The position numbers and the translations under genes were made by a program. A stretch of DNA of 63,069 nucleotides from contig JAPPLM010000047.1 of the NCBI GenBank assembly GCA_028874195.1, positions 31,810-94,878 of the forward strand. The letters are read 5' to 3'. The notes below the pieces were generated by a model. It ran no database searches and had not been told where the DNA came from. It worked only from the letters and a program-made list of their open reading frames with translations. Origin of the DNA: Chloroflexota bacterium (GTDB taxonomy: Bacteria; Chloroflexota; UBA11872; VXOZ01). Positions 1 through 63,069 of this stretch are shown here, in pieces (positions within the stretch are counted from its first letter, which is position 1; each line of letters starts with the position of its first letter).

Positions 1-139
1 CCCAGCCCCCACCCCTCTGGCAACACATTCTCCCTATTTTCCTTCTTTTATTTCCCCGCGGGGGGTTATTCCCCTTCCCCCGCGTGGCCGCCCCGAAGCC
101 CCTGTCGAAGTGTGAACGGTTGATTTATTCTCGCTTGTA
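1..139. other. Left window edge, non-coding
   Basis: No gene is supported here. The first 90 bases are pyrimidine-rich and G/C-run rich, with a CCGCGGGGGG / CCCCCGCG pair that resembles the CGCGGGGGCT repeats found later. Bases 95-110 (GAAGCCCCTGTCGAAG) resemble the right arm of the TTCGACAGGCTCAG dispersed palindrome seen near 3134-3234. The stretch ends at the stop of the minus-strand Ldh2 gene. Confidence 0.5.
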
Positions 140-1174
140 TCAGTGTAGCGGCAGGCTTAGGCCCAATTCCCCCGCAACCTGCTGCATGGGTTCCCACACA
201 ATCCTCGGCAGCGTATGGGTGCCGCGGGCGCGCGCCTCCCGCTCTAGGCGTCCCGCACGTTCACCGGGATAGAAAATCTCATCTACGCCGGACCGACGCG
301 GCGACGCCTTGATTTGCGTCACGTATTCGGTCATACGTTGCGCAAAGTCGGGATGCGCCATAAACAGGCTGGGGTCCATGACCAGGAGAAAGTGCCCAAC
401 TTTCCCTTCGTGCCCTCTATCGGGTCCAAAGTCCCCGCCGGTGAGCACGCTGCCCAGGATATCGGAGACCATTGCTAGCCCGTAGCCTTTGTGATCGCCG
501 AGCGGGATCAGTGTGCCTATCAAAGCGGCATGCGGGTCAGTCGTCGGATTTCCGTCTTTGTCCAAGGCCCAGCCGTCGGGCAGGAGGGAATTCTCCGCCG
601 CGTGCATGCGGACCTTGGCAAACGACGCGGAGGGCGCAATGTCGAGCACCAGCGGGTCCATATCTCCCACGGGAATGCCGAACGCCCAGGGATTGTTGCC
701 CAGCACGCGGCCCAGTCCACCGGTAGGTGACATGATCGCCTGCGCCACCGAAGTGCAAACGGCGATGTATCCCTGCCGGGCGGCGCGGAGCACGTAGTGC
801 GCGGGAATGAAGAGATGGCTGGAATTATACACGCAGGCCACGCCAATGCCGCTCGTGCCTGCCTTGATGAGACAGCGCTCTAACGCCCGCGTCGCGGCAA
901 TGCCGCCAAAGCCGTAATCAGCGTCCACCAACACACTGACGGGAGACTCCCGCAGCATGCGGACCTTGGGTTTCGGGTTGATCGTACCCGCTTCTACTCT
1001 TGGCGCGTAATAGGCAACGAGCCGCACCCCATGACTGGCGTGACCGCGCAATTCGGCTTCCACCAGAATGCCCGCCAGCAATCCCGCGTTGCCGCGCGTC
1101 AAACCGAGTGCCGCAAAGGCTGCGGCGCAAAAGGCCTCCAGGTCTTCAATTGCGATCATGCGTTCGTCACTCAT
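140..1174 (-). CDS. Ldh2-family NAD(P)-dependent oxidoreductase (malate/L-lactate/ureidoglycolate dehydrogenase type)
   Basis: A 344-residue protein of the Ldh_2 (MDH/LDH2) family: cytoplasmic dehydrogenases of 2-hydroxyacids such as malate, L-lactate, L-sulfolactate or ureidoglycolate, structurally unrelated to classical lactate dehydrogenase. Family motifs are visible: RGHASHGVR at residues 43-51 with the conserved HGxR, GNNPWAFGIP at 159-168, and the cofactor-site KGYG at 229-232. The length is normal for the family. The ATG at 1174 has a GAGGAC-type ribosome site just upstream. The substrate cannot be told from sequence. The next gene on the same strand is an SDR 276 bases upstream, so the two may be separate transcripts. 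Confidence 0.9.
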   Translation of the reverse strand: MSDERMIAIEDLEAFCAAAFAALGLTRGNAGLLAGILVEAELRGHASHGVRLVAYYAPRVEAGTINPKPKVRMLRESPVSVLVDADYGFGGIAATRALERCLIKAGTSGIGVACVYNSSHLFIPAHYVLRAARQGYIAVCTSVAQAIMSPTGGLGRVLGNNPWAFGIPVGDMDPLVLDIAPSASFAKVRMHAAENSLLPDGWALDKDGNPTTDPHAALIGTLIPLGDHKGYGLAMVSDILGSVLTGGDFGPDRGHEGKVGHFLLVMDPSLFMAHPDFAQRMTEYVTQIKASPRRSGVDEIFYPGERAGRLEREARARGTHTLPRIVWEPMQQVAGELGLSLPLH

Positions 1175-1450
1175 GGTTCAGTCCTCGCTCTCTCGTTTTC
1201 TTGATCTTTCAAGGTTGCTGTTCTCGAATAATGCGCCGCAGATAGATTTCGTTCATTACAAAACCGAAGTCCTTCTGCGCGTGCGTGCCACATCGGTTCC
1301 CAATCAAGAATGCGCAATACAACGCTATCGACGCCGCTAAGGCGAGGCATAGCTTGAGGCGATTTCAGCTTTGTCACGCACATACTCCGATACCAGGCAG
1401 CCCCAAGGTCAACTGCAACCAATCACGAGTTCACTGAGACCATGCCGGCT

Positions 1451-2206
1451 TCACGGCATCAGAACACCGCCGTCCACGTTGATGACCTGTCCGGTCATGT
1501 ACGCGCTTTGGTTAGAGCACAAGAAGACTGCCGCCTCCGCAATATCCTCCACAGAGCCGATGCGGTCTAACGGGATGTGCGGCAGTTTCCTCCTCTTCCA
1601 GGTTTCGGGCAATGCCTTCTTGCCCGAGTCGATGATGCCGGGAGCGATACAATTCACACGAATGTCCGGCGCCCACTCTTGGGCCAAGCGCTTTGTGAGC
1701 ATCACCAATGCCGCCTTGGCAGTCGCGTAATGGGCTCCGGTCTCGTATGCCGGATGGGGGCTGAGGCCGCCGCCGGAAGCGATGTTGAGCATTACGCCAC
1801 CCTGCCGTTCCAGCATTACGCGGGCGGCTGCCTGGCAGAGCAAGAACGGGCTTTGCAGGTTGATCGCATGGACACGCTGCCAGTCCGAGGGAGTAATCTT
1901 CAATGTCGGCTTTGCAGAGAACACGCCGGCATTGTTGACGAGGATGTCTACCGTCTCATGCGCCTCAAGCGCGGCGGCTACGATCTCTTGGGCAGCCGAC
2001 GTTTGCTGTAAGTCAGCCTGCACCGGCGTTGCGCGCACCCCATGCGACTCGATTAGTCCGCGCACCTCATCCGCGTCGTGTGCCGATGCATTGTAGTGCA
2101 GCACAACGTGGCAGCCATTGCGGGCGAGCGCCAAGGCAATGGCTCGGCCAATCCCGCGTGCGGCGCCGGTGACAATTGCCACTCTTCCCGCTAAACTCTC
2201 CGTCAT
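1451..2206 (-). CDS. Classical SDR-family oxidoreductase
   Basis: A 251-residue short-chain dehydrogenase with a Rossmann fold. The cofactor motif TGAARGIG lies at residues 13-20, NNAG at 91-94, and the catalytic Ser144 / Tyr160-xxx-Lys164 set is intact. The C-terminus has the usual TGQVINVDGG. It is most like 3-oxoacyl-ACP reductase or glucose dehydrogenase-type SDRs, but the substrate is unknown. A GGAGC ribosome site lies about 12 bases before the ATG. It is divergent from the sugar-isomerase-like gene at 2305, and the 98-base gap must hold both promoters. The pairing with an Ldh2-type enzyme suggests catabolism of a hydroxy acid or sugar acid (inference). Confidence 0.9.
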   Translation of the reverse strand: MTESLAGRVAIVTGAARGIGRAIALALARNGCHVVLHYNASAHDADEVRGLIESHGVRATPVQADLQQTSAAQEIVAAALEAHETVDILVNNAGVFSAKPTLKITPSDWQRVHAINLQSPFLLCQAAARVMLERQGGVMLNIASGGGLSPHPAYETGAHYATAKAALVMLTKRLAQEWAPDIRVNCIAPGIIDSGKKALPETWKRRKLPHIPLDRIGSVEDIAEAAVFLCSNQSAYMTGQVINVDGGVLMP

Positions 2207-2304
2207 TTTTTTAATTGCTCCGTGCCACCCGACCTGCTACACTACGTGCGCTAAGCTGCCGCTGTTCAGTCTACGGCTGTTCCCCAACGTGAGGAGAAAA
2301 ACTC

Positions 2305-3096
2305 GTGTTGCTCGCTGTCTCGGAAAACATGATACCTGGCGCAGGCTATGGGGAGAAACTCCGCTTCTTGCGGGACCACGGGTATGACGGCATTGAGCTA
2401 TTTCCTGATGTCGCCGCTCAGGAGACCGCTGAACTCAAGCAGTCCATGTCAGAAACAGGCATATCTGCGCCCAGTATGCGCGGCCGGACGCGTGACTTAC
2501 TCGCAGCCGACCCGGCGGCGCGCCAGGCCCAAATCGAAAGCTTGAAGAGTGTGTGTGCCCTGGCCGAGGATTGCGGAGTAGGCGCTGTCATAATCGTCCC
2601 GGTCTTTGGCGGGCCAAACGTGCCCGATCTGACGCCCTGGCGTTCGGCAATCGAGCTGGAAGAAGCCCTGTTAGACACGATATTGCCCACAATCGGGGAT
2701 ATTGCCGCAAATCATGGCGTGACGCTCGTAATGGAGCCGCTCAACCGGTACGAGACCCACTTCCTGAATACCTTGGCGCACGGCGCGGCAATCTGCCAAC
2801 GCGTAGGCCATCCAAATGTGCGGGTTATGGCGGACTTCTTCCACATGCACATCGAAGAGGCGGACATCGCCGCCAGCCTTGCCGACAATTTATCCTACGT
2901 CAGCCACGTACATCTGGCAGATAGCAATCGTGACCTGCCCGGCTGTGGGCATACGGACTTTGCTCCCGCTTTCCGAGTGCTAAAGCAAAGTGGGTTCAGT
3001 GGCGCATTCGCCTTAGAGTGCCCGCGCCAGGGAACTGCGGATTTCGGCTTCAAAGAGTGCGCCGCGTATCTGCGCAAGACGTGGCAAGAGGCCTAG
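2305..3096 (+). CDS. Sugar phosphate isomerase/epimerase family protein (xylose-isomerase-like TIM barrel)
   Basis: A 263-residue AP-endonuclease-2 family barrel, related to hydroxypyruvate isomerase and tagatose/psicose epimerases. Metal-site residues of the family are visible in order: MEPLNRYETH with Glu, then ADFFHMHIEE with Asp and His, VSHVHLADS, and ALECPRQG near the end. The start is GTG at 2305, preceded by GAGGAG at 2291-2296, which fits better than any internal ATG. Expected role: isomerising or epimerising a keto-sugar or hydroxypyruvate in the cytoplasm. The substrate is not predictable. Downstream lies a repeat-rich gap rather than another gene. Confidence 0.85.
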   Translation: MLLAVSENMIPGAGYGEKLRFLRDHGYDGIELFPDVAAQETAELKQSMSETGISAPSMRGRTRDLLAADPAARQAQIESLKSVCALAEDCGVGAVIIVPVFGGPNVPDLTPWRSAIELEEALLDTILPTIGDIAANHGVTLVMEPLNRYETHFLNTLAHGAAICQRVGHPNVRVMADFFHMHIEEADIAASLADNLSYVSHVHLADSNRDLPGCGHTDFAPAFRVLKQSGFSGAFALECPRQGTADFGFKECAAYLRKTWQEA

Positions 3097-3133
3097 AACT
3101 CGTCTCATAAATACACCGCACTGTGCAGACCTG

Positions 3134-3234
3134 CCCTTCGACAGGCTCAGAGCCTGCCCCGTACGTGATACGGGGGCGAACGGAAGTGCCAATAATCCGT
3201 TCGTGCTGAGTGCTGCGCGAAGCCCTTGTCGAAG
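3134..3234. repeat. Dispersed extragenic palindrome (TTCGACAGGCTCAG family)
   Basis: The left arm CCCTTCGACAGGCTCAG is at 3134-3150 and the degenerate right arm GCGAAGCCCTTGTCGAAG ends at 3234. In the centre is a perfect 8-bp hairpin, CGAACGGA (3177-3184) with TCCGTTCG (3196-3203). It lies between convergent genes. Related copies lie near 95-110, 19364-19400 and 59770-59819. The role is unknown. Confidence 0.7.
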
Positions 3235-3327
3235 CACGCAACGACATGGCGAGCCGATTTATGAAATAGATTCTAGACGCATAGCGGCTGAGGGGCCGCG
3301 CTGCTCCAAAAGAGCCTCGGCAGCAGC

Positions 3328-5079
3328 TCAATTCGATTGCGACAGGAGTGTGAATGCCAGCGGGCGTACCGCAAGCGGCACCACATTGCGTACGTGGAAC
3401 GTCCGCGAGTCCAAAACGAGAATGGCGTTCGCTTGCGGCGCCAGGGCGTACAGGATATTGCGCTCCGCATCGAGCGCCAACTGCGTAACGCCGCCCTCCT
3501 GCCACAGTTGGTGTTCCACATTGCCGTCTGCCGTGTTTATGAAGGTCAGTGCAGGCTGCGTCTCCTCTTCGCTAGTCTCTTCACTTGCGGCATCGGCATC
3601 GGACGTCTCCTTGCTGGTGGTTCTGACTGGAGGAACCGTACTCTTAACGTCCGCGCTCGATGAGGGACTATCTCCAGTAATCGTCTCGGCGGGTGAGTCT
3701 CCCTCTGTACTCAGGTAGAGGGCAGCGCCATCGGCGCTGAGCGTGCCGTGGGTGGCGCGCGTGCCGGGTATCTTGGCAAGAAGCGTGGCTTGTCCGGAAC
3801 TTGCCGCGACGCGCCACAGTTCCTCAGTTTCCGGGGTGGTTACGTATACCACGCTCCCGTCTTGATTAGGCACCACCGCGCCAATCACCAAACCGGTTCC
3901 AATTGCGATGGCTTCACTAACACTTGCGGAATCCAACGCCACCAGCGCCATGCTGGTGCGGTCGCTTGCCACGGCTAAGAGAGATTGTTCGTTTAGGCGC
4001 ACGAGCCGCTCTACAGGCCATGGCAGAGAAATCTCGGCCGCCGTTTCGCCATTCTCATCCAGCACTAGGACCAGGGGGCTGGACTGCGAGCCCACGACCA
4101 CGTGCTCGCCTGCGACGACTAGGCTACTCCACTCTTGCTCAGGCAACTGAAAGAGACGACCCACGCGCTGGGACTCTGCTTCAACCGTGAGCAGTCCCTC
4201 ACTCTGCAAGATGTAGAGCATTTTGCCGTCGGCTGAGAGTTCCAGCGCGCGCGGTTCGTTGCCTATGCCAATGATGTTCGCGGGCTTGAGATCCTTGGCA
4301 TTGAATGCGACGAGGGTACCAGAGTCGGCTTGGCCAAGGAGGATAATCTGCTTTGGCTGGGCCGGGGCCTGTTCAGCGTCGACCTCCGCTTCCTCTTCAT
4401 CGCGTAAGAGCGAGAAAGCCACAGATGCGACAAGTGCAAGCACCACCAGCCCAATGCCGGCCTGCATGATGCGCGTGCACAGTGTGGCATCGCCGGTGCC
4501 AAGCGCAGCGGCGACCTCACCTCTCAGCGTCGCGCTCGGGCGCGGTGCGCTGAGTTGGCGCATAGCCCGCTCGATCATAGCGCGATCAGCATCGGAATCC
4601 GGCGCGCGAAATTCCGCACGTGCCCGCTCCAGCAAAGATTCTACACGATCGAGAGACGTGCTCAGCGCCTCCGCAGTCTGGCTTTGGGGCATACCCTCGG
4701 CTAGAGCAAGCAGCCAGACGACCCGCAAGCGGGGCGATAGAGCAAGCGTGGCCTCCCGCCACGCAGTCGTGCGGTCCTCGATCTCGACAGGACCGGGAGT
4801 GCGGCGCGTAAGCCGCTGCCACCGGTTCGCTGCCAGAAACGTCCGCACCGCCATCCGATAGAACCAGGTGTCCAATACAATGTCGCGGGGGCGCTTGTGC
4901 AATGCGCGAAAGGCGCGGTGAAACGTGGCAACGACAAGCTCGCGCGTCTCACTCTCGTTCCCGGTGAGCCAAAAGGAGAAACGGTAGAGCATTGGAGCAA
5001 ACTGATCGTAGAGCGCAAGGAATGCGTCGCGATCGCCGCGTTCGGCTGCCGTGAGAACTCTGCCCCTATGTGCCAGCAT
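3328..5079 (-). CDS. ECF sigma factor fused to a transmembrane helix and a beta-propeller domain
   Basis: A 583-residue fusion. Residues about 16-90 match sigma-70 region 2 (DAFLALYDQFAPMLYRF, then DTWFYRMAVRTFLAANRW). Residues 111-158 match region 4 (LSPRLRVVWLLALAEGM, helix-turn-helix around QSQTAEALSTS). A hydrophobic segment at 207-225 (AGIGLVVLALVASVAFSLL) looks like one membrane span. From about 240 on there are YVTN/WD-like propeller repeats (GNEPRALELSADGKMLYIL and similar), interrupted by a Ser/Thr/Glu-rich low-complexity stretch near 465-505. This predicts a membrane-tethered sigma factor with an extracytoplasmic sensor propeller. No separate anti-sigma gene is adjacent. The start at 5079 gives a full-length sigma domain. 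The fusion is the notable point. Confidence 0.85.
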   Translation of the reverse strand: MLAHRGRVLTAAERGDRDAFLALYDQFAPMLYRFSFWLTGNESETRELVVATFHRAFRALHKRPRDIVLDTWFYRMAVRTFLAANRWQRLTRRTPGPVEIEDRTTAWREATLALSPRLRVVWLLALAEGMPQSQTAEALSTSLDRVESLLERARAEFRAPDSDADRAMIERAMRQLSAPRPSATLRGEVAAALGTGDATLCTRIMQAGIGLVVLALVASVAFSLLRDEEEAEVDAEQAPAQPKQIILLGQADSGTLVAFNAKDLKPANIIGIGNEPRALELSADGKMLYILQSEGLLTVEAESQRVGRLFQLPEQEWSSLVVAGEHVVVGSQSSPLVLVLDENGETAAEISLPWPVERLVRLNEQSLLAVASDRTSMALVALDSASVSEAIAIGTGLVIGAVVPNQDGSVVYVTTPETEELWRVAASSGQATLLAKIPGTRATHGTLSADGAALYLSTEGDSPAETITGDSPSSSADVKSTVPPVRTTSKETSDADAASEETSEEETQPALTFINTADGNVEHQLWQEGGVTQLALDAERNILYALAPQANAILVLDSRTFHVRNVVPLAVRPLAFTLLSQSN

Positions 5080-5491
5080 CTGCGAGATTCATCCTGACCG
5101 AAACCTGAAATTTGCTGCCTGCATAGTAGCACATAGCATGGACGACCCTAGACGGTGGAGCGCCCGGAGCCGTGCAAGGAAAATGCCGGGAACACTAAAC
5201 CCCGTCGACCAATTGCAGGAACCCGTCAAAAGATGTACCGTACTAATATCCGGTATTCGTTGTGCTGGAACCCTCTGGGGCCCCTCCTGCCCACATGCGA
5301 GGTCAGTGGTCGCTGTATGCAATGAGGATCAAGGGGATTGAAGAGTCCTCACTAGATGGACTTTATGTAAACTATTTCAGGAAGCTGGACTGCGTTGTGC
5401 ACTTGCTGTAGCAAAGATGCCCCTCTTGCTCAATTGGGCAGCATGTATAGAGACCCAAGGACCTAGCGTGGCAAGCAGAAGAAACGTTCTA
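5080..5491. other. Intergenic region between divergent genes (412 bases)
   Basis: The stretch separates the minus-strand sigma-propeller gene from the plus-strand MFS gene and must contain both promoters. I see no ORF with homology and no convincing -35/-10 pair. In-frame codons upstream of 5492 stay open back to 5417, but they read as non-protein-like and lack a good ribosome site. Confidence 0.4.
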
Positions 5492-6787
5492 ATGTCTCAC
5501 CAGAGCATCCGTGTCGCCGGCCGGATGTTTGAGTCATTGCGCGTGCCCGCCTTCCGCGATTTGTGGATCGGCATGCTCGCTTCGTACATCGGCATGTACA
5601 TGGGCATGGTATCCCGCGGCTATCTTGCTTATGAGATTACGGGCTCTGCGACCGTGCTTGGTATCGTCACCGTTGCGTCGGGAATCCCAATGCTGCTCCT
5701 GTCGCCGGTGGGTGGCGTTTTGGCGGATATGATGAATCGCCGCCTCATCCTCATTCACAGCCAGATCTTCATGGTGGTCTCATCCTTCTTCATCGCCGCC
5801 CTTATCCATTTGGACTTGATCGCAATCTGGCACCTTGCCTTCTTCGGCCTGCTGCAAGGGATACTCTTCACCATAAACATGCCGGCGCGTTCTTCCGCGC
5901 TCCCACATCTGGTAGGGAGGCCGTTGCTTGCCAGTGCAATCGGCCTCACGAACTCCGGTCGCAATTTGATGTCAGTTATTGCCCCCGCTATCGCAGGGGC
6001 CGTCATTGCCATTCCGTGGTTGGGAACCGCCGGGGCCTTTGACATCTCTGCATTCACATATGTGTGTGCGACCTTTCTGATGCTGCGCTTGCCCAAGAGC
6101 TTGGCGGAAAGTCGTGAACACGCTCAAGTAGCGTTTGGCCAACAGATGATAGACGGGTTCAATTACATCTTGACGCGGCGTTCGCTTCTCGTGTTGCTCT
6201 TGCTGGGGCTCATTCCCATCCTATTTGGTATGCCTTTGCAGTCCTTCTTGCCGGTCTTTCAGGCGGATGTGCTTCACGTTGGCGCGGTGGAACTCGGTCT
6301 CCTCTATTCGGCAATTGGTATTGGCGGCACGCTCGGATCGCTGATAATAGCGCCGCTTGCTGAGAGCAAGCACAGCCACATTATGCAACTCGGTACCGGC
6401 GTTTTCTTCGGTTTCACGCTCATCGCGTTTGCCTACAGTACATCCTTCACTCTCAGCCTGATTTTCATTGGGTTGGTCGGTTTTGCGGGAAATGCATGTA
6501 CAGGCTTGAACAGCGCATTGCTCATGCTGCGCACGGAAGAGGCGTACTACGGACGGGTAATGAGCATTTACATGATGAATTGGTCGCTTATGACACTCTT
6601 CACGCTACCCTTAGGTATGCTTGTCGACAATTGGGGCGCACCTCTAATCACTAGCGCGGCTGCGATGGGCATAGTAGTCTTCATGGGCGCTGCGTTTGTC
6701 TTCTTCCGTGACATCCGTGAGGGTCAGCACCACAGAGAAGAATTAAGTGTGGAAACCGGAACTGCGACCGCGGAAGAAGGCGTGTAA
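5492..6787 (+). CDS. MFS transporter (EntS/MFS_3-like exporter)
   Basis: About 431 residues with twelve predicted membrane spans, beginning shortly after FRDLWIGMLASYIGM. The motif-A loop GGVLADMMNRR follows the second or third helix. The family exports siderophores, drugs or metabolites. The start is placed at ATG 5492 (MSHQSIRVAG) because the first helix begins about 25 residues later. An in-frame ATG at 5417 would add an atypical 25-residue tail. The C-terminal tail is charged (REGQHHREEL). It stands 51 bases before the NIF3 gene on the same strand, so co-transcription is possible without obvious functional linkage. The substrate is unknown. Confidence 0.85.
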   Translation: MSHQSIRVAGRMFESLRVPAFRDLWIGMLASYIGMYMGMVSRGYLAYEITGSATVLGIVTVASGIPMLLLSPVGGVLADMMNRRLILIHSQIFMVVSSFFIAALIHLDLIAIWHLAFFGLLQGILFTINMPARSSALPHLVGRPLLASAIGLTNSGRNLMSVIAPAIAGAVIAIPWLGTAGAFDISAFTYVCATFLMLRLPKSLAESREHAQVAFGQQMIDGFNYILTRRSLLVLLLLGLIPILFGMPLQSFLPVFQADVLHVGAVELGLLYSAIGIGGTLGSLIIAPLAESKHSHIMQLGTGVFFGFTLIAFAYSTSFTLSLIFIGLVGFAGNACTGLNSALLMLRTEEAYYGRVMSIYMMNWSLMTLFTLPLGMLVDNWGAPLITSAAAMGIVVFMGAAFVFFRDIREGQHHREELSVETGTATAEEGV

Positions 6788-6838
6788 GCGGAGACATTGA
6801 GAATACGGTCACACCCAATGAAGGCCAAGGGCTGATTC

Positions 6839-7600
6839 ATGGTTGCATCACGGGATAAGATAGTTGATTTCCTGGACGAATATTTGGACGTACAGGGAAT
6901 TCGCGATTACGGCCCCATGGGCATGCAAGTGGTCGGCAAAGAGGAGGTCAGACGCGTGGCCGTGGCGGTCAGCGCTTCCCACGCCTGCTTTTCACTGGCG
7001 GCCGGACTTGAAGCTGACATGCTTATCGTCCACCACGGTCTCTTTTGGGATAACGATAGCCGTGTGGTAGGCAAGGCCATGCGCGGCCGGCTGGAAACCC
7101 TATTCCGCCAGGATATGACCCTCTTGGCGTACCACCTCTGTCTCGATAAACACCCGGAGATCGGCAATAACGTGCTCGCCCTCCGGGCCCTGGGCGCTAC
7201 TCCCGTCGCACTCGAGACGCCGCTCGTTGAGGTAGGGTACGTGGGCGAGTTCCCAAACCCCGTGTCATGGGAAGAGCTTACGGAACGCGCGAAGAACACC
7301 TTTGGCGGTGAGCCATATCTCTTTCCGTCGGGACCCGTCGAAACCACGCAGCTAGGACTTGTGACCGGCGGCGCGGGCAACAGTGTACACGTCATCGAGG
7401 CAGCCGAGCGAGGCTGCGATACCTATCTCACCGGAGACCTCAGCGAACCTACACCGGCCTTGGCCACAGAGCTCGGCATGAATCTGATAGGCGCCGGTCA
7501 CTATAATACGGAAAAGCTCGGCGTACAGGCCATCGGCCGCCTTTTGGAAGAGAGATTCGGCGTGAGTTCGGTCTTCATCGACGTGCCGAATCCGCTGTAG
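6839..7600 (+). CDS. NIF3-like dinuclear metal-centre protein (YbgI/DUF34)
   Basis: A 253-residue protein of the NIF3/DUF34 family, which forms hexameric rings with a two-metal site in each subunit. The metal-binding motifs are present: LIVHHGLFWD with His65-His66, the YHLCLDKHPEIGNNV segment near residue 100, and GHYNTEKLGVQAI near 225. Length and order match the short bacterial form without the PII-like insert. A GTP-cyclohydrolase or metal-chaperone role has been proposed for the family, but function remains unsettled. It is followed by a hairpin at 7629-7648 and a convergent gene. Confidence 0.9.
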   Translation: MVASRDKIVDFLDEYLDVQGIRDYGPMGMQVVGKEEVRRVAVAVSASHACFSLAAGLEADMLIVHHGLFWDNDSRVVGKAMRGRLETLFRQDMTLLAYHLCLDKHPEIGNNVLALRALGATPVALETPLVEVGYVGEFPNPVSWEELTERAKNTFGGEPYLFPSGPVETTQLGLVTGGAGNSVHVIEAAERGCDTYLTGDLSEPTPALATELGMNLIGAGHYNTEKLGVQAIGRLLEERFGVSSVFIDVPNPL

Positions 7601-7628
7601 GGAACCGAACGTCAACTGTAAGACCTGT

Positions 7629-7648
7629 CTGACTCCTGGCTGAGTCAG
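7629..7648. terminator. Hairpin between convergent genes, possible terminator
   Basis: A perfect 7-bp stem (CTGACTC, loop CTGGCT, GAGTCAG) lies 28 bases after the NIF3 stop and between two convergent genes. There is no T-run, so it is at best a weak or bidirectional terminator. Confidence 0.35.
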
Positions 7649-7726
7649 ATTGCGAGACTGTGCCCGCCTTAGACGCACCATATTCCGCAGCGGACGTGCC
7701 CCAGCTTGTTTGCATGAGGCATGCGC

Positions 7727-8827
7727 CTAGTCGCAATCGGGACTGGAGTCCAGGATCTTTCGCGCAGCGGACAACACAGCCTCGAGTTCATCAGTTGTAC
7801 CCTCTTTGTCTTTGCCTACCACGAAACGCACGACATCGCTCTGCACGCCAAGAGGCCCGAAGCGTTGCGGTGACGTGGGTCCGAACAAGGCAATGACCGG
7901 TGTGCTCACCGCTGCGGCAAGATGCATTGGCGCCGAATCATTGCCGATGAACAAGTGGCAGCGCTGAATCAAGGCCCCAAGTTGCGCAAACGTCAATTTG
8001 CCCGTTACGTCCACCATAGACGCGGTTGCCCCATTTTGGATCACCTCAGCTATAGGCGCATCATCAGGCCCCCCGACGAGTAGGATGCCGGCCCCCAGCG
8101 TGCTCCCAAGACTCTCGGTGAGAGCCTGGAAATTGCTGCTGGACCAGCGTTTGCTTAAGAGCTCATCACCGGGGTTCCTGCCGCCGCCAGGGTGAATCGC
8201 GATCAGGGGCCTCCTTTCTGCCAGGCCCTCTTCGGTGAGCAGATTACTTGCTTCAGAGACATCAGAGGATTGAGGCCGAAAGTGCAAATGCGGCTTCGTT
8301 ACGTCAAAGCCTGCTTTCCGCAGGACATCCAGGTATAGCTCTGCCTCATGACGATCGTCCCCGCAAGGCACGCCAACGTGCAACGCGATACCACGCCCGG
8401 CACTATCGAGACCTGCCCGCCAGGGAATGCCTGCGAGCCGAGGCAGTAAAGACATGAGCGAAGAGCGGTCCAGCACAAAGCAGTGGGTAAAGCTGCGCTC
8501 TCGCACGCGGGAGACGCAATTGCGATACATGCTAAAGCCGTAGAGCCCAGGAAATCCGACGGTGCCGGAATCAATGACTTCGTCGCAGTGTGGATTGCCG
8601 ACCAAGGCCTCCTTGGCCCAGGTCGTCACCAATACGGTGACATGGGCGCGCGGCAGATTTGCGCGCAGAGCGGCAAGGAAGGCAGTGCTCATGAGCACGT
8701 CGCCCAAACTGGCGGGCTTGATCACCAGAATATTTGGACGCTCGGATGCAAGGGGTGGCGCTGTCGGCTCAGTGTATAGAAGCGGATGCAGGATTCGGGA
8801 CAACTGCTCAATCAAGAACGACTTCAT
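7727..8827 (-). CDS. Glycosyltransferase family 9 (heptosyltransferase-like)
   Basis: A 366-residue GT-B enzyme of family 9 (ADP-heptose:LPS heptosyltransferase type). Visible motifs: NILVIKPASLGDVLMSTAF near the N-terminus (the conserved GD-V-T segment), LIAIHPGGG mid-protein, LVGGPDD, and the donor-site FIGNDSAPMHLAA followed by ALFGPTSPQRFGP. It would add a sugar to a surface glycan or lipid-linked oligosaccharide at the inner face of the membrane. In a lineage without LPS the acceptor could be another glycolipid. No other glycan genes are adjacent. Confidence 0.88.
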   Translation of the reverse strand: MKSFLIEQLSRILHPLLYTEPTAPPLASERPNILVIKPASLGDVLMSTAFLAALRANLPRAHVTVLVTTWAKEALVGNPHCDEVIDSGTVGFPGLYGFSMYRNCVSRVRERSFTHCFVLDRSSLMSLLPRLAGIPWRAGLDSAGRGIALHVGVPCGDDRHEAELYLDVLRKAGFDVTKPHLHFRPQSSDVSEASNLLTEEGLAERRPLIAIHPGGGRNPGDELLSKRWSSSNFQALTESLGSTLGAGILLVGGPDDAPIAEVIQNGATASMVDVTGKLTFAQLGALIQRCHLFIGNDSAPMHLAAAVSTPVIALFGPTSPQRFGPLGVQSDVVRFVVGKDKEGTTDELEAVLSAARKILDSSPDCD

Positions 8828-8959
8828 GAAGTTGTGCCCTTATGCAAGCCTCGTGAGAGCGCCTGAGCGGTACTATCTTAAGCCTAATCAAGCTGGTGCG
8901 CGCTGTCTATTTAGATGCGCGGCGCCCTCAGTTGCGCCTCATCGCGCCTTGCCAGTAGC

Positions 8960-10228
8960 ATGGCAAGTATGCAATCCACCGCACAACCCGGCAATTGGCA
9001 GACAACGGTCCGCATCCTCTGGATTACACAGTTTGCCACCATGGCGGCCTTCAGTTGCAGTCTGCCTTTCGTACCATTGTATATCCTGGAATTGGGCATT
9101 CCGGATCCACGCCAAGCGGCTCTTTGGGCCGGATTCGTTGCCGGCGGATCCGGCATCAGCATGGCGATCTTCTCTCCCATTTGGGGCTCCCTTGCCGACC
9201 GCTTCGGCAAGAAACTCATGTTGGAGCGCGCGCTCTTCGGCGCTACCATCACGCTGCTACTCATGGGATTCGCACAGTCCGCCGTGCAGCTCTTGATCTT
9301 TCGCGTCATTCAGGGCTCGCTCTCCGGCACCACTGCAGCCGTAAGCGCCCTCGCCGCGTCCATTGCACCGCGCGAGGAGCTTGGGCGCGTGCTGGGGACC
9401 ATGCAAATGTCCATCTTTGCCGGGTCGACCGTTGGTCCTTTCATAGGCGGTGTACTGGCTGACACGCTGGGATTTCGTGTTGCATTCATTGCCACGAGCG
9501 CTGTCATGGTTCTCATAGGTCTTGTGGTATTCGTGCTCGTGCATGAACCTCGCCATGCAGAGCAACCTCCGCCGCCTTTTCGTCTGCCTCAATTGCGCAA
9601 CCCGCTTGGCGATGGCGTTTTACGCACGGTCTTCATGTTGGCGCCCGTCATATTCTTGGTGCAATTCGCTTTTATGGCGGCGCGGCCAATCTTTCCGCTC
9701 TTCGTCGCTGAACTTGCCGCCACGGATCCGTCAGCAACGTTCGCCGGCTTCTCTCCGGAGGACTTTGTCGCTACCATTTCAGGCATTCTCGTCGCCACAA
9801 CCGGCATCGTGGGAGCGATCTGCTCTCCCATAACCGGGCGTTTCATCAACACCTATCGTGTACGCTTGTTGCTGCTTATCGCGGTGCTGGGCGTCGCTGC
9901 CGTCAACGTGGGCCAAGCATTCGCAGCTTCCTTCCTGCAACTCTGGGTCGTGCGCATTCTGTTGGGCGCGTTCGGCGGAATCTGGGCGCCGACCTATAGC
10001 TCAACCATCGGGTTGAGCGTGCCGTCAGAGCGCCGGGGCTTAGCCTTTGGCATTGCTAACAGCGCTTCCTCCTTGGGTAACGCGATCGGGCCAATGGTGG
10101 GCGGCTACGTTGGCGCCATGCTGGGCATTCGCGCGGTATTTGTAGGCGCGGCAGGGGTGCTCGTGCTGGCGGCGCTCTGGCTGGTGGTACGGGTCAATCT
10201 CTCCGCCCCAGCAGAACAGGACGAGTGA
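8960..10228 (+). CDS. MFS transporter (multidrug efflux type)
   Basis: About 422 residues with twelve to fourteen hydrophobic segments. The motif-A signature GSLADRFGKKLMLERA follows helix 2, and GNAIGPMVGGYVGAML lies near the C-terminal helices, as in TetA/NorA-like drug:H+ antiporters. The start is set at ATG 8960 (MASMQSTAQPG). An in-frame ATG at 8915 would add 15 residues without a visible ribosome site. It is divergent from the GT9 gene. The substrate is unknown. Confidence 0.85.
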   Translation: MASMQSTAQPGNWQTTVRILWITQFATMAAFSCSLPFVPLYILELGIPDPRQAALWAGFVAGGSGISMAIFSPIWGSLADRFGKKLMLERALFGATITLLLMGFAQSAVQLLIFRVIQGSLSGTTAAVSALAASIAPREELGRVLGTMQMSIFAGSTVGPFIGGVLADTLGFRVAFIATSAVMVLIGLVVFVLVHEPRHAEQPPPPFRLPQLRNPLGDGVLRTVFMLAPVIFLVQFAFMAARPIFPLFVAELAATDPSATFAGFSPEDFVATISGILVATTGIVGAICSPITGRFINTYRVRLLLLIAVLGVAAVNVGQAFAASFLQLWVVRILLGAFGGIWAPTYSSTIGLSVPSERRGLAFGIANSASSLGNAIGPMVGGYVGAMLGIRAVFVGAAGVLVLAALWLVVRVNLSAPAEQDE

Positions 10229-10315
10229 CAGACCAGTACCGGCGCAACTCCAATCCTGACTGACTCAAGAGATTATCGTACTCCAGCGAAATAGGCTTAG
10301 ACAGTCTCTCCCGAT

Positions 10316-10924
10316 TCAAGAATGCGCGAGCGTCTCGCGGGCCAGGGCCAGCTCTTCCGGTGTATTGATGTTGCTGAAGGACGCCAGGTCAGGATCAAAC
10401 AAGCGCACTTCATCGACGGAGACCTGCCGCACATGCAGCCGCTCCAGGAGCCGCGTGAGTTTGTAATCGCCAGCCTGCAGCATTTGCGTGGCAGTGGTGA
10501 GGCATCGCCGATGGTAGACCGTGTGCAGGGTTTCGGGTTCACCTCTTAGCAGCGGCGCTACAGCATCCCATTCATCAGAAGCCAGATCGATGAGTGCCCG
10601 CAGCAATTGAACGTTCAGAAACGGCATGTCACACGCAACCGCAATCACCAGCCGGGTGCGCGCCGCTTGCAGTCCGCTTACCAAGCCGGTTAGGCTCGAA
10701 CCCACGGCTGACACGTCCGAAACGACGGTGAAGCCGGTGATGTCTGCACGATTCCCTACGACGATTACCTCAGCGCATACCGACGCTAAGGCCGTGTGGA
10801 CGTGCTGCAGCAAGGTTGTCTCACTGTTCTCGCGCGGCCATGGCAGGAGCGCCTTGTCACGACCAAGCCGCTTGCTCTTGCCACCCGCCAAGATCAGCCC
10901 TGTAACGGACGCCCCCACAGCCAT
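10316..10924 (-). CDS. mobA: Molybdenum cofactor guanylyltransferase MobA
   Basis: A 202-residue nucleotidyltransferase. The N-terminal LILAGGKSKRLGRDKALLPW is the GTP-binding signature of MobA, and AVACDMPFLN carries the metal-binding Asp. MobA adds GMP to Mo-molybdopterin to make the bis-MGD cofactor used by formate dehydrogenase. It is divergent from fdhA, whose product needs bis-MGD, so the neighbourhood supports the call strongly. An IspD/MobA-like CTP transferase is the only serious alternative. Confidence 0.92.
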   Translation of the reverse strand: MAVGASVTGLILAGGKSKRLGRDKALLPWPRENSETTLLQHVHTALASVCAEVIVVGNRADITGFTVVSDVSAVGSSLTGLVSGLQAARTRLVIAVACDMPFLNVQLLRALIDLASDEWDAVAPLLRGEPETLHTVYHRRCLTTATQMLQAGDYKLTRLLERLHVRQVSVDEVRLFDPDLASFSNINTPEELALARETLAHS

Positions 10925-11058
10925 CCACTCCTAGACCGCTCTAAAACTCAAATGCTCTATTGGCGTTTCGCCAAACATCGTATCATCGCAGTCTCTTGCG
11001 CGTACAAGCCCGCCATCAAACCCACTCGTTGCCTTGTTATTTCAAAGCCGTTCCATCC

Positions 11059-11067
11059 TGCTATACT
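11059..11067 (+). promoter_or_regulatory. Possible extended -10 promoter for the fdh operon
   Basis: TGCTATACT gives an extended -10 element, with the TATACT hexamer at 11062-11067, about 47 bases before the fdhA ATG at 11114. No good -35 box is seen 16-18 bases upstream, as is allowed for extended -10 promoters. Confidence 0.35.
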
Positions 11068-11113
11068 AGGAAAACTGAAACCCTTGTGAAGATTGCATGT
11101 AGGTTTACAGCCC

Positions 11114-13027
11114 ATGAGCAAACGCAATGCGGTGCGGTTGACCGAGCCGCTGGTGCGGGAGAACGGGGCCCTTCGTCCGGCTGATTGGGATGAAGCGCTT
11201 GACCGCGTAGCCTCAGGCTTGCAGAGCGCAATCCAAAAACAAGGACCCAGCACCTTTGGTCTCTTCAGTTGCTCAAAAGCCACCAACGAGGTCAACTACC
11301 TCGCGCAGAAGTTCACGCGCTCCGTCATCGGCAGTAACAACATCGATAGCTGTAACCGCACCTGACACGCTCCCAGCGTCGTCGGTCTGGCGACAGTGTT
11401 TGGACTAGGCGGCGGGACAAGCTCGTATCGGGAGATTGAAGAGACCGACGTAATCCTGCTCTGGGGATCGAACGCGCGGGACACGCATCCCATCTTCTTT
11501 CACCACGTGCTCAAGGGTGTGCACAACGGCGCCAGGCTCTTCGTCATTGATCCGCGCCGCACGAGTTCGGCCCAATGGGCAGATGTCTGGTTAGGCGTTG
11601 ACGTTGGTGCAGACATCGCACTGGCGAACGCCATGGCGCGCGAGATCCTCGATGCCGGACTCGCAAATTTTGACTTTATCGACAATGCAACGACTGAATT
11701 TGGTGCATACGTAGAGTCCATAGAGCGATATACGCTCGTCTATGCTGAGGAAGTCACAGGCGTGCCGGCGTCGGTAATCCGCGAGACCGCACATGCGTAT
11801 GCCAAAGCGGATCGTGCGCAGATTTGCTGGACCCTGGGCATCACAGAACATCACAACGCCGTCGACAATGTGCTCGCAATCATCAATCTCGCCCTCCTGA
11901 CCGGGCACGTAGGACGGTACGGCTCGGGCCTCAACCCGTTGCGGGGGCAGAACAACGTGCAGGGCAGCGGGGATATGGGTGCTTTGCCGGATCGGCTTCC
12001 AGGCTTCCAGCACGTTGAGAATGCTCCGCTGCGAGAGAAGTTTGAGCAAACGTGGGGTGTCTCGCTTCCGGCTCAGAAAGGCTTGAATCTGACTGAGATG
12101 TTCGAGGCGATGGAACACGGCGACTTGACCGCCCTCTATGTCCTCGGCGAGAATCCAGCGCAGTCGGAGGCGGACCAGCACCGGGCCATAAAGCTGCTGA
12201 AGGGACTCGACATTCTCATCGTGCAGGATATGCTCATGAATGCCACTGCGGAATTGGCCGACGTGGTCTTACCGGCAGCAGCAAGCTGGTGCGAGTCTGA
12301 GGGAACGGTCACCAACAGCGAGCGGCGGGTGCAACGGGTACGCAAGGCCATGGATCCACCACCTGGCGTCAGGGACGACCTTACCATTCTGTGCAACGTC
12401 GCGCGCAGTCTGGGGGGAGACTTGGGAGCGCCGGTGGCGGAGCGCATTTGGAACGAACTGCGCAGTCTCAGCCCCTTTCACGCCGGCATGAGCTACGAAC
12501 GCATTGAGCGGTCAGGCGGCTTGCAGTGGCCCTGTTACGATGAATCCCATCCCGGAGAGATGTATCTTCACGGCAGGTTGTGGGAACGGCCCGTGATCGG
12601 GCCGCGCGCGCCGTTTTCACCGGTTGAATATGTACCGCCGTTTGAGCGGCTTGACGAACAGTATCCCCTTCGTCTGACGACCGGGCGGCGGCTTGACTCG
12701 TTCAATACTGGAGTGCAGACCGCAAGCTACACGTCGCCACTGCGCCGGGGAGAGACCATCGACCTGGCGCCCGAAGACGGCCAAAACCTTGGTGTTGCGG
12801 AAGGCGAGACGGTGCGGGTGTGTTCGCGCCGGGGAGCGGTGCGGGCGCCGGTCCGCTTCGATTCCTCGCTGCGTCCCGGACTCGCGTTCATGACCCCGCA
12901 CTTTCCCAACGAAGTCGCCACGAACGAACTGACAATTGACGCGACCGATCCCAAATCGGGCACGGCTGAGTTCAAAGCAACCGCGATTCGCGTAGAGAAG
13001 ATCGCGGCCGGAGTGGCGCAGGACTAG
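11114..13027 (+). CDS. fdhA: Formate dehydrogenase catalytic subunit, selenocysteine-containing, lacking the N-terminal Fe4S4 domain
   Basis: A 637-residue molybdopterin oxidoreductase read through an in-frame TGA at 11363-11365 (Sec84). Before the TGA the protein reads GSNNIDSCNRT and after it HAPSVVGL, matching the NNVDCCARV-Sec-HGPSVAGL active site of E. coli FdhF. A SECIS hairpin follows at the expected distance. Further on are bis-MGD-binding segments (LLWGSNARDTHPIFF; GQNNVQGSGDMGALPD) and a C-terminal molydopterin dinucleotide-binding domain (RLTTGRRLDSFNT). The protein starts where FdhF residue ~53 would be: the CxxCxxxC Fe4S4 domain is encoded by the gene at 14942 instead. The ATG at 11114 is preferred; a TTG at 11093 is possible. 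It heads an fdhA/NuoEF/Fe-S operon. Confidence 0.92.
11363..11394 (+). promoter_or_regulatory. Selenocysteine UGA and bacterial SECIS element
   Basis: The TGA is at 11363-11365. Twelve bases later a 6-bp stem forms: GTCGTC (11378-11383) pairs with GGCGAC (11390 region, 11389-11394), closing the 5-base loop GGTCT (11384-11388). E. coli fdhF has the same geometry and a near-identical loop (AGGUCU), which SelB recognises. Upstream CCCAG and downstream TTTGG can extend the stem with an internal loop. Confidence 0.92.
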
Positions 13028-13064
13028 CACATACTCTTGCCGTCGAGCCTCCACAGGTAACCCC

Positions 13065-14942
13065 ATGGACCTCCACCTCACCAGCGACACGCCTAACGCA
13101 GCAGAGCAATTGGCGGTGGATAGCGTCTTAGATGCGCCAGAGTCGGGGTTTATAAGCGATGCTCATTTTATCTCGGGCGAAGCGTATGCGCCTGCTGCGG
13201 GTCATGCGGCCAGGGCAAACCGGCACCTTTTGTTGCCAGTGCTGCATGCCATTCAGGAACGCATTGGCTGGATCAGTCCCGGCGCGCTCAACTACGCCTG
13301 TCAGCGCCTGACGGTCCCGCCCACGGAAGCGTATGGTGTCGCTACGTTCTACGCGTTGTTCTCGGTTCAGCCGAAGCCGCCGGTGGTGGCGCACGTCTGC
13401 GACGACATCGCGTGTATGGCAAACGGCGCGGAGACACTCTGCGCCGAGATGGCGGAACGCTTCGGCGCGCCGGGCAGCGCAGAACAGGATAGCAATCTCA
13501 CCTGGCATCATAGTCCGTGCTTGGGCATGTGTGAGCGCCCGCCCGCGGCCATGGTAACCGCGGCGGGCGTAACGCCATCCACTACTGCGCTGGCGCCAGT
13601 GGGCATTGACGAGATAGCACAGACCCTCGCTGATCGCGGGCACACGAACAAGGCAAGCGAGGCATCCACCAGTGTACGTTCGGTGCCGCAGGCGGGAAGT
13701 GAAGAACTCAGACTATTGCGCCGCGTGGATCGGATAGACCCGGATGACCTGGCCAGTTACTGCGGCGCGGGCGGATACCGGGCACTTGAACGTGCTTTGG
13801 ACATGGGCCCGGCTCAGGTAGTGCGTGAGGTCGTTGCATCCAAGCTGCTTGGGCGCGGCGGCGCCGCCTTTCCGGCAGGCGTCAAGTGGCAGGCGGTGGC
13901 CTCAGCCGAGACCCAGCCTCGTTACATGATTTGCAATGCCGACGAATCCGAGCCCGGCACCTTCAAGGACCGCGTTGTAATGGAGGAAGACCCGTTCGCC
14001 GTAGTCGAGGCCATGACGATTGCCGGCGCCGCTACCGGCTGCGGAAAGGGATACATCTACCTGCGCGGTGAGTATCCCCTGGCTTTGGAGCGCATGACGA
14101 ATGCCATTGCGCAGGCACGAGGCGCCGGGCTGCTTGGCTCCTCTGTTTTGGGCCATGAGGTTCCATTTGACATAGAGATTCGGCGTGGCGCAGGCGCGTA
14201 TATCTGCGGTGAAGAGACTGCGCTCTTCAACTCCATTGAGGGCTTTCGCGGCGAGCCGCGCAACAAGCCGCCATTCCCCACCGAGGTTGGCCTCTTCGGC
14301 AAACCGACGCTGGTCAACAATGTCGAGACGCTGATCAATGTGCTCGATATTGCCCTCGAAGGCGGCGATGCCTTTGCGGCGATCGGTACGGAGCAGTCCA
14401 CCGGCACCAAGCTCTTCTGCTTGTCCGGGCACGTGGCGCGCCCTGGCGTCTATGAAGTGCCGTTTGGCACGACACTCGAAGAACTTATCAGCCTTGCAGG
14501 CGGTGTGGCTGGCAATGGCAGGTTGCAGGCAGTCTTGCTGGGTGGCGCCGCAGGGACATTCCTCACCCCGCAGGAATTAGCTCTGCCGCTGACGTTCGAG
14601 GCGACGCGCACCGTAGGGGCGACGCTCGGTTCCGGTGTCGTCATGCTCTTCGATGACTCAGTGAACATGCAGAATGTACTCCTCCGCATCGCCGCCTTTT
14701 TCCGGGACGAGTCGTGCGGTCAGTGTGTTCCCTGCCGGGTTGGTACAGTACGACAAGAAGAGTTGCTGCACCGTCTGGTGGCTGACAAGACTATTGGTTC
14801 GGTTGCAAACGAAATTCACCTCCTTAACGAAGTGGGACAAGCCATGCGGGACGCGTCAATTTGCGGCCTTGGGCAAACGGCATCGAGCGCCATCGAATCC
14901 GCCGTGGCTCGCATGGAACTCTTCAACGGGAAAAGTCATTGA
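13065..14942 (+). CDS. NuoE-NuoF fusion: NAD-reducing flavoprotein subunit of formate dehydrogenase
   Basis: A 625-residue fusion. Residues about 45-190 are a NuoE-type 2Fe-2S domain with Cys112, Cys117, Cys152 and Cys156 (HVCDDIACM, then SPCLGMCE). From about 215 on it is NuoF: the FMN/NADH motif GRGGAAFPAG at 263-272, NADESEPGTFKDR, GAYICGEETAL, an SLBB domain, and the 4Fe-4S ligands ESCGQCVPC near 549-557 with a further Cys near 600. Such subunits pass electrons from formate oxidation to NAD+ in soluble FDHs. It starts 37 bases after fdhA and its stop overlaps the next start (TGATG), indicating one translationally coupled operon. No other complex I genes are near, so respiratory complex I is unlikely. 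Confidence 0.9.
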   Translation: MDLHLTSDTPNAAEQLAVDSVLDAPESGFISDAHFISGEAYAPAAGHAARANRHLLLPVLHAIQERIGWISPGALNYACQRLTVPPTEAYGVATFYALFSVQPKPPVVAHVCDDIACMANGAETLCAEMAERFGAPGSAEQDSNLTWHHSPCLGMCERPPAAMVTAAGVTPSTTALAPVGIDEIAQTLADRGHTNKASEASTSVRSVPQAGSEELRLLRRVDRIDPDDLASYCGAGGYRALERALDMGPAQVVREVVASKLLGRGGAAFPAGVKWQAVASAETQPRYMICNADESEPGTFKDRVVMEEDPFAVVEAMTIAGAATGCGKGYIYLRGEYPLALERMTNAIAQARGAGLLGSSVLGHEVPFDIEIRRGAGAYICGEETALFNSIEGFRGEPRNKPPFPTEVGLFGKPTLVNNVETLINVLDIALEGGDAFAAIGTEQSTGTKLFCLSGHVARPGVYEVPFGTTLEELISLAGGVAGNGRLQAVLLGGAAGTFLTPQELALPLTFEATRTVGATLGSGVVMLFDDSVNMQNVLLRIAAFFRDESCGQCVPCRVGTVRQEELLHRLVADKTIGSVANEIHLLNEVGQAMRDASICGLGQTASSAIESAVARMELFNGKSH

Positions 14943-15988
14943 TGCCTCCAGAAGCCGAACAATCTGATTTCACGCCAACCTGGCAGTTTCTCAATCCGGT
15001 GCCGCGTGGGCCCGTACCTAAGGCCCCGGAAGAATCCGCACAGCCGGAGATTGAGCTTACTATCGACGGCCGGGAGACATCAGTCCCCGAAGGCACAACG
15101 CTCTTGCACGCCGCTCGCGGCCTGGGCATAGATACACCGACGCTTTGCTATTTGGAGAGTCTCACACCGGTCAACGTCTGCCGCGTCTGTGTGGTTGAGC
15201 TCGAAGGCTCACGCACTCTCGTTCCCGCGTGCTCACGCAAAGTTGAGCCGGGCATGCAGGTGCGCACCGATTCCCCGCGCGTTCGCCTCAGCCGACGCAT
15301 GGTCCTTGAGTTTCTCGCGTCTTCCGTGGATGTTTCTACCGCGCCGGAACTGCAAGCGTATATGGATGAGTACGAGGCGGAGCCGGAACGGTACGGGCCG
15401 CCGGGACCGGCTGCCTCAGATTCCGTGCGTGATAATGCCGTCCCCGGTCACCACGACTCTCCTGTGCTGGATGCCGCGGAAACAGTGGAACAACCGGTAA
15501 AGATCGACAACGAACTCTACATTCGCGATTACAGTAAGTGCATTCTGTGCTACAAGTGCGTCGAAGCCTGCGGCGAAGATGCCCAGAACACCTTCGCTAT
15601 CGCTGTGGCGGGACGGGGATTCGACGCGCGCATTTCCACGGAATTTGCGGTGCCTCTACCGGATTCCGCGTGTGTCTACTGCGGTAACTGCATTGGCGTC
15701 TGCCCGACCGGCGCGCTCATGTTCCGCAGTGAGTTCGACATGCGCGCCGCCGGTACGTGGGATGAGGCGGCGCAGAGCGAGACCGATACGATTTGTTCGT
15801 ATTGCGGCGTAGGCTGCTCCCTGAGCTTGCACATTCAGGACAATGAAATCGTCAAGGTCATGTCGCCGCTGGAAAGTGAAGTCACGAAGGGGAATCTCTG
15901 CATCAAAGGACGGTTCGGCTGGCAGTTTATGCAGCAGCCGAAAAAGGAAGCAGATGAGGCCCAGGAAGATGCGCAAGCTTCAGAGTAG
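14942..15988 (+). CDS. Formate dehydrogenase iron-sulfur subunit carrying the Fe4S4 domain of the alpha subunit
   Basis: A 348-residue protein with four parts. An N-terminal 2Fe-2S ferredoxin (TLCYLESLTPVNVCRVCVVE, then VPACS) is followed by a spacer, then two 4Fe-4S ferredoxin motifs (SKCILCYKCVEACGED; ACVYCGNCIGVCPTGAL). The C-terminal Fe4S4 molybdopterin domain has ICSYCGVGCSLSLHI and GNLCIKGRFGWQFM, the same C-x2-C-x3-C and distal C pattern as the first 50 residues of FdhF. Thus the N-terminal half of a normal FdhA is encoded here and the catalytic half in the Sec gene. The His/Cys cluster usual after the 2Fe-2S domain is absent. ATG 14942 overlaps the upstream stop by one base. Confidence 0.88.
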   Translation: MPPEAEQSDFTPTWQFLNPVPRGPVPKAPEESAQPEIELTIDGRETSVPEGTTLLHAARGLGIDTPTLCYLESLTPVNVCRVCVVELEGSRTLVPACSRKVEPGMQVRTDSPRVRLSRRMVLEFLASSVDVSTAPELQAYMDEYEAEPERYGPPGPAASDSVRDNAVPGHHDSPVLDAAETVEQPVKIDNELYIRDYSKCILCYKCVEACGEDAQNTFAIAVAGRGFDARISTEFAVPLPDSACVYCGNCIGVCPTGALMFRSEFDMRAAGTWDEAAQSETDTICSYCGVGCSLSLHIQDNEIVKVMSPLESEVTKGNLCIKGRFGWQFMQQPKKEADEAQEDAQASE

Positions 15989-15993
15989 CCCCG

Positions 15994-16007
15994 GCGCTGC
16001 TTAGCGC
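15994..16007. terminator. Short hairpin between convergent fdh operon and fdhD
   Basis: GCGCT-GCTT-AGCGC forms a 5-bp stem just after the stop of the iron-sulfur subunit and just before the end of the convergent fdhD. There is no T-run; a weak terminator at most. Confidence 0.25.
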
Positions 16008-16016
16008 ATCCCGCAA

Positions 16017-16850
16017 TTAGGACTTTATGCGCTCCGCGCCGGTGTAGACATTCATCGAGCTGTCACGCAGAAACCCGATGAGCGTCATGCCTGATTCGGC
16101 GGCGAGTTCAACCGCCAGGCTCGAAGGCGCCCCTACCGCGGCTACAATCGGCACGCCCGCCAGCAAGCACTTTTGCACAATCTCGAAGCCTGCCCGACCG
16201 CTTACCAGCACCAAGGAGTTTTCCAAGGGCAGCATTTTGCGAAAGAGCGCGGCCCCTACCACCTTGTCCACCGCGTTGTGGCGCCCCACGTCTTCCCGCA
16301 ACAGAATTAGCTCACCCTCACGGTCAAATAGCCCGGCGGCATGCAACGCTCCGGTCCGATCAAAAGTTTCCTGTGCCTCCCGGAGGGTTTTTGGTAAGCC
16401 GTGCAAGACGTCTGCCGCAACACGAATGTCACTTTGAATTGGTTCCGCCGCCTGCCGCACCGCCGCGATGCTCGCTTTACCGCAAATGCCGCAACTCGAT
16501 GTGGCCGTGAAATTCCGCTGCCAGCCCACGTCCAACGCTTCGCTAACGCCGTCAACGTACGCGAGTACGATGTTATCGCGCTCTTCCTCGGTTTTGCCGG
16601 GGCAATGCCCGATGGAAATCAACGACTCGGGTTTCTCGATGAGCCGCTCCGTCCAAAGGAAACCGGCGGCAAGTTCCTCGTCTTGACCGGGCGTGCGCAT
16701 GGTTACCGCGATGCTCTGACCGTTCAACCGAATCTCCAACGGCTCCTCGCGTGCCAGCACATCAGGGCTGTTCACGACGCCCTCAGAAGAAATTTTCGTC
16801 ACCTGCCACGGCGACGTGGGCGCTTGCTTTTCGATGTCTGCTTGTGCCAT
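16017..16850 (-). CDS. fdhD: Formate dehydrogenase accessory sulfurtransferase FdhD
   Basis: A 277-residue protein that transfers sulfur from a cysteine desulfurase to the molybdenum centre of formate dehydrogenase. The redox pair Cys120-x2-Cys123 in TSSCGICGKASI matches Cys121/Cys124 of E. coli FdhD. EPLEIRLNG near residue 40, FLREDVGRHNAVDKVVG-type sequence near 195 and LVSGRAGFEIVQKCL are family signatures. It is convergent with the fdh operon, which supports a dedicated maturation role for the Sec enzyme. Confidence 0.95.
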   Translation of the reverse strand: MAQADIEKQAPTSPWQVTKISSEGVVNSPDVLAREEPLEIRLNGQSIAVTMRTPGQDEELAAGFLWTERLIEKPESLISIGHCPGKTEEERDNIVLAYVDGVSEALDVGWQRNFTATSSCGICGKASIAAVRQAAEPIQSDIRVAADVLHGLPKTLREAQETFDRTGALHAAGLFDREGELILLREDVGRHNAVDKVVGAALFRKMLPLENSLVLVSGRAGFEIVQKCLLAGVPIVAAVGAPSSLAVELAAESGMTLIGFLRDSSMNVYTGAERIKS

Positions 16851-17042
16851 TGCCCTTTCCTAACGCGGCGCAACTCCATTACCCGTTCCAAGACGATCAG
16901 GCAGAGATGCATACGAAAGCACGACTCCCCTATACATTACTCCAAGGTTCAGGAGCAGGCTAGTGCATTATGCTATGCTGCTACCTGACCTACCTCTCAC
17001 GAATTGTGCACTCTGGCACTAGTTGTAGCGAGCGAAATCGAT

Positions 17043-19211
17043 ATGTCATCTTCAAGAGTTAGCGGCCGGGTCTACGAAGCAACATCTAATCGAGGCATTG
17101 GAAGAGTCTCGGTTTCTAACGGCGATGCCATCGTCCAAACGGACAGAGACGGCCACTATTCCCTCTCCATCGATCCGCAGCAGGACCGCTACGTTTTTAC
17201 CACTGTGCCTGCGGGCTACCGTCCACAAGAGAGCTTCTATGCGCTCTTGGATGGCGAATCAAGGTCTGAGCCGATTGACTTTCCTCTGGTTGTCGCGCCG
17301 GAGCGGTCGCAAGACTGCTTCAAGCTGCTGCATCTCTCGGACACCCACGTGGTCTTGGATGACAGCGGGGCCGTCTCTCAAACTGTCTTGGCACAGGATC
17401 TCAGCGACTATGTTGGCGAGTTGGCTCCCGATCTAGCCATTGTGACGGGTGATCTCACGAACATGGGCACCGTCCCCGAATTGGAGAGCTATCGGGCAGC
17501 AATAGACTCCGTACCAATCCCCGTGTACTCGGTCTTTGGTGGGCATGACGGCAACATAGAACGCCGGTCTAGTGACGGCGATACACCGTGCACGCTCAAT
17601 TTCGAAGCGACTCTGGGCCCACCTTACTATAGCTTTGACTGGGGTGGATATCACTTTGTGGTTTACGCTACCGAGGACAACTACTTTACCGCTGCCGGTC
17701 GTGCCCGCAAGGAGCGGTGGCTGTGGGCGGATCTTGCCCTGCAGCCAAGTCATCGCAAGTCTGTGCTGATGCACCATACGTCCCCCGAGAGGGCACTATT
17801 AGAGCGATTTCAGCAACAGAACGGAGCGCTCATTCTCCACGGTCACTGGCACTCCAGTAGAGTTTTCACGCTTGGAGAGACTACAGTCGCCTCGGCGGCA
17901 TCGGCCTGCTTCGGCGGCATCGATACCAGGCCGCGCGGGTGCCGGGCCGTCTCCTTCTCTCCCCAAGGGATACAGACAGAATTGCACGCTGGCAGCACTA
18001 CGACTAAGCACAGCAGCGGGCCGCATGAGCACGCTTCAAACCAACCGGATGGTTCTGTCCCAGAGGGCATTGCGATTGGAAACGACACCTTCTCGCTCGC
18101 CTGGCAGCATGCTCTCAACAGCCCGTTGCACCGAGCAGCACCGGTCGGCTTCAATGGCAGCGTGTTGGTTAGCCTGCAAAGCGAAGAGCTGCCCAGTCGC
18201 AACGGCGTGACGAGCCTTGACGCACATAGCGGTGAAGAACAGTGGCACTACCCCACGGAGTCTTCGATCAAGAACCGGGTAGACGTCGTTAGCAGCCGCC
18301 ACAATTCAGACGATTGCGGTGGCAATGATTGGTGCGTGGCCCTAACGGTCACCGGAGAGCTTCATCTCATTGCAATGGCAACCGGAAAGCGTGAGTGGAA
18401 GGTAGACCTGCAATCCCATCCTCTACGTTGGGTGTATTCGGCCCCCGCCCACAATGGCGAATACGTCATCGGGGGTTCGAAGGCAGGGTATGGAGCCTAC
18501 GCCTTGGCAACTGGAGAGCAGAAGTGGCACTTTGCGCCTGCGGACGGCGACGAGTGGCCGTCCTACATTTGTCCGCAGGTGTACAACGAAGAGCTCTGCA
18601 TCGTGCCCGTGCAGCGTCGCGGTTTTCTCGCGCTCAGCATGGAAGACGGAAGAGTCGTCTGGGAACAAGACCTGCCGGTGGAATATTTCTGCGCCTCGCC
18701 GGTGCTTTGCGGCGACGTGGTCGTTGTAAGTTCCGCGTCTCCGCATACAGGCGCAAGCCTGACTGGTGGTCTGCAAGGGGATCTCGTCGTACTTGAAGCG
18801 CGTACCGGCAAAGTTGTGGCCCATTACGCCCAGGCGCTGCCGGGATACGCCACAGGTATCGCTGTCGCGAATGATCGCATCTACGCTGCCACAGCGGCAG
18901 GGACCGTGCACTGCTTTGACGTGAATTCCGGCGGGCCAATTTGGCAGTTTCAGTCTGGAGAGGACCTGCTCGACATGACCCCGTACAAGCGAGGCATACG
19001 GTCGCTCCTGGCTGCGCCCGTACCCTTCAACGGACACGTATTGGTTGGGGGCTGCGATGGTTGGCTCTCGGTGCTGGACAGCAACACCGGCACGTGCACG
19101 GACCGCGCCTATTTTGGCGCGCCAATCACAGCGTCACCCGGTCTCACACAAGACGGCTTTTGCGTTGGCACGTACGGCGGATCACTCAGCGCTTATCGAA
19201 TTGAGCGCTAA
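17043..19211 (+). CDS. Calcineurin-like metallophosphoesterase fused to a PQQ-type beta-propeller
   Basis: About 722 residues. Residues 1-80 are a carboxypeptidase-regulatory-like beta domain (VSGRVYEATSNRGIGRVSV, VPAGYRP). Then comes a metallophosphoesterase with the ligand blocks LLHLSDTHVV, IVTGDLTNMG, VFGGHDGN (Asp/His in place of the usual GNHE/D), VLMHHTSP and LHGHWHS. From about 340 there are PQQ-like propeller repeats recognisable by GEEQWHY, GEQKWHF, GRVVWEQDL and GGPIWQF. The likely role is phosphodiester or phosphomonoester hydrolysis; propellers often mediate binding. No signal peptide is seen at ATG 17043 or the upstream ATG 17004, which is odd for a PQQ-propeller protein. The start at 17043 is preferred because the regulatory domain begins there. 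Confidence 0.82.
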   Translation: MSSSRVSGRVYEATSNRGIGRVSVSNGDAIVQTDRDGHYSLSIDPQQDRYVFTTVPAGYRPQESFYALLDGESRSEPIDFPLVVAPERSQDCFKLLHLSDTHVVLDDSGAVSQTVLAQDLSDYVGELAPDLAIVTGDLTNMGTVPELESYRAAIDSVPIPVYSVFGGHDGNIERRSSDGDTPCTLNFEATLGPPYYSFDWGGYHFVVYATEDNYFTAAGRARKERWLWADLALQPSHRKSVLMHHTSPERALLERFQQQNGALILHGHWHSSRVFTLGETTVASAASACFGGIDTRPRGCRAVSFSPQGIQTELHAGSTTTKHSSGPHEHASNQPDGSVPEGIAIGNDTFSLAWQHALNSPLHRAAPVGFNGSVLVSLQSEELPSRNGVTSLDAHSGEEQWHYPTESSIKNRVDVVSSRHNSDDCGGNDWCVALTVTGELHLIAMATGKREWKVDLQSHPLRWVYSAPAHNGEYVIGGSKAGYGAYALATGEQKWHFAPADGDEWPSYICPQVYNEELCIVPVQRRGFLALSMEDGRVVWEQDLPVEYFCASPVLCGDVVVVSSASPHTGASLTGGLQGDLVVLEARTGKVVAHYAQALPGYATGIAVANDRIYAATAAGTVHCFDVNSGGPIWQFQSGEDLLDMTPYKRGIRSLLAAPVPFNGHVLVGGCDGWLSVLDSNTGTCTDRAYFGAPITASPGLTQDGFCVGTYGGSLSAYRIER

Positions 19212-19227
19212 GCTCAACCCAGACTAG

Positions 19228-19250
19228 TAGCGCGGGGGCTAGTCCCCCGC
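19228..19250. repeat. CGCGGGGGCTAGTCCCCCGC hairpin repeat, copy 1
   Basis: TAGCGCGGGGGCT-AGTCCCCCGC forms a GC-rich hairpin 17 bases after the metallophosphoesterase stop. Nearly identical copies lie at 58379-58401 and 59663-59685, always outside genes. It could act as a transcription-end hairpin, but no T-run follows. Confidence 0.75.
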
Positions 19251-19328
19251 CGGAGTAAGCAGCACAGAGCACATCTCCAACGTCGCCGCATGAAAGAGAA
19301 AGCACACAAGGATTGACCATCCAGCAAA

Positions 19329-19347
19329 CGCAGGTTACAAACCTGCG
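19329..19347. repeat. Perfect palindrome CGCAGGTT-ACA-AACCTGCG
   Basis: An 8-bp perfect stem with a 3-base loop in the gap between convergent genes. It sits between two members of dispersed repeat families, making this 278-base gap a mosaic of three palindrome types. Confidence 0.6.
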
Positions 19348-19363
19348 CTACCGGGGACGAGCG

Positions 19364-19400
19364 GCGCCGTGAGCCTGTCCTGAGCTTGTCGAAGGGCGCC
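19364..19400. repeat. TTCGACAGGCTCAG-family palindrome flanked by GGCGCC
   Basis: GGCGCC, then CCTGAGCTTGTCGAAG, then GGCGCC again. The core matches the reverse complement of the 3134-3150 arm. It lies between convergent genes, with no coding potential. Confidence 0.65.
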
Positions 19401-19489
19401 ATGTTCCTCCCCACAATGGTTAATGCGACAACATTGGGGATTGTCCCCTGCTACTTGTCTGGTCAATATGCACGTGCACGGCAAGGTGC

Positions 19490-20215
19490 CTAGAGTTGAC
19501 TGGGCAACAAGCGCATGTCAGGCACATAGGCGCGCGACGGCAGAGAGGCAACAAGCAGCGCCGCTTTAGCCACGTCCTCAGGCTCCAGCGCTTTCGCCAG
19601 GACTTCCGGCGGCGTCGGGGTCGGCCGCTTCTCTACCAGCGGCGTGTTGCAGAGACCGGGAAAGATCACGGTCACGCGGATGCCGTTCTCTTTCTCCTCT
19701 TCCATGGTGCCGTAGGCCAGTCCGGCCACACCGTGCTTCGAGGCTTGGTAGGCCACGCCGGAGACGTCGGGCCGCTGCACCGCGCCGGAGGAATAGTGCA
19801 CGATAAGCCCTTCACCCTGCTGGCGCATTTGCGGGAGAATCGCGCGGGTCAAGTTGAACGCCGCCGATAGGTTCGTCGCCAACATCATGTCCCAATCGAC
19901 CGGGTCAAGCACGGTGAGCGCACGCTGTTTAAGGTTAGTGCCCACACTATTCACGAGGACATCAATCTTGCCAAATTCCCCTACCGCTGCGTCCACGAGC
20001 GCTTGCGCCGCCGCGCCGTCGGTGGCATCCGTAGGGACAGCGAGGGTATCCCCGCCTGCGGCATTTAACTCGTCCGCAAGGCCGGTAAGCACATCGGCGC
20101 TGCGGGCGCCCAGCACAACCTTTGCCCCTTGAGCGGCAAAGAGTCGTGCGGTAGCCGCGCCCATTCCGCTACTCGCACCGGCAATGATTGCTACTTTACC
20201 GTCAAGCAACTGCAT
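19490..20215 (-). CDS. SDR-family oxidoreductase
   Basis: A 241-residue classical short-chain dehydrogenase from the ATG at 20215 (MQLLDGKVAIIAGASSG), which has a GGGAGAT ribosome site directly upstream. The longer in-frame start at 20314 adds 33 unlike residues and is rejected. The cofactor motif GASSGMG, the NSVG motif (variant of NNAG), and the catalytic set HYSSG...YQASK are present. The C-terminal sequence lacks the usual GGxxxxx ending but has PSRAYVPDMRLLP, typical of the NADP SDRs related to YdfG or sepiapterin reductase-like enzymes. The substrate is unknown. It is convergent with the metallophosphoesterase gene. Confidence 0.88.
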   Translation of the reverse strand: MQLLDGKVAIIAGASSGMGAATARLFAAQGAKVVLGARSADVLTGLADELNAAGGDTLAVPTDATDGAAAQALVDAAVGEFGKIDVLVNSVGTNLKQRALTVLDPVDWDMMLATNLSAAFNLTRAILPQMRQQGEGLIVHYSSGAVQRPDVSGVAYQASKHGVAGLAYGTMEEEKENGIRVTVIFPGLCNTPLVEKRPTPTPPEVLAKALEPEDVAKAALLVASLPSRAYVPDMRLLPSQL

Positions 20216-20837
20216 ACAGCATCTCCCTGTTCTCTTCGACAGTTCGTTTCCTGTCCTTCCACATTCGCGGTCATGCTCTTGTGTGACTTGCCAAGCCGTC
20301 AGACCGGAAGTCATGCATTTGGAGTCCGCACTAGAGACTATACCGCATTTGTTTCGCAGGCTCCCGTGCGGATGGGAATAATATCAGGGGTGGTGAAATC
20401 CTAGAATTGTTGATTGGCTTCAATTGCTTCATGGGTTTGAAGCAATGGCACCCTGAGATCGAATATTGCACCTGTAAGTGTTGAGTAATTCGTTGACAGA
20501 ATCTCCTGACCACTAGACAGTGTTGACTGTCTATGTCATTCCGAGCGGAGCGAGGAATCTAGGGTGCTGCGCCATTAGACTACGTGCTGCATGGCCCTAG
20601 ATTCCTCACTCCGCTGCGCTGCGTTCGGAATGACATGTGTAATGGCATATTCGACGCTAGAGTCACCACTCTCTCTACCAAAACTGTCAACGAATTACCT
20701 GACATCTACAGCACCTAATCAAAGCGACACGGTGCGCCAGTGTGTAACCACGCAGGCAACGAGGCGAGTATGGTACCTTGAACACTGAAGCGCACGATGC
20801 ACTGCGTCAGTACACAAAGTTGGTAAGGTAGACGGGG
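20216..20837. other. Intergenic region of 622 bases with a MITE-like element
   Basis: No gene is recognisable. Besides the 214-bp inverted-repeat element at 20485-20698 it contains a perfect 8-bp hairpin, ATTGCTTC (20423-20430) with GAAGCAAT (20439-20446). The divergent flanking genes (SDR and TlpA-like) must have their promoters here. Confidence 0.5.
20485..20698. mobile_element. MITE-like element with 15-bp terminal inverted repeats
   Basis: GTAATTCGTTGACAG at 20485-20499 is the exact reverse complement of CTGTCAACGAATTAC at 20684-20698. Inside are a perfect hairpin, AGACAGT-GTTG-ACTGTCT (20515-20532), and a larger inverted pair around ATGTCATTCCGAGCGGAGCG (20533-20564) and CTGCGTTCGGAATGACAT (right arm 20595-20636). 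There is no coding capacity and no clear target-site duplication (flanks TTGA and CTGA). A non-autonomous transposable element or a composite of extragenic palindromes fits. Confidence 0.55.
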
Positions 20838-21383
20838 ATGAAACGAGGGCCGCTCCGTACACTTGTAGTGATTCTAGCCATTTTGGTCGCCACCATTGCG
20901 GTATCATTCCTGCTGCAATTGCGGGATTCGTTGCTCGACCGCCTGCCCGGTCTGCCGGAGGCAGTGCCAACCCAGGGTGAAGCGGCACCGGACTTTACGC
21001 TGCAAACGCTGGAAGGCGAACCCGTCTCCCTCAGTGACTACCGCGGCCAGCCGGTGGTGCTCAACTTCTGGGCCACTTGGTGCGGGCCGTGTCGCGAGGA
21101 GATGCCCCTCTTGCAAGAGACGTATGAGGCACACCAAGCAGACGGTCTTGTGATTCTTGGGGTGAATGTGCGCGAGAACCCTGAGACCGTAAGACGGTTC
21201 TTGGACGAAGTAGGCGTAGATTTCCCGGTCCTACTTGATCCCGACGTGGCCGCCGTAAATCGCTATCTTGTTACCAGTCTGCCCATGACATTTTTCATTG
21301 ACCGAGACGGTCAACTGCGAACTCTTGTCGTCGGCGGCATGAACAAGGAAGTCCTGGATGAGCGCCTGGCGACGATCCTCTGA
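20838..21383 (+). CDS. TlpA-family thiol-disulfide oxidoreductase, membrane-anchored
   Basis: A 181-residue thioredoxin-fold protein. Residues 7-27 form an N-terminal signal anchor ([21 protein letters not shown]), so the domain faces outside the membrane. The AhpC/TSA-Redoxin domain starts near 48 ([19 protein letters not shown]) with the active site WCGPC (Cys82, Cys85) and the cis-proline loop [11 protein letters not shown]. Such proteins reduce apocytochrome or other extracytoplasmic disulfides. No cytochrome c biogenesis genes are adjacent, so the partner is unknown. Confidence 0.92.
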
Positions 21384-21464
21384 CCCTGCCAATCCCGGTT
21401 GAGACCGCTCTGCACACTCAGCTTATCTTTCTCTTTTCTAGTTTTCTCTTGTCACTCTACCTAA

Positions 21465-21483
21465 GCAACTCCATAGGAGTTGC
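21465..21483 (+). terminator. Hairpin GCAACTCC-ATA-GGAGTTGC, possible terminator
   Basis: A perfect 8-bp stem with a 3-base loop, 82 bases after the TlpA-like stop, followed by TGTCTTCTG rather than a strong T-run. It could end the thioredoxin transcript or act in the leader of the following Gfo/Idh gene. Confidence 0.35.
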
Positions 21484-21590
21484 TGTCTTCTGAACCTTCC
21501 TGGTCTTTTGAAGGAGCTAGCCATGCAGGGCTGCCATACTCCATAATATGGGAGACCATTTTCAATGCGATGTAGAGTGGAGGGAACCTC

Positions 21591-22661
21591 ATGAACAACG
21601 GCAAGTTGCAGGTTGGCATCATCGGCGCGGGCGGCGCTGCAAGAGGCGCCCATGTCCCAGGCTATCGCAGTACCGGGAGGGCTGACGTTCTCGCTGTCTG
21701 CGACGTGAATGCGGATGCGGCGCGGTCGTTCGCCGAAACTCTGGAACTATCCAATCATTACGGCAGCGTGGAAGACATGCTGGCGCAGGAAGATCTGGAC
21801 GTGGTGAGCATCTGCACCTCGAATGACGCCCATCATCCCGCCGCGATGGCAGCCATCGCTCGCGGTCTCCATGTTTTCTGTGAAAAACCGCTGGCGATGA
21901 ACTTTGCGCAAGCGGTAGAAATGCATGATGCCGCGGAAGCCAAAGGGGTAGTAACCGGCATAAACTTCACCTACCGCACGACTCCCGCCGCCCGCTACAT
22001 AAAGGAACTCGCGGATCAAGCAATCTTTGGTGATGTCAATCAATTCAACATTGAGTACTATCAAAGCTACTCTATGCAGCCGGGCCGCGGTCTGGAGTGG
22101 CGCTTCCAAAAGAAGCTAACCGGTACGGGCGCGCTGGCTGATTTAGGTTCCCATGCTACCGACCTGGCAATGTGGCTGAATGGCGGCATTTCCGGCGCGC
22201 GGGGCCAGATGGCGACCTTTATCCATGAACGCCCGCTGTTGGATGGGTCCGGCATGGGCACCGTGGATGTGGACGACGTCACGACGTTTCTCGCTAGGTA
22301 CGAGAACGGTGCAACCGGAGTCGTCGATGCGACTCGCCTCGCCACCGGACGCTCAAATCACCAACGCATAACGATCTACGGAGACAAGGGTTCCTTGGTT
22401 TTTCAAAACGGCCCCGAGGGCCGCATTGAGGTAGCCGTGGAGCCATTTAGCAAAGACGGCTCCGCTGTACCCGTGCCCGTACCTTCACGCCTTGCAGCGA
22501 GCTCGCCCTCGCACGTACCCGCCTTCGTAAACACGATCCTCGACGGAGCGCCCGTAGACTTCCCCACGTTTGCAGACGGGCTCCGCGTGCAGGAAGTGCT
22601 CGAAGCCGCCGAAGTCTCACACAATGAGGATCGCTGGGTGTCCTTACCGCTCCCTAGGTAA
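21591..22661 (+). CDS. Gfo/Idh/MocA-family oxidoreductase
   Basis: A 356-residue NAD(P)-dependent sugar or inositol dehydrogenase-type protein. The Rossmann motif GIIGAGGAARGAH opens the protein, and the EKPLAMN motif with the catalytic Lys lies near residue 100. The C-terminal alpha/beta domain carries the usual DLGSHATDLAMW near 185 with its His. GAGGGAACC gives a ribosome site before ATG 21591. The stop is directly followed by the GTG of the next ORF, so the two are probably co-translated. The substrate is unknown. It is one of three family members in the window. Confidence 0.92.
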   Translation: MNNGKLQVGIIGAGGAARGAHVPGYRSTGRADVLAVCDVNADAARSFAETLELSNHYGSVEDMLAQEDLDVVSICTSNDAHHPAAMAAIARGLHVFCEKPLAMNFAQAVEMHDAAEAKGVVTGINFTYRTTPAARYIKELADQAIFGDVNQFNIEYYQSYSMQPGRGLEWRFQKKLTGTGALADLGSHATDLAMWLNGGISGARGQMATFIHERPLLDGSGMGTVDVDDVTTFLARYENGATGVVDATRLATGRSNHQRITIYGDKGSLVFQNGPEGRIEVAVEPFSKDGSAVPVPVPSRLAASSPSHVPAFVNTILDGAPVDFPTFADGLRVQEVLEAAEVSHNEDRWVSLPLPR

Positions 22662-23054
22662 GTGCCTGATCGAATGGACGACGAATCTCTGCTCGCCACC
22701 TATTTTGAGCGCACGACGCCGGCGGCGGCTGCCGCCGGTAGGGCGATCATGGCGTTTATCCTCGAACTAGACCCACAGATCGCTTGGAAGCTGAACAAAA
22801 CGACGATTGAGTTCCGCGCCGAGCGCTACTTCTGCGCTCTCTGGCCCGTCAAGCGCCACATCACTTTTTGGATCTTCAATAATGGCGGCTTGAAAGACCC
22901 TCAAGAACGACTACAGGGTAAGGGCCGCGCTTCCTACGTGAAACTGTGCTCGCTCGCTGACGTGGATGAAGTGCTCAGAGACTTAGTTGCCCAAGCATTT
23001 CGCACGGAGGGACTGCGCCCGCTCAAACGCCCTCGCCGCGCCTCCCGTTCCTAA
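22662..23054 (+). CDS. DUF1801/YdhG-like small protein
   Basis: A 130-residue protein resembling the DUF1801 (YdhG/YjbR-like) fold: the segments LDPQIAWKLNKTTIEFRAER, RHITFWIFNNGG and a helix ending EVLRDLVAQAF are typical. Function is unknown for the family. The GTG start at 22662 abuts the preceding TAA; an ATG at 22674 is an alternative. The basic C-terminus (RPLKRPRRASRS) might bind nucleic acid. Confidence 0.65.
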   Translation: MPDRMDDESLLATYFERTTPAAAAAGRAIMAFILELDPQIAWKLNKTTIEFRAERYFCALWPVKRHITFWIFNNGGLKDPQERLQGKGRASYVKLCSLADVDEVLRDLVAQAFRTEGLRPLKRPRRASRS

Positions 23055-23092
23055 GCCGCTCGCCTGGCGGCTCTGTCACGTCGCTGCTACTC

Positions 23093-23971
23093 CTATGTAG
23101 TCCGCGCCGGCACTTCAGCGTCGTTTTCAGACCGCACGTACACAGTTCGTTGCGGATACGGGACCTTAATGCCCTTTTCCTGGAAAGTCGCACAGACCGT
23201 GTGGTGGAGATCGCTCACGGTCTGGAAGCGGTCGCTCAGATCAGCCACCCACGCAATTACCCAAAAATCGAGCGCGGAATCGCCAAATGTGCGCAAGAAC
23301 ACGCGGGGTTCCGGGTCGTCGAGAATCGCTGGATGATTCTGCACAATGTCAAAAAGGGTTTCCTCAACCAGCTTGGTATCGGATGCGTAGGAAACGTGTA
23401 CGCTGAAGTCGAGCCGGATGCGCCGGTCGTCCAGCGACCAGTTGATCACAAGGGAAGAAAGTAAGTCGGCATTCGGCACCACCGCCTGGGTGTGATCGAA
23501 CTTGCGCAGGGTCGTTGCCCGCGCCCCCAGGTGTTCGACGGTGCCGAGTTGGCCGTTCACTTCGATGACATCTCCAATTCCAACCTTGATTGGACGTTCC
23601 GCCAGCAAGATGAGGCCTGAAACGAAGTTGTTGACGATGCTCTGCAACCCAAACCCGATGCCGATGCCCAGCGCGCCCAGGACGACCAATACGGCATCAA
23701 GATCGAACCCGAGCGTCCGAAACCCAATATACGACCCAATGATCACAATCAGATAGTGGACCATTGCACCCGCCGCGTACTTGGCGGGAGCATCCGGCTG
23801 ATCGTCTTCCGAGGCGCGGGCCTGAAAGGCGCCCCGGACGCGCCGGGCGACTACCCACGTGACGCCTAGGATTACGATCAGGACGACTATGTTCTTTATG
23901 TCAACATTTGTAGTGTCTATGGTGAAAAGCGTCACATCGAGCACGCGCCACAATGTGTCTAGTGCCTCCAC
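23093..23971 (-). CDS. MscS-family mechanosensitive ion channel
   Basis: A 292-residue membrane protein. Three hydrophobic spans occupy about 25-45, 70-90 and 95-130, the last being the pore helix (VLGALGIGIGFGLQSIVNNFVSG) rich in Gly/Ala. The cytoplasmic beta domain follows with ERPIKVGIGDVIEVNGQLGTVE and RATTLRKFDHTQAVVPNADLLSS, both hallmark MscS segments. It would open on membrane tension to release osmolytes. It is convergent with the DUF1801-like gene and stands alone. Confidence 0.93.
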   Translation of the reverse strand: MEALDTLWRVLDVTLFTIDTTNVDIKNIVVLIVILGVTWVVARRVRGAFQARASEDDQPDAPAKYAAGAMVHYLIVIIGSYIGFRTLGFDLDAVLVVLGALGIGIGFGLQSIVNNFVSGLILLAERPIKVGIGDVIEVNGQLGTVEHLGARATTLRKFDHTQAVVPNADLLSSLVINWSLDDRRIRLDFSVHVSYASDTKLVEETLFDIVQNHPAILDDPEPRVFLRTFGDSALDFWVIAWVADLSDRFQTVSDLHHTVCATFQEKGIKVPYPQRTVYVRSENDAEVPARTT

Positions 23972-24096
23972 GCCCGTCTCCTTATACTCGTTCGATGAAT
24001 AAGCTAGGGCTGTTGACGTAGACCGGAAACCTGGCTGAATTTGGCCGCATGAACTGCAACGGTCGCTAGATCATGGATTAGACGAGGACTCGTACA

Positions 24097-25515
24097 TTAC
24101 TGCCACTGGTTCGGGAGAGTCTGGCGCTCCAAGATAAAGCTGAGGAGCGTATGCAGTTCGCCTAAAGTCTCTGCGACTGGGGCATGTTCCCCATTCATCA
24201 TCCTGTGGTAGTAGTGCGCAATTACCGGGCTATAGAGTGGGAACGTGGCAGCAATTGGCAGCGAGCGTTGCGCATCCAGGCCGCGTAGCAGCGTATCGCT
24301 GTAGTGGGACTCGACTTGGCCGGACGCGATAACGCTGGCCAACACCGGCAGCGCGTTCTCGCTTGCAAGCACGTGTGCCTGTGCCTCTGGGTGCAGGGCC
24401 CAGGTCACGAATTCCCACGCGGCATCGATCTGCTGCGAGCCGGTAATGATCGCCAAACCCTCATACGTCGCCAACGTTTGGCTTTCACCCCCTGCTATAG
24501 GATAGAGAGGTCTTGCCTGCCACGTGACATCCGCCGTGCGCAAGCGAAACATGTCTCTCGCATTGCCGATGAACATCGCCAGTCTGTACGTGGCGAATTG
24601 TTGCGCGTAGGTGTCGGCGCCGCTCTTCCCTGCTTGCGGCGCAACATCCGACGAACGCCGCCAGTCTTGCAGCACTTGGTACGTGCCTGCCACCTCAGGT
24701 GAAGCAAGAGCGCTGACATTGCTCTCTACGTCGAGCACGTCGCCTCCACCACTCCGCAGCCACGGCAACGACTGAAACCACGAGTCCGGAAAGCCAATTC
24801 CCGTCTCAACCGAGCGATTGTCCGAGCCACCCTGCGTTAGCGCTAGTGCGGCCTGATGCGCAGTCTCAAGAGTCCAGCGTTTGCGGGCAAGGAGCGCATC
24901 GTGCCCGTGTTTCCGCAGCATCCCCACATTGATAAAGAGAAGCCTTGGGTTTAAGCGCCAAGGGAGGCCATAGTAGTCCCCTATGCCGAGGCGTTTCGCT
25001 TCCGGATAGTAGCGAAAGGCCTTGAGCGCAGCTTCCGGCTTGTCGCTGGCAACTTCCTCACCGAGTGAGTTGCTCACGAAGGCTTGAATGTTGACGAAGA
25101 GGTTGCGTTCCAGCCAGTGCGGAAAGTACATGTCCTGAGTCAAGGCGACTTCAGGCGGCAAGCCCGCCGCAGCCGCTACGGCGACCGCCTCTTCCACGGG
25201 GCGTTGATAGAACTCCTGGCGCAGGCGAATGTGCGGCAGATCGCTCTCAAGTTGCTGCCGAACTGTGAACCAGAGCCGGCGCTCTATCGGGTCGTCCCAT
25301 GCAAATAGCCACAGGTCTACGGGGCCCTTAACTGCCGGCGTTGCGACCGGCGCGGGTACGCTGCGAATGACGTCTTCAAAAGACGGAGGGTGGCCAAAGG
25401 CCTGCGGCGGCGGAACCGGCTTAACGGAAGTCTCTTCCGGCGGACCGCACGTTAGCAGGAGGGCCGGCAAGCCCAGAGAAGCAGCGAGAAAGTGACGACG
25501 GGTAATGCGCGGCAT
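24097..25515 (-). CDS. ABC-type extracellular solute-binding lipoprotein (sugar-type), orphan
   Basis: A 472-residue periplasmic-binding-protein cluster D-like protein. The N-terminus has a twin-arginine signal (ITRRHFLAASLG) and a possible lipobox ending at Cys23 (LLLTCG). The body has typical family-1 elements: ALTQDMYFPHWLERNLFVNI, YYGLPWRLNPRLLFINVGML, the W-rich AWEFVTWALHPEAQ segment and QSLPWLRSGGGDV. It would bind an oligosaccharide or polyol outside the cell. No ABC permease or ATPase gene is nearby, so it would need to use components encoded elsewhere. Confidence 0.85.
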   Translation of the reverse strand: MPRITRRHFLAASLGLPALLLTCGPPEETSVKPVPPPQAFGHPPSFEDVIRSVPAPVATPAVKGPVDLWLFAWDDPIERRLWFTVRQQLESDLPHIRLRQEFYQRPVEEAVAVAAAAGLPPEVALTQDMYFPHWLERNLFVNIQAFVSNSLGEEVASDKPEAALKAFRYYPEAKRLGIGDYYGLPWRLNPRLLFINVGMLRKHGHDALLARKRWTLETAHQAALALTQGGSDNRSVETGIGFPDSWFQSLPWLRSGGGDVLDVESNVSALASPEVAGTYQVLQDWRRSSDVAPQAGKSGADTYAQQFATYRLAMFIGNARDMFRLRTADVTWQARPLYPIAGGESQTLATYEGLAIITGSQQIDAAWEFVTWALHPEAQAHVLASENALPVLASVIASGQVESHYSDTLLRGLDAQRSLPIAATFPLYSPVIAHYYHRMMNGEHAPVAETLGELHTLLSFILERQTLPNQWQ

Positions 25516-25762
25516 GATTCTCTAGAAGACCGGACGTAGTCCGGCGAATCAACACGGAGTGAACGGAAGTGGGGAGGTATCTCCCTACTAGCTTACCACG
25601 AATGAGGCAGCTTGTGTTCTCGCTGCACGCCAGCACCGGAGCGTTAGCATTCGCTGCGAAGCCCGTTTTCCGCCGTCTATTGAGATCCGAACCAGGTACG
25701 AATCGATTTTCTGCCGCTTAAGGGCGGGTCTTTGAATAGTGAACGCAACCCGCCCAAAGGCG

Positions 25763-27883
25763 CTACTGACGCTGCGCCCAAGAGACGAGAGCAGCGATAG
25801 CTTCCGAACGCGTCGCCCGTGTCCGTACTTCCAGAGATTCGCGCCCATCGAGTTGCGAGAACATGCGGTTCGCGATAGCAAAGGTGGCTTCAGCATCGTT
25901 CTCCGCAATTGCCTCACCCATCGCGTCCACCGGACTGAGTATGGCAATCGGACGCGGCGCTAACGCGCCGACCAGGCTGGGCAAGTCGTAGTGTAAGAGC
26001 ACACCGGGCAGGAAGCTGCTTGCGGGCACGGTGTAGTCGCCGGCGCGTGTAATGTGTCGATAGGAGGCGAGTGTCTCGTACGTTGACACAGCTTGGATGC
26101 GCTCGTCGAGCGCGGCGGCGTGCAGCGCGACCAGGCCGCCGCCTCGCTGACCGAGCACTGCTATCCGGTCCTTGTCCACGTCGGCACGCTCCACTATCTG
26201 ATCAACACAGCGAATCGCGTCGGCTACGCGCAGGGCCAAGGGCCATTCGCCTAAGAAGTACCCCATGTATGCCAGGCGGGAGTCCGCCCCAAGCAGAGCG
26301 ACATCATCAGGACGATATACGGTTTCTGGCTTCCAGCGTGTCTCGCCCCAGCCGCGTACGTCCATGGCGAAGACCATGCTACCGGCCCGTGCCAACGCGG
26401 CGGGTATGCCGTTCTCACCGGCTTCCACGTCTTTCCCACGATCGTGGATATAGATAACTGCGGAATGCGGGCCCTCGGACGGCGGATGGAAAACCAACCC
26501 GGGCACCGGCAGATCGACTTCACTTTCGAAGTACACTTCCTCGACGTGCAGCCCGCCAACTTCGCCGGTTCCCACTGACTGCATGGCACTGGCAGCGGGT
26601 TTCTCGTCGTACGCGAGGACTGCTCGCGCTGCATCGCGAATACTCTTCCTGAATTGCTCCGCATCTTCCTGGGTATCCAGCTCTGGGACTGCAGGCGCGA
26701 GTTCCTGGACGCGCTTCTCATTCAAAGAAACGACAGTCTCATTCTGATCTGTCAAAAGCACTTGCCCTGCCAGCGTGCACCAGAGAGTTTCAGGCGACTC
26801 GATCGAAAAGGGTGCCTCTGTGACCGGTCCGGGCTCATCCTTCAGCCAGCGATTGAACCATGCGTACATCGCCTCGCGCATGGGCTGGTTGTAGTCGTGG
26901 TGGGCCGGCGCCTCAAACAGATTTGCCCGCTCCGGCACGCCGAGCGCCGTATAGCAATCGAGCACGTCAGCGTAAACATCGCGCACACCGATGAGGGGGA
27001 AGAAGTCGTAGGTCGTACATGTTATCTGCATTGGCAGCGGCGCTCGGCACATCAAGAGGTCTGCCATCTCCATGTCGTTCGGGTAGCTGCCGACGGGGTC
27101 CTGGCACGGGTCGCCAATCTGCCCCTTCGAGTGCATGCGCTCGTAGGTGGCGGTCGAGCACACCGGCACTGCCGCCTTGATGCGATCGTCAAACGCAGTA
27201 AGAAACATCGTGAATGTGCCGCCGCCGGACGCGCCGGTGCAGCCAATGCGGCTCACATCCACGTCGGTGCGCGTCTCCAAGTAGTCGAGCATGCGCACGC
27301 CGTCCCAGACCATGTGATTGATGACCGTCTGGCCTGTCAGCCAGCAGGGAAGGCAGGCACCGGCGTGCTGCTCCGTGCTGCTTGGTACCGGATCGGTATG
27401 AGTGGCCGCATCCCAGTGTTGGCTGCGTTCGCCCTGTCCGATAGGATCGTAGACAAGCGCAACATAGCCGTGCCGCGCGAGGCCGATGCCGCGCGCTTGC
27501 ACCACATCTTGCGCTTTGCCGTCGGCCCAGTGTCCCAAGGGATTGAGGACGGCCGGCAGCGGCTCCGTGATTTCAGGCGGGCGATAGAGATTGACCGTCA
27601 CAGGGAAGCCTGGCTGGCTCTCGATGAGCAGCTTCTCAACGATGTAGCCGTCACGCTCGAGAACGCCCATCAACTGCGGATTGAGGGGCGTCTTGTCAGG
27701 AAACGCACCGAGCGAATCGCGAAAGTGCTCGCGCACCGCCTGCATATGCGCTTGCCAGTCCTCCGCCGATCCGAAGGAGCGCAGCTTGCGCTTGCGCCGC
27801 CAATTGTGCTCACGCGCCTGTCGCAAGAGATAGCCGAAATAGGCCTGATCGGCCCCGTTCACGCGTCCGCTCAAAACCGCCAT
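25763..27883 (-). CDS. Tandem alpha/beta-hydrolase (acetyl xylan esterase/dienelactone hydrolase type)
   Basis: A 706-residue protein with two alpha/beta-hydrolase domains. The first (about 80-370) has the nucleophile elbow GCTGASGGGTF and the conserved PVVLNPLGHW-like oxyanion region (AVLNPLGHWADGK), as in the AXE1 or 4-O-methyl-glucuronoyl esterase-like families. The second (about 440-706) keeps the fold (AVIYIHDRGK; MDVRGWGETRW) but has VLGQRGGGLVALHA, with Arg in place of the nucleophilic Ser. No signal peptide is seen. The catalytic role is in the first domain; the second probably binds or stabilises. The substrate is unknown; polysaccharide ester cleavage is a guess. Confidence 0.8.
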   Translation of the reverse strand: MAVLSGRVNGADQAYFGYLLRQAREHNWRRKRKLRSFGSAEDWQAHMQAVREHFRDSLGAFPDKTPLNPQLMGVLERDGYIVEKLLIESQPGFPVTVNLYRPPEITEPLPAVLNPLGHWADGKAQDVVQARGIGLARHGYVALVYDPIGQGERSQHWDAATHTDPVPSSTEQHAGACLPCWLTGQTVINHMVWDGVRMLDYLETRTDVDVSRIGCTGASGGGTFTMFLTAFDDRIKAAVPVCSTATYERMHSKGQIGDPCQDPVGSYPNDMEMADLLMCRAPLPMQITCTTYDFFPLIGVRDVYADVLDCYTALGVPERANLFEAPAHHDYNQPMREAMYAWFNRWLKDEPGPVTEAPFSIESPETLWCTLAGQVLLTDQNETVVSLNEKRVQELAPAVPELDTQEDAEQFRKSIRDAARAVLAYDEKPAASAMQSVGTGEVGGLHVEEVYFESEVDLPVPGLVFHPPSEGPHSAVIYIHDRGKDVEAGENGIPAALARAGSMVFAMDVRGWGETRWKPETVYRPDDVALLGADSRLAYMGYFLGEWPLALRVADAIRCVDQIVERADVDKDRIAVLGQRGGGLVALHAAALDERIQAVSTYETLASYRHITRAGDYTVPASSFLPGVLLHYDLPSLVGALAPRPIAILSPVDAMGEAIAENDAEATFAIANRMFSQLDGRESLEVRTRATRSEAIAALVSWAQRQ

Positions 27884-28044
27884 GGGGAAGCTCCTTCTCT
27901 AGGCTGCGACCAAGTATCAGATTGATCGGCCAGGGGCCGGATTGGCTGAAAGGATTAGTAACCTAATGTCAGTTCGCAAACCTTTCAACATTGTCGTGTC
28001 ATGAGAATACAACGGCTTGGTCGCTCTGAGCAAAGTGTGATACC

Positions 28045-29319
28045 ATGCGTCCCGTCATGACCAGACCTCGCCCCGATGACATTCGCGCTTTCGTTGAAAC
28101 TGAAGTCTCTGCGGTTGCGGACTGGCTCTTTGCGCTTTGTGCCCTCGAGAGCAAACTCGGTTTCGAAGCTGCAACGATCTCAGAGGTAATGAAGGCCTTT
28201 CAGGGCCTTGACCTCACGGTTGAGAAAGTGCCCTACCCGCACGACATTGATCAGAATCCGCATCACATTCCGGTGCCGGATCTGGACCAGTACCCAGACC
28301 ACGTACGCGCCAATGTGCTCGCCACACGGCCCGGCAGCGGCGGCGGACGCAGCCTCATCCTGCAGACCCATCTTGACGTCGTACCGGAAAGCGAAGGCCA
28401 GCGTTACGAGCGCGTACAAGACCCTGAACGTGGGGAAATCCTCTACGCGCGCGGCAGCAACGATGCGAAAGGACAAGCAGCGGCGCTCCTGCTCGTTATG
28501 CGTGCCTTGGCGCACTTCGACATTTCACTGCAGGGAGACCTGGAACTCCAGCTTGTTACCGAAGAAGAGGTGGGCGGCAACGGCGCCCTCGCCTTTATTC
28601 ATGCCGGACATCGTGCCGATGGCGTATTGGTCATGGAGCCTTCACTCGGACAGATTCATCCCGCCAATCGCGGCGCGCTCTGGTTCCAAATCGGCATAGA
28701 AGGCGTCAGCATGCACATGGGGCGCATGCATGAAGGAGTCAGCGCAATCGACAAGGGTATCGCCCTTATTGCCAGCTTCAAAGAATACGAGAAAGAACTC
28801 GTCGCGATGAGTAAGGGGTATCGCGGCTTCGAGCGCTACGATCATCCCGTGCAACTGAATGTTGGCATTTTTCAGGGCGGCCACTGGCCCAGCGCCGTAG
28901 CGGGCGAGGCCGTCATAGAAGGCGGCGTCGGTTTCTTACCGAACAAAGCCATGGATGACGTACGCGCCGACTTGGAGCGCATCATCGCGACTCATCCCGA
29001 CGAGTGGATTCGTAACCACACTACCATCCAATTTAACAAGCTGCGCAACGATTCTTTTGAGATACCCTACGATCACCCGCTACCCACCACGCTCCATGCT
29101 GCCGTGCACGATGCGGGATTGGAGAGCGAGGTATTCGGCTGGAACGTCTCCTGCGATGCTCGGCTCTATGCCCGCGTTGGCGGGCTGCCAGTCGTTGTGT
29201 TCGGGCCTGGCGACCTCGCCACCGCACATGGACCGCATGAACACTTCGCGGTAGCGGACATGGTCGACGCTGCCTGCGCACTCACGCAGTTCGTGCAGGA
29301 CTGGTGCGACGTGCGCTAG
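28045..29319 (+). CDS. M20-family metallopeptidase (ArgE/DapE/carboxypeptidase G2 type)
   Basis: A 424-residue zinc hydrolase. The two-metal ligands are all recognisable in order: LQTHLDVVPE (His, with the catalytic-site Asp), ARGSNDAKGQ (bridging Asp), TEEEVGGNG (catalytic and ligand Glu), VMEPSLG and ATAHGPHEHFAV (His). A dimerisation domain lies between about 195 and 310. Members deacylate N-acetyl amino acids or trim peptides. The start at 28045 or the second ATG at 28057 are both possible. Its stop codon lies inside the first unit of a 19-bp tandem repeat. Confidence 0.92.
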   Translation: MRPVMTRPRPDDIRAFVETEVSAVADWLFALCALESKLGFEAATISEVMKAFQGLDLTVEKVPYPHDIDQNPHHIPVPDLDQYPDHVRANVLATRPGSGGGRSLILQTHLDVVPESEGQRYERVQDPERGEILYARGSNDAKGQAAALLLVMRALAHFDISLQGDLELQLVTEEEVGGNGALAFIHAGHRADGVLVMEPSLGQIHPANRGALWFQIGIEGVSMHMGRMHEGVSAIDKGIALIASFKEYEKELVAMSKGYRGFERYDHPVQLNVGIFQGGHWPSAVAGEAVIEGGVGFLPNKAMDDVRADLERIIATHPDEWIRNHTTIQFNKLRNDSFEIPYDHPLPTTLHAAVHDAGLESEVFGWNVSCDARLYARVGGLPVVVFGPGDLATAHGPHEHFAVADMVDAACALTQFVQDWCDVR

Positions 29320-29371
29320 CGAGCGAAACCAGCGCTAGGTAGCGAAGCCTACGCTAGGTAGCGAAGCCAGC
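29315..29371. repeat. Three tandem copies of a 19-bp unit (GCTAGGTAGCGAAGCCAGC)
   Basis: Units at 29315-29333, 29334-29352 and 29353-29371, the last two differing at two positions. The stop codon of the M20 peptidase gene (29317-29319) is inside unit 1. The AGCGAAGCC motif repeats in phase. Confidence 0.8.
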
Positions 29372-29403
29372 GCAAGAACTCGGAGGTTTCCCGGAATAGG
29401 CTA

Positions 29404-30048
29404 ATGTCATCCACAGTACAGCACACAGGGGATAGCCGCAGGATCTGGGAAGCGCTGGCCTTTATCCTCCATCGCGTCTATGAACCGCTGGAAGATGCCA
29501 ATGCTGAGTGGGCGATCATTGGCAGCGCTGCCTCTGCGCTGCAGGACATTGCGGTTAGTCCCAACGAATTGCGCATTCTCACAGCGCCCGATGCGTTCGA
29601 TATATGGTCCACGCACCTATGGGACTGGCTGGACGAAGAACCGGACAACCAGAATCCCAACCATGCCAAGCTCACGCTCACCGTAGAACACGCGCCGGCC
29701 ACCATTTTTGTGCGCGAACCCCAAGAAAATGAACAGGGTATACTGCTAGAGGGCGTGGGCGGGACGCTATGGGGCGTGGTTGGTAGGGTGCGCTTTCAGA
29801 ATTGGCTCGTACCGGTAGTGCCGCTTGAGGTGCAATTTGCATCCACGGTGGGACGGATGACACGCAATCCGTCTCAGCGTTCGTGGCGACAGTTAGCCGA
29901 CAAAATGGCAAAGGCGCTGTATGCCAATGGATACTACCGCGAACTCATCGAGGAAGCGCTTAGCCCCTACGGAGCGCAAGCCGGCAATGTAGCACTCGAC
30001 TTGATTCGCGGACAAGCGCTGCCTCGTCCGTCACGGCCACTACGCTAA
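29404..30048 (+). CDS. Uncharacterised protein, possible nucleotidyltransferase fold
   Basis: A 214-residue protein I do not recognise as a named family. The N-terminal part WAIIGSAASALQDIAV resembles the helix-GS-loop of AbiEii/MNT-type nucleotidyltransferase domains, and the middle (NHAKLTLTV, VPLEVQFAS) looks like the following beta strands. The second half is helical (RQLADKMAKALYANGYYRELIEEAL). A conserved SDxD is not seen, so catalysis is doubtful. It starts 32 bases after the tandem repeat; an upstream GGAGG is too far (about 19 bases) to be its ribosome site. Confidence 0.6.
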   Translation: MSSTVQHTGDSRRIWEALAFILHRVYEPLEDANAEWAIIGSAASALQDIAVSPNELRILTAPDAFDIWSTHLWDWLDEEPDNQNPNHAKLTLTVEHAPATIFVREPQENEQGILLEGVGGTLWGVVGRVRFQNWLVPVVPLEVQFASTVGRMTRNPSQRSWRQLADKMAKALYANGYYRELIEEALSPYGAQAGNVALDLIRGQALPRPSRPLR

Positions 30049-30195
30049 GACGATGAATTGAGAACCGTTATATGCGGATCTCGTGGAAGACTCTCAAAGG
30101 GACAGCGAAAGAGACAACACTAAGGCCAAGTCTACCTGAAGATAGCTGGCCAAAGACCCAGCAGCGGGCACAGACAATCAGGAGGAATCTCTCTC

Positions 30196-31278
30196 ATGGC
30201 AGACCCAGTACGAATTGGCGTAATCGGCACCGGCGTATTTGGCATCAGTCACCTGCGTGTTTTCCAGCAGGCAGAGAAAGCCGGCCGCACCGTCCTTGTA
30301 GCCGCCTGCTCGTCCGGCCGTGACCCGGCCAGGGACGCGGAGCGCAAGGAGGAATTCGGTATTCCCATCTATACCGATTGGAAAGCAATGCTCGATAAGG
30401 AGTCGCTGGACGCCGTCACCATCGTGACGCCCGACCACCTGCATCGTGAAATGACCGTTGAAGCCGCCAACCGGGGCCTGCACGTTCTCGTCGAAAAACC
30501 GCTGGATGTTACCACCGCCGGTTGTCGTGAAATGGTGGACGCCTGTAAGTCCAACGGCGTGTTTCTCCAAGTCGACTTCCACAAACGCTACGATCCCTAC
30601 CACTTGGCGCTGGAACGGCAATGCAACGACGGCACGCTGGGCGAAGTGCTCTACGGCTATGTGCACATGGAAGACAAGATCGTCGTGCCGCGCGACTGGT
30701 TCCCTCACTGGGCCGGATCGACCAGCCCGGCATGGTTTCTAGGCGTGCACTTCTACGACCTGGTGCGCTGGTGCATCAAGAAAGAAGCCACCAGGGTCTA
30801 CGCTACGGGCATCAAGAAGAAGCTCGTGTCACACGGAATTGACACTTATGACGCCATCCAGGCCAAAGTTGAGTTTGAGGGTGGGGCCAGTGTTTTCTTC
30901 GATACCGGCTGGGTATTGCCTGACACCTTCGAAGCAATCGTGAATCAGTCCATCCGCCTTGTCGGTACAGACGGTTTTGCCGAGGTCGACAGCCAGAATC
31001 GCGGCATGGAAGCAGCCAGCTACAAGGACGGCATGCGCACGTACAATGAAGCCTTCATGCGCGAGGAAGAGGACAAGAACGGGAATGTCGTGTACCGCGG
31101 CTATGGGTACGAGAGTATTCTCGACTTTGTCGACAATCTGGAGTTTCTGCAGGAGGGCGGCACCATCGAGCAGTTGGAGGACCGCTACCCCAGTGGCGAA
31201 GACGCATTGGAAGTAACCCGAATTGCCGAGGCTGTCCACCAAAGCATCGATAGCGGCGCGATAGTCAACCTAAGGTGA
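30196..31278 (+). CDS. Gfo/Idh/MocA-family oxidoreductase
   Basis: A 360-residue NAD(P)-dependent oxidoreductase with GVIGTGVFGISH at the start, the catalytic VEKPLDVT near residue 97 and the C-terminal-domain segment QVDFHKRYDPYHL plus GVHFYDLVRW. AGGAGG at 30181-30186 precedes the ATG by nine bases. It is followed after 12 bases by a metallo-hydrolase-like gene, which probably shares the transcript. The substrate is unknown; sugar or sugar-acid oxidation is the family norm. Confidence 0.92.
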   Translation: MADPVRIGVIGTGVFGISHLRVFQQAEKAGRTVLVAACSSGRDPARDAERKEEFGIPIYTDWKAMLDKESLDAVTIVTPDHLHREMTVEAANRGLHVLVEKPLDVTTAGCREMVDACKSNGVFLQVDFHKRYDPYHLALERQCNDGTLGEVLYGYVHMEDKIVVPRDWFPHWAGSTSPAWFLGVHFYDLVRWCIKKEATRVYATGIKKKLVSHGIDTYDAIQAKVEFEGGASVFFDTGWVLPDTFEAIVNQSIRLVGTDGFAEVDSQNRGMEAASYKDGMRTYNEAFMREEEDKNGNVVYRGYGYESILDFVDNLEFLQEGGTIEQLEDRYPSGEDALEVTRIAEAVHQSIDSGAIVNLR

Positions 31279-31290
31279 GCGTAGCAGGGC

Positions 31291-31860
31291 ATGGAGCAAC
31301 TCTTCCCCGGATTCTACTGTTGGCACGCGCCGTATCGTCCTGGACGGGAGGCCTATAGCGTCTGGGTGGAAGGTGAGAACGAAAATGTGCTCATCGACCC
31401 CCATACGCCGGAGGAAGGTTTGAGCCGCTTCAGCCATCCCAGCAAAGCGATCATCGTATTGCTGACCTCGGCAAACCATGAGCGCGATGCGTATTCCATC
31501 AAGTTGGGGCTGCGCGCGGAGATTTGGGCGCCGGAAGCGGCGTTGAACGACATGGACATGGTGCCTGATCGGGTGTACAGCAGCGACGATGAGCTCCCTT
31601 GCGGCATGCAGGCATATCACCTCGAGGGTTCGCATTCTGAGGGGGAAACTGCCCTGCTCGTGCCGTGCGGCCCCGGTGTTCTCGTAATAGGCGATGGGTT
31701 GGTTGCACACCCGGATGCCGATTGGCGCGTGTTCGTGCCGGAAGAGCGCCGTGCCCTGCTGCCCTTGAAAGACTTGGCGTTCGATGCAATCGTCACGTCC
31801 CACGGTACGCCGGTGCTCTCGGGTGGAGCGGCTGGACTGCGGACGTTCTTGGAGGCGTAG
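31291..31860 (+). CDS. Metallo-beta-lactamase-like fold protein without canonical metal motif
   Basis: A 189-residue protein whose strand pattern (NVLIDPHTP; IIVLLTSANHERDA; AYHLEGSHSEGETALLV; VLVIGDGLV; IVTSHGTPV) follows the metallo-beta-lactamase fold. The HxHxDH motif is replaced by SANHERDA, keeping one His and Asp only, while a later GSHSEGE and TSHGTP keep two further His. It is either an atypical metal site or an inactive paralogue. It probably shares a transcript with the Gfo/Idh gene 12 bases upstream. Confidence 0.7.
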   Translation: MEQLFPGFYCWHAPYRPGREAYSVWVEGENENVLIDPHTPEEGLSRFSHPSKAIIVLLTSANHERDAYSIKLGLRAEIWAPEAALNDMDMVPDRVYSSDDELPCGMQAYHLEGSHSEGETALLVPCGPGVLVIGDGLVAHPDADWRVFVPEERRALLPLKDLAFDAIVTSHGTPVLSGGAAGLRTFLEA

Positions 31861-31901
31861 CGGCTATAGATGAGGGAGTGTGCTAAAGAGGGATAAACTT
31901 A

Positions 31902-31946
31902 CTTAACATTGCTAATTCGGTTAATTTCGCTAAATTTGCTATAATA
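31902..31946 (+). promoter_or_regulatory. Five 9-bp tandem repeats overlapping a TATAAT promoter
   Basis: Units CTTAACATT, GCTAATTCG, GTTAATTTC, GCTAAATTT and GCTATAATA run without gaps from 31902 to 31946. The last contains TATAAT (31940-31945), seven bases before the ATG at 31952, so the transcript would start at or next to the start codon (leaderless). The tandem units look like operator sites. Confidence 0.55.
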
Positions 31947-31951
31947 GGCGT

Positions 31952-33142
31952 ATGGATCCTATTCAGAACCCATACGCGCCTGGAGCAGGCACCCAACCAC
32001 CGGAACTTGCCGGTCGCAGCGAACTCCGCGAAACCGCGCGGATTGCCTTGGAGCGCATTCGCCGAGGACGTCCCAGCAAGAGCATTATCATGGTCGGTTT
32101 GCGGGGTGTCGGCAAAACCGTATTGCTGAACCGAATTCAGCAGGACGCCGCAAATCGTGACATATACACTGCGGAGATTGAAGCGCCGGAACATCGCTCG
32201 CTGCCCGCCACGTTAGCCCCGAACTTGCGAAGAATTCTTCTGCAACTCTTGCGGAGAGAGTCTTCACGGCAGCTTGCACAACGCGCCCTGCGGGGAGTTG
32301 CTGGGTTTGTAAGCACACTGAAGGTAAAATACCACGACATAGAAGTTGGTCTTGACTTTCCACCCGAACCCGGCCTTGCAGACAATGGAGACTTGGAAAC
32401 CGACCTGCAGGACTTGCTTGCTGTGATTGGCGACGCTGCAAAGGCAGCAGAGAGTTGCGTAGCGCTCTTTGTCGACGAGATACAATACGTGCGCGAGGAG
32501 GAACTGGCTGCTTTGATCATCGCCTTGCACCGCACAGCCCAGCGCCAGTTGCCCGTAACCCTTATTGGGGCCGGGCTGCCCCAAGTGCGCGGCCGTACTG
32601 GCAAAGCCAAGTCTTACGCAGAGAGGCTCTTCGACTTTCCTGAAATCGTTGCCCTCTCGACCGCAGACGCCAGGCGTGCCATTGCCAAACCGGCACAGGA
32701 AGAAGGCGTAGAAATCGCAGACGATGCACTTGATGCCATCGTATCGCAGACAAAAGGCTACCCTTATTTCCTACAGGAGTGGGGCAAGCACGTATGGGAC
32801 ACGGCTGAATCTTCTCCCATTAACGTTTGTGCCGTGAATATTGCTGGCGAAAAAGCAATCGAGAGTCTCGACCAGAGTTTCTTCCGGGTCAGATTTGATA
32901 GACTAACTCCGTCGGAACGTCGCTATCTCCGTGCCATGGCGGAGCTTGGCCCTGGGCCGCATCGTTCCGGCGCAATTGCTCGGAAACTGGGCCGTGCGGT
33001 TTCATCGTTGGGCCCTATTCGCAACAATCTTATCGGCAAAGGCATGGTATGGAGCCCGGGCCACGGCGATACAGGCTTTACTGTGCCAATGTTCGATGAG
33101 TTCTTGTTGCGCGCAATGCCGGCCTGCGGCGACGATAGTTAG
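31952..33142 (+). CDS. AAA-type ATPase with C-terminal winged helix (Orc1/Cdc6-like, AAA_16)
   Basis: A 396-residue ATP-binding protein. Walker A is GLRGVGKTVLLNR (about residues 49-61), Walker B is ALFVDEIQYV near 171, and the sensor segment is LIGAGLPQVR near 210. The C-terminal region (RSGAIARKLGRAVSSLGPIRNNLI) resembles a winged helix. No ribosome site precedes the ATG, and the -10 box sits right before it. Family members of this size are often multi-copy and of unknown function. Nothing in the neighbourhood (MBL-like protein, aminotransferase) points to a role. Confidence 0.82.
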   Translation: MDPIQNPYAPGAGTQPPELAGRSELRETARIALERIRRGRPSKSIIMVGLRGVGKTVLLNRIQQDAANRDIYTAEIEAPEHRSLPATLAPNLRRILLQLLRRESSRQLAQRALRGVAGFVSTLKVKYHDIEVGLDFPPEPGLADNGDLETDLQDLLAVIGDAAKAAESCVALFVDEIQYVREEELAALIIALHRTAQRQLPVTLIGAGLPQVRGRTGKAKSYAERLFDFPEIVALSTADARRAIAKPAQEEGVEIADDALDAIVSQTKGYPYFLQEWGKHVWDTAESSPINVCAVNIAGEKAIESLDQSFFRVRFDRLTPSERRYLRAMAELGPGPHRSGAIARKLGRAVSSLGPIRNNLIGKGMVWSPGHGDTGFTVPMFDEFLLRAMPACGDDS

Positions 33143-33296
33143 GGTTACCCGGTCCTAAGAACCGGAAAGTAAGCGTGAAACATTGCACGCGGTAACAGGA
33201 CAATCGGCTGGAACAGGTTAGGTTAGGTAAGAGTTACTGAGATAAACATTTCGCATGCATTCGGCGTCCCGTGACGTCCGACATTGGAGGAGGTTT

Positions 33297-34649
33297 ATGA
33301 AGACGAGTACTCGCCTACGCGGTCCAATCATCAACACGGAGTTGCCCGGCCCGCGCTCGCGTGAGATCAAGGAAATCTCAGAGCAGTACGAGCCCAACGC
33401 ATCCAGTGAGCAGGTGCCGATAGTCTGGAAGCACGCCGAGGGCGTATGGGCCACCGACATGGACGACAACACGTTTCTGGATTTCACCAGCGGTGTGCTT
33501 GTCGCCAACGCGGGGCACAGCCATCCTCGCTTGGTGCGCGCTATGCAAGAACAGGCCGAGCGCGCGGTGAACACCTACGACTTTCTCAATGAGTGGCGCC
33601 CGCAGTTGGCCAAGAAGCTTGTGGATATCACGCCCCTAAACCTTTCCCGCGCAATTGTGCTCTCCACTGGGGCAGAGACGATTGAAACCGCCATGAAGAT
33701 CGCGCGGCTCTACACCGGCAAACATGAAATCGTCGCGTTTCACGGCGCGTTTCACGGCCGGACATATGGGGCAATGTCGGTGAACGGCAAACGTTCCAGC
33801 CCCGGCATCAAGGGCTTTGGGCCGTTCTTGCCCGGCGTCGTCTTTGCACCGTTCCCATATCCCTACCGCAGTATTCTCTGCCGTGGTCATGAAGACGAAT
33901 GCAGCGAGCGCAGTTTCGAGTACTTCAAGTGGATCATTGAGACGGAGTCCGAGAAGGACATAGCCGCCGTGCTGGTGGAGACCTATCAAGGTGCAGCCGG
34001 TTCCATCATCGCCCCCAAAGACTGGCTGCAGATGATCGCACAATGGTGCAAGGAGAACGGCGCCGTGCTCATTATCGACGAGGTGCAAGCCTCCTTTGGC
34101 CGCACCGGCAAGCTCTTTGGATTCGAGCACTATGACATCGAGCCGAATCTGCTCTGCCTTGGTAAGGGCATCTCTTCCACTGTGCCGGTCTCGGCCGTCG
34201 TGGGAGAAGAGGACATCATGAGCGTACTGACACCGGGGTCGGTTTCGAGCACGCACGGCGGCAATGCTTTTTCGAGCCGCATAGCACTGGAGAACATCAA
34301 CGTAATCCTGGAAGAGAACCTTTCAGATAATGCGGCCCGCATCGGCGCAATACTCGACGCCCGCTTCCGCGACATGCAAAGCAGGTACCCGGCAATTGGC
34401 GACGTTCGCGGCCTTGGCTTGGTCTTTGGTTTAGAATTCGTGAAAGACCCCGACACCCGTGAACCCGCTCCTGAACTGACCCAGGCTATCATTGACGAAG
34501 CCTTCAAGCGGGGACTGGTGATGATCGCACCGATTGGGTTCTATGGCAATGCAATCCGCGTCGCCCCGCCGCTCGTCATCACGGAAGAAGAGGCGATGCT
34601 CGGTGCAGATATTCTCGAGGAGGCAATTGCAGCCGCATTGGACGCATAG
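33297..34649 (+). CDS. Class III PLP-dependent aminotransferase (4-aminobutyrate/acetylornithine type)
   Basis: About 450 residues from the ATG at 33297, which has a strong GGAGGAGG site; an upstream ATG at 33255 is rejected. The fold-type-I elements are clear: FTSGVLVANAGHSHPRLV, ALVETYQG..., VLIIDEVQASFGRTGKLFGFE with the cofactor-binding Asp, and the lysine in CLGKGISSTVP that carries PLP. It would move an omega-amino group (4-aminobutyrate, beta-alanine-type donors) to 2-oxoglutarate or pyruvate. The next gene is the small membrane protein at 34725. Confidence 0.9.
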   Translation: MKTSTRLRGPIINTELPGPRSREIKEISEQYEPNASSEQVPIVWKHAEGVWATDMDDNTFLDFTSGVLVANAGHSHPRLVRAMQEQAERAVNTYDFLNEWRPQLAKKLVDITPLNLSRAIVLSTGAETIETAMKIARLYTGKHEIVAFHGAFHGRTYGAMSVNGKRSSPGIKGFGPFLPGVVFAPFPYPYRSILCRGHEDECSERSFEYFKWIIETESEKDIAAVLVETYQGAAGSIIAPKDWLQMIAQWCKENGAVLIIDEVQASFGRTGKLFGFEHYDIEPNLLCLGKGISSTVPVSAVVGEEDIMSVLTPGSVSSTHGGNAFSSRIALENINVILEENLSDNAARIGAILDARFRDMQSRYPAIGDVRGLGLVFGLEFVKDPDTREPAPELTQAIIDEAFKRGLVMIAPIGFYGNAIRVAPPLVITEEEAMLGADILEEAIAAALDA

Positions 34650-34724
34650 ACTAGATAGGCATTCTGGCGACGATTAGTTGCTGTAGCAGCTCTAAACGCG
34701 CAATGACAGTAAGGAGTTGACGAA

Positions 34725-35147
34725 ATGTCCGATCTTTTCGTAACCGATCTGAACTACCTGGCAATACTGGTGGCGGGTATTTCCAACATGGTCTTGGGAT
34801 TCTTGTGGTACGGTCCGATCTTTGGCAAAGCGTGGATGGCACTGCGCGGCATTAGCGCAGAAGACACCAACCCAAACCCACTCATCTACGTCGTTTCCTT
34901 CTTGCTTTCGCTGCTTATGGCGCTCGTTCTTGCAACATTCATCCACCACGTGGACGCCAGCATTCAGGCCATGAGCCTAGTGCTCGGCCTCTTGGTTGCT
35001 CTCCTGGTTTGGGTTGGCTTTGTTGGACCGGCGACCTTCCAGAACAACATGTACTCAGGCATTTCGAAAAAACTCTACACCATCGACTACGGATACGTGC
35101 TAGTCGCCTTGCTGATTCAAGGCGCCATCATTGGCGTGTGGCGCTGA
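34725..35147 (+). CDS. DUF1761-like four-helix membrane protein
   Basis: A 140-residue protein with four hydrophobic spans at about 10-30, 50-70, 83-103 and 122-139. It resembles DUF1761 members: the GFLWYGPIFGKAWM segment after the first helix and GFVGPATFQNNMYSG before the last are characteristic. Function is unknown. AAGGAG lies nine bases before the ATG. It follows the aminotransferase by 75 bases and may be co-transcribed. Confidence 0.7.
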   Translation: MSDLFVTDLNYLAILVAGISNMVLGFLWYGPIFGKAWMALRGISAEDTNPNPLIYVVSFLLSLLMALVLATFIHHVDASIQAMSLVLGLLVALLVWVGFVGPATFQNNMYSGISKKLYTIDYGYVLVALLIQGAIIGVWR

Positions 35148-35401
35148 TGCGGGGAAGAGGTACTTAGCATTCCCTTAGGGCTGAGCAAGGCAGCCTAGCC
35201 AACCAGCGCGTTTGTGAACGCTACTGTGACGACAGCCTATGGTGAATTGCTTCTCCCAGTTCAATCGCGCACCGCAGATGAGTTCTTGTGCCAGTTTGCA
35301 GTGGGACGGAACCAAATCAACAATGGCGCATCCTATCAGCTTCTCGCTTGAGTTCAACGCATGCTGAAACAGACAGACGGAGTGTTTGTGCTTTGGCAAA
35401 G

Positions 35402-37081
35402 ATGAGCGGAGGCGAAGCCCTCGTTAAGTCACTCGTACGGGAAGGGGTCGAAGTCATATTTGGGATCCCAGGCATACACATGTCCGGGATTATCGCCGCG
35501 CTGCGGGACGAGCCGGGGGTTCGTATGGTCACGACCCGCCATGAAGCGGGCGCGGCACACATGGCCGACGGCTATGCGCGCGCGTCCGGCAAACCGGGCG
35601 TAGTCCTGACGGTTCCCGGTGCGGGTCTCTACAATGCCGCCACTGGCATAGCCACGGCATACGCCCGATCCTCTCCAGTACTCGTCATTGCCGGCCAAAT
35701 TCCGCGCGGACAGATCGGCAAGAACCTCGAAGTCTATCATGAGGTTTCTGACCAGAACTCCACGGTACGACCCGTGACAAAGTGGCAGCAGCAAGCGCTG
35801 CGGCCGCGGGAAATCCCGGACGCTGTGTGCGAAGCGTTTAGACAGATGCGTACGGGCCGTCCTCGTCCCGTTCTCCTGGAGATTCCACCCGAAGCCGGGG
35901 TGGAACGAGAAGAGGTCGAACTGCGAAATCCGGCCAAGTTTTCGCGCGGCGTGCCAAGCCAAGAACACCTGCGGGAGGCCGCCCACGTCATTGCCCAATC
36001 TCACCTGCCCCTGATATTCGCCGGTGGCGGAGTGGCGCTATCAGAAGCGGAAGAAGCCCTCACCACACTGGCTGAGGCAACAAACATACCCGTAATCACG
36101 TCTGCTGGCGGCAAGGGCGCCATTCCGGACCGTCATCCGCTGTGCTACGGCTCGTGTCTCAGTCCCGCGGGTGAGCGGCCCGAGATGAATCAGCTCTATG
36201 AAGTGATGCAGTCCGCAGACGTAGTGATCGGCATCGGCACGCGCTTCGCGCTGGGCAATCCGGCTGGCGAGCCGTGCACGTTGGTGAACATCAACATAGA
36301 CGACACTGAGCTCACAAAGGTCCAATCCAATACTCTCCCGTTGCATGGAGATGCCAAAGCGACCATCGAAGCCCTGCTTCCCTTTCTCATCGAGGCCGGG
36401 GCTGGAAATCGACCGTCGCCCGCCGCTGCGGTAAGTGCGGCTCGACGCCTCATTGCGTATCACGACATTGGGCTCAAGGAACCGCAGTACCCTATTCTGG
36501 ACGCAATGCGCAACAGCATTCCGGAAGACACTTTCATTGTCTGGGACAGTACGAAGTTCGGTTATTATGCCCGCACCCACTATCAGGTGAATCATCCCAA
36601 GACATTCATGGATTCCGGCTACTCGTTCAACCTCGGCTTTTCCTTCCCGGCAGCGTTGGGCGTGAAGGTGGCGCAACCCGAACGCCCCGTGGTGAGCGTC
36701 ATCGGAGACGGCGGGTTCATGTTCAACGCTCCAGAACTCTCCACAGCGGTGAAATACGGGATAAACACAGCGACCGTAGTTTTCAGGGATGACTCCTACG
36801 GTAATGTCGCCTATGACCTGGATGAGTTTTTTGCCGGATCGTACGAAACCGACCTGCTAAACCCGGATCTGGTCAGGTTCGCAGAATCATTTGGCGCGGT
36901 CGGCATGCGGGCGGATGACCCCATGGACCTGGCAACGCTGCTGCCGCTCGCACTGGATTGCCAAGCGCCAGTGATCATTGACGTGCCCGTCGGAAACATG
37001 CCGCTGCCCCGGGCCAAGTTGCAAGCGCACTTGCCGACCGTACCCTGGGTGGTTCCTCAAGAAGGCTTGATAGAGCCTTAG
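35402..37081 (+). CDS. Thiamine-diphosphate-binding enzyme (acetolactate synthase/benzoylformate decarboxylase type)
   Basis: About 559 residues from MSGGEALVKSLV at 35402. The PYR domain has the activating Glu in TTRHEAGAAHMADGYARA, a central Rossmann domain spans about 190-330, and the PP domain carries the TPP motif GDGGFMFNAPEL...DDSYGNVAYD (GDG...N). Members make acetolactate, decarboxylate 2-oxo acids or make sulfoacetaldehyde-derived products. The upstream in-frame extension to 35288 has no start with a ribosome site. No regulatory subunit (IlvH) is adjacent, which argues against branched-chain amino acid biosynthesis as its main role. Confidence 0.88.
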   Translation: MSGGEALVKSLVREGVEVIFGIPGIHMSGIIAALRDEPGVRMVTTRHEAGAAHMADGYARASGKPGVVLTVPGAGLYNAATGIATAYARSSPVLVIAGQIPRGQIGKNLEVYHEVSDQNSTVRPVTKWQQQALRPREIPDAVCEAFRQMRTGRPRPVLLEIPPEAGVEREEVELRNPAKFSRGVPSQEHLREAAHVIAQSHLPLIFAGGGVALSEAEEALTTLAEATNIPVITSAGGKGAIPDRHPLCYGSCLSPAGERPEMNQLYEVMQSADVVIGIGTRFALGNPAGEPCTLVNINIDDTELTKVQSNTLPLHGDAKATIEALLPFLIEAGAGNRPSPAAAVSAARRLIAYHDIGLKEPQYPILDAMRNSIPEDTFIVWDSTKFGYYARTHYQVNHPKTFMDSGYSFNLGFSFPAALGVKVAQPERPVVSVIGDGGFMFNAPELSTAVKYGINTATVVFRDDSYGNVAYDLDEFFAGSYETDLLNPDLVRFAESFGAVGMRADDPMDLATLLPLALDCQAPVIIDVPVGNMPLPRAKLQAHLPTVPWVVPQEGLIEP

Positions 37082-37302
37082 AGTTTTGTCTCAAGAAGCG
37101 GCGCCAGAGTGCATTTGCAACAGGCACCATTTATCACGAAGTCAGGATGTGGAAAGGTGCAGGGAGACCAATGGCTGGCCAATGCGTAGGAGCAGTGGCA
37201 AGCGCGGCGTTCGGCGACCAATACCTCTAGCCTAACTCTATTTGGCGGCGCGTTGCCGGGTGAGTCGACACTGCCCTGCAAACCAAGACCTACCTTCAGG
37301 AA

Positions 37303-38847
37303 CTATCCCCGCAGCGCTCTCATTGCCAAAGGAATTTCATCAAGAAGGTCTGAGGCCAAAAGCCCGCTTTCGCCTAAGCGTGACCGCACCCGTTCGCCGG
37401 TTTCACCGTGAATGAACGCACTCGCAACCGCGGCGTGTGCTGGTGAAACACCCTGCGCAAGCAAACCAACCGTGATGCCGGCGAGCACGTCGCCGGTGCC
37501 GGCGGTTGCCAATGCTGGATTACGGTGAGGGTTGATCCAAGTTTTGCCGTCCGGCGCGGCGGTGATGCTGGGCGCGCCTTTGGCGAGCATAACAACTCCC
37601 CAGTCAGCCGCGCACTGCGGTGCCAAGTCCAGTCTGTCGTCGTCTACGGCTGCGGCCGGTTGCTGGAGCAAGCGTCCAAGCTCACCGGCGTGCGGCGTGA
37701 GGATGGTGTTTGCTGGCAGAGTTCCTTCCAATTCCAAGCCAGCGAGGGCATTGATGCCGTCGGCATCTAGCACAAGAGGCGGGGTGTCTGAAGAGGCACG
37801 AAGACTATCTAAGAGTGCCCTGACAAAGGCAAATGTCTCCGGTTCATCTCCCAATCCACAACCGACAAGTATGGCCCGGTACTTTGGCATCGCACTTTGC
37901 ACCGGCTCAAGAGAATCGGGTGTGAGATGGCCTTCTGAATCCGGAAGCGGCAAGAATGTGCATTCTGACGCTTTCGCGGCCACTATCGGGTGGATAGACG
38001 CGGGGAGAGCCAGTGTAACCAGGCCGGCGCCCGCCCGCGCCGCCGCCACGGCGCTCAAGTAGGCTGCGCCAATGTAGCGTGAAGATCCGACAACGACGAG
38101 CGCCCGGCCAAACGTCCCCTTGTGCGCTCCTCCCGGACGCGCAGGCAAGAGGCCATGGACTAGCGAGGCCGATGTGCGTTGCAGCAGCAAGGGATCCGCC
38201 CATTCTTGCGGCAGTCCTATGTCAGCTACACATACATCGCCAGCAAAGTCTGCGCCCCTACCCACATAGCAGCCGGGTTTAGCAAGACCGGTGGCTATTG
38301 TAAAGTGCGCCGGGAACGCGTGTGCATCCGCGTCACCGGTATCCGCGTTGATCCCGCTGGGAATGTCCACCGCCACGCGAAGCGCATCCGCTGCAAGCGA
38401 CCGCTGCAAGGCGGTGAGTACTTCAAGGACGCCGCCACGCAGCGGCGGCGTCGCACCGATTCCAAGCAAAGCGTCCAGTACGCAATCCGCATGCGCCAGC
38501 CACTCTTCGAGTTGGGGCGCGCTCTCGGCCTCACCATGAACGGCTACGGGAATGTCGACAGACTGCACGCGCGTCAGATTAGCGTCATGGGAACGAGCGC
38601 GCGTCAGATAAACGTATGGTTGAATCCCAGCGCGGTAGAGATGATAGGCAGCCACTAAGCCATCCCCGCCGTTATTGCCTGAACCGGCGAGAATGAGCAC
38701 GCGTGCACCCGGTGCGAGCTTCCCTTTCTCTCTGAGAAGGGCGGCGACACTGTATCCGGCCAACTCCATAAGAGTACGCTCATCCATGCCGATGGCTACG
38801 GCATCAGACTCAAGCCGACGCATGGTTTCGGTTCGGACCAGCTTCAC
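37303..38847 (-). CDS. nnr: Bifunctional NAD(P)HX epimerase / ADP-dependent NAD(P)HX dehydratase
   Basis: A 514-residue metabolite-repair enzyme. The N-terminal epimerase domain (about 1-210) has LILAGSGNNGGDGLVAA, LGIGATPPLRGG and VAVDIPSGINADTG. The C-terminal ribokinase-like dehydratase has LTPHAGELGRLL, VMLAKGAPSITAAPDGKTWIN and TAGTGDVLAGI. It repairs hydrated NADH and NADPH, the first domain by epimerising and the second by ADP- or ATP-dependent dehydration. The gene follows acpS on the same strand, a common bacterial arrangement. Confidence 0.94.
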   Translation of the reverse strand: MKLVRTETMRRLESDAVAIGMDERTLMELAGYSVAALLREKGKLAPGARVLILAGSGNNGGDGLVAAYHLYRAGIQPYVYLTRARSHDANLTRVQSVDIPVAVHGEAESAPQLEEWLAHADCVLDALLGIGATPPLRGGVLEVLTALQRSLAADALRVAVDIPSGINADTGDADAHAFPAHFTIATGLAKPGCYVGRGADFAGDVCVADIGLPQEWADPLLLQRTSASLVHGLLPARPGGAHKGTFGRALVVVGSSRYIGAAYLSAVAAARAGAGLVTLALPASIHPIVAAKASECTFLPLPDSEGHLTPDSLEPVQSAMPKYRAILVGCGLGDEPETFAFVRALLDSLRASSDTPPLVLDADGINALAGLELEGTLPANTILTPHAGELGRLLQQPAAAVDDDRLDLAPQCAADWGVVMLAKGAPSITAAPDGKTWINPHRNPALATAGTGDVLAGITVGLLAQGVSPAHAAVASAFIHGETGERVRSRLGESGLLASDLLDEIPLAMRALRG

Positions 38848-38945
38848 CCTATCGCTCCTCAGTGCCCGCCCCGCGATATTCCAATCACATGAAGGGCAGT
38901 GGGGCTAGAGCCCTCACCGCCGGTCGCACAGCTGCCCATTCTACT

Positions 38946-39788
38946 CTATGTTGCCACGACAACCGCCACCGCGTATTCGCGGCTATGGCTCAGGCTGACG
39001 TCAAAGTGCCGCAAATTGAGCGCGCGGGCACGCGCAGCCGCGGCGCCATGAAGATAGACCAGTGGTTTGCCCCGCATGTCGGGCAAGACTTCCATTTCCC
39101 GCCAACGAATGCCCCAGATACCGGTACCCAGCGCTTTTGAAATGGCCTCTTTCGCGGCAAAGCGCGCTGCCAGTTCCGGCACGCGTCCCCGATAGAGCGT
39201 CTGCTCAGCTTCGGTATAGACCCTGCGGAGGAAACGCTCGCCATAGCGGTCAACAACGCGCGCGATGCGTGGAATCTCAATTATGTCTATTCCGGTGCTA
39301 GGACCGCCGTCGGTAGGCAAGAGACTCGCCTCTCCCGTTCCAGCCGGTGCGGGACGAATGAGTCCTTTACCCTGTGCAGTACACGCAAGAATCTGCCGCG
39401 CCATGGATTCGTCATTGTCACCGGCATCAATAAGGATCGCACGCCGAAAGATGCCTTGATGACGTGTCGGTTTGCTCAAAAGAAAGAGAAAGAGCGGACT
39501 CGTGATTTGATCGAATGCAATCAAAAGGGAGGATACGTCCTCCAATTTAGGCAAGACAACGACGCTCGTTCCGCCGTGCGCGGCGATCCTCTGGGCGCTC
39601 ACCGCTAGAGTTCCCGCAAGCCAAGGCGCCTCAGCTTTGGTAGTAACCTGTTCGCTGGGTTTGGCCTCTTGGTTATCGAGTGGAGCGAAGAATTCCGACC
39701 GCAGTACGATAGTCTGCGGTAGGTGGGCTGCAAGCGCCCGGCCCACCTGTGCTCCTACCACAGCATTCCCGGCCAGGATGATAATCAT
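38946..39788 (-). CDS. acpS: Holo-[acyl-carrier-protein] synthase with an extra N-terminal domain
   Basis: A 280-residue protein, twice the usual length of AcpS (about 120-130). Residues 155-280 are a full AcpS domain: GIDIIEIPRI with the metal-binding Asp, and FAAKEAISKALGTG with the catalytic Glu and Lys; it attaches 4'-phosphopantetheine to ACP. Residues 1-150 begin MIIILAGNAVVGAQVGRALA, have WLAGTLAVSAQRIAAHGG and end LIDAGDNDESMARQILAC. This order of strands and helices resembles APS-kinase-like P-loop kinases but lacks GKT/S. The ATG overlaps the stop of the FecR-like gene by one TGA (ATGA). An internal start with AcpS alone is possible but no obvious ribosome site was found. Confidence 0.85.
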   Translation of the reverse strand: MIIILAGNAVVGAQVGRALAAHLPQTIVLRSEFFAPLDNQEAKPSEQVTTKAEAPWLAGTLAVSAQRIAAHGGTSVVVLPKLEDVSSLLIAFDQITSPLFLFLLSKPTRHQGIFRRAILIDAGDNDESMARQILACTAQGKGLIRPAPAGTGEASLLPTDGGPSTGIDIIEIPRIARVVDRYGERFLRRVYTEAEQTLYRGRVPELAARFAAKEAISKALGTGIWGIRWREMEVLPDMRGKPLVYLHGAAAARARALNLRHFDVSLSHSREYAVAVVVAT

Positions 39789-40999
39789 TCTCCAACCAGG
39801 CTTACGTACTGAACGACGCCTTCATAGGAACGGCCGGAAGCCACGACCTCGATGGTACGGATAAAGATAGGACGTTGCGCCAGTTGCAGGATGTTTTTTT
39901 CATAGGTGTACCACGCATCTTGCTCAACCTTGGTTGCATTCATCGTGAGGTATTCAGCTTCAGTAGGCACGTAATAGTAGAAGCCGTGGAACCATTCTCT
40001 CTCTTCGCCATTTATGTCACGGTAGTCAATGCGGATAAGTATCGGATACTCGGCCCCCTTCCGACCCCCACCGGGTAAGCTTTGGTGTATCACCTTGACG
40101 CGTGCTCTTAGGACCAGTTCCTCGAAGTCCCAAACGTCGCGGTTAATCTGCTGGATTAAGACGGTCTCGCCGTGACCTTCGCCCTCGCGTTTCAGGTGCA
40201 CGCCATCCTGCTCAAAGGCAACGGTGCCCGACGGCGCCTCTATCGACCGATCTTCTTCCGCCCAGTAGGTTCGTAACGTTGGCTCCGGTGCAGCGAAGTC
40301 TCCTTCCTGGACCAGGTCCTGCGCAGCCGGCAGGGGCGTCGTTGGCAATTGACCGTTTTCCGTCGTGACCCGCTCCCAAGCAGAGAGCGAGAGAACCCGC
40401 TCACCGTCGGTTACTACCGCGTTGCCCAAACGCGCGGCAAGCGAACTGCGCGCATCCTCGATGACCTCCACGGCATAACTGCCCTCCAAGAGATTGGCAG
40501 TGAACGTCGGTGTACGCACGTGAAAGACGCGGTTCTCCGGAGATCGTACGGGGGACACTGCAATGCGGCTCTTGCCTTTGACCTGTTCGAGGATGATTTG
40601 CATCTTCTCGGGTTGATAGCGCACGAGATTGGAAGCGGCCAGCGTCACACTGCTATTGGGATACAGTTGAACGGTGCTGTCGTCGGGCAGCACCAAGAAC
40701 GCGCGAGAATTCTCATCAGTCCTAATGCTGTCGCCCGGATTCAATTCTGTCTTATCAAAGCGCACTATCCAGCTTGTGGAGCCCGCCGCGTGTACAAACA
40801 CTTCTTGGCCGCTGATAACGCGCACCGGCACCGAAACGTCCTGGCGGATACTCTCGATGATCAACCGCAATGCGTGCGGAAAGGAGAAGACGACGGCTAA
40901 GAAGATAAGAAAGCTTACGACCAGTGTCGCCCACGCCAGACGCTGCCAGCCTCGATACGTTTGGCTTGGCGTCACTGGGGTGACCGTATGCTGTTGCAT
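39785..40999 (-). CDS. FecR-domain-like membrane protein with C-terminal beta domain
   Basis: A 404-residue protein. Residues 25-45 form a signal anchor (LAWATLVVSFLIFLAVVFSF), so the rest is extracytoplasmic. Residues about 85-215 resemble a FecR domain (LNPGDSIRTDENSRAFLVLPDDSTVQLYPNSSVTL, HVRTPTFTANLLEGSYAVEV). The C-terminal part from about 240 (YWAEEDRSIEAPSGTVAFE, LVLRARVKVI, VQYVSLVGE) looks like a galactose-binding-like beta-sandwich. It may sense or scaffold at the cell surface. The stop and the acpS start overlap (ATGA), so they share a transcript. Confidence 0.75.
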   Translation of the reverse strand: MQQHTVTPVTPSQTYRGWQRLAWATLVVSFLIFLAVVFSFPHALRLIIESIRQDVSVPVRVISGQEVFVHAAGSTSWIVRFDKTELNPGDSIRTDENSRAFLVLPDDSTVQLYPNSSVTLAASNLVRYQPEKMQIILEQVKGKSRIAVSPVRSPENRVFHVRTPTFTANLLEGSYAVEVIEDARSSLAARLGNAVVTDGERVLSLSAWERVTTENGQLPTTPLPAAQDLVQEGDFAAPEPTLRTYWAEEDRSIEAPSGTVAFEQDGVHLKREGEGHGETVLIQQINRDVWDFEELVLRARVKVIHQSLPGGGRKGAEYPILIRIDYRDINGEEREWFHGFYYYVPTEAEYLTMNATKVEQDAWYTYEKNILQLAQRPIFIRTIEVVASGRSYEGVVQYVSLVGE

Positions 41000-41000
41000 G

Positions 41001-41294
41001 TCACTGCCTGATCTGAAACTCGGCGAAAGCCCCAGAAATCGGTTCCCACCTTGTGTCGACGGACTCCACTCTGCTCATGAGAGGCCCATCGCTGAGCCGC
41101 TTCAAGAACATCCGTAGCACGTCAGTCGGCCCTTCGGCGAGAACTTCCACACTCCCGTCACTCTCTTCATTGCGGACGTACCCCACCAGCTCCAGACTTA
41201 CCGCTGTGCGGTGAACGAACTGGCGGTATCCAACGCCTTGCACCCTTCCGTACACGCGGGCGCGTAATCGTTGCCGATCAGAGGGTCTGCTCAC
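41001..41294 (-). CDS. Acylphosphatase
   Basis: A 97-residue enzyme that hydrolyses acyl phosphates. The catalytic GRVQGVGYRQFVHR motif with the active-site Arg and the Asn in GYVRNEESDGSVEV are both present. The stop lies one base before the start of the FecR-like gene, so it is part of the same minus-strand run of genes. The start ATG is at 41294. Confidence 0.93.
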   Translation of the reverse strand: MSRPSDRQRLRARVYGRVQGVGYRQFVHRTAVSLELVGYVRNEESDGSVEVLAEGPTDVLRMFLKRLSDGPLMSRVESVDTRWEPISGAFAEFQIRQ

Positions 41295-41331
41295 GCTACC
41301 CTCCGGCTAGCTTGATGCAGATCGAAATGGT

Positions 41332-42312
41332 CTACGCGTTTTCTAAGCCGAGTTCCTGGCGCACTTCGCTGACCGCATCTACAATCACGGCAAGCTTGGC
41401 TTGCGCTTCATCCACTGTACGAGTCTTGAGGCCGCAGTCGGGATCGATGTACAGCCGGTCGGCAGGCACAACTTGCAAACCCTTGTAAATACCGGCCTTG
41501 ACCTGTTCCTTTTCTTCGATTACGTGGCTGTGCACGTCCACGACACCCATGGCCAGTTTCTTCGTAAACGGCGCCCGAGAGCTAAAGAGATCGAGGAGGC
41601 TAAAGTCGCTATTCGCCATTTCTAGGTCAATGACATCTACCGGGATGTCAAGCATCTTGGGATAGATGGCCTCGAAATCGCCATAGCAGATGTGTGTGCC
41701 GGTCGTTGCCGTCAGGCCGTCCACAACCACCTCCATCGCGCGAATGGCCAGCGGCAGGTCTTCCGGCCGCGTGGAAACTGCCGGCTCGTCAATTTGAATA
41801 TACTGCGCGCCCGCCTTTTCCAGGTCTACCACTTCTTCGTGGAGCACCTCGGCCATGGCAAGCACGAAGTCTTCCTGAGAATCGTAGTAATTGTTGTAAG
41901 ACCACTCCGCCATCGTGTATGGGCCGGTAATCATGCCCTTAACGGGCCTATCGGTCAGACTCTGGGCAAACTGCCACCAGTCAAGTGTGAAAGACTTCAC
42001 CCGCTTTAGCGGCCCCACAGCGATCGGCTTACGGTAGTACCGGTTGCCATACGAGCGCACCAGGCCGCTAATCTCCATGCCTGCCATCGTCTCGGCAAAG
42101 AAGGTTGCCATATCGCCGCGGTACATCTCGGCGTCTACAACGATATCAAGACCGAGTTCGTTCTGAAATTCGAGCCAGTATTCCGTATACTTGCGCTCTA
42201 ACGCCAGCAATTCCTCGTAGGGCAGCTTGCCGCGCGCAAAATCCGTGCGCGCTTTGGCAAGCACCGGCGGCTTCGGTAAACTCCCAACTTGGGTTGTCCA
42301 TAGACCTTCCAT
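41332..42312 (-). CDS. MetE-like cobalamin-independent methionine synthase C-terminal-type methyltransferase (zinc site intact)
   Basis: A 326-residue protein of the UROD/MetE-like family, about the size of the catalytic half of MetE. The expected zinc ligands are visible: His and Cys in THICYGDF, Glu in DLEMANSDF, and Cys in DPDCGLKTR. TGPYTMAEWS near residue 130 and QIDEPAVSTRP near 180 are family motifs. It lacks the N-terminal MetE domain, so the methyl donor is not the folate bound by full-length MetE; a short-form methionine synthase or other thiol methyltransferase is likely. It starts two bases after the stop of its paralogue. Confidence 0.85.
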   Translation of the reverse strand: MEGLWTTQVGSLPKPPVLAKARTDFARGKLPYEELLALERKYTEYWLEFQNELGLDIVVDAEMYRGDMATFFAETMAGMEISGLVRSYGNRYYRKPIAVGPLKRVKSFTLDWWQFAQSLTDRPVKGMITGPYTMAEWSYNNYYDSQEDFVLAMAEVLHEEVVDLEKAGAQYIQIDEPAVSTRPEDLPLAIRAMEVVVDGLTATTGTHICYGDFEAIYPKMLDIPVDVIDLEMANSDFSLLDLFSSRAPFTKKLAMGVVDVHSHVIEEKEQVKAGIYKGLQVVPADRLYIDPDCGLKTRTVDEAQAKLAVIVDAVSEVRQELGLENA

Positions 42313-42314
42313 CG

Positions 42315-43292
42315 TTATGCGACAGCCTCCTGAGCTTTCTTGACAGCACGAACCATATTCTCTAGCTTGTCGTACGCCGTCTCTCTCGGCAGAAACTCCA
42401 AGCCGGTATTCGGGCTGATGGCTAAGCGGTTTTCAGAAACGTGCTGTGTGACCCATTGCGCAGTTTCCAAGACCGCATCTTCAGATTCCATGCGCACATT
42501 GCGCGCGTCAATGATGCCGAGCATCAAGTCTCGATCGTCGGGAAAATCAGGTACCAGCGCGGCATTCTGCTTGCCGTGTACCATATCCAGACCGAAACCC
42601 TGGAACGGCAGCGCGAAGAAGTCGGGCAGTCCGACTGCGTCGCCAAAATCGGTACGCAGCAACGTCGTAGCTCCCACGCCATCCATGAGCACGTCCATAG
42701 CTTCCTGGAATACCGCCCAGTCATCCTTGTAGCGGTGCCAGACGATGGCAGGTTCATCCACCTGAATTATCGGCGCGTCCGTTGCCGCCAAGGCTTTCAT
42801 CTCTTGATTCAAGGCTTGCGCCGTGTCCAAAACGAGGGTCTTGAGATCGGCGTACACGCCGAGCAAGGAAAGCTTGGCAATGGTGTAGGGTCCGGTAACC
42901 ACCGGCTTCACGGGCTTAGAAGCATTATCGCGGGCGAATTCATAGTCGCGCACAAGGATTGGCTTTTGCCACTCGACGCGCTCTGTAGCTTCCGGCTGGC
43001 GGTAAAACGTGTTTGTATCGAAATAGCGTATGAGACCGCCTATTTCATAGCCCTTGAGACTGCCGGCGAGATATGTCACCGGATCTTGCCAGCGAATCTG
43101 ACCGTCCGTGATCATGTCTATGCCAGCGCGCTCCTGCTCGCCGATCACCTCGATAGTTACTTCATCTGCCGCGGCGGCAAGCTCGTCTGCCGATATTCGC
43201 CCCCTATCAAAAGACGCGATGGCGCGACGCAAGGTTTGCCCGCCGGGTCTATTGGCGATTTTTGGATAATTTCCTGGGACCGTACTGATCAT
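42315..43292 (-). CDS. MetE-like protein lacking the zinc ligands
   Basis: A 325-residue paralogue of the next gene, keeping the fold motifs (VTGPYTIAKLSLL, QVDEPAIVWHR). The His-x-Cys of its neighbour aligns with LRTDFGD, the Glu with LDMVHGK, and the distal Cys with SPNTGLEF. So no canonical zinc site remains, and thiol activation as in MetE is not expected. It may be a partner subunit, have a different catalysis, or use another metal. Only two bases separate the two genes, which supports a heteromeric or sequential function. The start at 43292 is the first gene of the minus-strand run. Confidence 0.85.
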   Translation of the reverse strand: MISTVPGNYPKIANRPGGQTLRRAIASFDRGRISADELAAAADEVTIEVIGEQERAGIDMITDGQIRWQDPVTYLAGSLKGYEIGGLIRYFDTNTFYRQPEATERVEWQKPILVRDYEFARDNASKPVKPVVTGPYTIAKLSLLGVYADLKTLVLDTAQALNQEMKALAATDAPIIQVDEPAIVWHRYKDDWAVFQEAMDVLMDGVGATTLLRTDFGDAVGLPDFFALPFQGFGLDMVHGKQNAALVPDFPDDRDLMLGIIDARNVRMESEDAVLETAQWVTQHVSENRLAISPNTGLEFLPRETAYDKLENMVRAVKKAQEAVA

Positions 43293-43578
43293 CTACCGCT
43301 CCTATACCACGGTGCTGCAACGTACCTCATCTATGGTATGGCAGAATGTCGCAAAATTCAAAGGCGAGCATTTGACCGGAAGGACGCCGCACTGCGATGC
43401 CCACTGCGCGAAACCGCAATACATGACAGGACGGAAGGGGGAGACGGTGCCAGGAAATGGGGTGTCGCTAGCGCTGCGAATGCCTTAGGCGCCATCGCTT
43501 TCGCCGTCCAGACGTTGGCTGGCCCGGTGGGGCAAGCTGCGCCGACGCCCGGTGTACCGATACTGTGTGGGAGCGGTG
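43293..43578. other. Intergenic stretch upstream of the MetE-like pair (286 bases)
   Basis: Between the micro-ORF after the serpin and the minus-strand MetE-like pair. I see no ORF with homology and no clear promoter, although the MetE-like pair should be transcribed from here. Confidence 0.4.
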
Positions 43579-43698
43579 TTACCTGCCTGGAGAAGCCTGC
43601 CGCGCCACCATGCGGCGCGTGACGATCTCGCGGGCAAAGTCCTCGCAGGCGTACCGCGCGACAGCCTTTCGGTCGTGTCTGAACGCGATCACCGTCAT
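43579..43698 (-). CDS. Putative 39-residue ORF coupled to the serpin stop
   Basis: Starts MTVIAFRHDRKAVARYACED. The ATG (43698-43696) overlaps the serpin TGA (43697-43695) in an ATGA arrangement, the layout of translational coupling. The protein is basic, has one Cys and no recognised domain. It could be chance: the GC-rich sequence gives many short ORFs. A gene remnant is also possible. Confidence 0.3.
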   Translation of the reverse strand: MTVIAFRHDRKAVARYACEDFAREIVTRRMVARQASPGR

Positions 43699-45026
43699 GG
43701 GTGGGTGACGCGCCCCACGAAGAGAATAGACCCCGTCGCCCGGTCTCGGATCAGAAAGATGAAGGGTCTATCAACCGTCACTTTCACCCGCGGCGGCGGG
43801 GCGGATTCCGTCTGCATCACCACGGCGGTGGCCGCAGCCGCCTCAGTGCCCTTTTCGTCTACCGACACGAACGCCTTGTGAACGACCTCCCGAATGTAGA
43901 GACACTCCGGGTCACCCGCGAGACACGACTTGCCGTCCATACCGGAAAAGTCGGCGGCATCGCTAGCGAAGGCGTCGGACATCCCCATGGAACGGAGGGT
44001 TTCACCGAGCCGAAACTGCGACTCGTACGTGAACTTTGGCAGGTCAAGCTCCACCAAGCGCTCGCCGAAGTTTGCGACAATCCGATCCACGAGGGCGGCA
44101 TCCAGGGATGCCTCGAACGCTGCGAACTGCCCCTTGTCCGGCAGCATGATAATCATGGACAGCGCAAACCCCGCGTAAGGCAGGTCCACGACCTGGTAGC
44201 CGTCTCCCGCCGCATAACTGAACTCCTCCTCCGAACTCATCATCGGGACGTCAACGCTGCTGCCGTCCAGCAGGTAGAAAGGATGATCGCGGGTATTCGC
44301 CGCGTCGAATGGAAAGGCCCAAGCCGCCTTGAAGTAGATGGCGTTGGTCAGCACCATCCGGGTGAGCGGGTCAATGACATCCGGCGGGATGAGGTCTTTG
44401 ATCCGATCCTCCGTGTTATCCGCAACCCAGTCGTTTATTGTGAGCCTGGACTCTTCGGGAGCCGCAACAAAGTCTGCCGGCCTTACTCCCGCTCCGTAGC
44501 TCTCTGCCAGGATGTCGAGGAACGCTTCGCGAAACTCGTGGTCTTGCTGTCCCCAGACCGCGTTGACGACATTTAATCTGAATTCTTGGCCCTTCTTCAC
44601 TTGACCGCCCTCGCCGCGAGAGGCAAGCTCCAGAGCCAAGGCGTTGAACGTGGAGTGAAGTTTCTCCTGGGACAGCGTAAAGTAGAGCGTCTCCGCCATC
44701 TGGCTTTCCGTCTGTCCGCTAGCGCCGGCGTAGGTCATGGCCAGCGCCAAAGAGATGCTGTAGGGAGAGTAGAATAGGTTCCCCTCCTCTACGCGCAGCG
44801 CCCGGTACAGGTCGAAGGCGAAAGCGCTGTTGTCTTTGGCCAGGTCAACTAGTGCCGCATCCGTGGACGTTGGCGCGGCGCGCTCCTTGGTCGAGCGCAA
44901 CTCGCCCGACGAGGCGTCGCCGCACGTCGTCAGAAAGACGGTTGCCGTCACCCATAGGACCGTCACAAGCACGGCGGACCCTACCGACCGCCACAGCCCG
45001 TTCAGGCCGGTAATGCTCTCATACAT
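43695..45026 (-). CDS. Serpin-family protease inhibitor, lipoprotein-like signal
   Basis: A 443-residue serpin. The N-terminus has a hydrophobic signal (VLVTVLWVTATVFLTTCGD) with a possible lipobox Cys. The core matches the family: NVVNAVWGQ, TNAIYFKAAWAFPFD, LPDKGQ, and the breach/shutter region VHKAFVSVDEKGTEAAAATA, which contains the hinge needed for an inhibitory serpin. Counting from P17 Glu in the hinge puts Glu at P1 and Ser at P1', so an acidic-residue-specific protease could be the target (inference). It is divergent from the dehydratase at 45587, with a 560-base gap. Confidence 0.92.
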   Translation of the reverse strand: MYESITGLNGLWRSVGSAVLVTVLWVTATVFLTTCGDASSGELRSTKERAAPTSTDAALVDLAKDNSAFAFDLYRALRVEEGNLFYSPYSISLALAMTYAGASGQTESQMAETLYFTLSQEKLHSTFNALALELASRGEGGQVKKGQEFRLNVVNAVWGQQDHEFREAFLDILAESYGAGVRPADFVAAPEESRLTINDWVADNTEDRIKDLIPPDVIDPLTRMVLTNAIYFKAAWAFPFDAANTRDHPFYLLDGSSVDVPMMSSEEEFSYAAGDGYQVVDLPYAGFALSMIIMLPDKGQFAAFEASLDAALVDRIVANFGERLVELDLPKFTYESQFRLGETLRSMGMSDAFASDAADFSGMDGKSCLAGDPECLYIREVVHKAFVSVDEKGTEAAAATAVVMQTESAPPPRVKVTVDRPFIFLIRDRATGSILFVGRVTHP

Positions 45027-45586
45027 CGTTCTGACCTTCCGCCTCCTTCCAGCAAGAGCGGACTACCTCTGCCAACGCTTCCCTGCCCCCAAGCTGTGGA
45101 GCTGCGCGCGTCCAGCAGAAATAGCGCGAAGACCTCAATGCAGTATCTACGTAGACTTGAATACGGGGACCCTTGACTGTGTAATGCAATAGGCAAAAGG
45201 ATCGACAAACCTCCGGCCTGCGCGATGGACAATGTCACGCTTGCTCCGGCTGAACCGCTGCCTTTTCCTCAATAAGCATAGCATAGAGCCTCTTCTGGGT
45301 AATTGGAACGGGTTGCCAGCGCTCGGGATGAACCAAGAAGACATCACCCGCGGAGCGACCCGGAAGACCATGGCGCAGCTATCGCGAAGCAGTGACAGCA
45401 GATGCTCTTTCAGCTATCCTAGGATTGCGTCGAAACGACTGAACCACAGTCTGCCGCAACAAAGCCTCACACTCCCGCTCTTAGCAAGCCCGATCTAGGA
45501 AGCGTCCTGCGCCGAAAGACAACGCTTGCGGTTTTCGTGTACTGTTGCGTTTCTGCACGCAGCAAGCAGAGAAAGGAATGTCCACC
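45027..45586. other. Intergenic region between divergent serpin and dehydratase (560 bases)
   Basis: I see no convincing gene, repeat or promoter pair here. Short ORFs on both strands (for example near 45147-45371 minus) have no recognisable protein features. Both flanking genes are transcribed outward, so the promoters are somewhere in it. Confidence 0.4.
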
Positions 45587-46732
45587 GTGCGTATCACGGA
45601 CGTTGAAACGTATGTCCTCGGAGACAACTGGCGCAATATCGTCTTTGTGCGCGTGATGACCGACGAAGGCCTCTATGGCATTGGTGAAGCCACCCTCCAG
45701 AATCGCGATGAAGCCGTCGTGGCATACATTCAAGCCGCCAAGAACCGGCACATTATTGGCAGCGATCCATTTAATATCGAAGATCTCTGGATGCGCATGT
45801 ACCGCGATGACTTCTGGCGGGGAGGCCCTGTTGCCAACACTGCACTGAGCGCAGTCGAAATCGCCTGCTGGGACATCGTGGGGAAAGTGCTGGAAACGCC
45901 GGTCTATCGCCTTCTGGGCGGGCAGTGCCACGAACGCCTCAAAGCCTATGCCAATGGCTGGTACACTGGCGACCGCACACCTGAGGACTTTGCGCAGCGC
46001 GCGAAAACGGTGGTGCGCAAAGGCTACCGCGCCCTGAAGGTGGACCCGTTCGGCGCGGGCACGTATGAGATGGAAGCCGATGAGAAGCGCAAGTCAATCG
46101 AACTGGTGGAGGCCATCCGCGCTGCCGTCGGGCCGGACATCGAGATTTTCATTGAGATGCACGGACGCTTCAGCCCGGCAACCGCTATCGAAATCGCCCG
46201 CGAGCTTGAGCCTTTCAAGCCCGGCTGGGTGGAAGAGCCGGTACCGCCTGAAGACCAGGACGCATTGGAGCGAGCGGCACGCGACATTCATGTCCCCGTC
46301 GCCACGGGTGAACGTCTCTTTACGCGCTACGAGTATGCCCGGTTCTTCACGCGCAACGTCGTAGATATCGTCCAGCCGGATATCATTCATGCCGGCGGTA
46401 TCATGGAAATGAAGAAGATTGCCGCCATGGCTGACGCTCATTATGTAATGGTGGCGCCGCACTGTTCCAACGGCCCCGTCTGCACGGCTGCCAGCGTACA
46501 CTTCGACTTTTGCACCACCAACGTGAAGATACAAGAGTGCTTTGACGACTTTGCGCCGGAGTTTGTCCGTGAGGCCGTAATTGGATCCCCTAGGGTCAAA
46601 GACGGGTACTTTTCTCCGCCGGAGGCGCCCGGTTTGGGCATAGACCTCAATCTCGACGTGATCAAGGAACATCCCTACCGTTTCGGCCACTTCAACCTCT
46701 TTGCGGATGACTGGCAGCGACGCGCGTATTAG
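45587..46732 (+). CDS. Enolase-superfamily dehydratase (mandelate racemase/muconate-lactonizing type, galactonate-dehydratase-like)
   Basis: A protein of 381 residues from GTG 45587, with AAGGA ending nine bases before; an ATG at 45578 directly abuts that ribosome site and is less likely. It is a D-galactonate/mannonate-dehydratase-like sugar-acid dehydratase. Features: RALKVDPFG, metal-ligand segments IFIEMHGRF, WVEEPVPPED and TGERLFTRYE, and the general-acid His in MVAPHCSNGPV. Expected reaction: removing water from an acid sugar to a 2-keto-3-deoxy product. It leads a run with hicB 12 bases downstream. Confidence 0.9.
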   Translation: MRITDVETYVLGDNWRNIVFVRVMTDEGLYGIGEATLQNRDEAVVAYIQAAKNRHIIGSDPFNIEDLWMRMYRDDFWRGGPVANTALSAVEIACWDIVGKVLETPVYRLLGGQCHERLKAYANGWYTGDRTPEDFAQRAKTVVRKGYRALKVDPFGAGTYEMEADEKRKSIELVEAIRAAVGPDIEIFIEMHGRFSPATAIEIARELEPFKPGWVEEPVPPEDQDALERAARDIHVPVATGERLFTRYEYARFFTRNVVDIVQPDIIHAGGIMEMKKIAAMADAHYVMVAPHCSNGPVCTAASVHFDFCTTNVKIQECFDDFAPEFVREAVIGSPRVKDGYFSPPEAPGLGIDLNLDVIKEHPYRFGHFNLFADDWQRRAY

Positions 46733-46744
46733 AAAATCCAGAGG

Positions 46745-46960
46745 ATGAAAGCCGTAAAGTACGCCATCGTCATTGAGAAAACCGGTAACGGCTACTCGGC
46801 ATGCGTACCCGGCTTACCGGGCTGTGTCGCCGCTGCGGATACGCGGGAAGAAGCGGATGATTTGATTCGAGAGGCTGTCGCTCATCATGTTGCATTGCTC
46901 CGTGAGCACGGCGAACCGGTGCCAGAACCACAAGCCACTACTGGACTGGTCGAGGTGTAG
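46745..46960 (+). CDS. HicB-type antitoxin, no HicA partner seen
   Basis: A 71-residue HicB-like protein with YAIVIEKTGNGYSACVPGLPGC and the HxxxxxREHGEPVP-like tail (HHVALLREHGEPVPEP) that characterise the family. HicB antitoxins normally sit next to a small hicA RNase gene; neither upstream (enolase) nor downstream (HEPN) is HicA. Its ATG follows AGAGG without spacing, so translation is probably coupled to the dehydratase. It may be an orphan regulator. Confidence 0.85.
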   Translation: MKAVKYAIVIEKTGNGYSACVPGLPGCVAAADTREEADDLIREAVAHHVALLREHGEPVPEPQATTGLVEV

Positions 46961-47028
46961 GCACGCTTATAGCAGATGTTACCCAGGCGCTCCAGGGTTG
47001 ATGGGGAAGCATGCCTGGAGAGTGGAGC

Positions 47029-47469
47029 ATGACTATCAACACGGACTTCCTCACACGTTGTATTCTGACCTTGGAGAGCGCGTTCGCGCAGTTGCAGCAG
47101 CATGAAGCAGGCAGTACTGCCTACGACATCTTTCGCGCCGCGTGCGTCAAAGAGTTCGAGTTAGTCTTGGAGCAGAGCGGCAGTCTGCTGGGAAAACGGC
47201 TCGGACCCTATTTTGCCAGCAATCTGCAGGCCGATCGCCTTACTTTCAAGGACCGCTTTCGCCATGCGGCGAAGCACGGCTTGATCTCCGTCGAGAGTTG
47301 CGAACGCTGGCTCGGGTACCGGGATGCCCGCAACGATACGGCGCACCGCTACGGCGCGGGATTTGCTGACTTCGTCAAAGACGCTGAGGCAACGCTCAAA
47401 CTGCTGCCTACGTTCATTGCCGACGCCAAGGAACTGGCGCGCGTCATCGCGGAGAGCACTGATGACTGA
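47029..47469 (+). CDS. HEPN-type nucleotidyltransferase substrate-binding protein (HI0074 family)
   Basis: A 146-residue helical protein. The HEPN active-site motif R-x4-H is present as Arg101 to His106 (YRDARNDTAHRYG). GGAG lies eight bases before the ATG at 47029, which is better supplied than the upstream ATG 47011. The next gene encodes the MNT partner and overlaps the stop by eight bases. Together they form a HEPN/MNT toxin-antitoxin pair, where the MNT protein AMPylates the HEPN toxin in characterised systems. Confidence 0.9.
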   Translation: MTINTDFLTRCILTLESAFAQLQQHEAGSTAYDIFRAACVKEFELVLEQSGSLLGKRLGPYFASNLQADRLTFKDRFRHAAKHGLISVESCERWLGYRDARNDTAHRYGAGFADFVKDAEATLKLLPTFIADAKELARVIAESTDD

Positions 47470-47794
47470 TCGGCTGAGCCTGCCCTGCCGCTACCGCCGG
47501 CAAATCGAAGCGCTGCTGCGGACGTGTCTGCCCGGGGTAGAGGCGTGGGCCTACGGCAGCCGCGTCAACGGCAGGAGTCACCCCGGCAGCGATCTCGACC
47601 TAGCGCTGCGCTTGCCAACCCTGGAACCAATACCGGATGCCATGCTCCGCGGCTTTAAAGCGGCTTTGGAGCAGTCGAACATTCCTATTCTCGTCCAAGT
47701 GCACGATTGGGCGCGTTTGCCGGAGAGCTTCCACCGCGAAATCGAACGCAACCACGTGGCCCTGCATGCGGGACACAGCGATTCCGACGGCTGA
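47462..47794 (+). CDS. Minimal nucleotidyltransferase (MNT, HEPN partner)
   Basis: A 110-residue MNT protein. The motif GSRVNGRSHPGSDLDLAL (Gly32-Ser33 and Asp44/Asp46) is the GSx10DxD signature. The ATG at 47462 overlaps the HEPN stop (47467-47469), the usual translational coupling for this pair. It is a likely antitoxin that modifies the HEPN protein. It ends 150 bases before the amidohydrolase gene. Confidence 0.9.
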   Translation: MTDRLSLPCRYRRQIEALLRTCLPGVEAWAYGSRVNGRSHPGSDLDLALRLPTLEPIPDAMLRGFKAALEQSNIPILVQVHDWARLPESFHREIERNHVALHAGHSDSDG

Positions 47795-47944
47795 ATGGCT
47801 GGCTCTTTTCAACGAAGCCTTGAAAACGGATTTCCGGTCGCACGGTTGAGGGTATGGCACAGGGTGAGAAAGCGAGTGGGCTGCTAGAATCGCATAGAGT
47901 GGTGCTGCCAGAGTGTAGTTCACGTTACAGCGGAGGTAATGCCA

Positions 47945-49117
47945 ATGGCCTACGACCTGATTCTGCGCAACGGTGACATCATCGACCCCGGCGAAAGCCG
48001 GCGTTGTGCCGGTGACATCGGCGTTACCGACGGCAAGATTGCTGCTGTGACCGAGGGCACGCTTGCGGACGCCGGTAAGCAGGAGATTGATGTCGCGGAT
48101 CACATCGTCACCCCCGGGCTGGTGGACCTGCACGGCCATTGCTACTGGGGAGTAGGCGGCACGGGACTGGATCCGGACCTGGTTGGCGCGCGGCATGGCG
48201 TGACCACTTGGATCGATCCCGGCAGCAGCGGGGCCGCGACTTTCCCCGCTTTCAAGCGATTTATCATCGAACAGTCGCAGGTACGGGTGGTTCCTCTGCT
48301 CAATCTCAGCGCTAAGGGTCTCGTGCACTGTCAGGACGTTGGCGAGCTTAACGATATTCGCTATATCGACTCCGACCTCACAGCCGCTACCATCGAGCGT
48401 CACAGCGACCTCATTGCCGGTATCAAGGTCCGCGCCGGCCGCTCCAGCACCGGGCAGATGGGCATGACCCCGCCATGGATAGCACGCGAACTGTGCGATC
48501 AGTTTTCAATACCTCTCATGGTGCATATCTCCAATCCCGCGCCGACCTTGCAAGAGTTGCTGCCGATACTGCGCGCCGGCGACATCGTGACCCACTGCTT
48601 CCATGGCAAGGTGGGCGGGGTGCTGATGCGGGGCCGTGTGCGCGATGAGGCTTGGGCGGCACGTGAGCGGGGCGTGCTTTTCGATATTGGTCACGGCAAC
48701 AGCAGTTTCTCGTTTCCCGTTACCGCCGCCGCGCTGGAACAGGGATTTCCTCCCGACTCCATCAGCACTGACTTACACCAGGTCAGTATCCGCAGCACCG
48801 CTAAGAGCTTCCCTCACATCATGTCCAAGTTCCTGGCTCTCGGCATGGATATCGAAACGGTTATCCGCCTCAGCACGCTCGCACCAGCGCAATCAATAAA
48901 CCGCGACAAACTCTGCGGCAGTCTGAGGGTTGGCGCTCCCGCCGACATTGCGGTCTTCAGCCTCAACACTGGTCACGTCACCTTTCAAGACCCGCAAGGA
49001 GAAGAGCGTGACGGCACTGAATGGGTGGAGAATACCCATACCGTCGCCAAGGGCGTACTCCTCGATCGCAGCCGTGATCCGCTTGCTGACAAGCCGTTTC
49101 CTATGGACACCATTTGA
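47945..49117 (+). CDS. Amidohydrolase/deacetylase-family metallohydrolase
   Basis: A 390-residue amidohydrolase-superfamily protein. The GGAGG at 47932-47936 fits the ATG at 47945 (MAYDLILRNGDIIDP) with eight bases of spacing, whereas an in-frame ATG at 47939 is too close. The metal ligands are DLHGHCYWG, the probable carboxylated Lys in LIAGIKVRAG, HIS in LMVHISNPA, HCFHG and the catalytic Asp in ISTDLHQV. It is similar to the dihydroorotase-like deacetylases of the EF_0837 type. The substrate is not predictable. Confidence 0.9.
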   Translation: MAYDLILRNGDIIDPGESRRCAGDIGVTDGKIAAVTEGTLADAGKQEIDVADHIVTPGLVDLHGHCYWGVGGTGLDPDLVGARHGVTTWIDPGSSGAATFPAFKRFIIEQSQVRVVPLLNLSAKGLVHCQDVGELNDIRYIDSDLTAATIERHSDLIAGIKVRAGRSSTGQMGMTPPWIARELCDQFSIPLMVHISNPAPTLQELLPILRAGDIVTHCFHGKVGGVLMRGRVRDEAWAARERGVLFDIGHGNSSFSFPVTAAALEQGFPPDSISTDLHQVSIRSTAKSFPHIMSKFLALGMDIETVIRLSTLAPAQSINRDKLCGSLRVGAPADIAVFSLNTGHVTFQDPQGEERDGTEWVENTHTVAKGVLLDRSRDPLADKPFPMDTI

Positions 49118-49183
49118 TGCGCAGTCACGTTCGCCTGTAACGTGATCGATCCTCACGGTACGCGCGATTTACAGAGGAATGCT

Positions 49184-50584
49184 ATGCAACTCAAGTTCCT
49201 CCACGCTGCTGATATCCATCTTGGCTACCAGCAATACGGCCTTGAGCAGCGCTACGACGACTTCACCGAGGCGTTCCAGTGGGTTGTAGACACCGCGTTG
49301 GACGAGCGGGTTGACTTTCTCTTGCTGGCGGGCGATCTCTTCGAGAAGCGCACCCTCGACCCGCGAACGCTCCTTATCGCCGTTGAACAATTCGAACGCC
49401 TGAAAACCGCGCAAATCCCGGTTGTCGCCATCGAAGGCAACCACGAGCGCACGTACGGCGACAATCTCTCCTGGATGGAGTACCTCAATCAGAGCGGCCT
49501 TCTCCACTTACTGGATTGCGCGCGCCACGACCAAGGTTGGCAGCCCCAGCCGTGGAACCGAGAGGAGCGCGCCGGTGGTTTCGTGGACATTGCCGGCGCA
49601 CGCATCTATGGTCTCAAGTACCAAGGCGCGCAGACCGGCGCGGCGCTCAGCGAGATTGGGGCCGCAATCGCCGCCGCTCCCCAGCCGGCCGCGGAGTTTT
49701 CTATCTTTCTTGCGCACACGTCTGTGGAGGGGTACTACGACCAAGGCCATCCTTTTGCGCGCCAGCAAGACCTCGCTTCTCTCCGGCAGTGCGTGGACTA
49801 CCTCGCCCTCGGGCACTTACACGCACCGTATGTAGGTACGCTTGGTGGGAGAGATTGGCTCTTCAATCCCGGTTGCCCGGAAACCTGGAGCAGCGAAGAG
49901 TGGCAGTACCAAAACAAAGGCGCTCTCTTTGTAGAAGTAGACACCAATCAGGCCCCAAGCTTCAAGGCCACGCCACGCAACTATGCCGGTCGCCGTCCCT
50001 TCATCCGTATTCGACAAGAGCTGGATGCCTGTCCGACGCCGGGCGTGCTCCTGCGCCTTCTCGAAGAGAAGATACGGCGCGAACCGCTGCCAAACGCTGG
50101 CGTAGAGTCGGCGGATTTAGAAGACGCATCTCGCCCTGCGACAGGCAGGCGTTCCCAATCGCCAAAGTCCCCCGTAGTCGAGATCGTGCTCACGGGCGTC
50201 GCACGGTTTTCGCGCACGGAAATCGACGCGGCAGCCATCGAACAACTGGCAAAGAAGTACATCGATCCGCTGCTCGTGCGCGTGCGGTCAACCTTGCAGG
50301 AAGCCCCTGCGAGCGTGGTGGAAGATGGGAGCGCTCTGCCGCGAGAAGTCTTGGAACGAACAGTCTTTGAAAATCTCATCCGGGCCGATGATCGCTTTGC
50401 CTCATCGGCGGCCGAGGTAGCCCAAGTCACCGTACTTCTCAAGCAGATGGTCCTCGACGGGGTCACAGCCAGTGATATTGCGGGCGAAATGCACAGCCGC
50501 CTGCGCACGCTGCGACACGTCGGACAAGACGATCTCTTTGGTACCGGACCGGGAGCCACGGAACCGCAAAGATACTCAGAATAG
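49184..50584 (+). CDS. sbcD: SbcD/Mre11-type DNA repair nuclease subunit
   Basis: A 466-residue calcineurin-fold nuclease. The phosphoesterase blocks are present: FLHAADIHLGYQQYG, LLAGDLFEKR, EGNHERTYG, FLAHTSVEGYY and LALGHLHAPY. AGAGGA precedes the ATG at 49184; the longer ORF to 49142 is not supported. It is followed by SbcC six bases after the stop. In the Mre11-Rad50 complex it degrades DNA ends and opens hairpins. It leads the DNA-end-processing cluster of this window. Confidence 0.93.
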   Translation: MQLKFLHAADIHLGYQQYGLEQRYDDFTEAFQWVVDTALDERVDFLLLAGDLFEKRTLDPRTLLIAVEQFERLKTAQIPVVAIEGNHERTYGDNLSWMEYLNQSGLLHLLDCARHDQGWQPQPWNREERAGGFVDIAGARIYGLKYQGAQTGAALSEIGAAIAAAPQPAAEFSIFLAHTSVEGYYDQGHPFARQQDLASLRQCVDYLALGHLHAPYVGTLGGRDWLFNPGCPETWSSEEWQYQNKGALFVEVDTNQAPSFKATPRNYAGRRPFIRIRQELDACPTPGVLLRLLEEKIRREPLPNAGVESADLEDASRPATGRRSQSPKSPVVEIVLTGVARFSRTEIDAAAIEQLAKKYIDPLLVRVRSTLQEAPASVVEDGSALPREVLERTVFENLIRADDRFASSAAEVAQVTVLLKQMVLDGVTASDIAGEMHSRLRTLRHVGQDDLFGTGPGATEPQRYSE

Positions 50585-50590
50585 CTGCTG

Positions 50591-53503
50591 ATGCGCATCA
50601 CCGAAGTTTCCTTGAGGAACATCAAGAGCTACCAAGCCGCCACCATCAGTTTTCCGTTGGGCACCATTGCTATCTCCGGGCCGAATGGGGCGGGCAAGAG
50701 CACTATCCTGGAGGCGATTGGCTTTGCGCTCTTCGACTTCCTACCGTATCGCAACCAGCGTGAGTTCATGCGCCACAATGCGTTAGAAGCGGACGTGCGC
50801 GTGACGTTTCTCTCAAGACTGGATGAATGCCCGTATCAGGCGGTGCGCACGCTCAAGCGCGCTACCGGCACCGATTCAGTCACGTCCTCTTACTACGTTT
50901 ACAGCCTCGATGCCGGGGGGCGCGTGGCTCAGCAGAAGCAAGAGGTGCAAGACTTTCTGCGTTCGCACATCGGCCTGGACGACTACGCTGACTTGGGGCG
51001 CGTATTCGACAACGTCCTCGGTGTGCCGCAGGGACGCTTGACCGCCGATTTCTTGCTCACTCCCGCCCAGCGCAAGGGCACTTTTGATCCGCTATTGCGC
51101 GTCGATGCGTACCGCCGCGTCTATGAAAGATTGCGGGACGTCTTGGATGCACTCCAAGGAAACGTCTCGGATCAGGAGCGGCGCGTCTCCGCATTGGAAC
51201 CTGAAGCGGCGCGTTTGCCGGACGTGGTTGCGGCGCTCGCTGAGTTCGAAAAGCAACAGGCGGTTTCTGCGAAGGAAGTCTGCACCCTAGCCACGGCGCA
51301 AGCGCGTTTGCAGGAAGACCTGCACCGCCTGGAAGTCCAGCGTCGGACTCTTGAACAACAACGCGATCTCGTCAAACGCTTCACACAACAGCAACAGCAC
51401 TTGCAGAATCGCCTCGAAGCTGAGCAAGCCCACGTCACCGCGGCAATGGAAGCCGTTACGCTCACACAGAACGCCGCTCCGGGATACGCCGCCTACCGCA
51501 AGGCGCAAGAGGTGCTTGCAACACTTGAGGAGGAACGCAAGTCTGCTGAAGCGCTCCAGGGGACCAGGCACACTGTGGAGAGGAAGCTTGTAGCCTTACA
51601 GACCCGCCAGGCCGCCCTTGCGAAAGCGGCGGAGGAAGCGAGCGCGGCGGCGGCGCAAAGAGACTCCCTTATGCCGCGTGTAGTTGAGCAAGAACGCCTG
51701 GAGGCGTCAGTACAAGGGTTTAGTCTTGATCTTGAATATGCACGCCAGCATGGAGACCAGGTAATGCAAGTGCTGGGTAGAATTGCGGCCAGTGAAGACA
51801 GTGATGGATTGACACCCGCCAGAATCAACCTGCCGTCAGAGCCCGCCGCATCTGCCGCGGCTGCGCGCGATACCCTTGAAGACCAACAAGAGCGTCTACA
51901 GGAAGTAAGTCTTTGGCTGGAGCAGCGCAGAGACCTCCGTAATCGCTACAACCGCTTGCAGACTGAGCACATTGAAACCGCAAAGACGGTCGCGCATTGT
52001 GAGTCATTTACGGAAGCCGCGTCCCGCCTTAGCGGTCTTGGGCAAGAGTTAAAGCGGTTGCAAGACAGAGTAAGCGCCTTTGAAGCACAGCGGCGCTTCA
52101 ATGAGGAATCACATTCAATGGCCGCGGATGGTCTGTGTCCTTTCTTCAAAGACGCTTGTCCGAAAGTCGAAGATGGCCATGACCTTACCCCGGTGTTAGT
52201 CGGCCTGATTCGCGACTATTCGGCTCAGGCTGAACAGGCATTGGCTGAAAGACAGCAGCTAGAAAAAGCAATAATCGAGGCAACATCGGCACAGAAGCAA
52301 GTCGACCGTCTCCATGACTTGAGGCCCCGCTTGGAAAACCTGGAGGAAGAACTGCTCGCAGTTGAGCAGCAGGTTCAGGATCTGACACAGAGCATAGGCA
52401 AGCGGCTGCAGGGTACATGGTCGGCGCAGGACATTGCCAACGTGATCGAGCAACTGGATGCAGAGGGCAAGGCCCTTAACAATGAACTCGCAAACCTAGG
52501 AAATCCGCGCCTGACTGCAGAACGGCTGTACGTGACCGCCAGCGAGTATGAATCACGTTCAGATGCGCTTGCTGAAGTGAAGCGCGAACATCACCAAATC
52601 GAACTGGAGTTGAAGTCCATCACCGAGGACCTGGCGCCGTACGCCGATCTGCAGAAACGAGTCGCGCAACAGCGCCATACGGCAGAACTGCATCGAGATG
52701 ACTTCGAAGTGTATTTGCAACACGAAAAAACAGCCGCCGATCTACCCCAAAGGGAAGAGGCTCTAGCAGCACTAACAGAAGACGCGGAAGAGAGTATGCG
52801 AGCTGTCGCAGATTCCCAACGACTCCTCGCCGAGTGCGAGGAGGCTTGGAACCCGACCACACTCTCCGAAGTACAAGCTCATCTGAATAAGACACAGAGC
52901 CAGTTAGGCGCGGCGAATGAGCGGACCCGCCATCTCAATGACCAGATAGAGCGGTCAAAGCAAGAAATCGCCGCTTTGGAGGAATCGGCGCGAGCATTGG
53001 ATGAAGCCAAACAGGCCCTGGTAGAGGCGCAAGAAGTGCACTCGGTCACCGGCTTCTTGCGCAACGTCATCCGCGACGCCGGCCCGCACATCACGCGGCA
53101 CCTGATTCAGCAGGTTTCCGCCGAAGCGAATACGCTCTTCAGCGAGATCATGGGCGACGCCTCGGCTCAACTCTCTCTGACTGAGGACTACGACATCATC
53201 TTGGAGCAGCATGGGTACCGGCGGGCCTTCATGCAGTTGTCGGGCGGGGAGCAGATGAGCGCGGCGGTCGCCGTCCGCCTGGGTCTGCTGCGGCAACTCT
53301 CCGATATCAACCTTGCCTTCTTCGACGAGCCGACCCAGAATATGGATGCAGAGCGTCGCCACAACCTGGCCGAACAGCTAGAGCGGGTGAAAGGTTTCGA
53401 TCAACTCTTCGTCATCAGCCACGACGATACCTTCGAACCGCTGGTCTCCACGGTGTTGCGGGTGCGCAAGGAGAATGGCGTGAGTACTGTGTCAGTGGAG
53501 TAG
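50591..53503 (+). CDS. sbcC: SbcC/Rad50-type ATPase with long coiled coil
   Basis: A 970-residue SMC-like ATPase. Walker A is GPNGAGKSTILEAIGF (about 30-45). The coiled coil spans roughly 175-780. The ABC signature is LSGGEQMSAAVAVRLGLL, followed by Walker B LAFFDEPTQNMD and the C-terminal FVISHDDTFEPLV. At the apex the usual CxxC zinc hook is replaced by LCPFFKDACP with Cys516 and Cys523, seven residues apart. It would hold SbcD at DNA ends. The next gene, NurA, follows after 64 bases. Confidence 0.93.
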   Translation: MRITEVSLRNIKSYQAATISFPLGTIAISGPNGAGKSTILEAIGFALFDFLPYRNQREFMRHNALEADVRVTFLSRLDECPYQAVRTLKRATGTDSVTSSYYVYSLDAGGRVAQQKQEVQDFLRSHIGLDDYADLGRVFDNVLGVPQGRLTADFLLTPAQRKGTFDPLLRVDAYRRVYERLRDVLDALQGNVSDQERRVSALEPEAARLPDVVAALAEFEKQQAVSAKEVCTLATAQARLQEDLHRLEVQRRTLEQQRDLVKRFTQQQQHLQNRLEAEQAHVTAAMEAVTLTQNAAPGYAAYRKAQEVLATLEEERKSAEALQGTRHTVERKLVALQTRQAALAKAAEEASAAAAQRDSLMPRVVEQERLEASVQGFSLDLEYARQHGDQVMQVLGRIAASEDSDGLTPARINLPSEPAASAAAARDTLEDQQERLQEVSLWLEQRRDLRNRYNRLQTEHIETAKTVAHCESFTEAASRLSGLGQELKRLQDRVSAFEAQRRFNEESHSMAADGLCPFFKDACPKVEDGHDLTPVLVGLIRDYSAQAEQALAERQQLEKAIIEATSAQKQVDRLHDLRPRLENLEEELLAVEQQVQDLTQSIGKRLQGTWSAQDIANVIEQLDAEGKALNNELANLGNPRLTAERLYVTASEYESRSDALAEVKREHHQIELELKSITEDLAPYADLQKRVAQQRHTAELHRDDFEVYLQHEKTAADLPQREEALAALTEDAEESMRAVADSQRLLAECEEAWNPTTLSEVQAHLNKTQSQLGAANERTRHLNDQIERSKQEIAALEESARALDEAKQALVEAQEVHSVTGFLRNVIRDAGPHITRHLIQQVSAEANTLFSEIMGDASAQLSLTEDYDIILEQHGYRRAFMQLSGGEQMSAAVAVRLGLLRQLSDINLAFFDEPTQNMDAERRHNLAEQLERVKGFDQLFVISHDDTFEPLVSTVLRVRKENGVSTVSVE

Positions 53504-53567
53504 CTCAGTCACTCGCCAAGCAAGTAAGCACCGCAAGGTTACCTAATCTGCACAGATTCTGGCCTTA

Positions 53568-54830
53568 GTGCCAAATGAATCGGCGCAACCGCGCGGTTGT
53601 AGTCTCCGTCCGGTGAATGTGGAGATTGCCGTGTTCTATCGCGACAAAGTGATCAATGCGCTAGACGAAAAGCGCGCCGCGCTGAACCAACTCGATCACG
53701 AGCAGCGTGCCCGCCTCCAGGAGTTGATGGGGGCGAGCGATGCGCTTACTGGAATGACTGCCGCCGCGCTCCGTGAGCGGCTCGCGCCGGAAAATGCGCC
53801 GGGTGCGCTGCCCACCGACGAATTCGACAGAGTACCAGGCATCCGCATCCGGTTTCCGGAAGCTTGGGACAATCTCACAGCTATGCGCCACTGGGCGTCC
53901 GGCACGCTTGCCGACGTCACCGTTTGCGCGGTTGACGGCAGCCAGTTGCCTGCAAACAAGGACTTTCCCTTGCCGGTAGCCGCTGTGCAAATTGCGTGGT
54001 TCACCAATCCGCATAGGGACGACGGCGCATACGAGAAGGATGCGCACGTCGAGGTGCTAACACCGCAAGAGCTTATCAAAGACGACGTCGACGCTAGTCT
54101 CTTGGTTGCTCTTCATCGCTATGAGCTTGAAGTCGCGCGGATCAACACATTCATGCGGGAGCAGAGCGCCCGCGGCGAGCGAGCCGTGGCGCTCTTCGAC
54201 GGCTCACTCACCGTCACTTTTGCCGGCGCATATCCTGATGAAGTGCGAAACCGCTATCGCGCCGCGGCAGTGAGCATGCTGCGCACTTCGGAAGAATGCC
54301 GGGTACCCCTTGTGGCTTACATTGATCGTTCGCGCGCCAATGACTTCACGACGATGCTTTGCCATGTGGGCGGGATCAGTCGTTCAAATGCGTCACTGAT
54401 CAGCGACGCCGCGGTCTTGGATAAACCGATTGATGATGAAGGATTTTGGCGTTCGACCGCATTCTTGTGCCAAAGGCCGGACGTGGCAAATGAAGAGAAT
54501 TACCGAGACAAGCAAAGCTGCAAGAGCTACAGCAAAGAAATATGCTTCACCTACCTGAAGATCAACCACGGACGTCCAGTTCGTCTTGAATTCCCAAAGT
54601 GGGTGCTTTGCGCCGGCATGCTCGACCGCGTGATAGACTGGGTGCGAGCGGAGGCCATTGTGGGCGGCGGCTATCCATACGCCATTCAAGCGGCCGACGC
54701 TGCCGCCGTGATCACTTTCGCGGACCGGCAACGCTTTCTGCGCGCCCTTGAGGAGTTCGGCAGAAAACACGGTATCCGCACCATGCAGGCATCGTCCAAA
54801 CAGGCCAGCAAAGAGCGGCGGCGGACATAA
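53568..54830 (+). CDS. nurA: NurA 5'-3' nuclease
   Basis: A 420-residue NurA-domain protein. The first metal Asp is in AVDGSQLPANK, the second in VALFDGSLTVTF, and YIDRSRANDF follows with another Asp; a basic C-terminus ends the protein. NurA works with the HerA translocase to resect DNA ends after Mre11-Rad50 in archaea. The GTG start at 53568 is the first in frame; an internal start around 53610 is possible. It lies between sbcC and the HAS-barrel-like gene, supporting a repair complex. Confidence 0.85.
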   Translation: MPNESAQPRGCSLRPVNVEIAVFYRDKVINALDEKRAALNQLDHEQRARLQELMGASDALTGMTAAALRERLAPENAPGALPTDEFDRVPGIRIRFPEAWDNLTAMRHWASGTLADVTVCAVDGSQLPANKDFPLPVAAVQIAWFTNPHRDDGAYEKDAHVEVLTPQELIKDDVDASLLVALHRYELEVARINTFMREQSARGERAVALFDGSLTVTFAGAYPDEVRNRYRAAAVSMLRTSEECRVPLVAYIDRSRANDFTTMLCHVGGISRSNASLISDAAVLDKPIDDEGFWRSTAFLCQRPDVANEENYRDKQSCKSYSKEICFTYLKINHGRPVRLEFPKWVLCAGMLDRVIDWVRAEAIVGGGYPYAIQAADAAAVITFADRQRFLRALEEFGRKHGIRTMQASSKQASKERRRT

Positions 54831-54842
54831 GAGGCAGCAACC

Positions 54843-55439
54843 ATGCCAGTGATCGGGCGTATCGTCAAGTCCAACTCCCACACGGACTATGTCTGCCAGG
54901 TTTTTGCCCCTCGGGAGACAGAGCACGACCCGGAGCCGCAAGACTACGCCTTTGGGCGCTTTGTCAAGGCACCGATTGACCCAGCAGATGACCGCACAGC
55001 CGTTGGCATCGTCTACGATACGATTCTCCTCAACCCGGAGTACGGCAGCCTCGGTCCCCGCCTCAACCCGCCCTCGGAGCAAGCGACGCTTGCCCCGGAT
55101 TACTTGGTGGAAAAGGCGACGGCGGTCGGCATCATCATCGTGGGGCTGCAAGAGGGCGACACGGTCGAGCACGGCGTTATTTCACTCTCTCTTCCTGTCG
55201 ACGCCGAGGTTTCCAGCTTGGATGACGACGATACCCGGCGCTTCCATCTGGTGGACGAGAGACTCGCGCTCGGCTATCTGCCCAGTCTCATCTCGCACAC
55301 GAGCCCTCTTGTGACTGAACTTGGGCTCACCGTAATTCGCCAGCTTCTCTCACTCTTCCCAGAGCCCGGCGACCAGCGTCTGCTACGCACGCTCGCCGCC
55401 CACTTCTCTTGGCAAGCCAGAGTCACACCCTTGGGCTAA
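54843..55439 (+). CDS. HAS-barrel-like protein between nurA and herA
   Basis: A 198-residue protein. The N-terminal half (MPVIGRIVKSNSHTDYVC, FGRFVKAP, AVGIVYDTILLNPEY) has the small beta-strand pattern of the HAS-barrel found at the N-terminus of HerA and related ATPases. The C-terminal half is helical (LGLTVIRQLLSLFPEPGDQ). I do not recognise it as a named family; the HAS-barrel assignment is an inference from pattern and location. It follows nurA by 12 bases. Confidence 0.65.
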   Translation: MPVIGRIVKSNSHTDYVCQVFAPRETEHDPEPQDYAFGRFVKAPIDPADDRTAVGIVYDTILLNPEYGSLGPRLNPPSEQATLAPDYLVEKATAVGIIIVGLQEGDTVEHGVISLSLPVDAEVSSLDDDDTRRFHLVDERLALGYLPSLISHTSPLVTELGLTVIRQLLSLFPEPGDQRLLRTLAAHFSWQARVTPLG

Positions 55440-55510
55440 TTTGATGCTCTAATATACTTAGGAAGAACATCCAATCTTCCTTTCCTCAATGAGAATGAGG
55501 TAAATAACGT

Positions 55511-56284
55511 ATGCGCGAAAACCCCGTTAAGCACCTCCTCAAGGCAGGCAAACCCGCCATTGGCACCTGGCTCACGCTTGGCGATCCTCTGGCTACCGAG
55601 ACCTTGGCGCACTTGGACTTCGACTGGCTCAACGTTGACATGGAGCATGGGTCCATAGACGTGCGTGAGACCCGTACGCTTTTTCAGGTCATCAACACCA
55701 CCGACGTAGTGCCCACGGCGCGCGTGCCCTGGAACGATCACGTGTGGATCAAGCGCGTGCTCGATGCCGGCGCGTACGGCGTGGTGGTGCCAATGGTGCG
55801 CACGCGGGAGGAAGCAGAGCGCGCCGTGGCCGCCTGCCGCTATCCATCCGCCGGCATCCGCAGCATCGGCAGCGGGCGCAACCACTATGCCTTTCGCGGT
55901 TCCCAGGCCGATTATCTCGCGCGCGCCAACGGTGAACTTCTCGTAATCATCCAGATCGAGCACGCCGACGCCATCCGGCGGCTTGACGACATTCTCAGCG
56001 TGCCGGGCATCGACGCCGCCTTCATCGGCCCCAATGACCTCTGCGCTTCTCTGGGCATTCCGCCAAGTACCGATAGCGAGCATCCGGACTTTGAAGCCGC
56101 TATCAGCCAGGTGGTTACCGCATCCCAAAGGCACGGTGTTGTCCCGGGCATCCACACAAGTTCCGGAAATGCGCTAAACAAGCGGCTCGAGCAAGGGTTT
56201 CGTTACTTGGGTCTCGCCAACGACCAGCGCCTGCTTATCAAGGGTGCAACTGATGAATTGGACGTTATCACGCGCGAGCAATAG
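55511..56284 (+). CDS. HpcH/HpaI aldolase family protein
   Basis: A 257-residue class II aldolase of the HpcH/HpaI type (2,4-dihydroxyhept-2-ene-1,7-dioate or 2-keto-3-deoxy-L-rhamnonate-like). Motifs: DWLNVDMEHGSID with the active-site His, VVVPMVRTREEA, the metal-binding Glu in IIQIEHADAI, and GPNDLCASLG. Metal-dependent cleavage of a 2-keto-acid sugar to pyruvate and an aldehyde is expected. It lies inside the DNA-repair cluster without a functional link, with a hairpin directly after it. Confidence 0.9.
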   Translation: MRENPVKHLLKAGKPAIGTWLTLGDPLATETLAHLDFDWLNVDMEHGSIDVRETRTLFQVINTTDVVPTARVPWNDHVWIKRVLDAGAYGVVVPMVRTREEAERAVAACRYPSAGIRSIGSGRNHYAFRGSQADYLARANGELLVIIQIEHADAIRRLDDILSVPGIDAAFIGPNDLCASLGIPPSTDSEHPDFEAAISQVVTASQRHGVVPGIHTSSGNALNKRLEQGFRYLGLANDQRLLIKGATDELDVITREQ

Positions 56285-56308
56285 GCAGTTCTCCAATTGA
56301 AGAACTGC
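56285..56308 (+). terminator. Hairpin GCAGTTCT / AGAACTGC after the aldolase
   Basis: A perfect 8-bp stem with an 8-base loop, directly after the aldolase stop and before herA. No strong T-run follows. It could end the aldolase transcript, giving herA its own promoter. Confidence 0.35.
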
Positions 56309-56363
56309 GAACGCAGCCTTCTCTGCAGACCTAAACCATTGATTTAGTCATAAGTGGATTTCG

Positions 56364-58277
56364 ATGATAATTGGCATTGCCAAGGGCCCTGGGGACACAC
56401 CGAACGAATACACCTTTGTCACGCCCGATACGGCGCGGCGTGTAAAGACAAGCGAATTCGTCTATTACGAGGCGGAGGTTGACGGCATCCAGCGCCAGAT
56501 ATTAGGGCGTGTCATCCGGCGGATACCGTTGCGCCTCTATCCGGATTCATTTCTCGCGCACCCGGAGGTCGACCCGGCGCAGATGGCGGCATTGGTTGGC
56601 TACGCCGACACCAGCGCACCTTCAGGAGATAGTAATGGGCCAGGCATCGGCTCAGCGGAACTCTTTGAGATTCACGTCAGTATCATGGGCTATCACGATG
56701 CGCAGTTGAGCGCCTTCGTCAATCCACGCATTCCGCCTCGCATTGGCTGGAAGATATACCTTGCGCCCGACGCGGCCCTGGCGGAAGTGCTCAACCGTGT
56801 CGCCTTTGATTGGAACATGGGTGAAGCCAATCCGGGCGGGGCGTTCGTCGGTTCGCTGCTCTCGCGCCCGGCCTTTAGTCCGCAAGCGGACCAACCCGAC
56901 GGTGTGCCTGTAGTATTGGACGTCCGTTCCATTACGGCGACTCATATGGCAATCATCGCCGGCACCGGCGCGGGCAAGAGCTACCTGGCGTCCGTTCTGA
57001 TCGAAGAGATGATGAAGCCCATCAACCGCGCCAGCATTCTGGTGATTGACCCACACGGCGAGTACGACACCCTCGAAGAGATACGAAATGCCCGCGAGTT
57101 TAGTGCCAACGGCAGCTATAAGGCGGAGGTGAAGACCGTCCCCCAGGATCAGGTAAAGATTCGTGTCTCCGATTTGACGTTCTACGACATGCGCTTTCTG
57201 CTCGGCGCGCAATTCGGTCTTTCCGGTCCTATGGAGTATGTTCTGCGATTGGCGCTAGATCGAGTGGAAGGCGAGCGCAAGGACAAGACCGCCTGGACGA
57301 CGAACGATCTCTACGCTGCCTTGGCCTACATGCAGGATGGGGAGGACGAGACAGAATCCGGCCAGGTCCGTCATTCCCGCGCAAGCTCGCCCCCGCAGGA
57401 GGCGCGGAATCCATCTTCAGGCGACGGCGACCTTGACTGGCTCGACGACGTTGGTAAAGACGCTGGCAAAGACGCCGGCAGCAAGGAACCTCAGGGCACA
57501 CGCGGCAAGCCGGATGTGCAAATGCGCGGCAGCGCGCGGGCGCTCGACTGGCGCTTGAGAAGCCTCTTCGCAGAGTCACCGAATTTCGACAACATTGAGA
57601 CCATCAACCTCCACGATGTCTTCCGCCCTGGCCTGTGCTCCGTGCTCCAACTCAACGAAATCGACCGCCGCCAGCAGCAAGTGATCGTGGCCGTGCTCCT
57701 GCGCATGGTCTGGAAAGCGCGCATGAACGCCGCAAAAGGCATTGGCTCCCCCCAAGACCGCCTTGACTACCCGGTTTTCATCCTGTTGGAAGAGGCCCAT
57801 CACTTCGCGCCCGCCAATGAAGACGTGGTGACGACGAATATCCTCAAGACTATCTTGGCGGAGGGCCGCAAGTTTGGCGTGGGCGTGGGCCTCATCAGTC
57901 AGCGGCCAGGCAAACTCGATTCCGATGTGCTTTCCCAATGCATGACGCAGTTCCTCCTGCGCATCGTCAACGAATACGACCAGAGCAGTGTGGCGGCTGC
58001 GGTGGAGAGTGCGAGCCATGATCTCCTGGCGGAACTGCCGGCGCTCTCGAAGGGCCAGGCAATCGTGGCCGGCGCCGCCGTCAATACGCCGCTCTCAATT
58101 CGTGTCCGACAACGCATCACACGCCACGGCGGTATCGAACCTGACGCTCCTGGGGAGTGGGCAAAGTATTTTTCGGATGAAGCGCGGCAACGCCGCGAGG
58201 TTGACGACTCAGGACTGCCGGAAGGTCCGCCGCGAGGCCGCAGCAACCTCTTCTACAAGAGCCGCGACCGCCGGTAG
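56364..58277 (+). CDS. herA: HerA-type DNA translocase ATPase with an inserted palindromic repeat
   Basis: A 637-residue HerA/FtsK-type ATPase. An N-terminal HAS-barrel is followed by Walker A GTGAGKS (residues 200-206), VIDPHGEYD and, in the C-terminal half, Walker B FILLEEAHHFAP and the FGVGVGLISQRP region. It would drive end resection together with NurA. Residues about 335-395 form an insert rich in Ser, Pro, Asp and Gly; its first part comes from a palindromic DNA repeat (57368-57415), and GKDAGKDAG follows. The insert splits the ATPase core between NDLYAALAYM and ALDWRLRSLF. The ATG at 56364 has no strong ribosome site. Confidence 0.9.
   Translation: MIIGIAKGPGDTPNEYTFVTPDTARRVKTSEFVYYEAEVDGIQRQILGRVIRRIPLRLYPDSFLAHPEVDPAQMAALVGYADTSAPSGDSNGPGIGSAELFEIHVSIMGYHDAQLSAFVNPRIPPRIGWKIYLAPDAALAEVLNRVAFDWNMGEANPGGAFVGSLLSRPAFSPQADQPDGVPVVLDVRSITATHMAIIAGTGAGKSYLASVLIEEMMKPINRASILVIDPHGEYDTLEEIRNAREFSANGSYKAEVKTVPQDQVKIRVSDLTFYDMRFLLGAQFGLSGPMEYVLRLALDRVEGERKDKTAWTTNDLYAALAYMQDGEDETESGQVRHSRASSPPQEARNPSSGDGDLDWLDDVGKDAGKDAGSKEPQGTRGKPDVQMRGSARALDWRLRSLFAESPNFDNIETINLHDVFRPGLCSVLQLNEIDRRQQQVIVAVLLRMVWKARMNAAKGIGSPQDRLDYPVFILLEEAHHFAPANEDVVTTNILKTILAEGRKFGVGVGLISQRPGKLDSDVLSQCMTQFLLRIVNEYDQSSVAAAVESASHDLLAELPALSKGQAIVAGAAVNTPLSIRVRQRITRHGGIEPDAPGEWAKYFSDEARQRREVDDSGLPEGPPRGRSNLFYKSRDRR
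57368..57415. repeat. Palindromic repeat inside herA, in frame
   Basis: CCGTCATTCCCGCGCAAGCT begins it and GGCGCGGAATCCATC ends it, with inverted ATTCC(C)GCGC / GCGCGGAAT arms. It belongs to the widespread CGTCATTCCCGCG-type extragenic repeat and is related to the TGTCATTCCGAGCG copies near 20533, 20595-20636 and 58347. Here it is translated without disrupting the frame, encoding VRHSRASSPPQEARNPS-like residues. Confidence 0.7.
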
Positions 58278-58346
58278 ATAGAGTTGAAAATACCATGCCT
58301 CTTGTATGCTCTGCTTGATTGTCATTAGAATGTCTTTCTCAAATTG

Positions 58347-58401
58347 CCATTCCGAGCGCAAGCGAGGAATCTGAAACGTAGCGCGGGGGCTTGTCCCCCG
58401 C
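58347..58401. repeat. Pair of extragenic repeats: CCATTCCGAGCG and CGCGGGGGCTTGTCCCCCGC (copy 2)
   Basis: CCATTCCGAGCGCAAGCGAGGAATC at 58347-58371 resembles the arms of the 20485 element; the GC-rich hairpin TAGCGCGGGGGCTTGTCCCCCGC at 58379-58401 matches the 19228 and 59663 copies. The pair lies between herA and the next Gfo/Idh gene. Confidence 0.7.
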
Positions 58402-58482
58402 TTCTTGGCGAGAGGCGCAGACGCGCTCCCAAACAATATCGCCTAGCACGTAGTCCCATATCGCCAGCAAGAGGACGGACAC

Positions 58483-59538
58483 ATGCCTTTCAACTATGAA
58501 TACGCGCGCCACATACGCGCCGGATTTATCGGCTGTGGCAAGCACGCATTCCAGAGTATTCTGCCCAGCTTCCAATATGCGCCGGTAGAGTTGGTGGCGG
58601 TTTGCGATCTGATAGAAGAACGCGCCCGGTTCTGCGCGCGGCAGTTTGGGGCGTTGCGCTGGTACACCGACTACGCCGCCATGCTGGCACAGGAAGAATT
58701 GGACGCGGTCTTTGTGGTGCTCAATCACGACTCTCAGGGGCGCCCCCAGTATGCGCCGGTGGCAATCGACGTACTACGGGCGGGCTTTCACGTCTGGATT
58801 GAAAAGCCGCCCGCCTCTACGCTCGCGGAAATCGAAGAGATGCAGGTCGCGCGAGACCGGGCGCAGCGGTTCGCTCAGGTCGGCTTCAAGAAACCCTTCT
58901 ATCCCGCCATTCAACACGCGAAGAAACTGATGGCCCAACCGGAATTCGGGCAACCGACCTCCGCTTACGTCCATTACGCCGTGAATCTGCCGCCAGTCGA
59001 GGGACGCCCCCACAGCCGCGAGATGATGCGCTTTCTCCAGATCGGCTGCCATCCACTCTCGATCCTCCAATACCTGCTCGGTTCGCCCAAGACACTTTAT
59101 TTTGCCGATGAGGCGCGGCAGGGCAGTTCGCTGGGCGTCTTCACGTTCGCAAACGGCAGTATTGGCTGCCTCCATCAGGCCGCGGGCAAAGGGGAAAACG
59201 CGCCCTGGGACCGCGTGGAGGTGAACGGCGAAGGCGCTTCATTAATCGTTGAGAACGGCATCGACCTCACCCACTTCCCGCCGGGTGCGCCACGCTCGCG
59301 GGAGTCCTTTGTGAGTGACGATGCCACTGCGCCGCGCCGCTGGCTGCCCGACTTCTCCCACGGTCGTCTCGCCAACAAGGGCCTGTTCTTGCTGGGCTAC
59401 GCCCCGGAAATCATCGCCTTTGCCGAGAGCGTGCTCAACAACACCCCACCAACCACGGCTACCTTGGAAGACGCCCACGACGTGATTCGCATGTACCTCG
59501 GCTACACCCAGACCGCGGGACAGGTCATCGTCCTTTAG
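58483..59538 (+). CDS. Gfo/Idh/MocA-family oxidoreductase
   Basis: A 351-residue oxidoreductase with GFIGCGKHAFQSILPSF at the start, VWIEKPPASTLAE with the catalytic Lys near residue 107, and a C-terminal domain with RFLQIGCHPLSILQYL and its His. The N-terminal glycine motif has GxGxH. A GAGGA sequence seven to eleven bases before the ATG serves as ribosome site. The substrate is unknown. It is unrelated in function to the repair genes before it. Confidence 0.9.
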   Translation: MPFNYEYARHIRAGFIGCGKHAFQSILPSFQYAPVELVAVCDLIEERARFCARQFGALRWYTDYAAMLAQEELDAVFVVLNHDSQGRPQYAPVAIDVLRAGFHVWIEKPPASTLAEIEEMQVARDRAQRFAQVGFKKPFYPAIQHAKKLMAQPEFGQPTSAYVHYAVNLPPVEGRPHSREMMRFLQIGCHPLSILQYLLGSPKTLYFADEARQGSSLGVFTFANGSIGCLHQAAGKGENAPWDRVEVNGEGASLIVENGIDLTHFPPGAPRSRESFVSDDATAPRRWLPDFSHGRLANKGLFLLGYAPEIIAFAESVLNNTPPTTATLEDAHDVIRMYLGYTQTAGQVIVL

Positions 59539-59662
59539 GATTGGCTGTGAAATAATCTCTAATGGTTCCTCGGATTAGCAGTAGTTGATTGGATCACATC
59601 AAATACACCGTCACGGCTGACGCACACTTTGCACTGAATTTGAAAGGCATCTACCTGATCCG

Positions 59663-59685
59663 TAGCGCGGGGGCTTGTCCCCCGC
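59663..59685. repeat. CGCGGGGGCTTGTCCCCCGC hairpin repeat, copy 3
   Basis: TAGCGCGGGGGCTTGTCCCCCGC, identical to copy 2 and one base different from copy 1. It is located between convergent genes. Confidence 0.75.
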
Positions 59686-59769
59686 CTCTTCACTCTTTTG
59701 CCCAAGCCGAAACCTGTGGTCAGTCAAGGCAATTTGCGGGGTAGAGAGTAGATTTGCAATGCCCGTTTG

Positions 59770-59819
59770 CCCTGAGTCTGTCGAAGGGCGTTCACGGTTC
59801 GACAAGCTCACCGCGAACG
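59770..59819. repeat. TTCGACAGGCTCAG-family palindrome
   Basis: CCCTGAGTCTGTCGAAGGG joined to CGTTCACGGTTCGACAAGC and ending CGCGAACG. It shares CTGTCGAAGG and the GAACG arms with the 3134-3234 copy. Confidence 0.65.
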
Positions 59820-59843
59820 GAATCTCCAGACACAAGCGCTCTG

Positions 59844-60803
59844 TCACACAGGCGGCGGTATCGGCGGCAGGTCGTAGTCACGAGCTTCCAGTGCCATAAT
59901 CTCCGCCATCTCACCCGCAGAGATTGGCTTGCCGCCAGAAGCCCTCACATTGTCCTCCACCTCGCTCACCGTCATTGCGCCGGGAATAACGCCATGTACG
60001 CCCGGTGTCGCCAGCACGAATTGCAGCGCGGCTTGCGTCATCGTCCGTCCTTCCGTGAGGAACTTCAGCTTCTCCACGCGCGCGAGCACGGCATCGATGA
60101 AGGCCGGAGAAAACTTGCGCCGGTCGTCGTGATCGTCAAAGACCGTTTCGCGCGTAATCGTGCCGGTGAGAAAGCCAAAGTAGAAGTTCTCCCGCGCAAT
60201 CACGCCAACGTCATGGGTCTGGCACAGCGGGAATAGTTCTTTAGCAGGTAGCGTGTACAGGAGGTGATAGGCCTGTTGAATGACATCTACCTGTCCCTGC
60301 TCTATGAGGCGCATCGCCAGAGGAATGCCTTCGTCCATCGACATGACGGAAAAACCAGTGGCGCGGATCTTGCCTTGCTCCTTCAGTCGCACGAGCGCCT
60401 CCAGTCCGTCATCGCGGTGGAGCGCGTCGTCCGGGCTGTGCAGAAAGTAGATGTCGAGATAGTCCGTGCGCAACCGGCGCAGGCTGTGCTCAACCTCACG
60501 AATCACCGTGGCGCCCGAATAGTCAAATTTCTCACGTCCGCCGGGAAACATGCCAACCTTTGTCGCCAGCACGACCTCGTGACGCCTTCCACTGATAGCC
60601 TTGCCAACCACCTCTTCGCTGTGCCCGTTGCCATAGATCGGCGCCGTATCGATATGGTTGATGCCAAGTTCCAGCGCCCGCAGAATCGCCCGTTGCGACT
60701 CCGCGTCGTCCGCGCGACCGTAACGGTCGCCGCCCATTCCCCACGTGCCCAAGCCTACTTCGGAGACACGTATGTCCGTCCGCCCCAAGGTCCGGTATTC
60801 CAT
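59844..60803 (-). CDS. Aldo/keto reductase
   Basis: A 319-residue TIM-barrel NADPH oxidoreductase. The N-terminus YRTLGRTDIRVSEVGLGTW and the catalytic set Asp in DTAPIYGNGHSEE (with Tyr), Lys in VLATKVG and His in DIYFLHSPD are all present. The NADPH-binding C-terminal part (VIPGAMTVSEVEDN) is typical. It reduces aldehydes or ketones; the substrate is unknown. It is divergent from the SIR2 gene. Confidence 0.93.
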   Translation of the reverse strand: MEYRTLGRTDIRVSEVGLGTWGMGGDRYGRADDAESQRAILRALELGINHIDTAPIYGNGHSEEVVGKAISGRRHEVVLATKVGMFPGGREKFDYSGATVIREVEHSLRRLRTDYLDIYFLHSPDDALHRDDGLEALVRLKEQGKIRATGFSVMSMDEGIPLAMRLIEQGQVDVIQQAYHLLYTLPAKELFPLCQTHDVGVIARENFYFGFLTGTITRETVFDDHDDRRKFSPAFIDAVLARVEKLKFLTEGRTMTQAALQFVLATPGVHGVIPGAMTVSEVEDNVRASGGKPISAGEMAEIMALEARDYDLPPIPPPV

Positions 60804-60985
60804 AGGCCAAACTCCACAGTTGCTGAGTTTCTTATCCCGAGTCCACGATTATGCACAGATCTGCTGCTCAAATTACTGCATTGCACACACGTGTGATGAC
60901 TCTCTGTGTGGGAATTATTGGTAGTATTGAACAGCAAGAAAGACAAATCTAATGCGTTTCGTTACTTTGCCTATCAAGGATGCAA
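60804..60985. promoter_or_regulatory. Divergent promoter region of aldo/keto reductase and SIR2 gene
   Basis: 182 bases, AT-richer than the rest. It contains a perfect 10-bp palindrome, CACACGTGTG at 60886-60895, a possible operator. No strong -35/-10 pair was identified. Confidence 0.3.
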
Positions 60986-63069
60986 ATGAGAATTGCTGAC
61001 ATTGAATTCCCCCTTGACTTGTGGGATGACCTGAGACAAGGGAAACTCGTGCTGTTTGCTGGGGCCGGCGTTTCTATGGGAAGGCCAGCTGGACTACCGG
61101 ATTTCAAAGACCTGGCGCGAGAGATTGCAAGAGGCACTGGTGAGCGTCGAAAGCCCAAGGAGCCAGAGGACTACTTCTTGGGGAGGTTAGAGGATCAAAG
61201 AGGTACAAAGGTTCATGAACGTGCCGCTCGTGTTCTCTCCAGAAGTGGCGTGAAACCAACTGATTTGCACATAGACATTCTGCGCCTCTTTAAGAGAAAT
61301 TACAAGGTTCGTTTGGTCACCACGAACTTTGATGAGTTGTTCGAGCGAGCCATAGATACAGAGGATGAGCTCGATGTAAGGCCCGAAGTATTCAGAGCTC
61401 CTGCGTTGCCCCTCGGTCGCGACTTCAGCGGCATCGTCCACTTGCATGGTACGGTGAGTCAGCCCCAAAGCATGGTGCTTACAGACACGGACTTCGGCCG
61501 GGCATACTTGACTGAAGGATGGGCACGACAATTCCTTGTAGACCTTTTTCGCACATTTCCGGTGCTTTTTGTGGGATACAGCCACAACGAAACCATCATG
61601 AGTTATCTTGCACGCTCTCTACCGAGAAGCGATGAGACAAAGCGATATGCCTTAACCGACTCCAAGAGCGCCGAACAGATGCGTTGGCAAACGCTTGGGA
61701 TTGAGACGATTCCCTATCCTAAATCCCGTAACCACCGGGCCATATGTAAGGGCGTCAAAGGCTTAGCATGCTATACCCGCCGCAGCATACTGGAATGGAA
61801 ATGGGAGATTGAAGCAATTGCAAAGAATCTCCCACCCTCTGACAAAGAATCTGCGGACATCATTGAAGAGTCTTTGAGAACCCTAGCCAAGGCTCGTTTC
61901 TTCGCGAATGCTGCAACAGATCCAGCGTGGATTGATTGGCTTGACGAACGCAAACATCTAGACGCAGCTTTTGGTCACGGCGATTTGAGCGATATCCAAG
62001 GAGTTCTGTCTTGGTGGCTTGCCCACCATTTTGTCTTTTGTGCTGCCGACAAGCTGTTTCTCTTGATTGGTAAGCACGATGGTCGCATACACCCGAATCT
62101 CTGGTGGAAAATTGGTCACGAGATCACAAGTAGTGGGACCGAAATTAATAGGGAATTGCTATCAAAATGGGTATCCGTTCTGGCCTCTGACATTCCGACA
62201 ATTGATAATACAGACCAATTCATCCTGTTAGATCTAGGCATGCAATGTTCTCAATATAGGCTGTTTGATCGCGTCCTACAGTTTTTCGACGCAATGACGG
62301 CAAGCCGTCTTATCGCGGAGCCGGGCTTCCCATTGGATGACCAAGAACCTCCAATTGATGCGGAAATAAAAATGGTCGGAGAACCCCATGTTGTATGGGG
62401 TTTGTGGAGAGATTGCCTAAAGCCTAACCTAAGTGAGGTGGCTAAACCTCTCCTTGAGCTAGTAGTTAGACGTTTGGAACAAAGGCACCGTTCGCTTAAC
62501 CCGTGGGGGCAAAGCGAGAACTGGGAGCGGCCAGCAATCGGAAGTCATGAGCAGAATAGGTCCACCGGCCCATCCACCGTCCTAGTTGATGCCGCGCGCG
62601 ATATCCTCGAATGGCTCGCAGAGACTCAGCCGGAAGCAGTAGCTAGCTGGTGCAAACAGCTTGCAGTGTCAGATGTACCATTGTTGCAGCGCATTGCTAT
62701 ACACGTTGTAACCGCCCAAAAGGAACTGAATTCAGATGAGAAAATCGATTGGCTTCTGACTAACCTTGACATACACGACTCAAGAATTCACTACGAGGTC
62801 TTTGCTCTAGCGGGGCAAGCCTATCCCAGTTTAGACATGAGTGTCAAGAAGGTTCTAGTTGCAAGAATTAGAGAGTACCGGTGGCAGAGCAAAGAACGCT
62901 CGGAGTTGACACCTAAACAGCTTGAAGCCTGGAATGAACTCAACTGGTTTCAATGGCTCCATGAAAAGGACCCGAGTTGCCCTTTAGCTAAGCAAGCCCT
63001 AGATCAAGCGTCAAACCTAAACAGCTTGAAGCCTGGAATGAACTCAACTGGTTTCAATGGCTCCATGAA
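60986..63069 (+). CDS. SIR2-domain protein with large helical C-terminus, truncated by the window end
   Basis: Open for 694 codons without stop to the window edge, AAGGA ending five bases before the ATG at 60986. The SIR2-like NAD-binding motifs are GAGVSMG (residues 26-32) with GLPDF (36-40), TTNFDELFE (112-120), and HLHGT (152-156) with the catalytic-type His; VGYSHNE at 196-202 ends the core. The rest, from about 250 on, is helix-rich (WWKIGHEIT, WLAETQPEAVASWCKQL) and resembles the C-terminal part of SIR2 proteins of DUF4020 type. Such genes belong to antiphage NAD-depletion systems. GC content is visibly lower than in neighbours, suggesting transfer. The last 100 bases may be assembly-damaged. 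Confidence 0.82.
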   Translation, partial: MRIADIEFPLDLWDDLRQGKLVLFAGAGVSMGRPAGLPDFKDLAREIARGTGERRKPKEPEDYFLGRLEDQRGTKVHERAARVLSRSGVKPTDLHIDILRLFKRNYKVRLVTTNFDELFERAIDTEDELDVRPEVFRAPALPLGRDFSGIVHLHGTVSQPQSMVLTDTDFGRAYLTEGWARQFLVDLFRTFPVLFVGYSHNETIMSYLARSLPRSDETKRYALTDSKSAEQMRWQTLGIETIPYPKSRNHRAICKGVKGLACYTRRSILEWKWEIEAIAKNLPPSDKESADIIEESLRTLAKARFFANAATDPAWIDWLDERKHLDAAFGHGDLSDIQGVLSWWLAHHFVFCAADKLFLLIGKHDGRIHPNLWWKIGHEITSSGTEINRELLSKWVSVLASDIPTIDNTDQFILLDLGMQCSQYRLFDRVLQFFDAMTASRLIAEPGFPLDDQEPPIDAEIKMVGEPHVVWGLWRDCLKPNLSEVAKPLLELVVRRLEQRHRSLNPWGQSENWERPAIGSHEQNRSTGPSTVLVDAARDILEWLAETQPEAVASWCKQLAVSDVPLLQRIAIHVVTAQKELNSDEKIDWLLTNLDIHDSRIHYEVFALAGQAYPSLDMSVKKVLVARIREYRWQSKERSELTPKQLEAWNELNWFQWLHEKDPSCPLAKQALDQASNLNSLKPGMNSTGFNGSM
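62911..63069. repeat. Exact 55-bp direct repeat at 62911-62965 and 63015-63069
   Basis: Both copies begin ACCTAAACAGCTTGAAGCCT and end GGCTCCATGAA, identical over 55 bases, with different bases before them. The second ends exactly at the window end. The offset of 104 is not a multiple of three, so the second copy reads in another frame of the SIR2 gene. Confidence 0.95.

Follow-up and report, generated by a model that had tools for sequence, protein, structure and literature searches.

In-frame palindromes in bacterial genes have reportedly been described from Ogata et al. 2000 onwards, for the most part as collections of individual cases. The CGTC-1 REPs are high-copy sequences composed of a CGTC or TGTC tag, an 8-bp stem starting with AT, a 4-nt loop and a CCA tail (Di Nocera et al. 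2013, PMC3733652). The available portions of that study equate them with dRS3 of Neisseria and RPE-6 of R. conorii, describe intragenic copies, some of them in frame and many in repair genes including uvrA, and report that no association with a transposase was found. The same portions list CGTC repeats for five phyla, Chloroflexi not among them (GTAG repeats are listed there), put the largest REP-encoded protein regions at 43 to 82 residues and give 70-300 bp as the size of MITEs. RPE-1, RPE-4 and RPE-6 are palindromes that are translated in frame within conserved proteins, according to the accessible parts of PMC3733652, PMC10969869 and PMC2229807. A literature search by title and abstract returned no report of intragenic REPs in Chloroflexi, and the peptides RHSRESGNP, MDSRFRGND, VIPAKAGI and WIPAFAGM, together with two shorter ones, had no match in the literature searched.

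We analysed a window of 63,069 nt (G000:C20:31810-94878), the whole stretch of DNA studied here, from the 3.5-Mb genome G000 (81 contigs), and compared it with the five congeners G001 to G005. Those of the genomes that carry titles are draft MAGs with up to 490 contigs, and the members of the genus are presumably sponge symbionts, judging from isolate names. A first-pass annotation had proposed that a palindromic repeat of an extragenic type lies in frame inside herA, and the sequence bears this out: the element at 57369-57413 falls within the open frame 56364-58277 (+), which reads through it without a break to give a HerA of 637 aa. The relevant features of the window are:

20534-20635, no strand assigned: extragenic head-to-head pair of related elements with a GAGCG core, forming a strong combined hairpin (z -7.4)
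56364-58277, + strand: gene of the HerA/DUF87 ATPase that hosts the element (637 aa; DUF87 E 1.8e-32; orthologues in 5/5 congeners)
57369-57413, + strand: long-form CGTC-tagged palindromic element, HerA residues 336-350, read as RHSRASSPPQEARNP
57372-57512, + strand: HerA linker residues 337-383 with model pLDDT <50, between the better-predicted helices 313-339 and 390-404
57387-57407, + strand: region holding the 18 nt (6 codons) by which the long form exceeds the short one of G002, G001 and G004; the precise position within it is ambiguous
58348-58371, + strand: extragenic single GAGCG-core element with a CATTCC arm and without a GTC tag, directly downstream of herA

At its end the window also carries an exact direct repeat of ~54 bp (62912-62965 and 63016-63069, 104 bp apart).

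The HerA feature is real and, as far as its sequence tells, in frame and in principle translated. The element is 42 nt long from GTC to ATC, has the tag CGTC and the tail CCA and shows the skeleton CGTC-ATTCC...GGAAT-CCA; with its edge bases it extends over 57368-57415. It encodes HerA residues R336-S351, RHSRASSPPQEARNPS, leaving the reading frame intact, and the peptide spanning it includes RHSRASSPPQEARNPSS. The structure model of HerA has a low confidence (mean pLDDT 48.3) and was used for the position of the linker only. The GKDAGKDAG that had been pointed out behind the element does start ~12 residues after it and is unrelated to it; it is a short duplication that no genome but G000 shows, DAEKDAGG standing at this place in the nearest congener. 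Single-strand folding of the window copy gives no better result than that of shuffles (z -0.67) because its inner arm has decayed; the copy of G005 is likewise no better (z -0.94), and the short form in G004 (L035) reaches z -2.83. Rfam gave no match within window positions 57000-58500.

The pattern GTCATTCC-N5-35-GGAATC had 253 matches in G000 and none with a reversed-pattern control, therefore the element is not a product of chance. The six genomes of the genus contain 253, 95, 273, 362, 126 and 102 copies. Among 113 distinct copies that were read for family features, the tag was CGTC in 78 and TGTC in 33, and the tail was CCA in 75 and CTA in 29. Copies of 24 nt accounted for 58 of the 113; 56 of these pair in 8 of 8 positions, via five stem types, 36 have the loop GAAA and 44 begin with ATTCCC. 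The siblings of the HerA copy belong to a long form of 42-43 nt with 11 copies in G000. Two of these 11 share the variant GCAGGAGG, namely the HerA copy (window 57369-57413) and a copy in the gene of a DUF2298/PMT_2 membrane protein (L145 2720-2761), and its absence from the other 34 long-form places of the genus hints at a conversion between the two genes. The kinship of the HerA copy with those at 20533-20636 and 58347, as put forward in the first-pass annotation, extends to the outer arms, which are shared, but not to the core, which is of the GAGCG type and belongs to another subfamily.

HerA is present in all five congeners, and in five of the six genus genomes the element occupies the identical place of the linker in the identical phase. 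The short form is read as RHSRESGNQS in G002, RPSRESGNPS in G001 and RHSRESGNPS in G004, the long form as RHSRASSPPQ(G/E)ARNPS in G000 and G005, and the linker of G003 is without an element. The short and long forms differ by 18 nt in frame, a net gain of 6 residues; the ~16 residues that the element was first thought to add are thus what it encodes, not what HerA gains over relatives with a short element. The linker comprises 62 codons in G000, 58 in G005, 48 in G002 and 50 each in G001, G004 and G003, and no clean empty site was found among the six genomes, the element-less linker of G003 equalling those of G001 and G004 in length. A linker of equal length without the repeat had been named as evidence against the initial reading and exists in G003, but the in-frame element stands all the same, since five genomes carry it and its long and short forms differ by exactly 18 nt. 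In HerA proteins from other families the linker is much shorter and lacks the element (12 relatives shown; G033 unreadable in one frame). Draft assemblies of up to 490 contigs and the repetitive nature of the elements would make it conceivable that a repeat was misjoined into herA; however, six separate assemblies have HerA frames that run uninterrupted through linkers of differing form, and five other genes compared among congeners show the same pattern, which makes such an artefact extremely improbable.

Ten of the surveyed copies (113 of the 253 matches) sit inside six G000 genes with coding sequence on both sides, so that further in-frame copies accompany the one in HerA. HerA, the DUF2298/PMT_2 gene, a gene labelled FadJ (3-hydroxyacyl-CoA dehydrogenase/enoyl-CoA hydratase) and that of a ferredoxin-type membrane protein have one each, a DNA methylase-like gene has two and UvrA four; the methylase and ferredoxin-type names were given from recognised motifs, neither protein having a Pfam match. 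Orthologues were compared among the congeners for each of the six genes. The UvrA site, flanked by the end of the match to the UvrB-interaction domain and by ELLFSEQFAC, is filled in 6/6 genus genomes with inserts of 58-340 residues that contain 2-11 RHS motifs and 1-3 MDSR motifs, and it lacks the insert in 20/20 parsed outgroup loci (of 24), element-rich genera included. The clean contrast between empty and filled sites is found in the methylase, where G002 and G004 are empty and G001, G003 and G000 are filled. In the DUF2298 gene the long form is present in G000 and G004 and lacking in three others; by eye only, the G001 gene possibly has a decayed short element. A further long-form copy, found among the long copies of G004, lies in the gene of an APH-family kinase (L228). 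New here are Chloroflexota as a phylum and six more genes with in-frame inserts beyond HerA.

Some of these proteins contain additional repeats. UvrA has another variable in-frame repeat type (PSTGSGRT...) at a second site, which precedes the second of its ATP-binding halves, in G000 (L102:1-2697:-) and also in G001, G002, G004 and G005. The insert of the ferredoxin-type protein (L133:624-2483:+; congeners L199 and L200) also holds the repeat HPDPLPQGRG / HPGPLPQGRG, and two repeat families thus occupy one loop of this membrane protein. Besides its element, the G004 kinase (L228:1026-2195:-) contains additional inserted sequence, flanked by HGDYSPKN and LLLDFE. The candidates L004 (ParB-like), L019/L020, L021 and L062 were dropped as in-gene cases, their elements lying only upstream of the likely start, and L135 (a glycosyltransferase) was left as ambiguous, with the element 46 residues from the start of the frame.

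The A of ATTCC falls on codon position 2 in 65 of 67 detected element-like sites (32 ORFs from six genes in up to six genomes), the two off-phase sites being chance matches outside the inserts; the count includes no ORF of four genes from G005, the assembly of which is 69% complete, and array copies and orthologues within it are non-independent, but all six genes agree nevertheless. This phase reads RHSRESGNPS in one direction (GRAVY -2.36) and MDSRFRGND in the other (-1.78). Among the open frames that go unused are two hydrophobic ones, VIPAKAGIH (+0.86) and RWIPAFAGMT (+0.47), and a basic one, SFPRKRESI (-1.37); one of the six element frames contains a stop. Other frames do occur at the ends of ORFs, as in the VIPAKAGI tail of TrpC (L024) and in L114, L118, L122, L128 and L140; these cases and L145 at C81:37006 are outside the phase count. 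The TrpC-like gene (L024, G000:C14:53828) runs at its end into an element, read in the VIPAKAGI frame, and terminates 6 residues further on.

A similar selectivity appears in the length of the long form, which is 42 nt in 6/6 genic copies and in 8/26 others, with 43 or 44 nt in the remainder (p 0.003, Fisher test; 32 of the 36 long-form places of the genus, without L230, G005:C471, G004:C47 and G004:C50). The genic copies are those of HerA and DUF2298 in two genomes each, the ferredoxin-type protein and the G004 kinase; because two orthologue pairs are among them, they stand for four genes and not for six events. Compared with the 24-nt form, an element of 43 nt would cause a frameshift. Single phase and multiple-of-three lengths point to a constraint that would act on the protein.

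In most of the genes, though not clearly in all, the element DNA itself is younger than the DNA around it or has been homogenised more strongly. When herA of G000 is compared with that of G005, a single difference falls in the 53 nt of the element stretch, against 103 at 286 four-fold sites outside the linker. Over the six genes, four-fold sites at the tag, loop and tail positions, i.e. those unused by the detection rule for short elements, differ in 20/177 cases, against 192/520 in the linker at most 60 nt away, where the genome pairs are non-independent and only recognisable elements are counted. The contrast is seen in HerA (0/30 vs 35/72 nearby), UvrA (7/88 vs 73/225), the methylase (0/9 vs 13/44) and the ferredoxin-type protein (5/20 vs 17/22), and it is weak in FadJ (7/24 vs 50/138) and the DUF2298 gene (1/6 vs 4/19). 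The low divergence relative to the flanks therefore suggests a renewal in place, probably by exchange with, or re-insertion from, other copies.

An old, vertically inherited insertion with a peptide that functions in HerA and is kept by selection on the protein, without any renewal, would account for the motif RHSR(E/A)S..N(P/Q)S, which is retained with small changes in 5/6 genomes while the remaining linker changes. Selection on the protein does not explain why the synonymous positions of the HerA element are unchanged as well, and the sole difference between the G000 and G005 elements alters an amino acid; moreover, G003 does without the element in HerA and the identical peptide occurs in unrelated proteins. 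We consider this explanation unlikely. The main alternative to renewal for the low divergence is a constraint at the DNA level, in which the element would be kept in the gene for a DNA or RNA role (a hairpin with an effect on transcription, on mRNA decay or on the structure of the DNA) and its translation would be incidental. Both the conservation of the elements at the DNA level and the complete pairing of 56 of the 58 24-mers through five different stem types are in its favour, yet the HerA copies of the window and of G005 fold no better than shuffles, and the strict phase and multiple-of-three lengths point to the protein instead, leaving this role with a slightly higher but still small probability.

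A mobilisation by RAYT (Y1 transposase), as for the GTAG REPs, was considered, and PF01797 was sought in G000 and in 61 genomes. In favour of this route, G000 has two Y1-family genes, but neither of the two loci (3.2-3.3 kb each) contains an element. Y1/RAYT genes were found in 20/61 genomes; PF01797 is absent in 11 of the 16 genomes with at least 50 element copies, including G003, which has the most copies in the genus (362), and 0-2 copies occur in the five genomes that have the strongest Y1 hits. Element load does not track RAYT transposases, as judged by PF01797 only, and we rejected RAYT as the mover, a role that we regard as quite improbable. One Y1-family frame of G000 (L073:1396-2082 (-)) opens on a peptide that resembles a repeat, GNAGVPPA..., and the frame opposite and overlapping it reads SAGVSPAGYH, which may represent another REP type.

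We infer with good confidence that the feature is an expanded CGTC-1-type REP, a relative of dRS3 and RPE-6, in a disordered and poorly conserved linker of HerA, where it would be read as a hydrophilic spacer; its peptide is most likely tolerated and not needed. The elements would spread by a route without RAYT linkage, and a filter would retain only inserts with a length that is a multiple of three and in the phase that gives R-H-S-R-E-S-G-N-P-S or M-D-S-R-F-R-G-N-D, not the hydrophobic frames. Occupied sites might then be refreshed from other copies, through recombination or re-insertion, and in the lineage of G000 and G005 a short element would have been exchanged for a long one. The same insertion pattern recurs in several conserved proteins and in one phase, therefore mobile DNA appears to write protein loops. 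More tentatively, the loops of HerA, UvrA, the DNA methylase, FadJ, the DUF2298 mannosyltransferase-like protein and the ferredoxin-type protein could be lasting addresses for translated REPs, which are rewritten by exchange, multiplied in tandem and filtered for one phase and multiple-of-three lengths, yielding fast-changing disordered segments.

What makes the feature interesting is the comparative pattern: the protein sites are fixed, the phase is always one, one form appears to be exchanged for another and divergence is low. Six related genomes in which a given protein site may hold a short, a long or an arrayed element, or none, permit a direct test between old, tolerated insertions and turnover, and the same comparison bears on what the protein filter is. 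If true, renewal would be relevant to the persistence of CGTC REPs, for which no transposase is known, and to the rapid length change of disordered loops in repair proteins such as UvrA. Caution is also advised with annotated proteins, in which peptides like RHSRESGNPS or MDSRFRGND may be derived from repeats.

Intragenic, in-frame CGTC-1 REPs, including those in uvrA, are already known; the single phase, the genic length of 42 nt and the low divergence of the elements are new. The family as a whole resembles the CGTC-1 REPs, the short form having their tag, stem, loop and tail, and no dedicated transposase was found here either (PF01797 only). The window copy has the CGTC tag and the CCA tail; it is expanded to 42 nt and misses the 8-bp stem and 4-nt loop, and is therefore called a variant. 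Further differences are the UvrA inserts of up to 340 residues, compared with 43 to 82 in PMC3733652, and the use of one codon phase and the exchange of forms in place, neither of which is described in the available portions of that paper. Like the RPEs, the elements lie in frame within conserved proteins, and the comparison with Rickettsia palindromic elements made in the first-pass annotation is supported beyond a general likeness, because the short form fits the CGTC-1 REPs; the relation to RPE-6 follows from their being equated in the available part of PMC3733652, not from Rickettsia sequences. The better known RPEs differ, as far as the accessible sources describe them, in measuring 105-146 bp and having a peptide of their own, compared with 24-43 nt and frequent arrays here. 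The likeness to dRS3 consists in the start ATTCCC of 44/58 short copies, which is the left arm of ATTCCCN8GGGAAT as given in the accessible parts of the Neisseria papers; the phylum is another one, and the window copy, at >20 bp, falls outside this consensus. GTAG REPs with their RAYTs differ from the family in the tag, which is CGTC/TGTC here, and in the RAYT linkage, which is missing. As to MITEs, which have terminal inverted repeats and a target-site duplication, a palindrome is present in the elements, no clear duplication was read in the empty and filled methylase sites, and at 24-43 nt the elements are smaller than the 70-300 bp given for that class.

Follow-up and report, generated by a model that had tools for sequence, protein, structure and literature searches.

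The described systems closest to the gene that we analyse here are DSR2 and Dsr1. The C-terminal region of DSR2 binds a phage tail tube protein, the SIR2 NADase is then released in the tetramer and NAD+ is depleted (PMC10973363, PMC10981675, PMC11087589). The catalytic residues of DSR2 are N133 and H171 (PMC10981675). Dsr1 (defence-associated sirtuin 1) is among the least understood of the SIR2 systems; the literature that we found details DSR2 structures and treats Dsr1 only in passing. According to one review, Dsr1 held phage back and the cells did not die (PMC10952713), therefore abortive infection should not be assumed.

The gene lies at the end of a stretch of 63,069 nucleotides from a Chloroflexota bacterium, which we call the window. 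Judged by its sequence it is a member of a sister clade of Dsr1, and not Dsr1 proper. We consider it very likely, largely by analogy with DSR2, that the gene by itself forms an antiphage system belonging to the Dsr1 superfamily, in which the tail would sense a phage component and the SIR2 domain would deplete NAD+. The features of the locus are:

60986..63069, + strand: the Dsr1-like gene, 5′ part, in frame up to about 63016 (residues 1-677)
C20:94979-96499 (L005:2980-4500): remainder of the Dsr1-like gene, past a gap of 100 Ns
60986..61780, + strand: SIR2 NADase domain (putative, by homology), about residues 1-265 (about 1-267 in the model)
61061..61081, + strand: GAGVSMG NAD-binding motif, residues 26-32
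61325..61327, + strand: N114 of TTNFD, counterpart of the catalytic N133 of DSR2
61445..61447, + strand: H154 of HLHG, counterpart of the catalytic H171 of DSR2
61787..63016, + strand: helical repeats of the putative C-terminal sensor, first half; the region continues past the window and ends in DUF4020
62911..63069, + strand: repeat block, in which the 55 bp at 62911-62965 are exactly repeated at 63015-63069 (a 104-bp unit with 5-bp ACCTA at the junction), next to the scaffold gap
60804..60985, + strand: intergenic region at the acquisition site; an aldo/keto reductase gene starts at 60803 on the - strand, and sucC lies downstream of the SIR2 gene
56364..58277: HerA, 2.7 kb upstream of the SIR2 gene, in an MRE11-RAD50-NurA-HerA cluster

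The initial annotation described the gene as cut off at the window end. It does meet a scaffold gap of 100 Ns there (C20:94879-94978, L005:2880-2979), the rest of it can be recovered on the far side, and the final ~55 bases of the window (63015-63069), which read in another frame as LNSLKPGMNSTGFNGSM, lie outside the true C-terminus. To the right of the gap the gene frame restarts with KDPSCPLAKQALDQASN, a stretch of 17 residues that is also present to the left, and then stays open as far as the stop codon at L005:4500. Since both copies of this stretch occupy identical columns when the joined pieces are aligned with 64 full-length relatives, we take ~1,166 aa to be the complete length of the protein. 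The open frame offers an ATG at 60980 or 60986, of which the second is the likely start because relatives begin with MRI or MNI.

The 104-bp repeat reflects either a tandem duplication that some cells carry and that shifts the frame, or a loop in the assembly graph, and a possible frameshift inside the gene in this assembly counts against the antiphage reading. The gene might then be a decaying or phase-varied copy, inactivated by the duplication in some or all cells of the population. The exact 55-bp block recurs 104 bp apart with ACCTA microhomology, the gap restarts at the same sequence, and, 104 not being a multiple of three, the frame would shift if the duplication were real. We nevertheless regard a decayed copy as quite unlikely: assemblers often use a k-mer of 55 bp and a graph loop could give an equal picture, the frame on either side of the site aligns to relatives with no columns lost, and the orthologue in another genome of the same genus (G002) is open throughout.

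The residues of a SIR2 domain (GAGxS, TTNxD and HxHG) are all present, in the order first reported: GAGVSMG at 26-32, GLPDF at 36-40, TTNFDELFE at 112-120 and HLHG at 152-155. The key residues are invariant or nearly so among the 64 full-length relatives, which argues that the motifs are not due to chance. In particular the NAD-binding core, proposed earlier as the point to check, holds up, with G26, G28, S30, N114 and H154 identical in 64 of 64. Pfam SIR2_2 matches residues 112-244 (E 3e-23), and a Pfam domain search of the protein found no nucleic-acid-binding or NTPase domain. When residues 1-658 of the window protein itself are modelled (mean pLDDT 87), the predicted SIR2 domain aligns with ThsA (7uxt_A, Z 20.2) and DSR2 (8wyc_C, Z 19.7) over ~247 residues at 3.0-3.1 Å, compared with Z 11-12.5 for the SIR2 structures of SIR2-HerA systems and Z 10.6 for Sirt5. 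The SIR2 fold is common to sirtuins, as the Sirt5 match illustrates, and TCA-cycle genes adjoin the SIR2 gene, as might be expected if this were a metabolic or regulatory sirtuin (a protein deacylase) and not a defence protein. That reading is extremely improbable, as ThsA and DSR2 are far closer (Z ~20), deacylase models score well under their cut-offs, and the gene is missing from three genomes of the same genus in which the metabolic neighbours are the same.

The earlier suggestion of a SIR2-NADase defence candidate is borne out by homology. The PADLOC Dsr1 model (PDLC04167) matches both pieces of the gene (E 4.6e-47 and 2.9e-13), and a profile-profile comparison (hhalign) with named Dsr1 proteins extends over 1,115 columns with probability 100 and E 2.9e-97. 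The match to the Dsr1 C-terminal region is thus collinear and full-length, by PADLOC at both ends and by hhalign, and the C-terminal part, for which no family could be named with certainty at the outset, is the Dsr1 C-terminal helical repeat. The guess that it was DUF4020-like at best proved right as well, with the domain (29.1 bits, Pfam cut-off 22.7) located in the part of the gene outside the window. No mention of DUF4020 was found in the literature searched.

Two observations place the gene beside Dsr1 and not within it. The NCBIfam Dsr1 equivalog model (NF041818) has a cut-off of 1400 bits, which is not reached by the two pieces (175 and 34 bits) or by intact relatives from the same clade (231-287 bits), whereas a named Dsr1 protein scores 2088 bits. 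In a quick tree with long branches, named Dsr1 and its kin fall on the opposite side of a branch with 100 support from the window clade. This clade is present in Chloroflexota, Acidobacteriota, Latescibacterota, Poribacteria, Gemmatimonadota, Pseudomonadota, Bacillota, Actinomycetota and others, with one relative on a viral contig and one on a Rhodococcus plasmid; no relative was found in annotated phage records. When genome and viral collections were scanned with one protein as query, no matches emerged, whereas alignment-based scans gave some. Another genome of the genus (G005) encodes a further SIR2 protein in a 465 aa frame (L023:10097-11494, contig C325), with an N-terminal part that scores on Dsr1 models and a C-terminal part that is short or interrupted.

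The tail that follows the SIR2 domain comprises ~900 residues of helical repeat with DUF4020 at its end. For the half of it that lies in the window, structure models predict helices throughout except for a two-strand hairpin at 440-463. L062, a relative of full length that shares 48% identity with the window protein across residues 1-658 and was modelled with a mean pLDDT of 88, is likewise predicted to be an all-helical repeat after SIR2, apart from one two-strand hairpin. The best whole-chain Foldseek matches of this relative are DSR2 entries (E 4e-9), at an rmsd of ~35 Å, and most long alignments between the tail and DSR2 structures exceed 10 Å. Outside SIR2 the relative resembles HEAT-like proteins only in general, the Z of 13.3 for the PP2A scaffold being about the helical-repeat background. 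A search of BFVD structures gave no significant match. The structural likeness is too general for us to call the tail DSR2-like.

The genomic site gives a view of how the gene was acquired. Five genomes of the same genus were available, one of which (G005) is too fragmented to order gain and loss. In G002 an orthologue occupies the identical site between the aldo/keto reductase and sucC genes, and in G001, G003 and G004 this site is empty, with 202-247 bp between the two. No other 2-kb stretch of the window is as low in GC as the part of the gene that it holds (49.7%, with a GC3 of 50.6%). For the gene the ranges are 49.7-50.1% GC against 58.6% for the rest of the window, and 50.6-54.2% GC3 against 65-76% in the neighbours measured. 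The G002 copy is likewise low in GC at 51.0%, so the drop in GC relative to the preceding DNA that was noticed at the outset is confirmed. The tree groups the window gene with other phyla. Taken together, the empty sites, the low GC and GC3 and the phylogeny support a horizontal or patchy gain, as had been proposed from the sequence alone. The window and G002 copies are sisters in the tree (100 support) and ~60% identical, compared with 84-94% for the flanking proteins. Their fourfold-site divergence is 1.15-1.37 against 0.70-0.98 for flanking genes, a difference to be expected if the copies changed faster and equally if one was replaced at the site they share. Elsewhere in the window, positions 29313-29373 hold 3.2 copies of a 19-bp unit (GCGCTAGGTAGCGAAGCCA).

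A partner gene had been expected past the window end. What lies there, past the gap, is sucC (succinyl-CoA ligase), sucD and other TCA-cycle genes. No recurrent partner was found next to the relatives; recombinase-like and BrxC-like proteins stand beside a few of them, along with pieces of broken copies of the SIR2 gene itself. With no partner-like recurrent neighbour and with metabolic genes alongside, the locus has the form of a single-gene system. The flanks of relatives do contain PglX, BrxL, type I and II methylases, a type III restriction enzyme and phage-type integrases, and these BREX, restriction-modification and integrase genes support the view that the family acts in defence. The SIR2 gene of this genome is solitary among metabolic genes, with no defence island, which counts against a defence reading.

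HerA lies nearby and scores on PADLOC HerA models, and the initial annotation listed SIR2-HerA among the known types. It is scarcely credible that the SIR2 gene is the effector of a SIR2-HerA system. HerA adjoins NurA, RAD50 and MRE11, two unrelated genes separate it from the SIR2 gene, and it is 82-93% identical in G001-G005, three of which (G001, G003 and G004) have no SIR2 gene. Furthermore, the SIR2 protein has 1,166 aa and a Dsr1-type tail, and the SIR2 structures of SIR2-HerA systems rank far lower against our model. HerA was rejected as a partner; it belongs to a repair cluster, and genomes of the genus carry it whether they have the SIR2 gene or lack it. MRE11-RAD50-NurA-HerA is an archaeal-type end-resection set; it is found here at 49142-58277 in a Chloroflexota bacterium, with HerA kept in all five same-genus genomes.

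The most interesting outcome of our analysis is that the tail is also found on other proteins. The full-length profile, when run against 400 Chloroflexota genomes, also returned proteins that match the C-terminal region alone. A profile of the tail matches only 14 of the 400 genomes, and therefore the match is not a generic likeness between helical repeats. Ten Chloroflexota genomes match the PADLOC model PDLC04166, nine of them in the tail only; the tenth is the window's own, with one tail-only match on contig C81 and one SIR2-only match, the window gene. The set without SIR2 matches Dsr1-type tails by profile-profile comparison with E 2.8e-48 over 839 columns, and hmmsearch of the tails gives 2e-49 for a TIR protein, 2e-36 for a Vibrio protein and a weaker 5e-9 for the C81 protein. 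The arrangements are:

L146:3091-6405 (G047): TIR_2 at residues 5-123 (5.7e-11) and a tail with 715 bits on PDLC04166 positions 283-1225, without SIR2
L145: the tail together with DUF4062 (1.5e-22) and a weak match to AAA
Haloarchaeal plasmid proteins of 1,483 and 1,510 aa: a hydrophobic, apparently membrane N-terminus, P-loop-like front ends and the tail
L175:2359-6100 (Vibrio coralliilyticus plasmid NZ_CP009266): a 306-aa SIR2 gene and a 942-aa tail gene, with an overlap of 8 bases
L147, L168, L171 and L172: a ~200-aa domain of unassigned family fused to the tail
L148, L169 and L170: a counterpart ~200-aa domain as a separate gene before the tail gene
C81:23040-26580 (L167:5041-8581), same genome as the window: a 233-aa gene (5041-5742) and then a 967-aa tail gene (5678-8581), without SIR2

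The Vibrio pair is a natural split form, its SIR2 gene covering PDLC04166 positions 5-301 and its tail gene positions 311-1213. NADase activity is known from TIR domains as well; a search of 100 further genomes sampled around G047 did not find the TIR-tail fusion. The pair on C81 comes after a DNA methylase and a short toxin-antitoxin-like gene pair, and G001 (L170) is arranged similarly. The small genes before tail-only genes (L148:3838-4560, L169:7735-8418 and L167:5041-5742) have R/H-rich motifs at their ends, such as AHHE and AHCRE, that recall HEPN domains, and the two that were scanned gave no PADLOC match.

We think it likely that the Dsr1-type tail is an autonomous phage-sensor module that can be plugged into differing effectors, namely SIR2 in cis or in trans, TIR, DUF4062-NTPase, membrane-NTPase, and the ~200-aa domain in cis or in trans. 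Independent evidence that sensing would fall to the tail and the effector role to the front end comes from these natural swaps and from the split form. Such reuse was not found in the literature searched, a body from which subscription papers were mostly absent.

By analogy with DSR2, the N-terminal SIR2 domain would be an NAD+ hydrolase that is kept inactive, probably in an oligomer. The ~900-residue helical tail would bind a phage component during infection and free the SIR2 domain, which would then deplete NAD+ and so stop phage production. The antiphage reading draws on the predicted intact SIR2 fold with its catalytic residues, the full-length homology with Dsr1, the lack of a partner, the patchy presence at one site and the reuse of the tail. 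Triggers vary among other SIR2 systems (SPARSA, Avs5 and Thoeris). The trigger of a NADase defence could then be a plasmid or other mobile DNA, or the SIR2 domain could make a signalling nucleotide, instead of a response to a phage structural protein. These variants seem unlikely, as DSR2, the nearest architecture with a known trigger, senses a tail tube protein, and the window protein has no recognisable nucleic-acid-binding or NTPase domain.

These results have some practical use. A sister clade that is widespread and has intact members in many phyla, together with natural effector swaps and a natural split form, provides material to find the target of the tail and to examine whether sensing and killing can be separated. 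For annotators there is a warning: PDLC04166 gives up to 715 bits to proteins without SIR2.

Compared with known systems, the window protein shares a SIR2 effector with SIR2-HerA, from which it differs in size and tail, the HerA of the window being core DNA repair. In Thoeris, ThsA carries a SLOG domain and is partnered by ThsB. The SIR2 domains of ThsA and the window protein are alike (Z 20.2), whereas the window protein has neither SLOG nor an adjacent ThsB; ThsA models match its SIR2 alone and no TIR gene adjoins the window gene. DSR2 (Bacillus subtilis; PDB 8wyb, 8k98 and others) has in common with it the SIR2 fold, the catalytic Asn and His, an all-helical region after SIR2 and the single gene, yet the sequence match appears limited to SIR2 (NCBIfam Dsr2, E 0.0038, residues 90-174 only) and the two tails cannot be superposed over their whole length. 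The TIR, DUF4062-NTPase and membrane-NTPase proteins (L146, L145, L173 and L174) have a homologous tail (single-sequence E 1e-15 to 1e-49), but the effector or front end is replaced. Dsr1 itself (NF041818; PADLOC PDLC04167/02183/04166) is likewise one large protein with an N-terminal SIR2 domain and a long helical tail collinear over the full length, it has no obligatory partner, and it is patchy and mobile. Unlike named Dsr1, the window protein is ~100 residues shorter, its N-terminal part is only about 22-25% identical and it falls in a separate clade, whose intact members score 230-290 bits against the 1400-bit equivalog cut-off; a DUF4020 match occurs in 4 of 6 clade-side members tested and is lacking in the one named Dsr1 protein tested. 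What appears to be new relative to known Dsr1 is that, by sequence comparison, the tail also occurs without SIR2, on other front ends, and seems to behave as a swappable sensor module.
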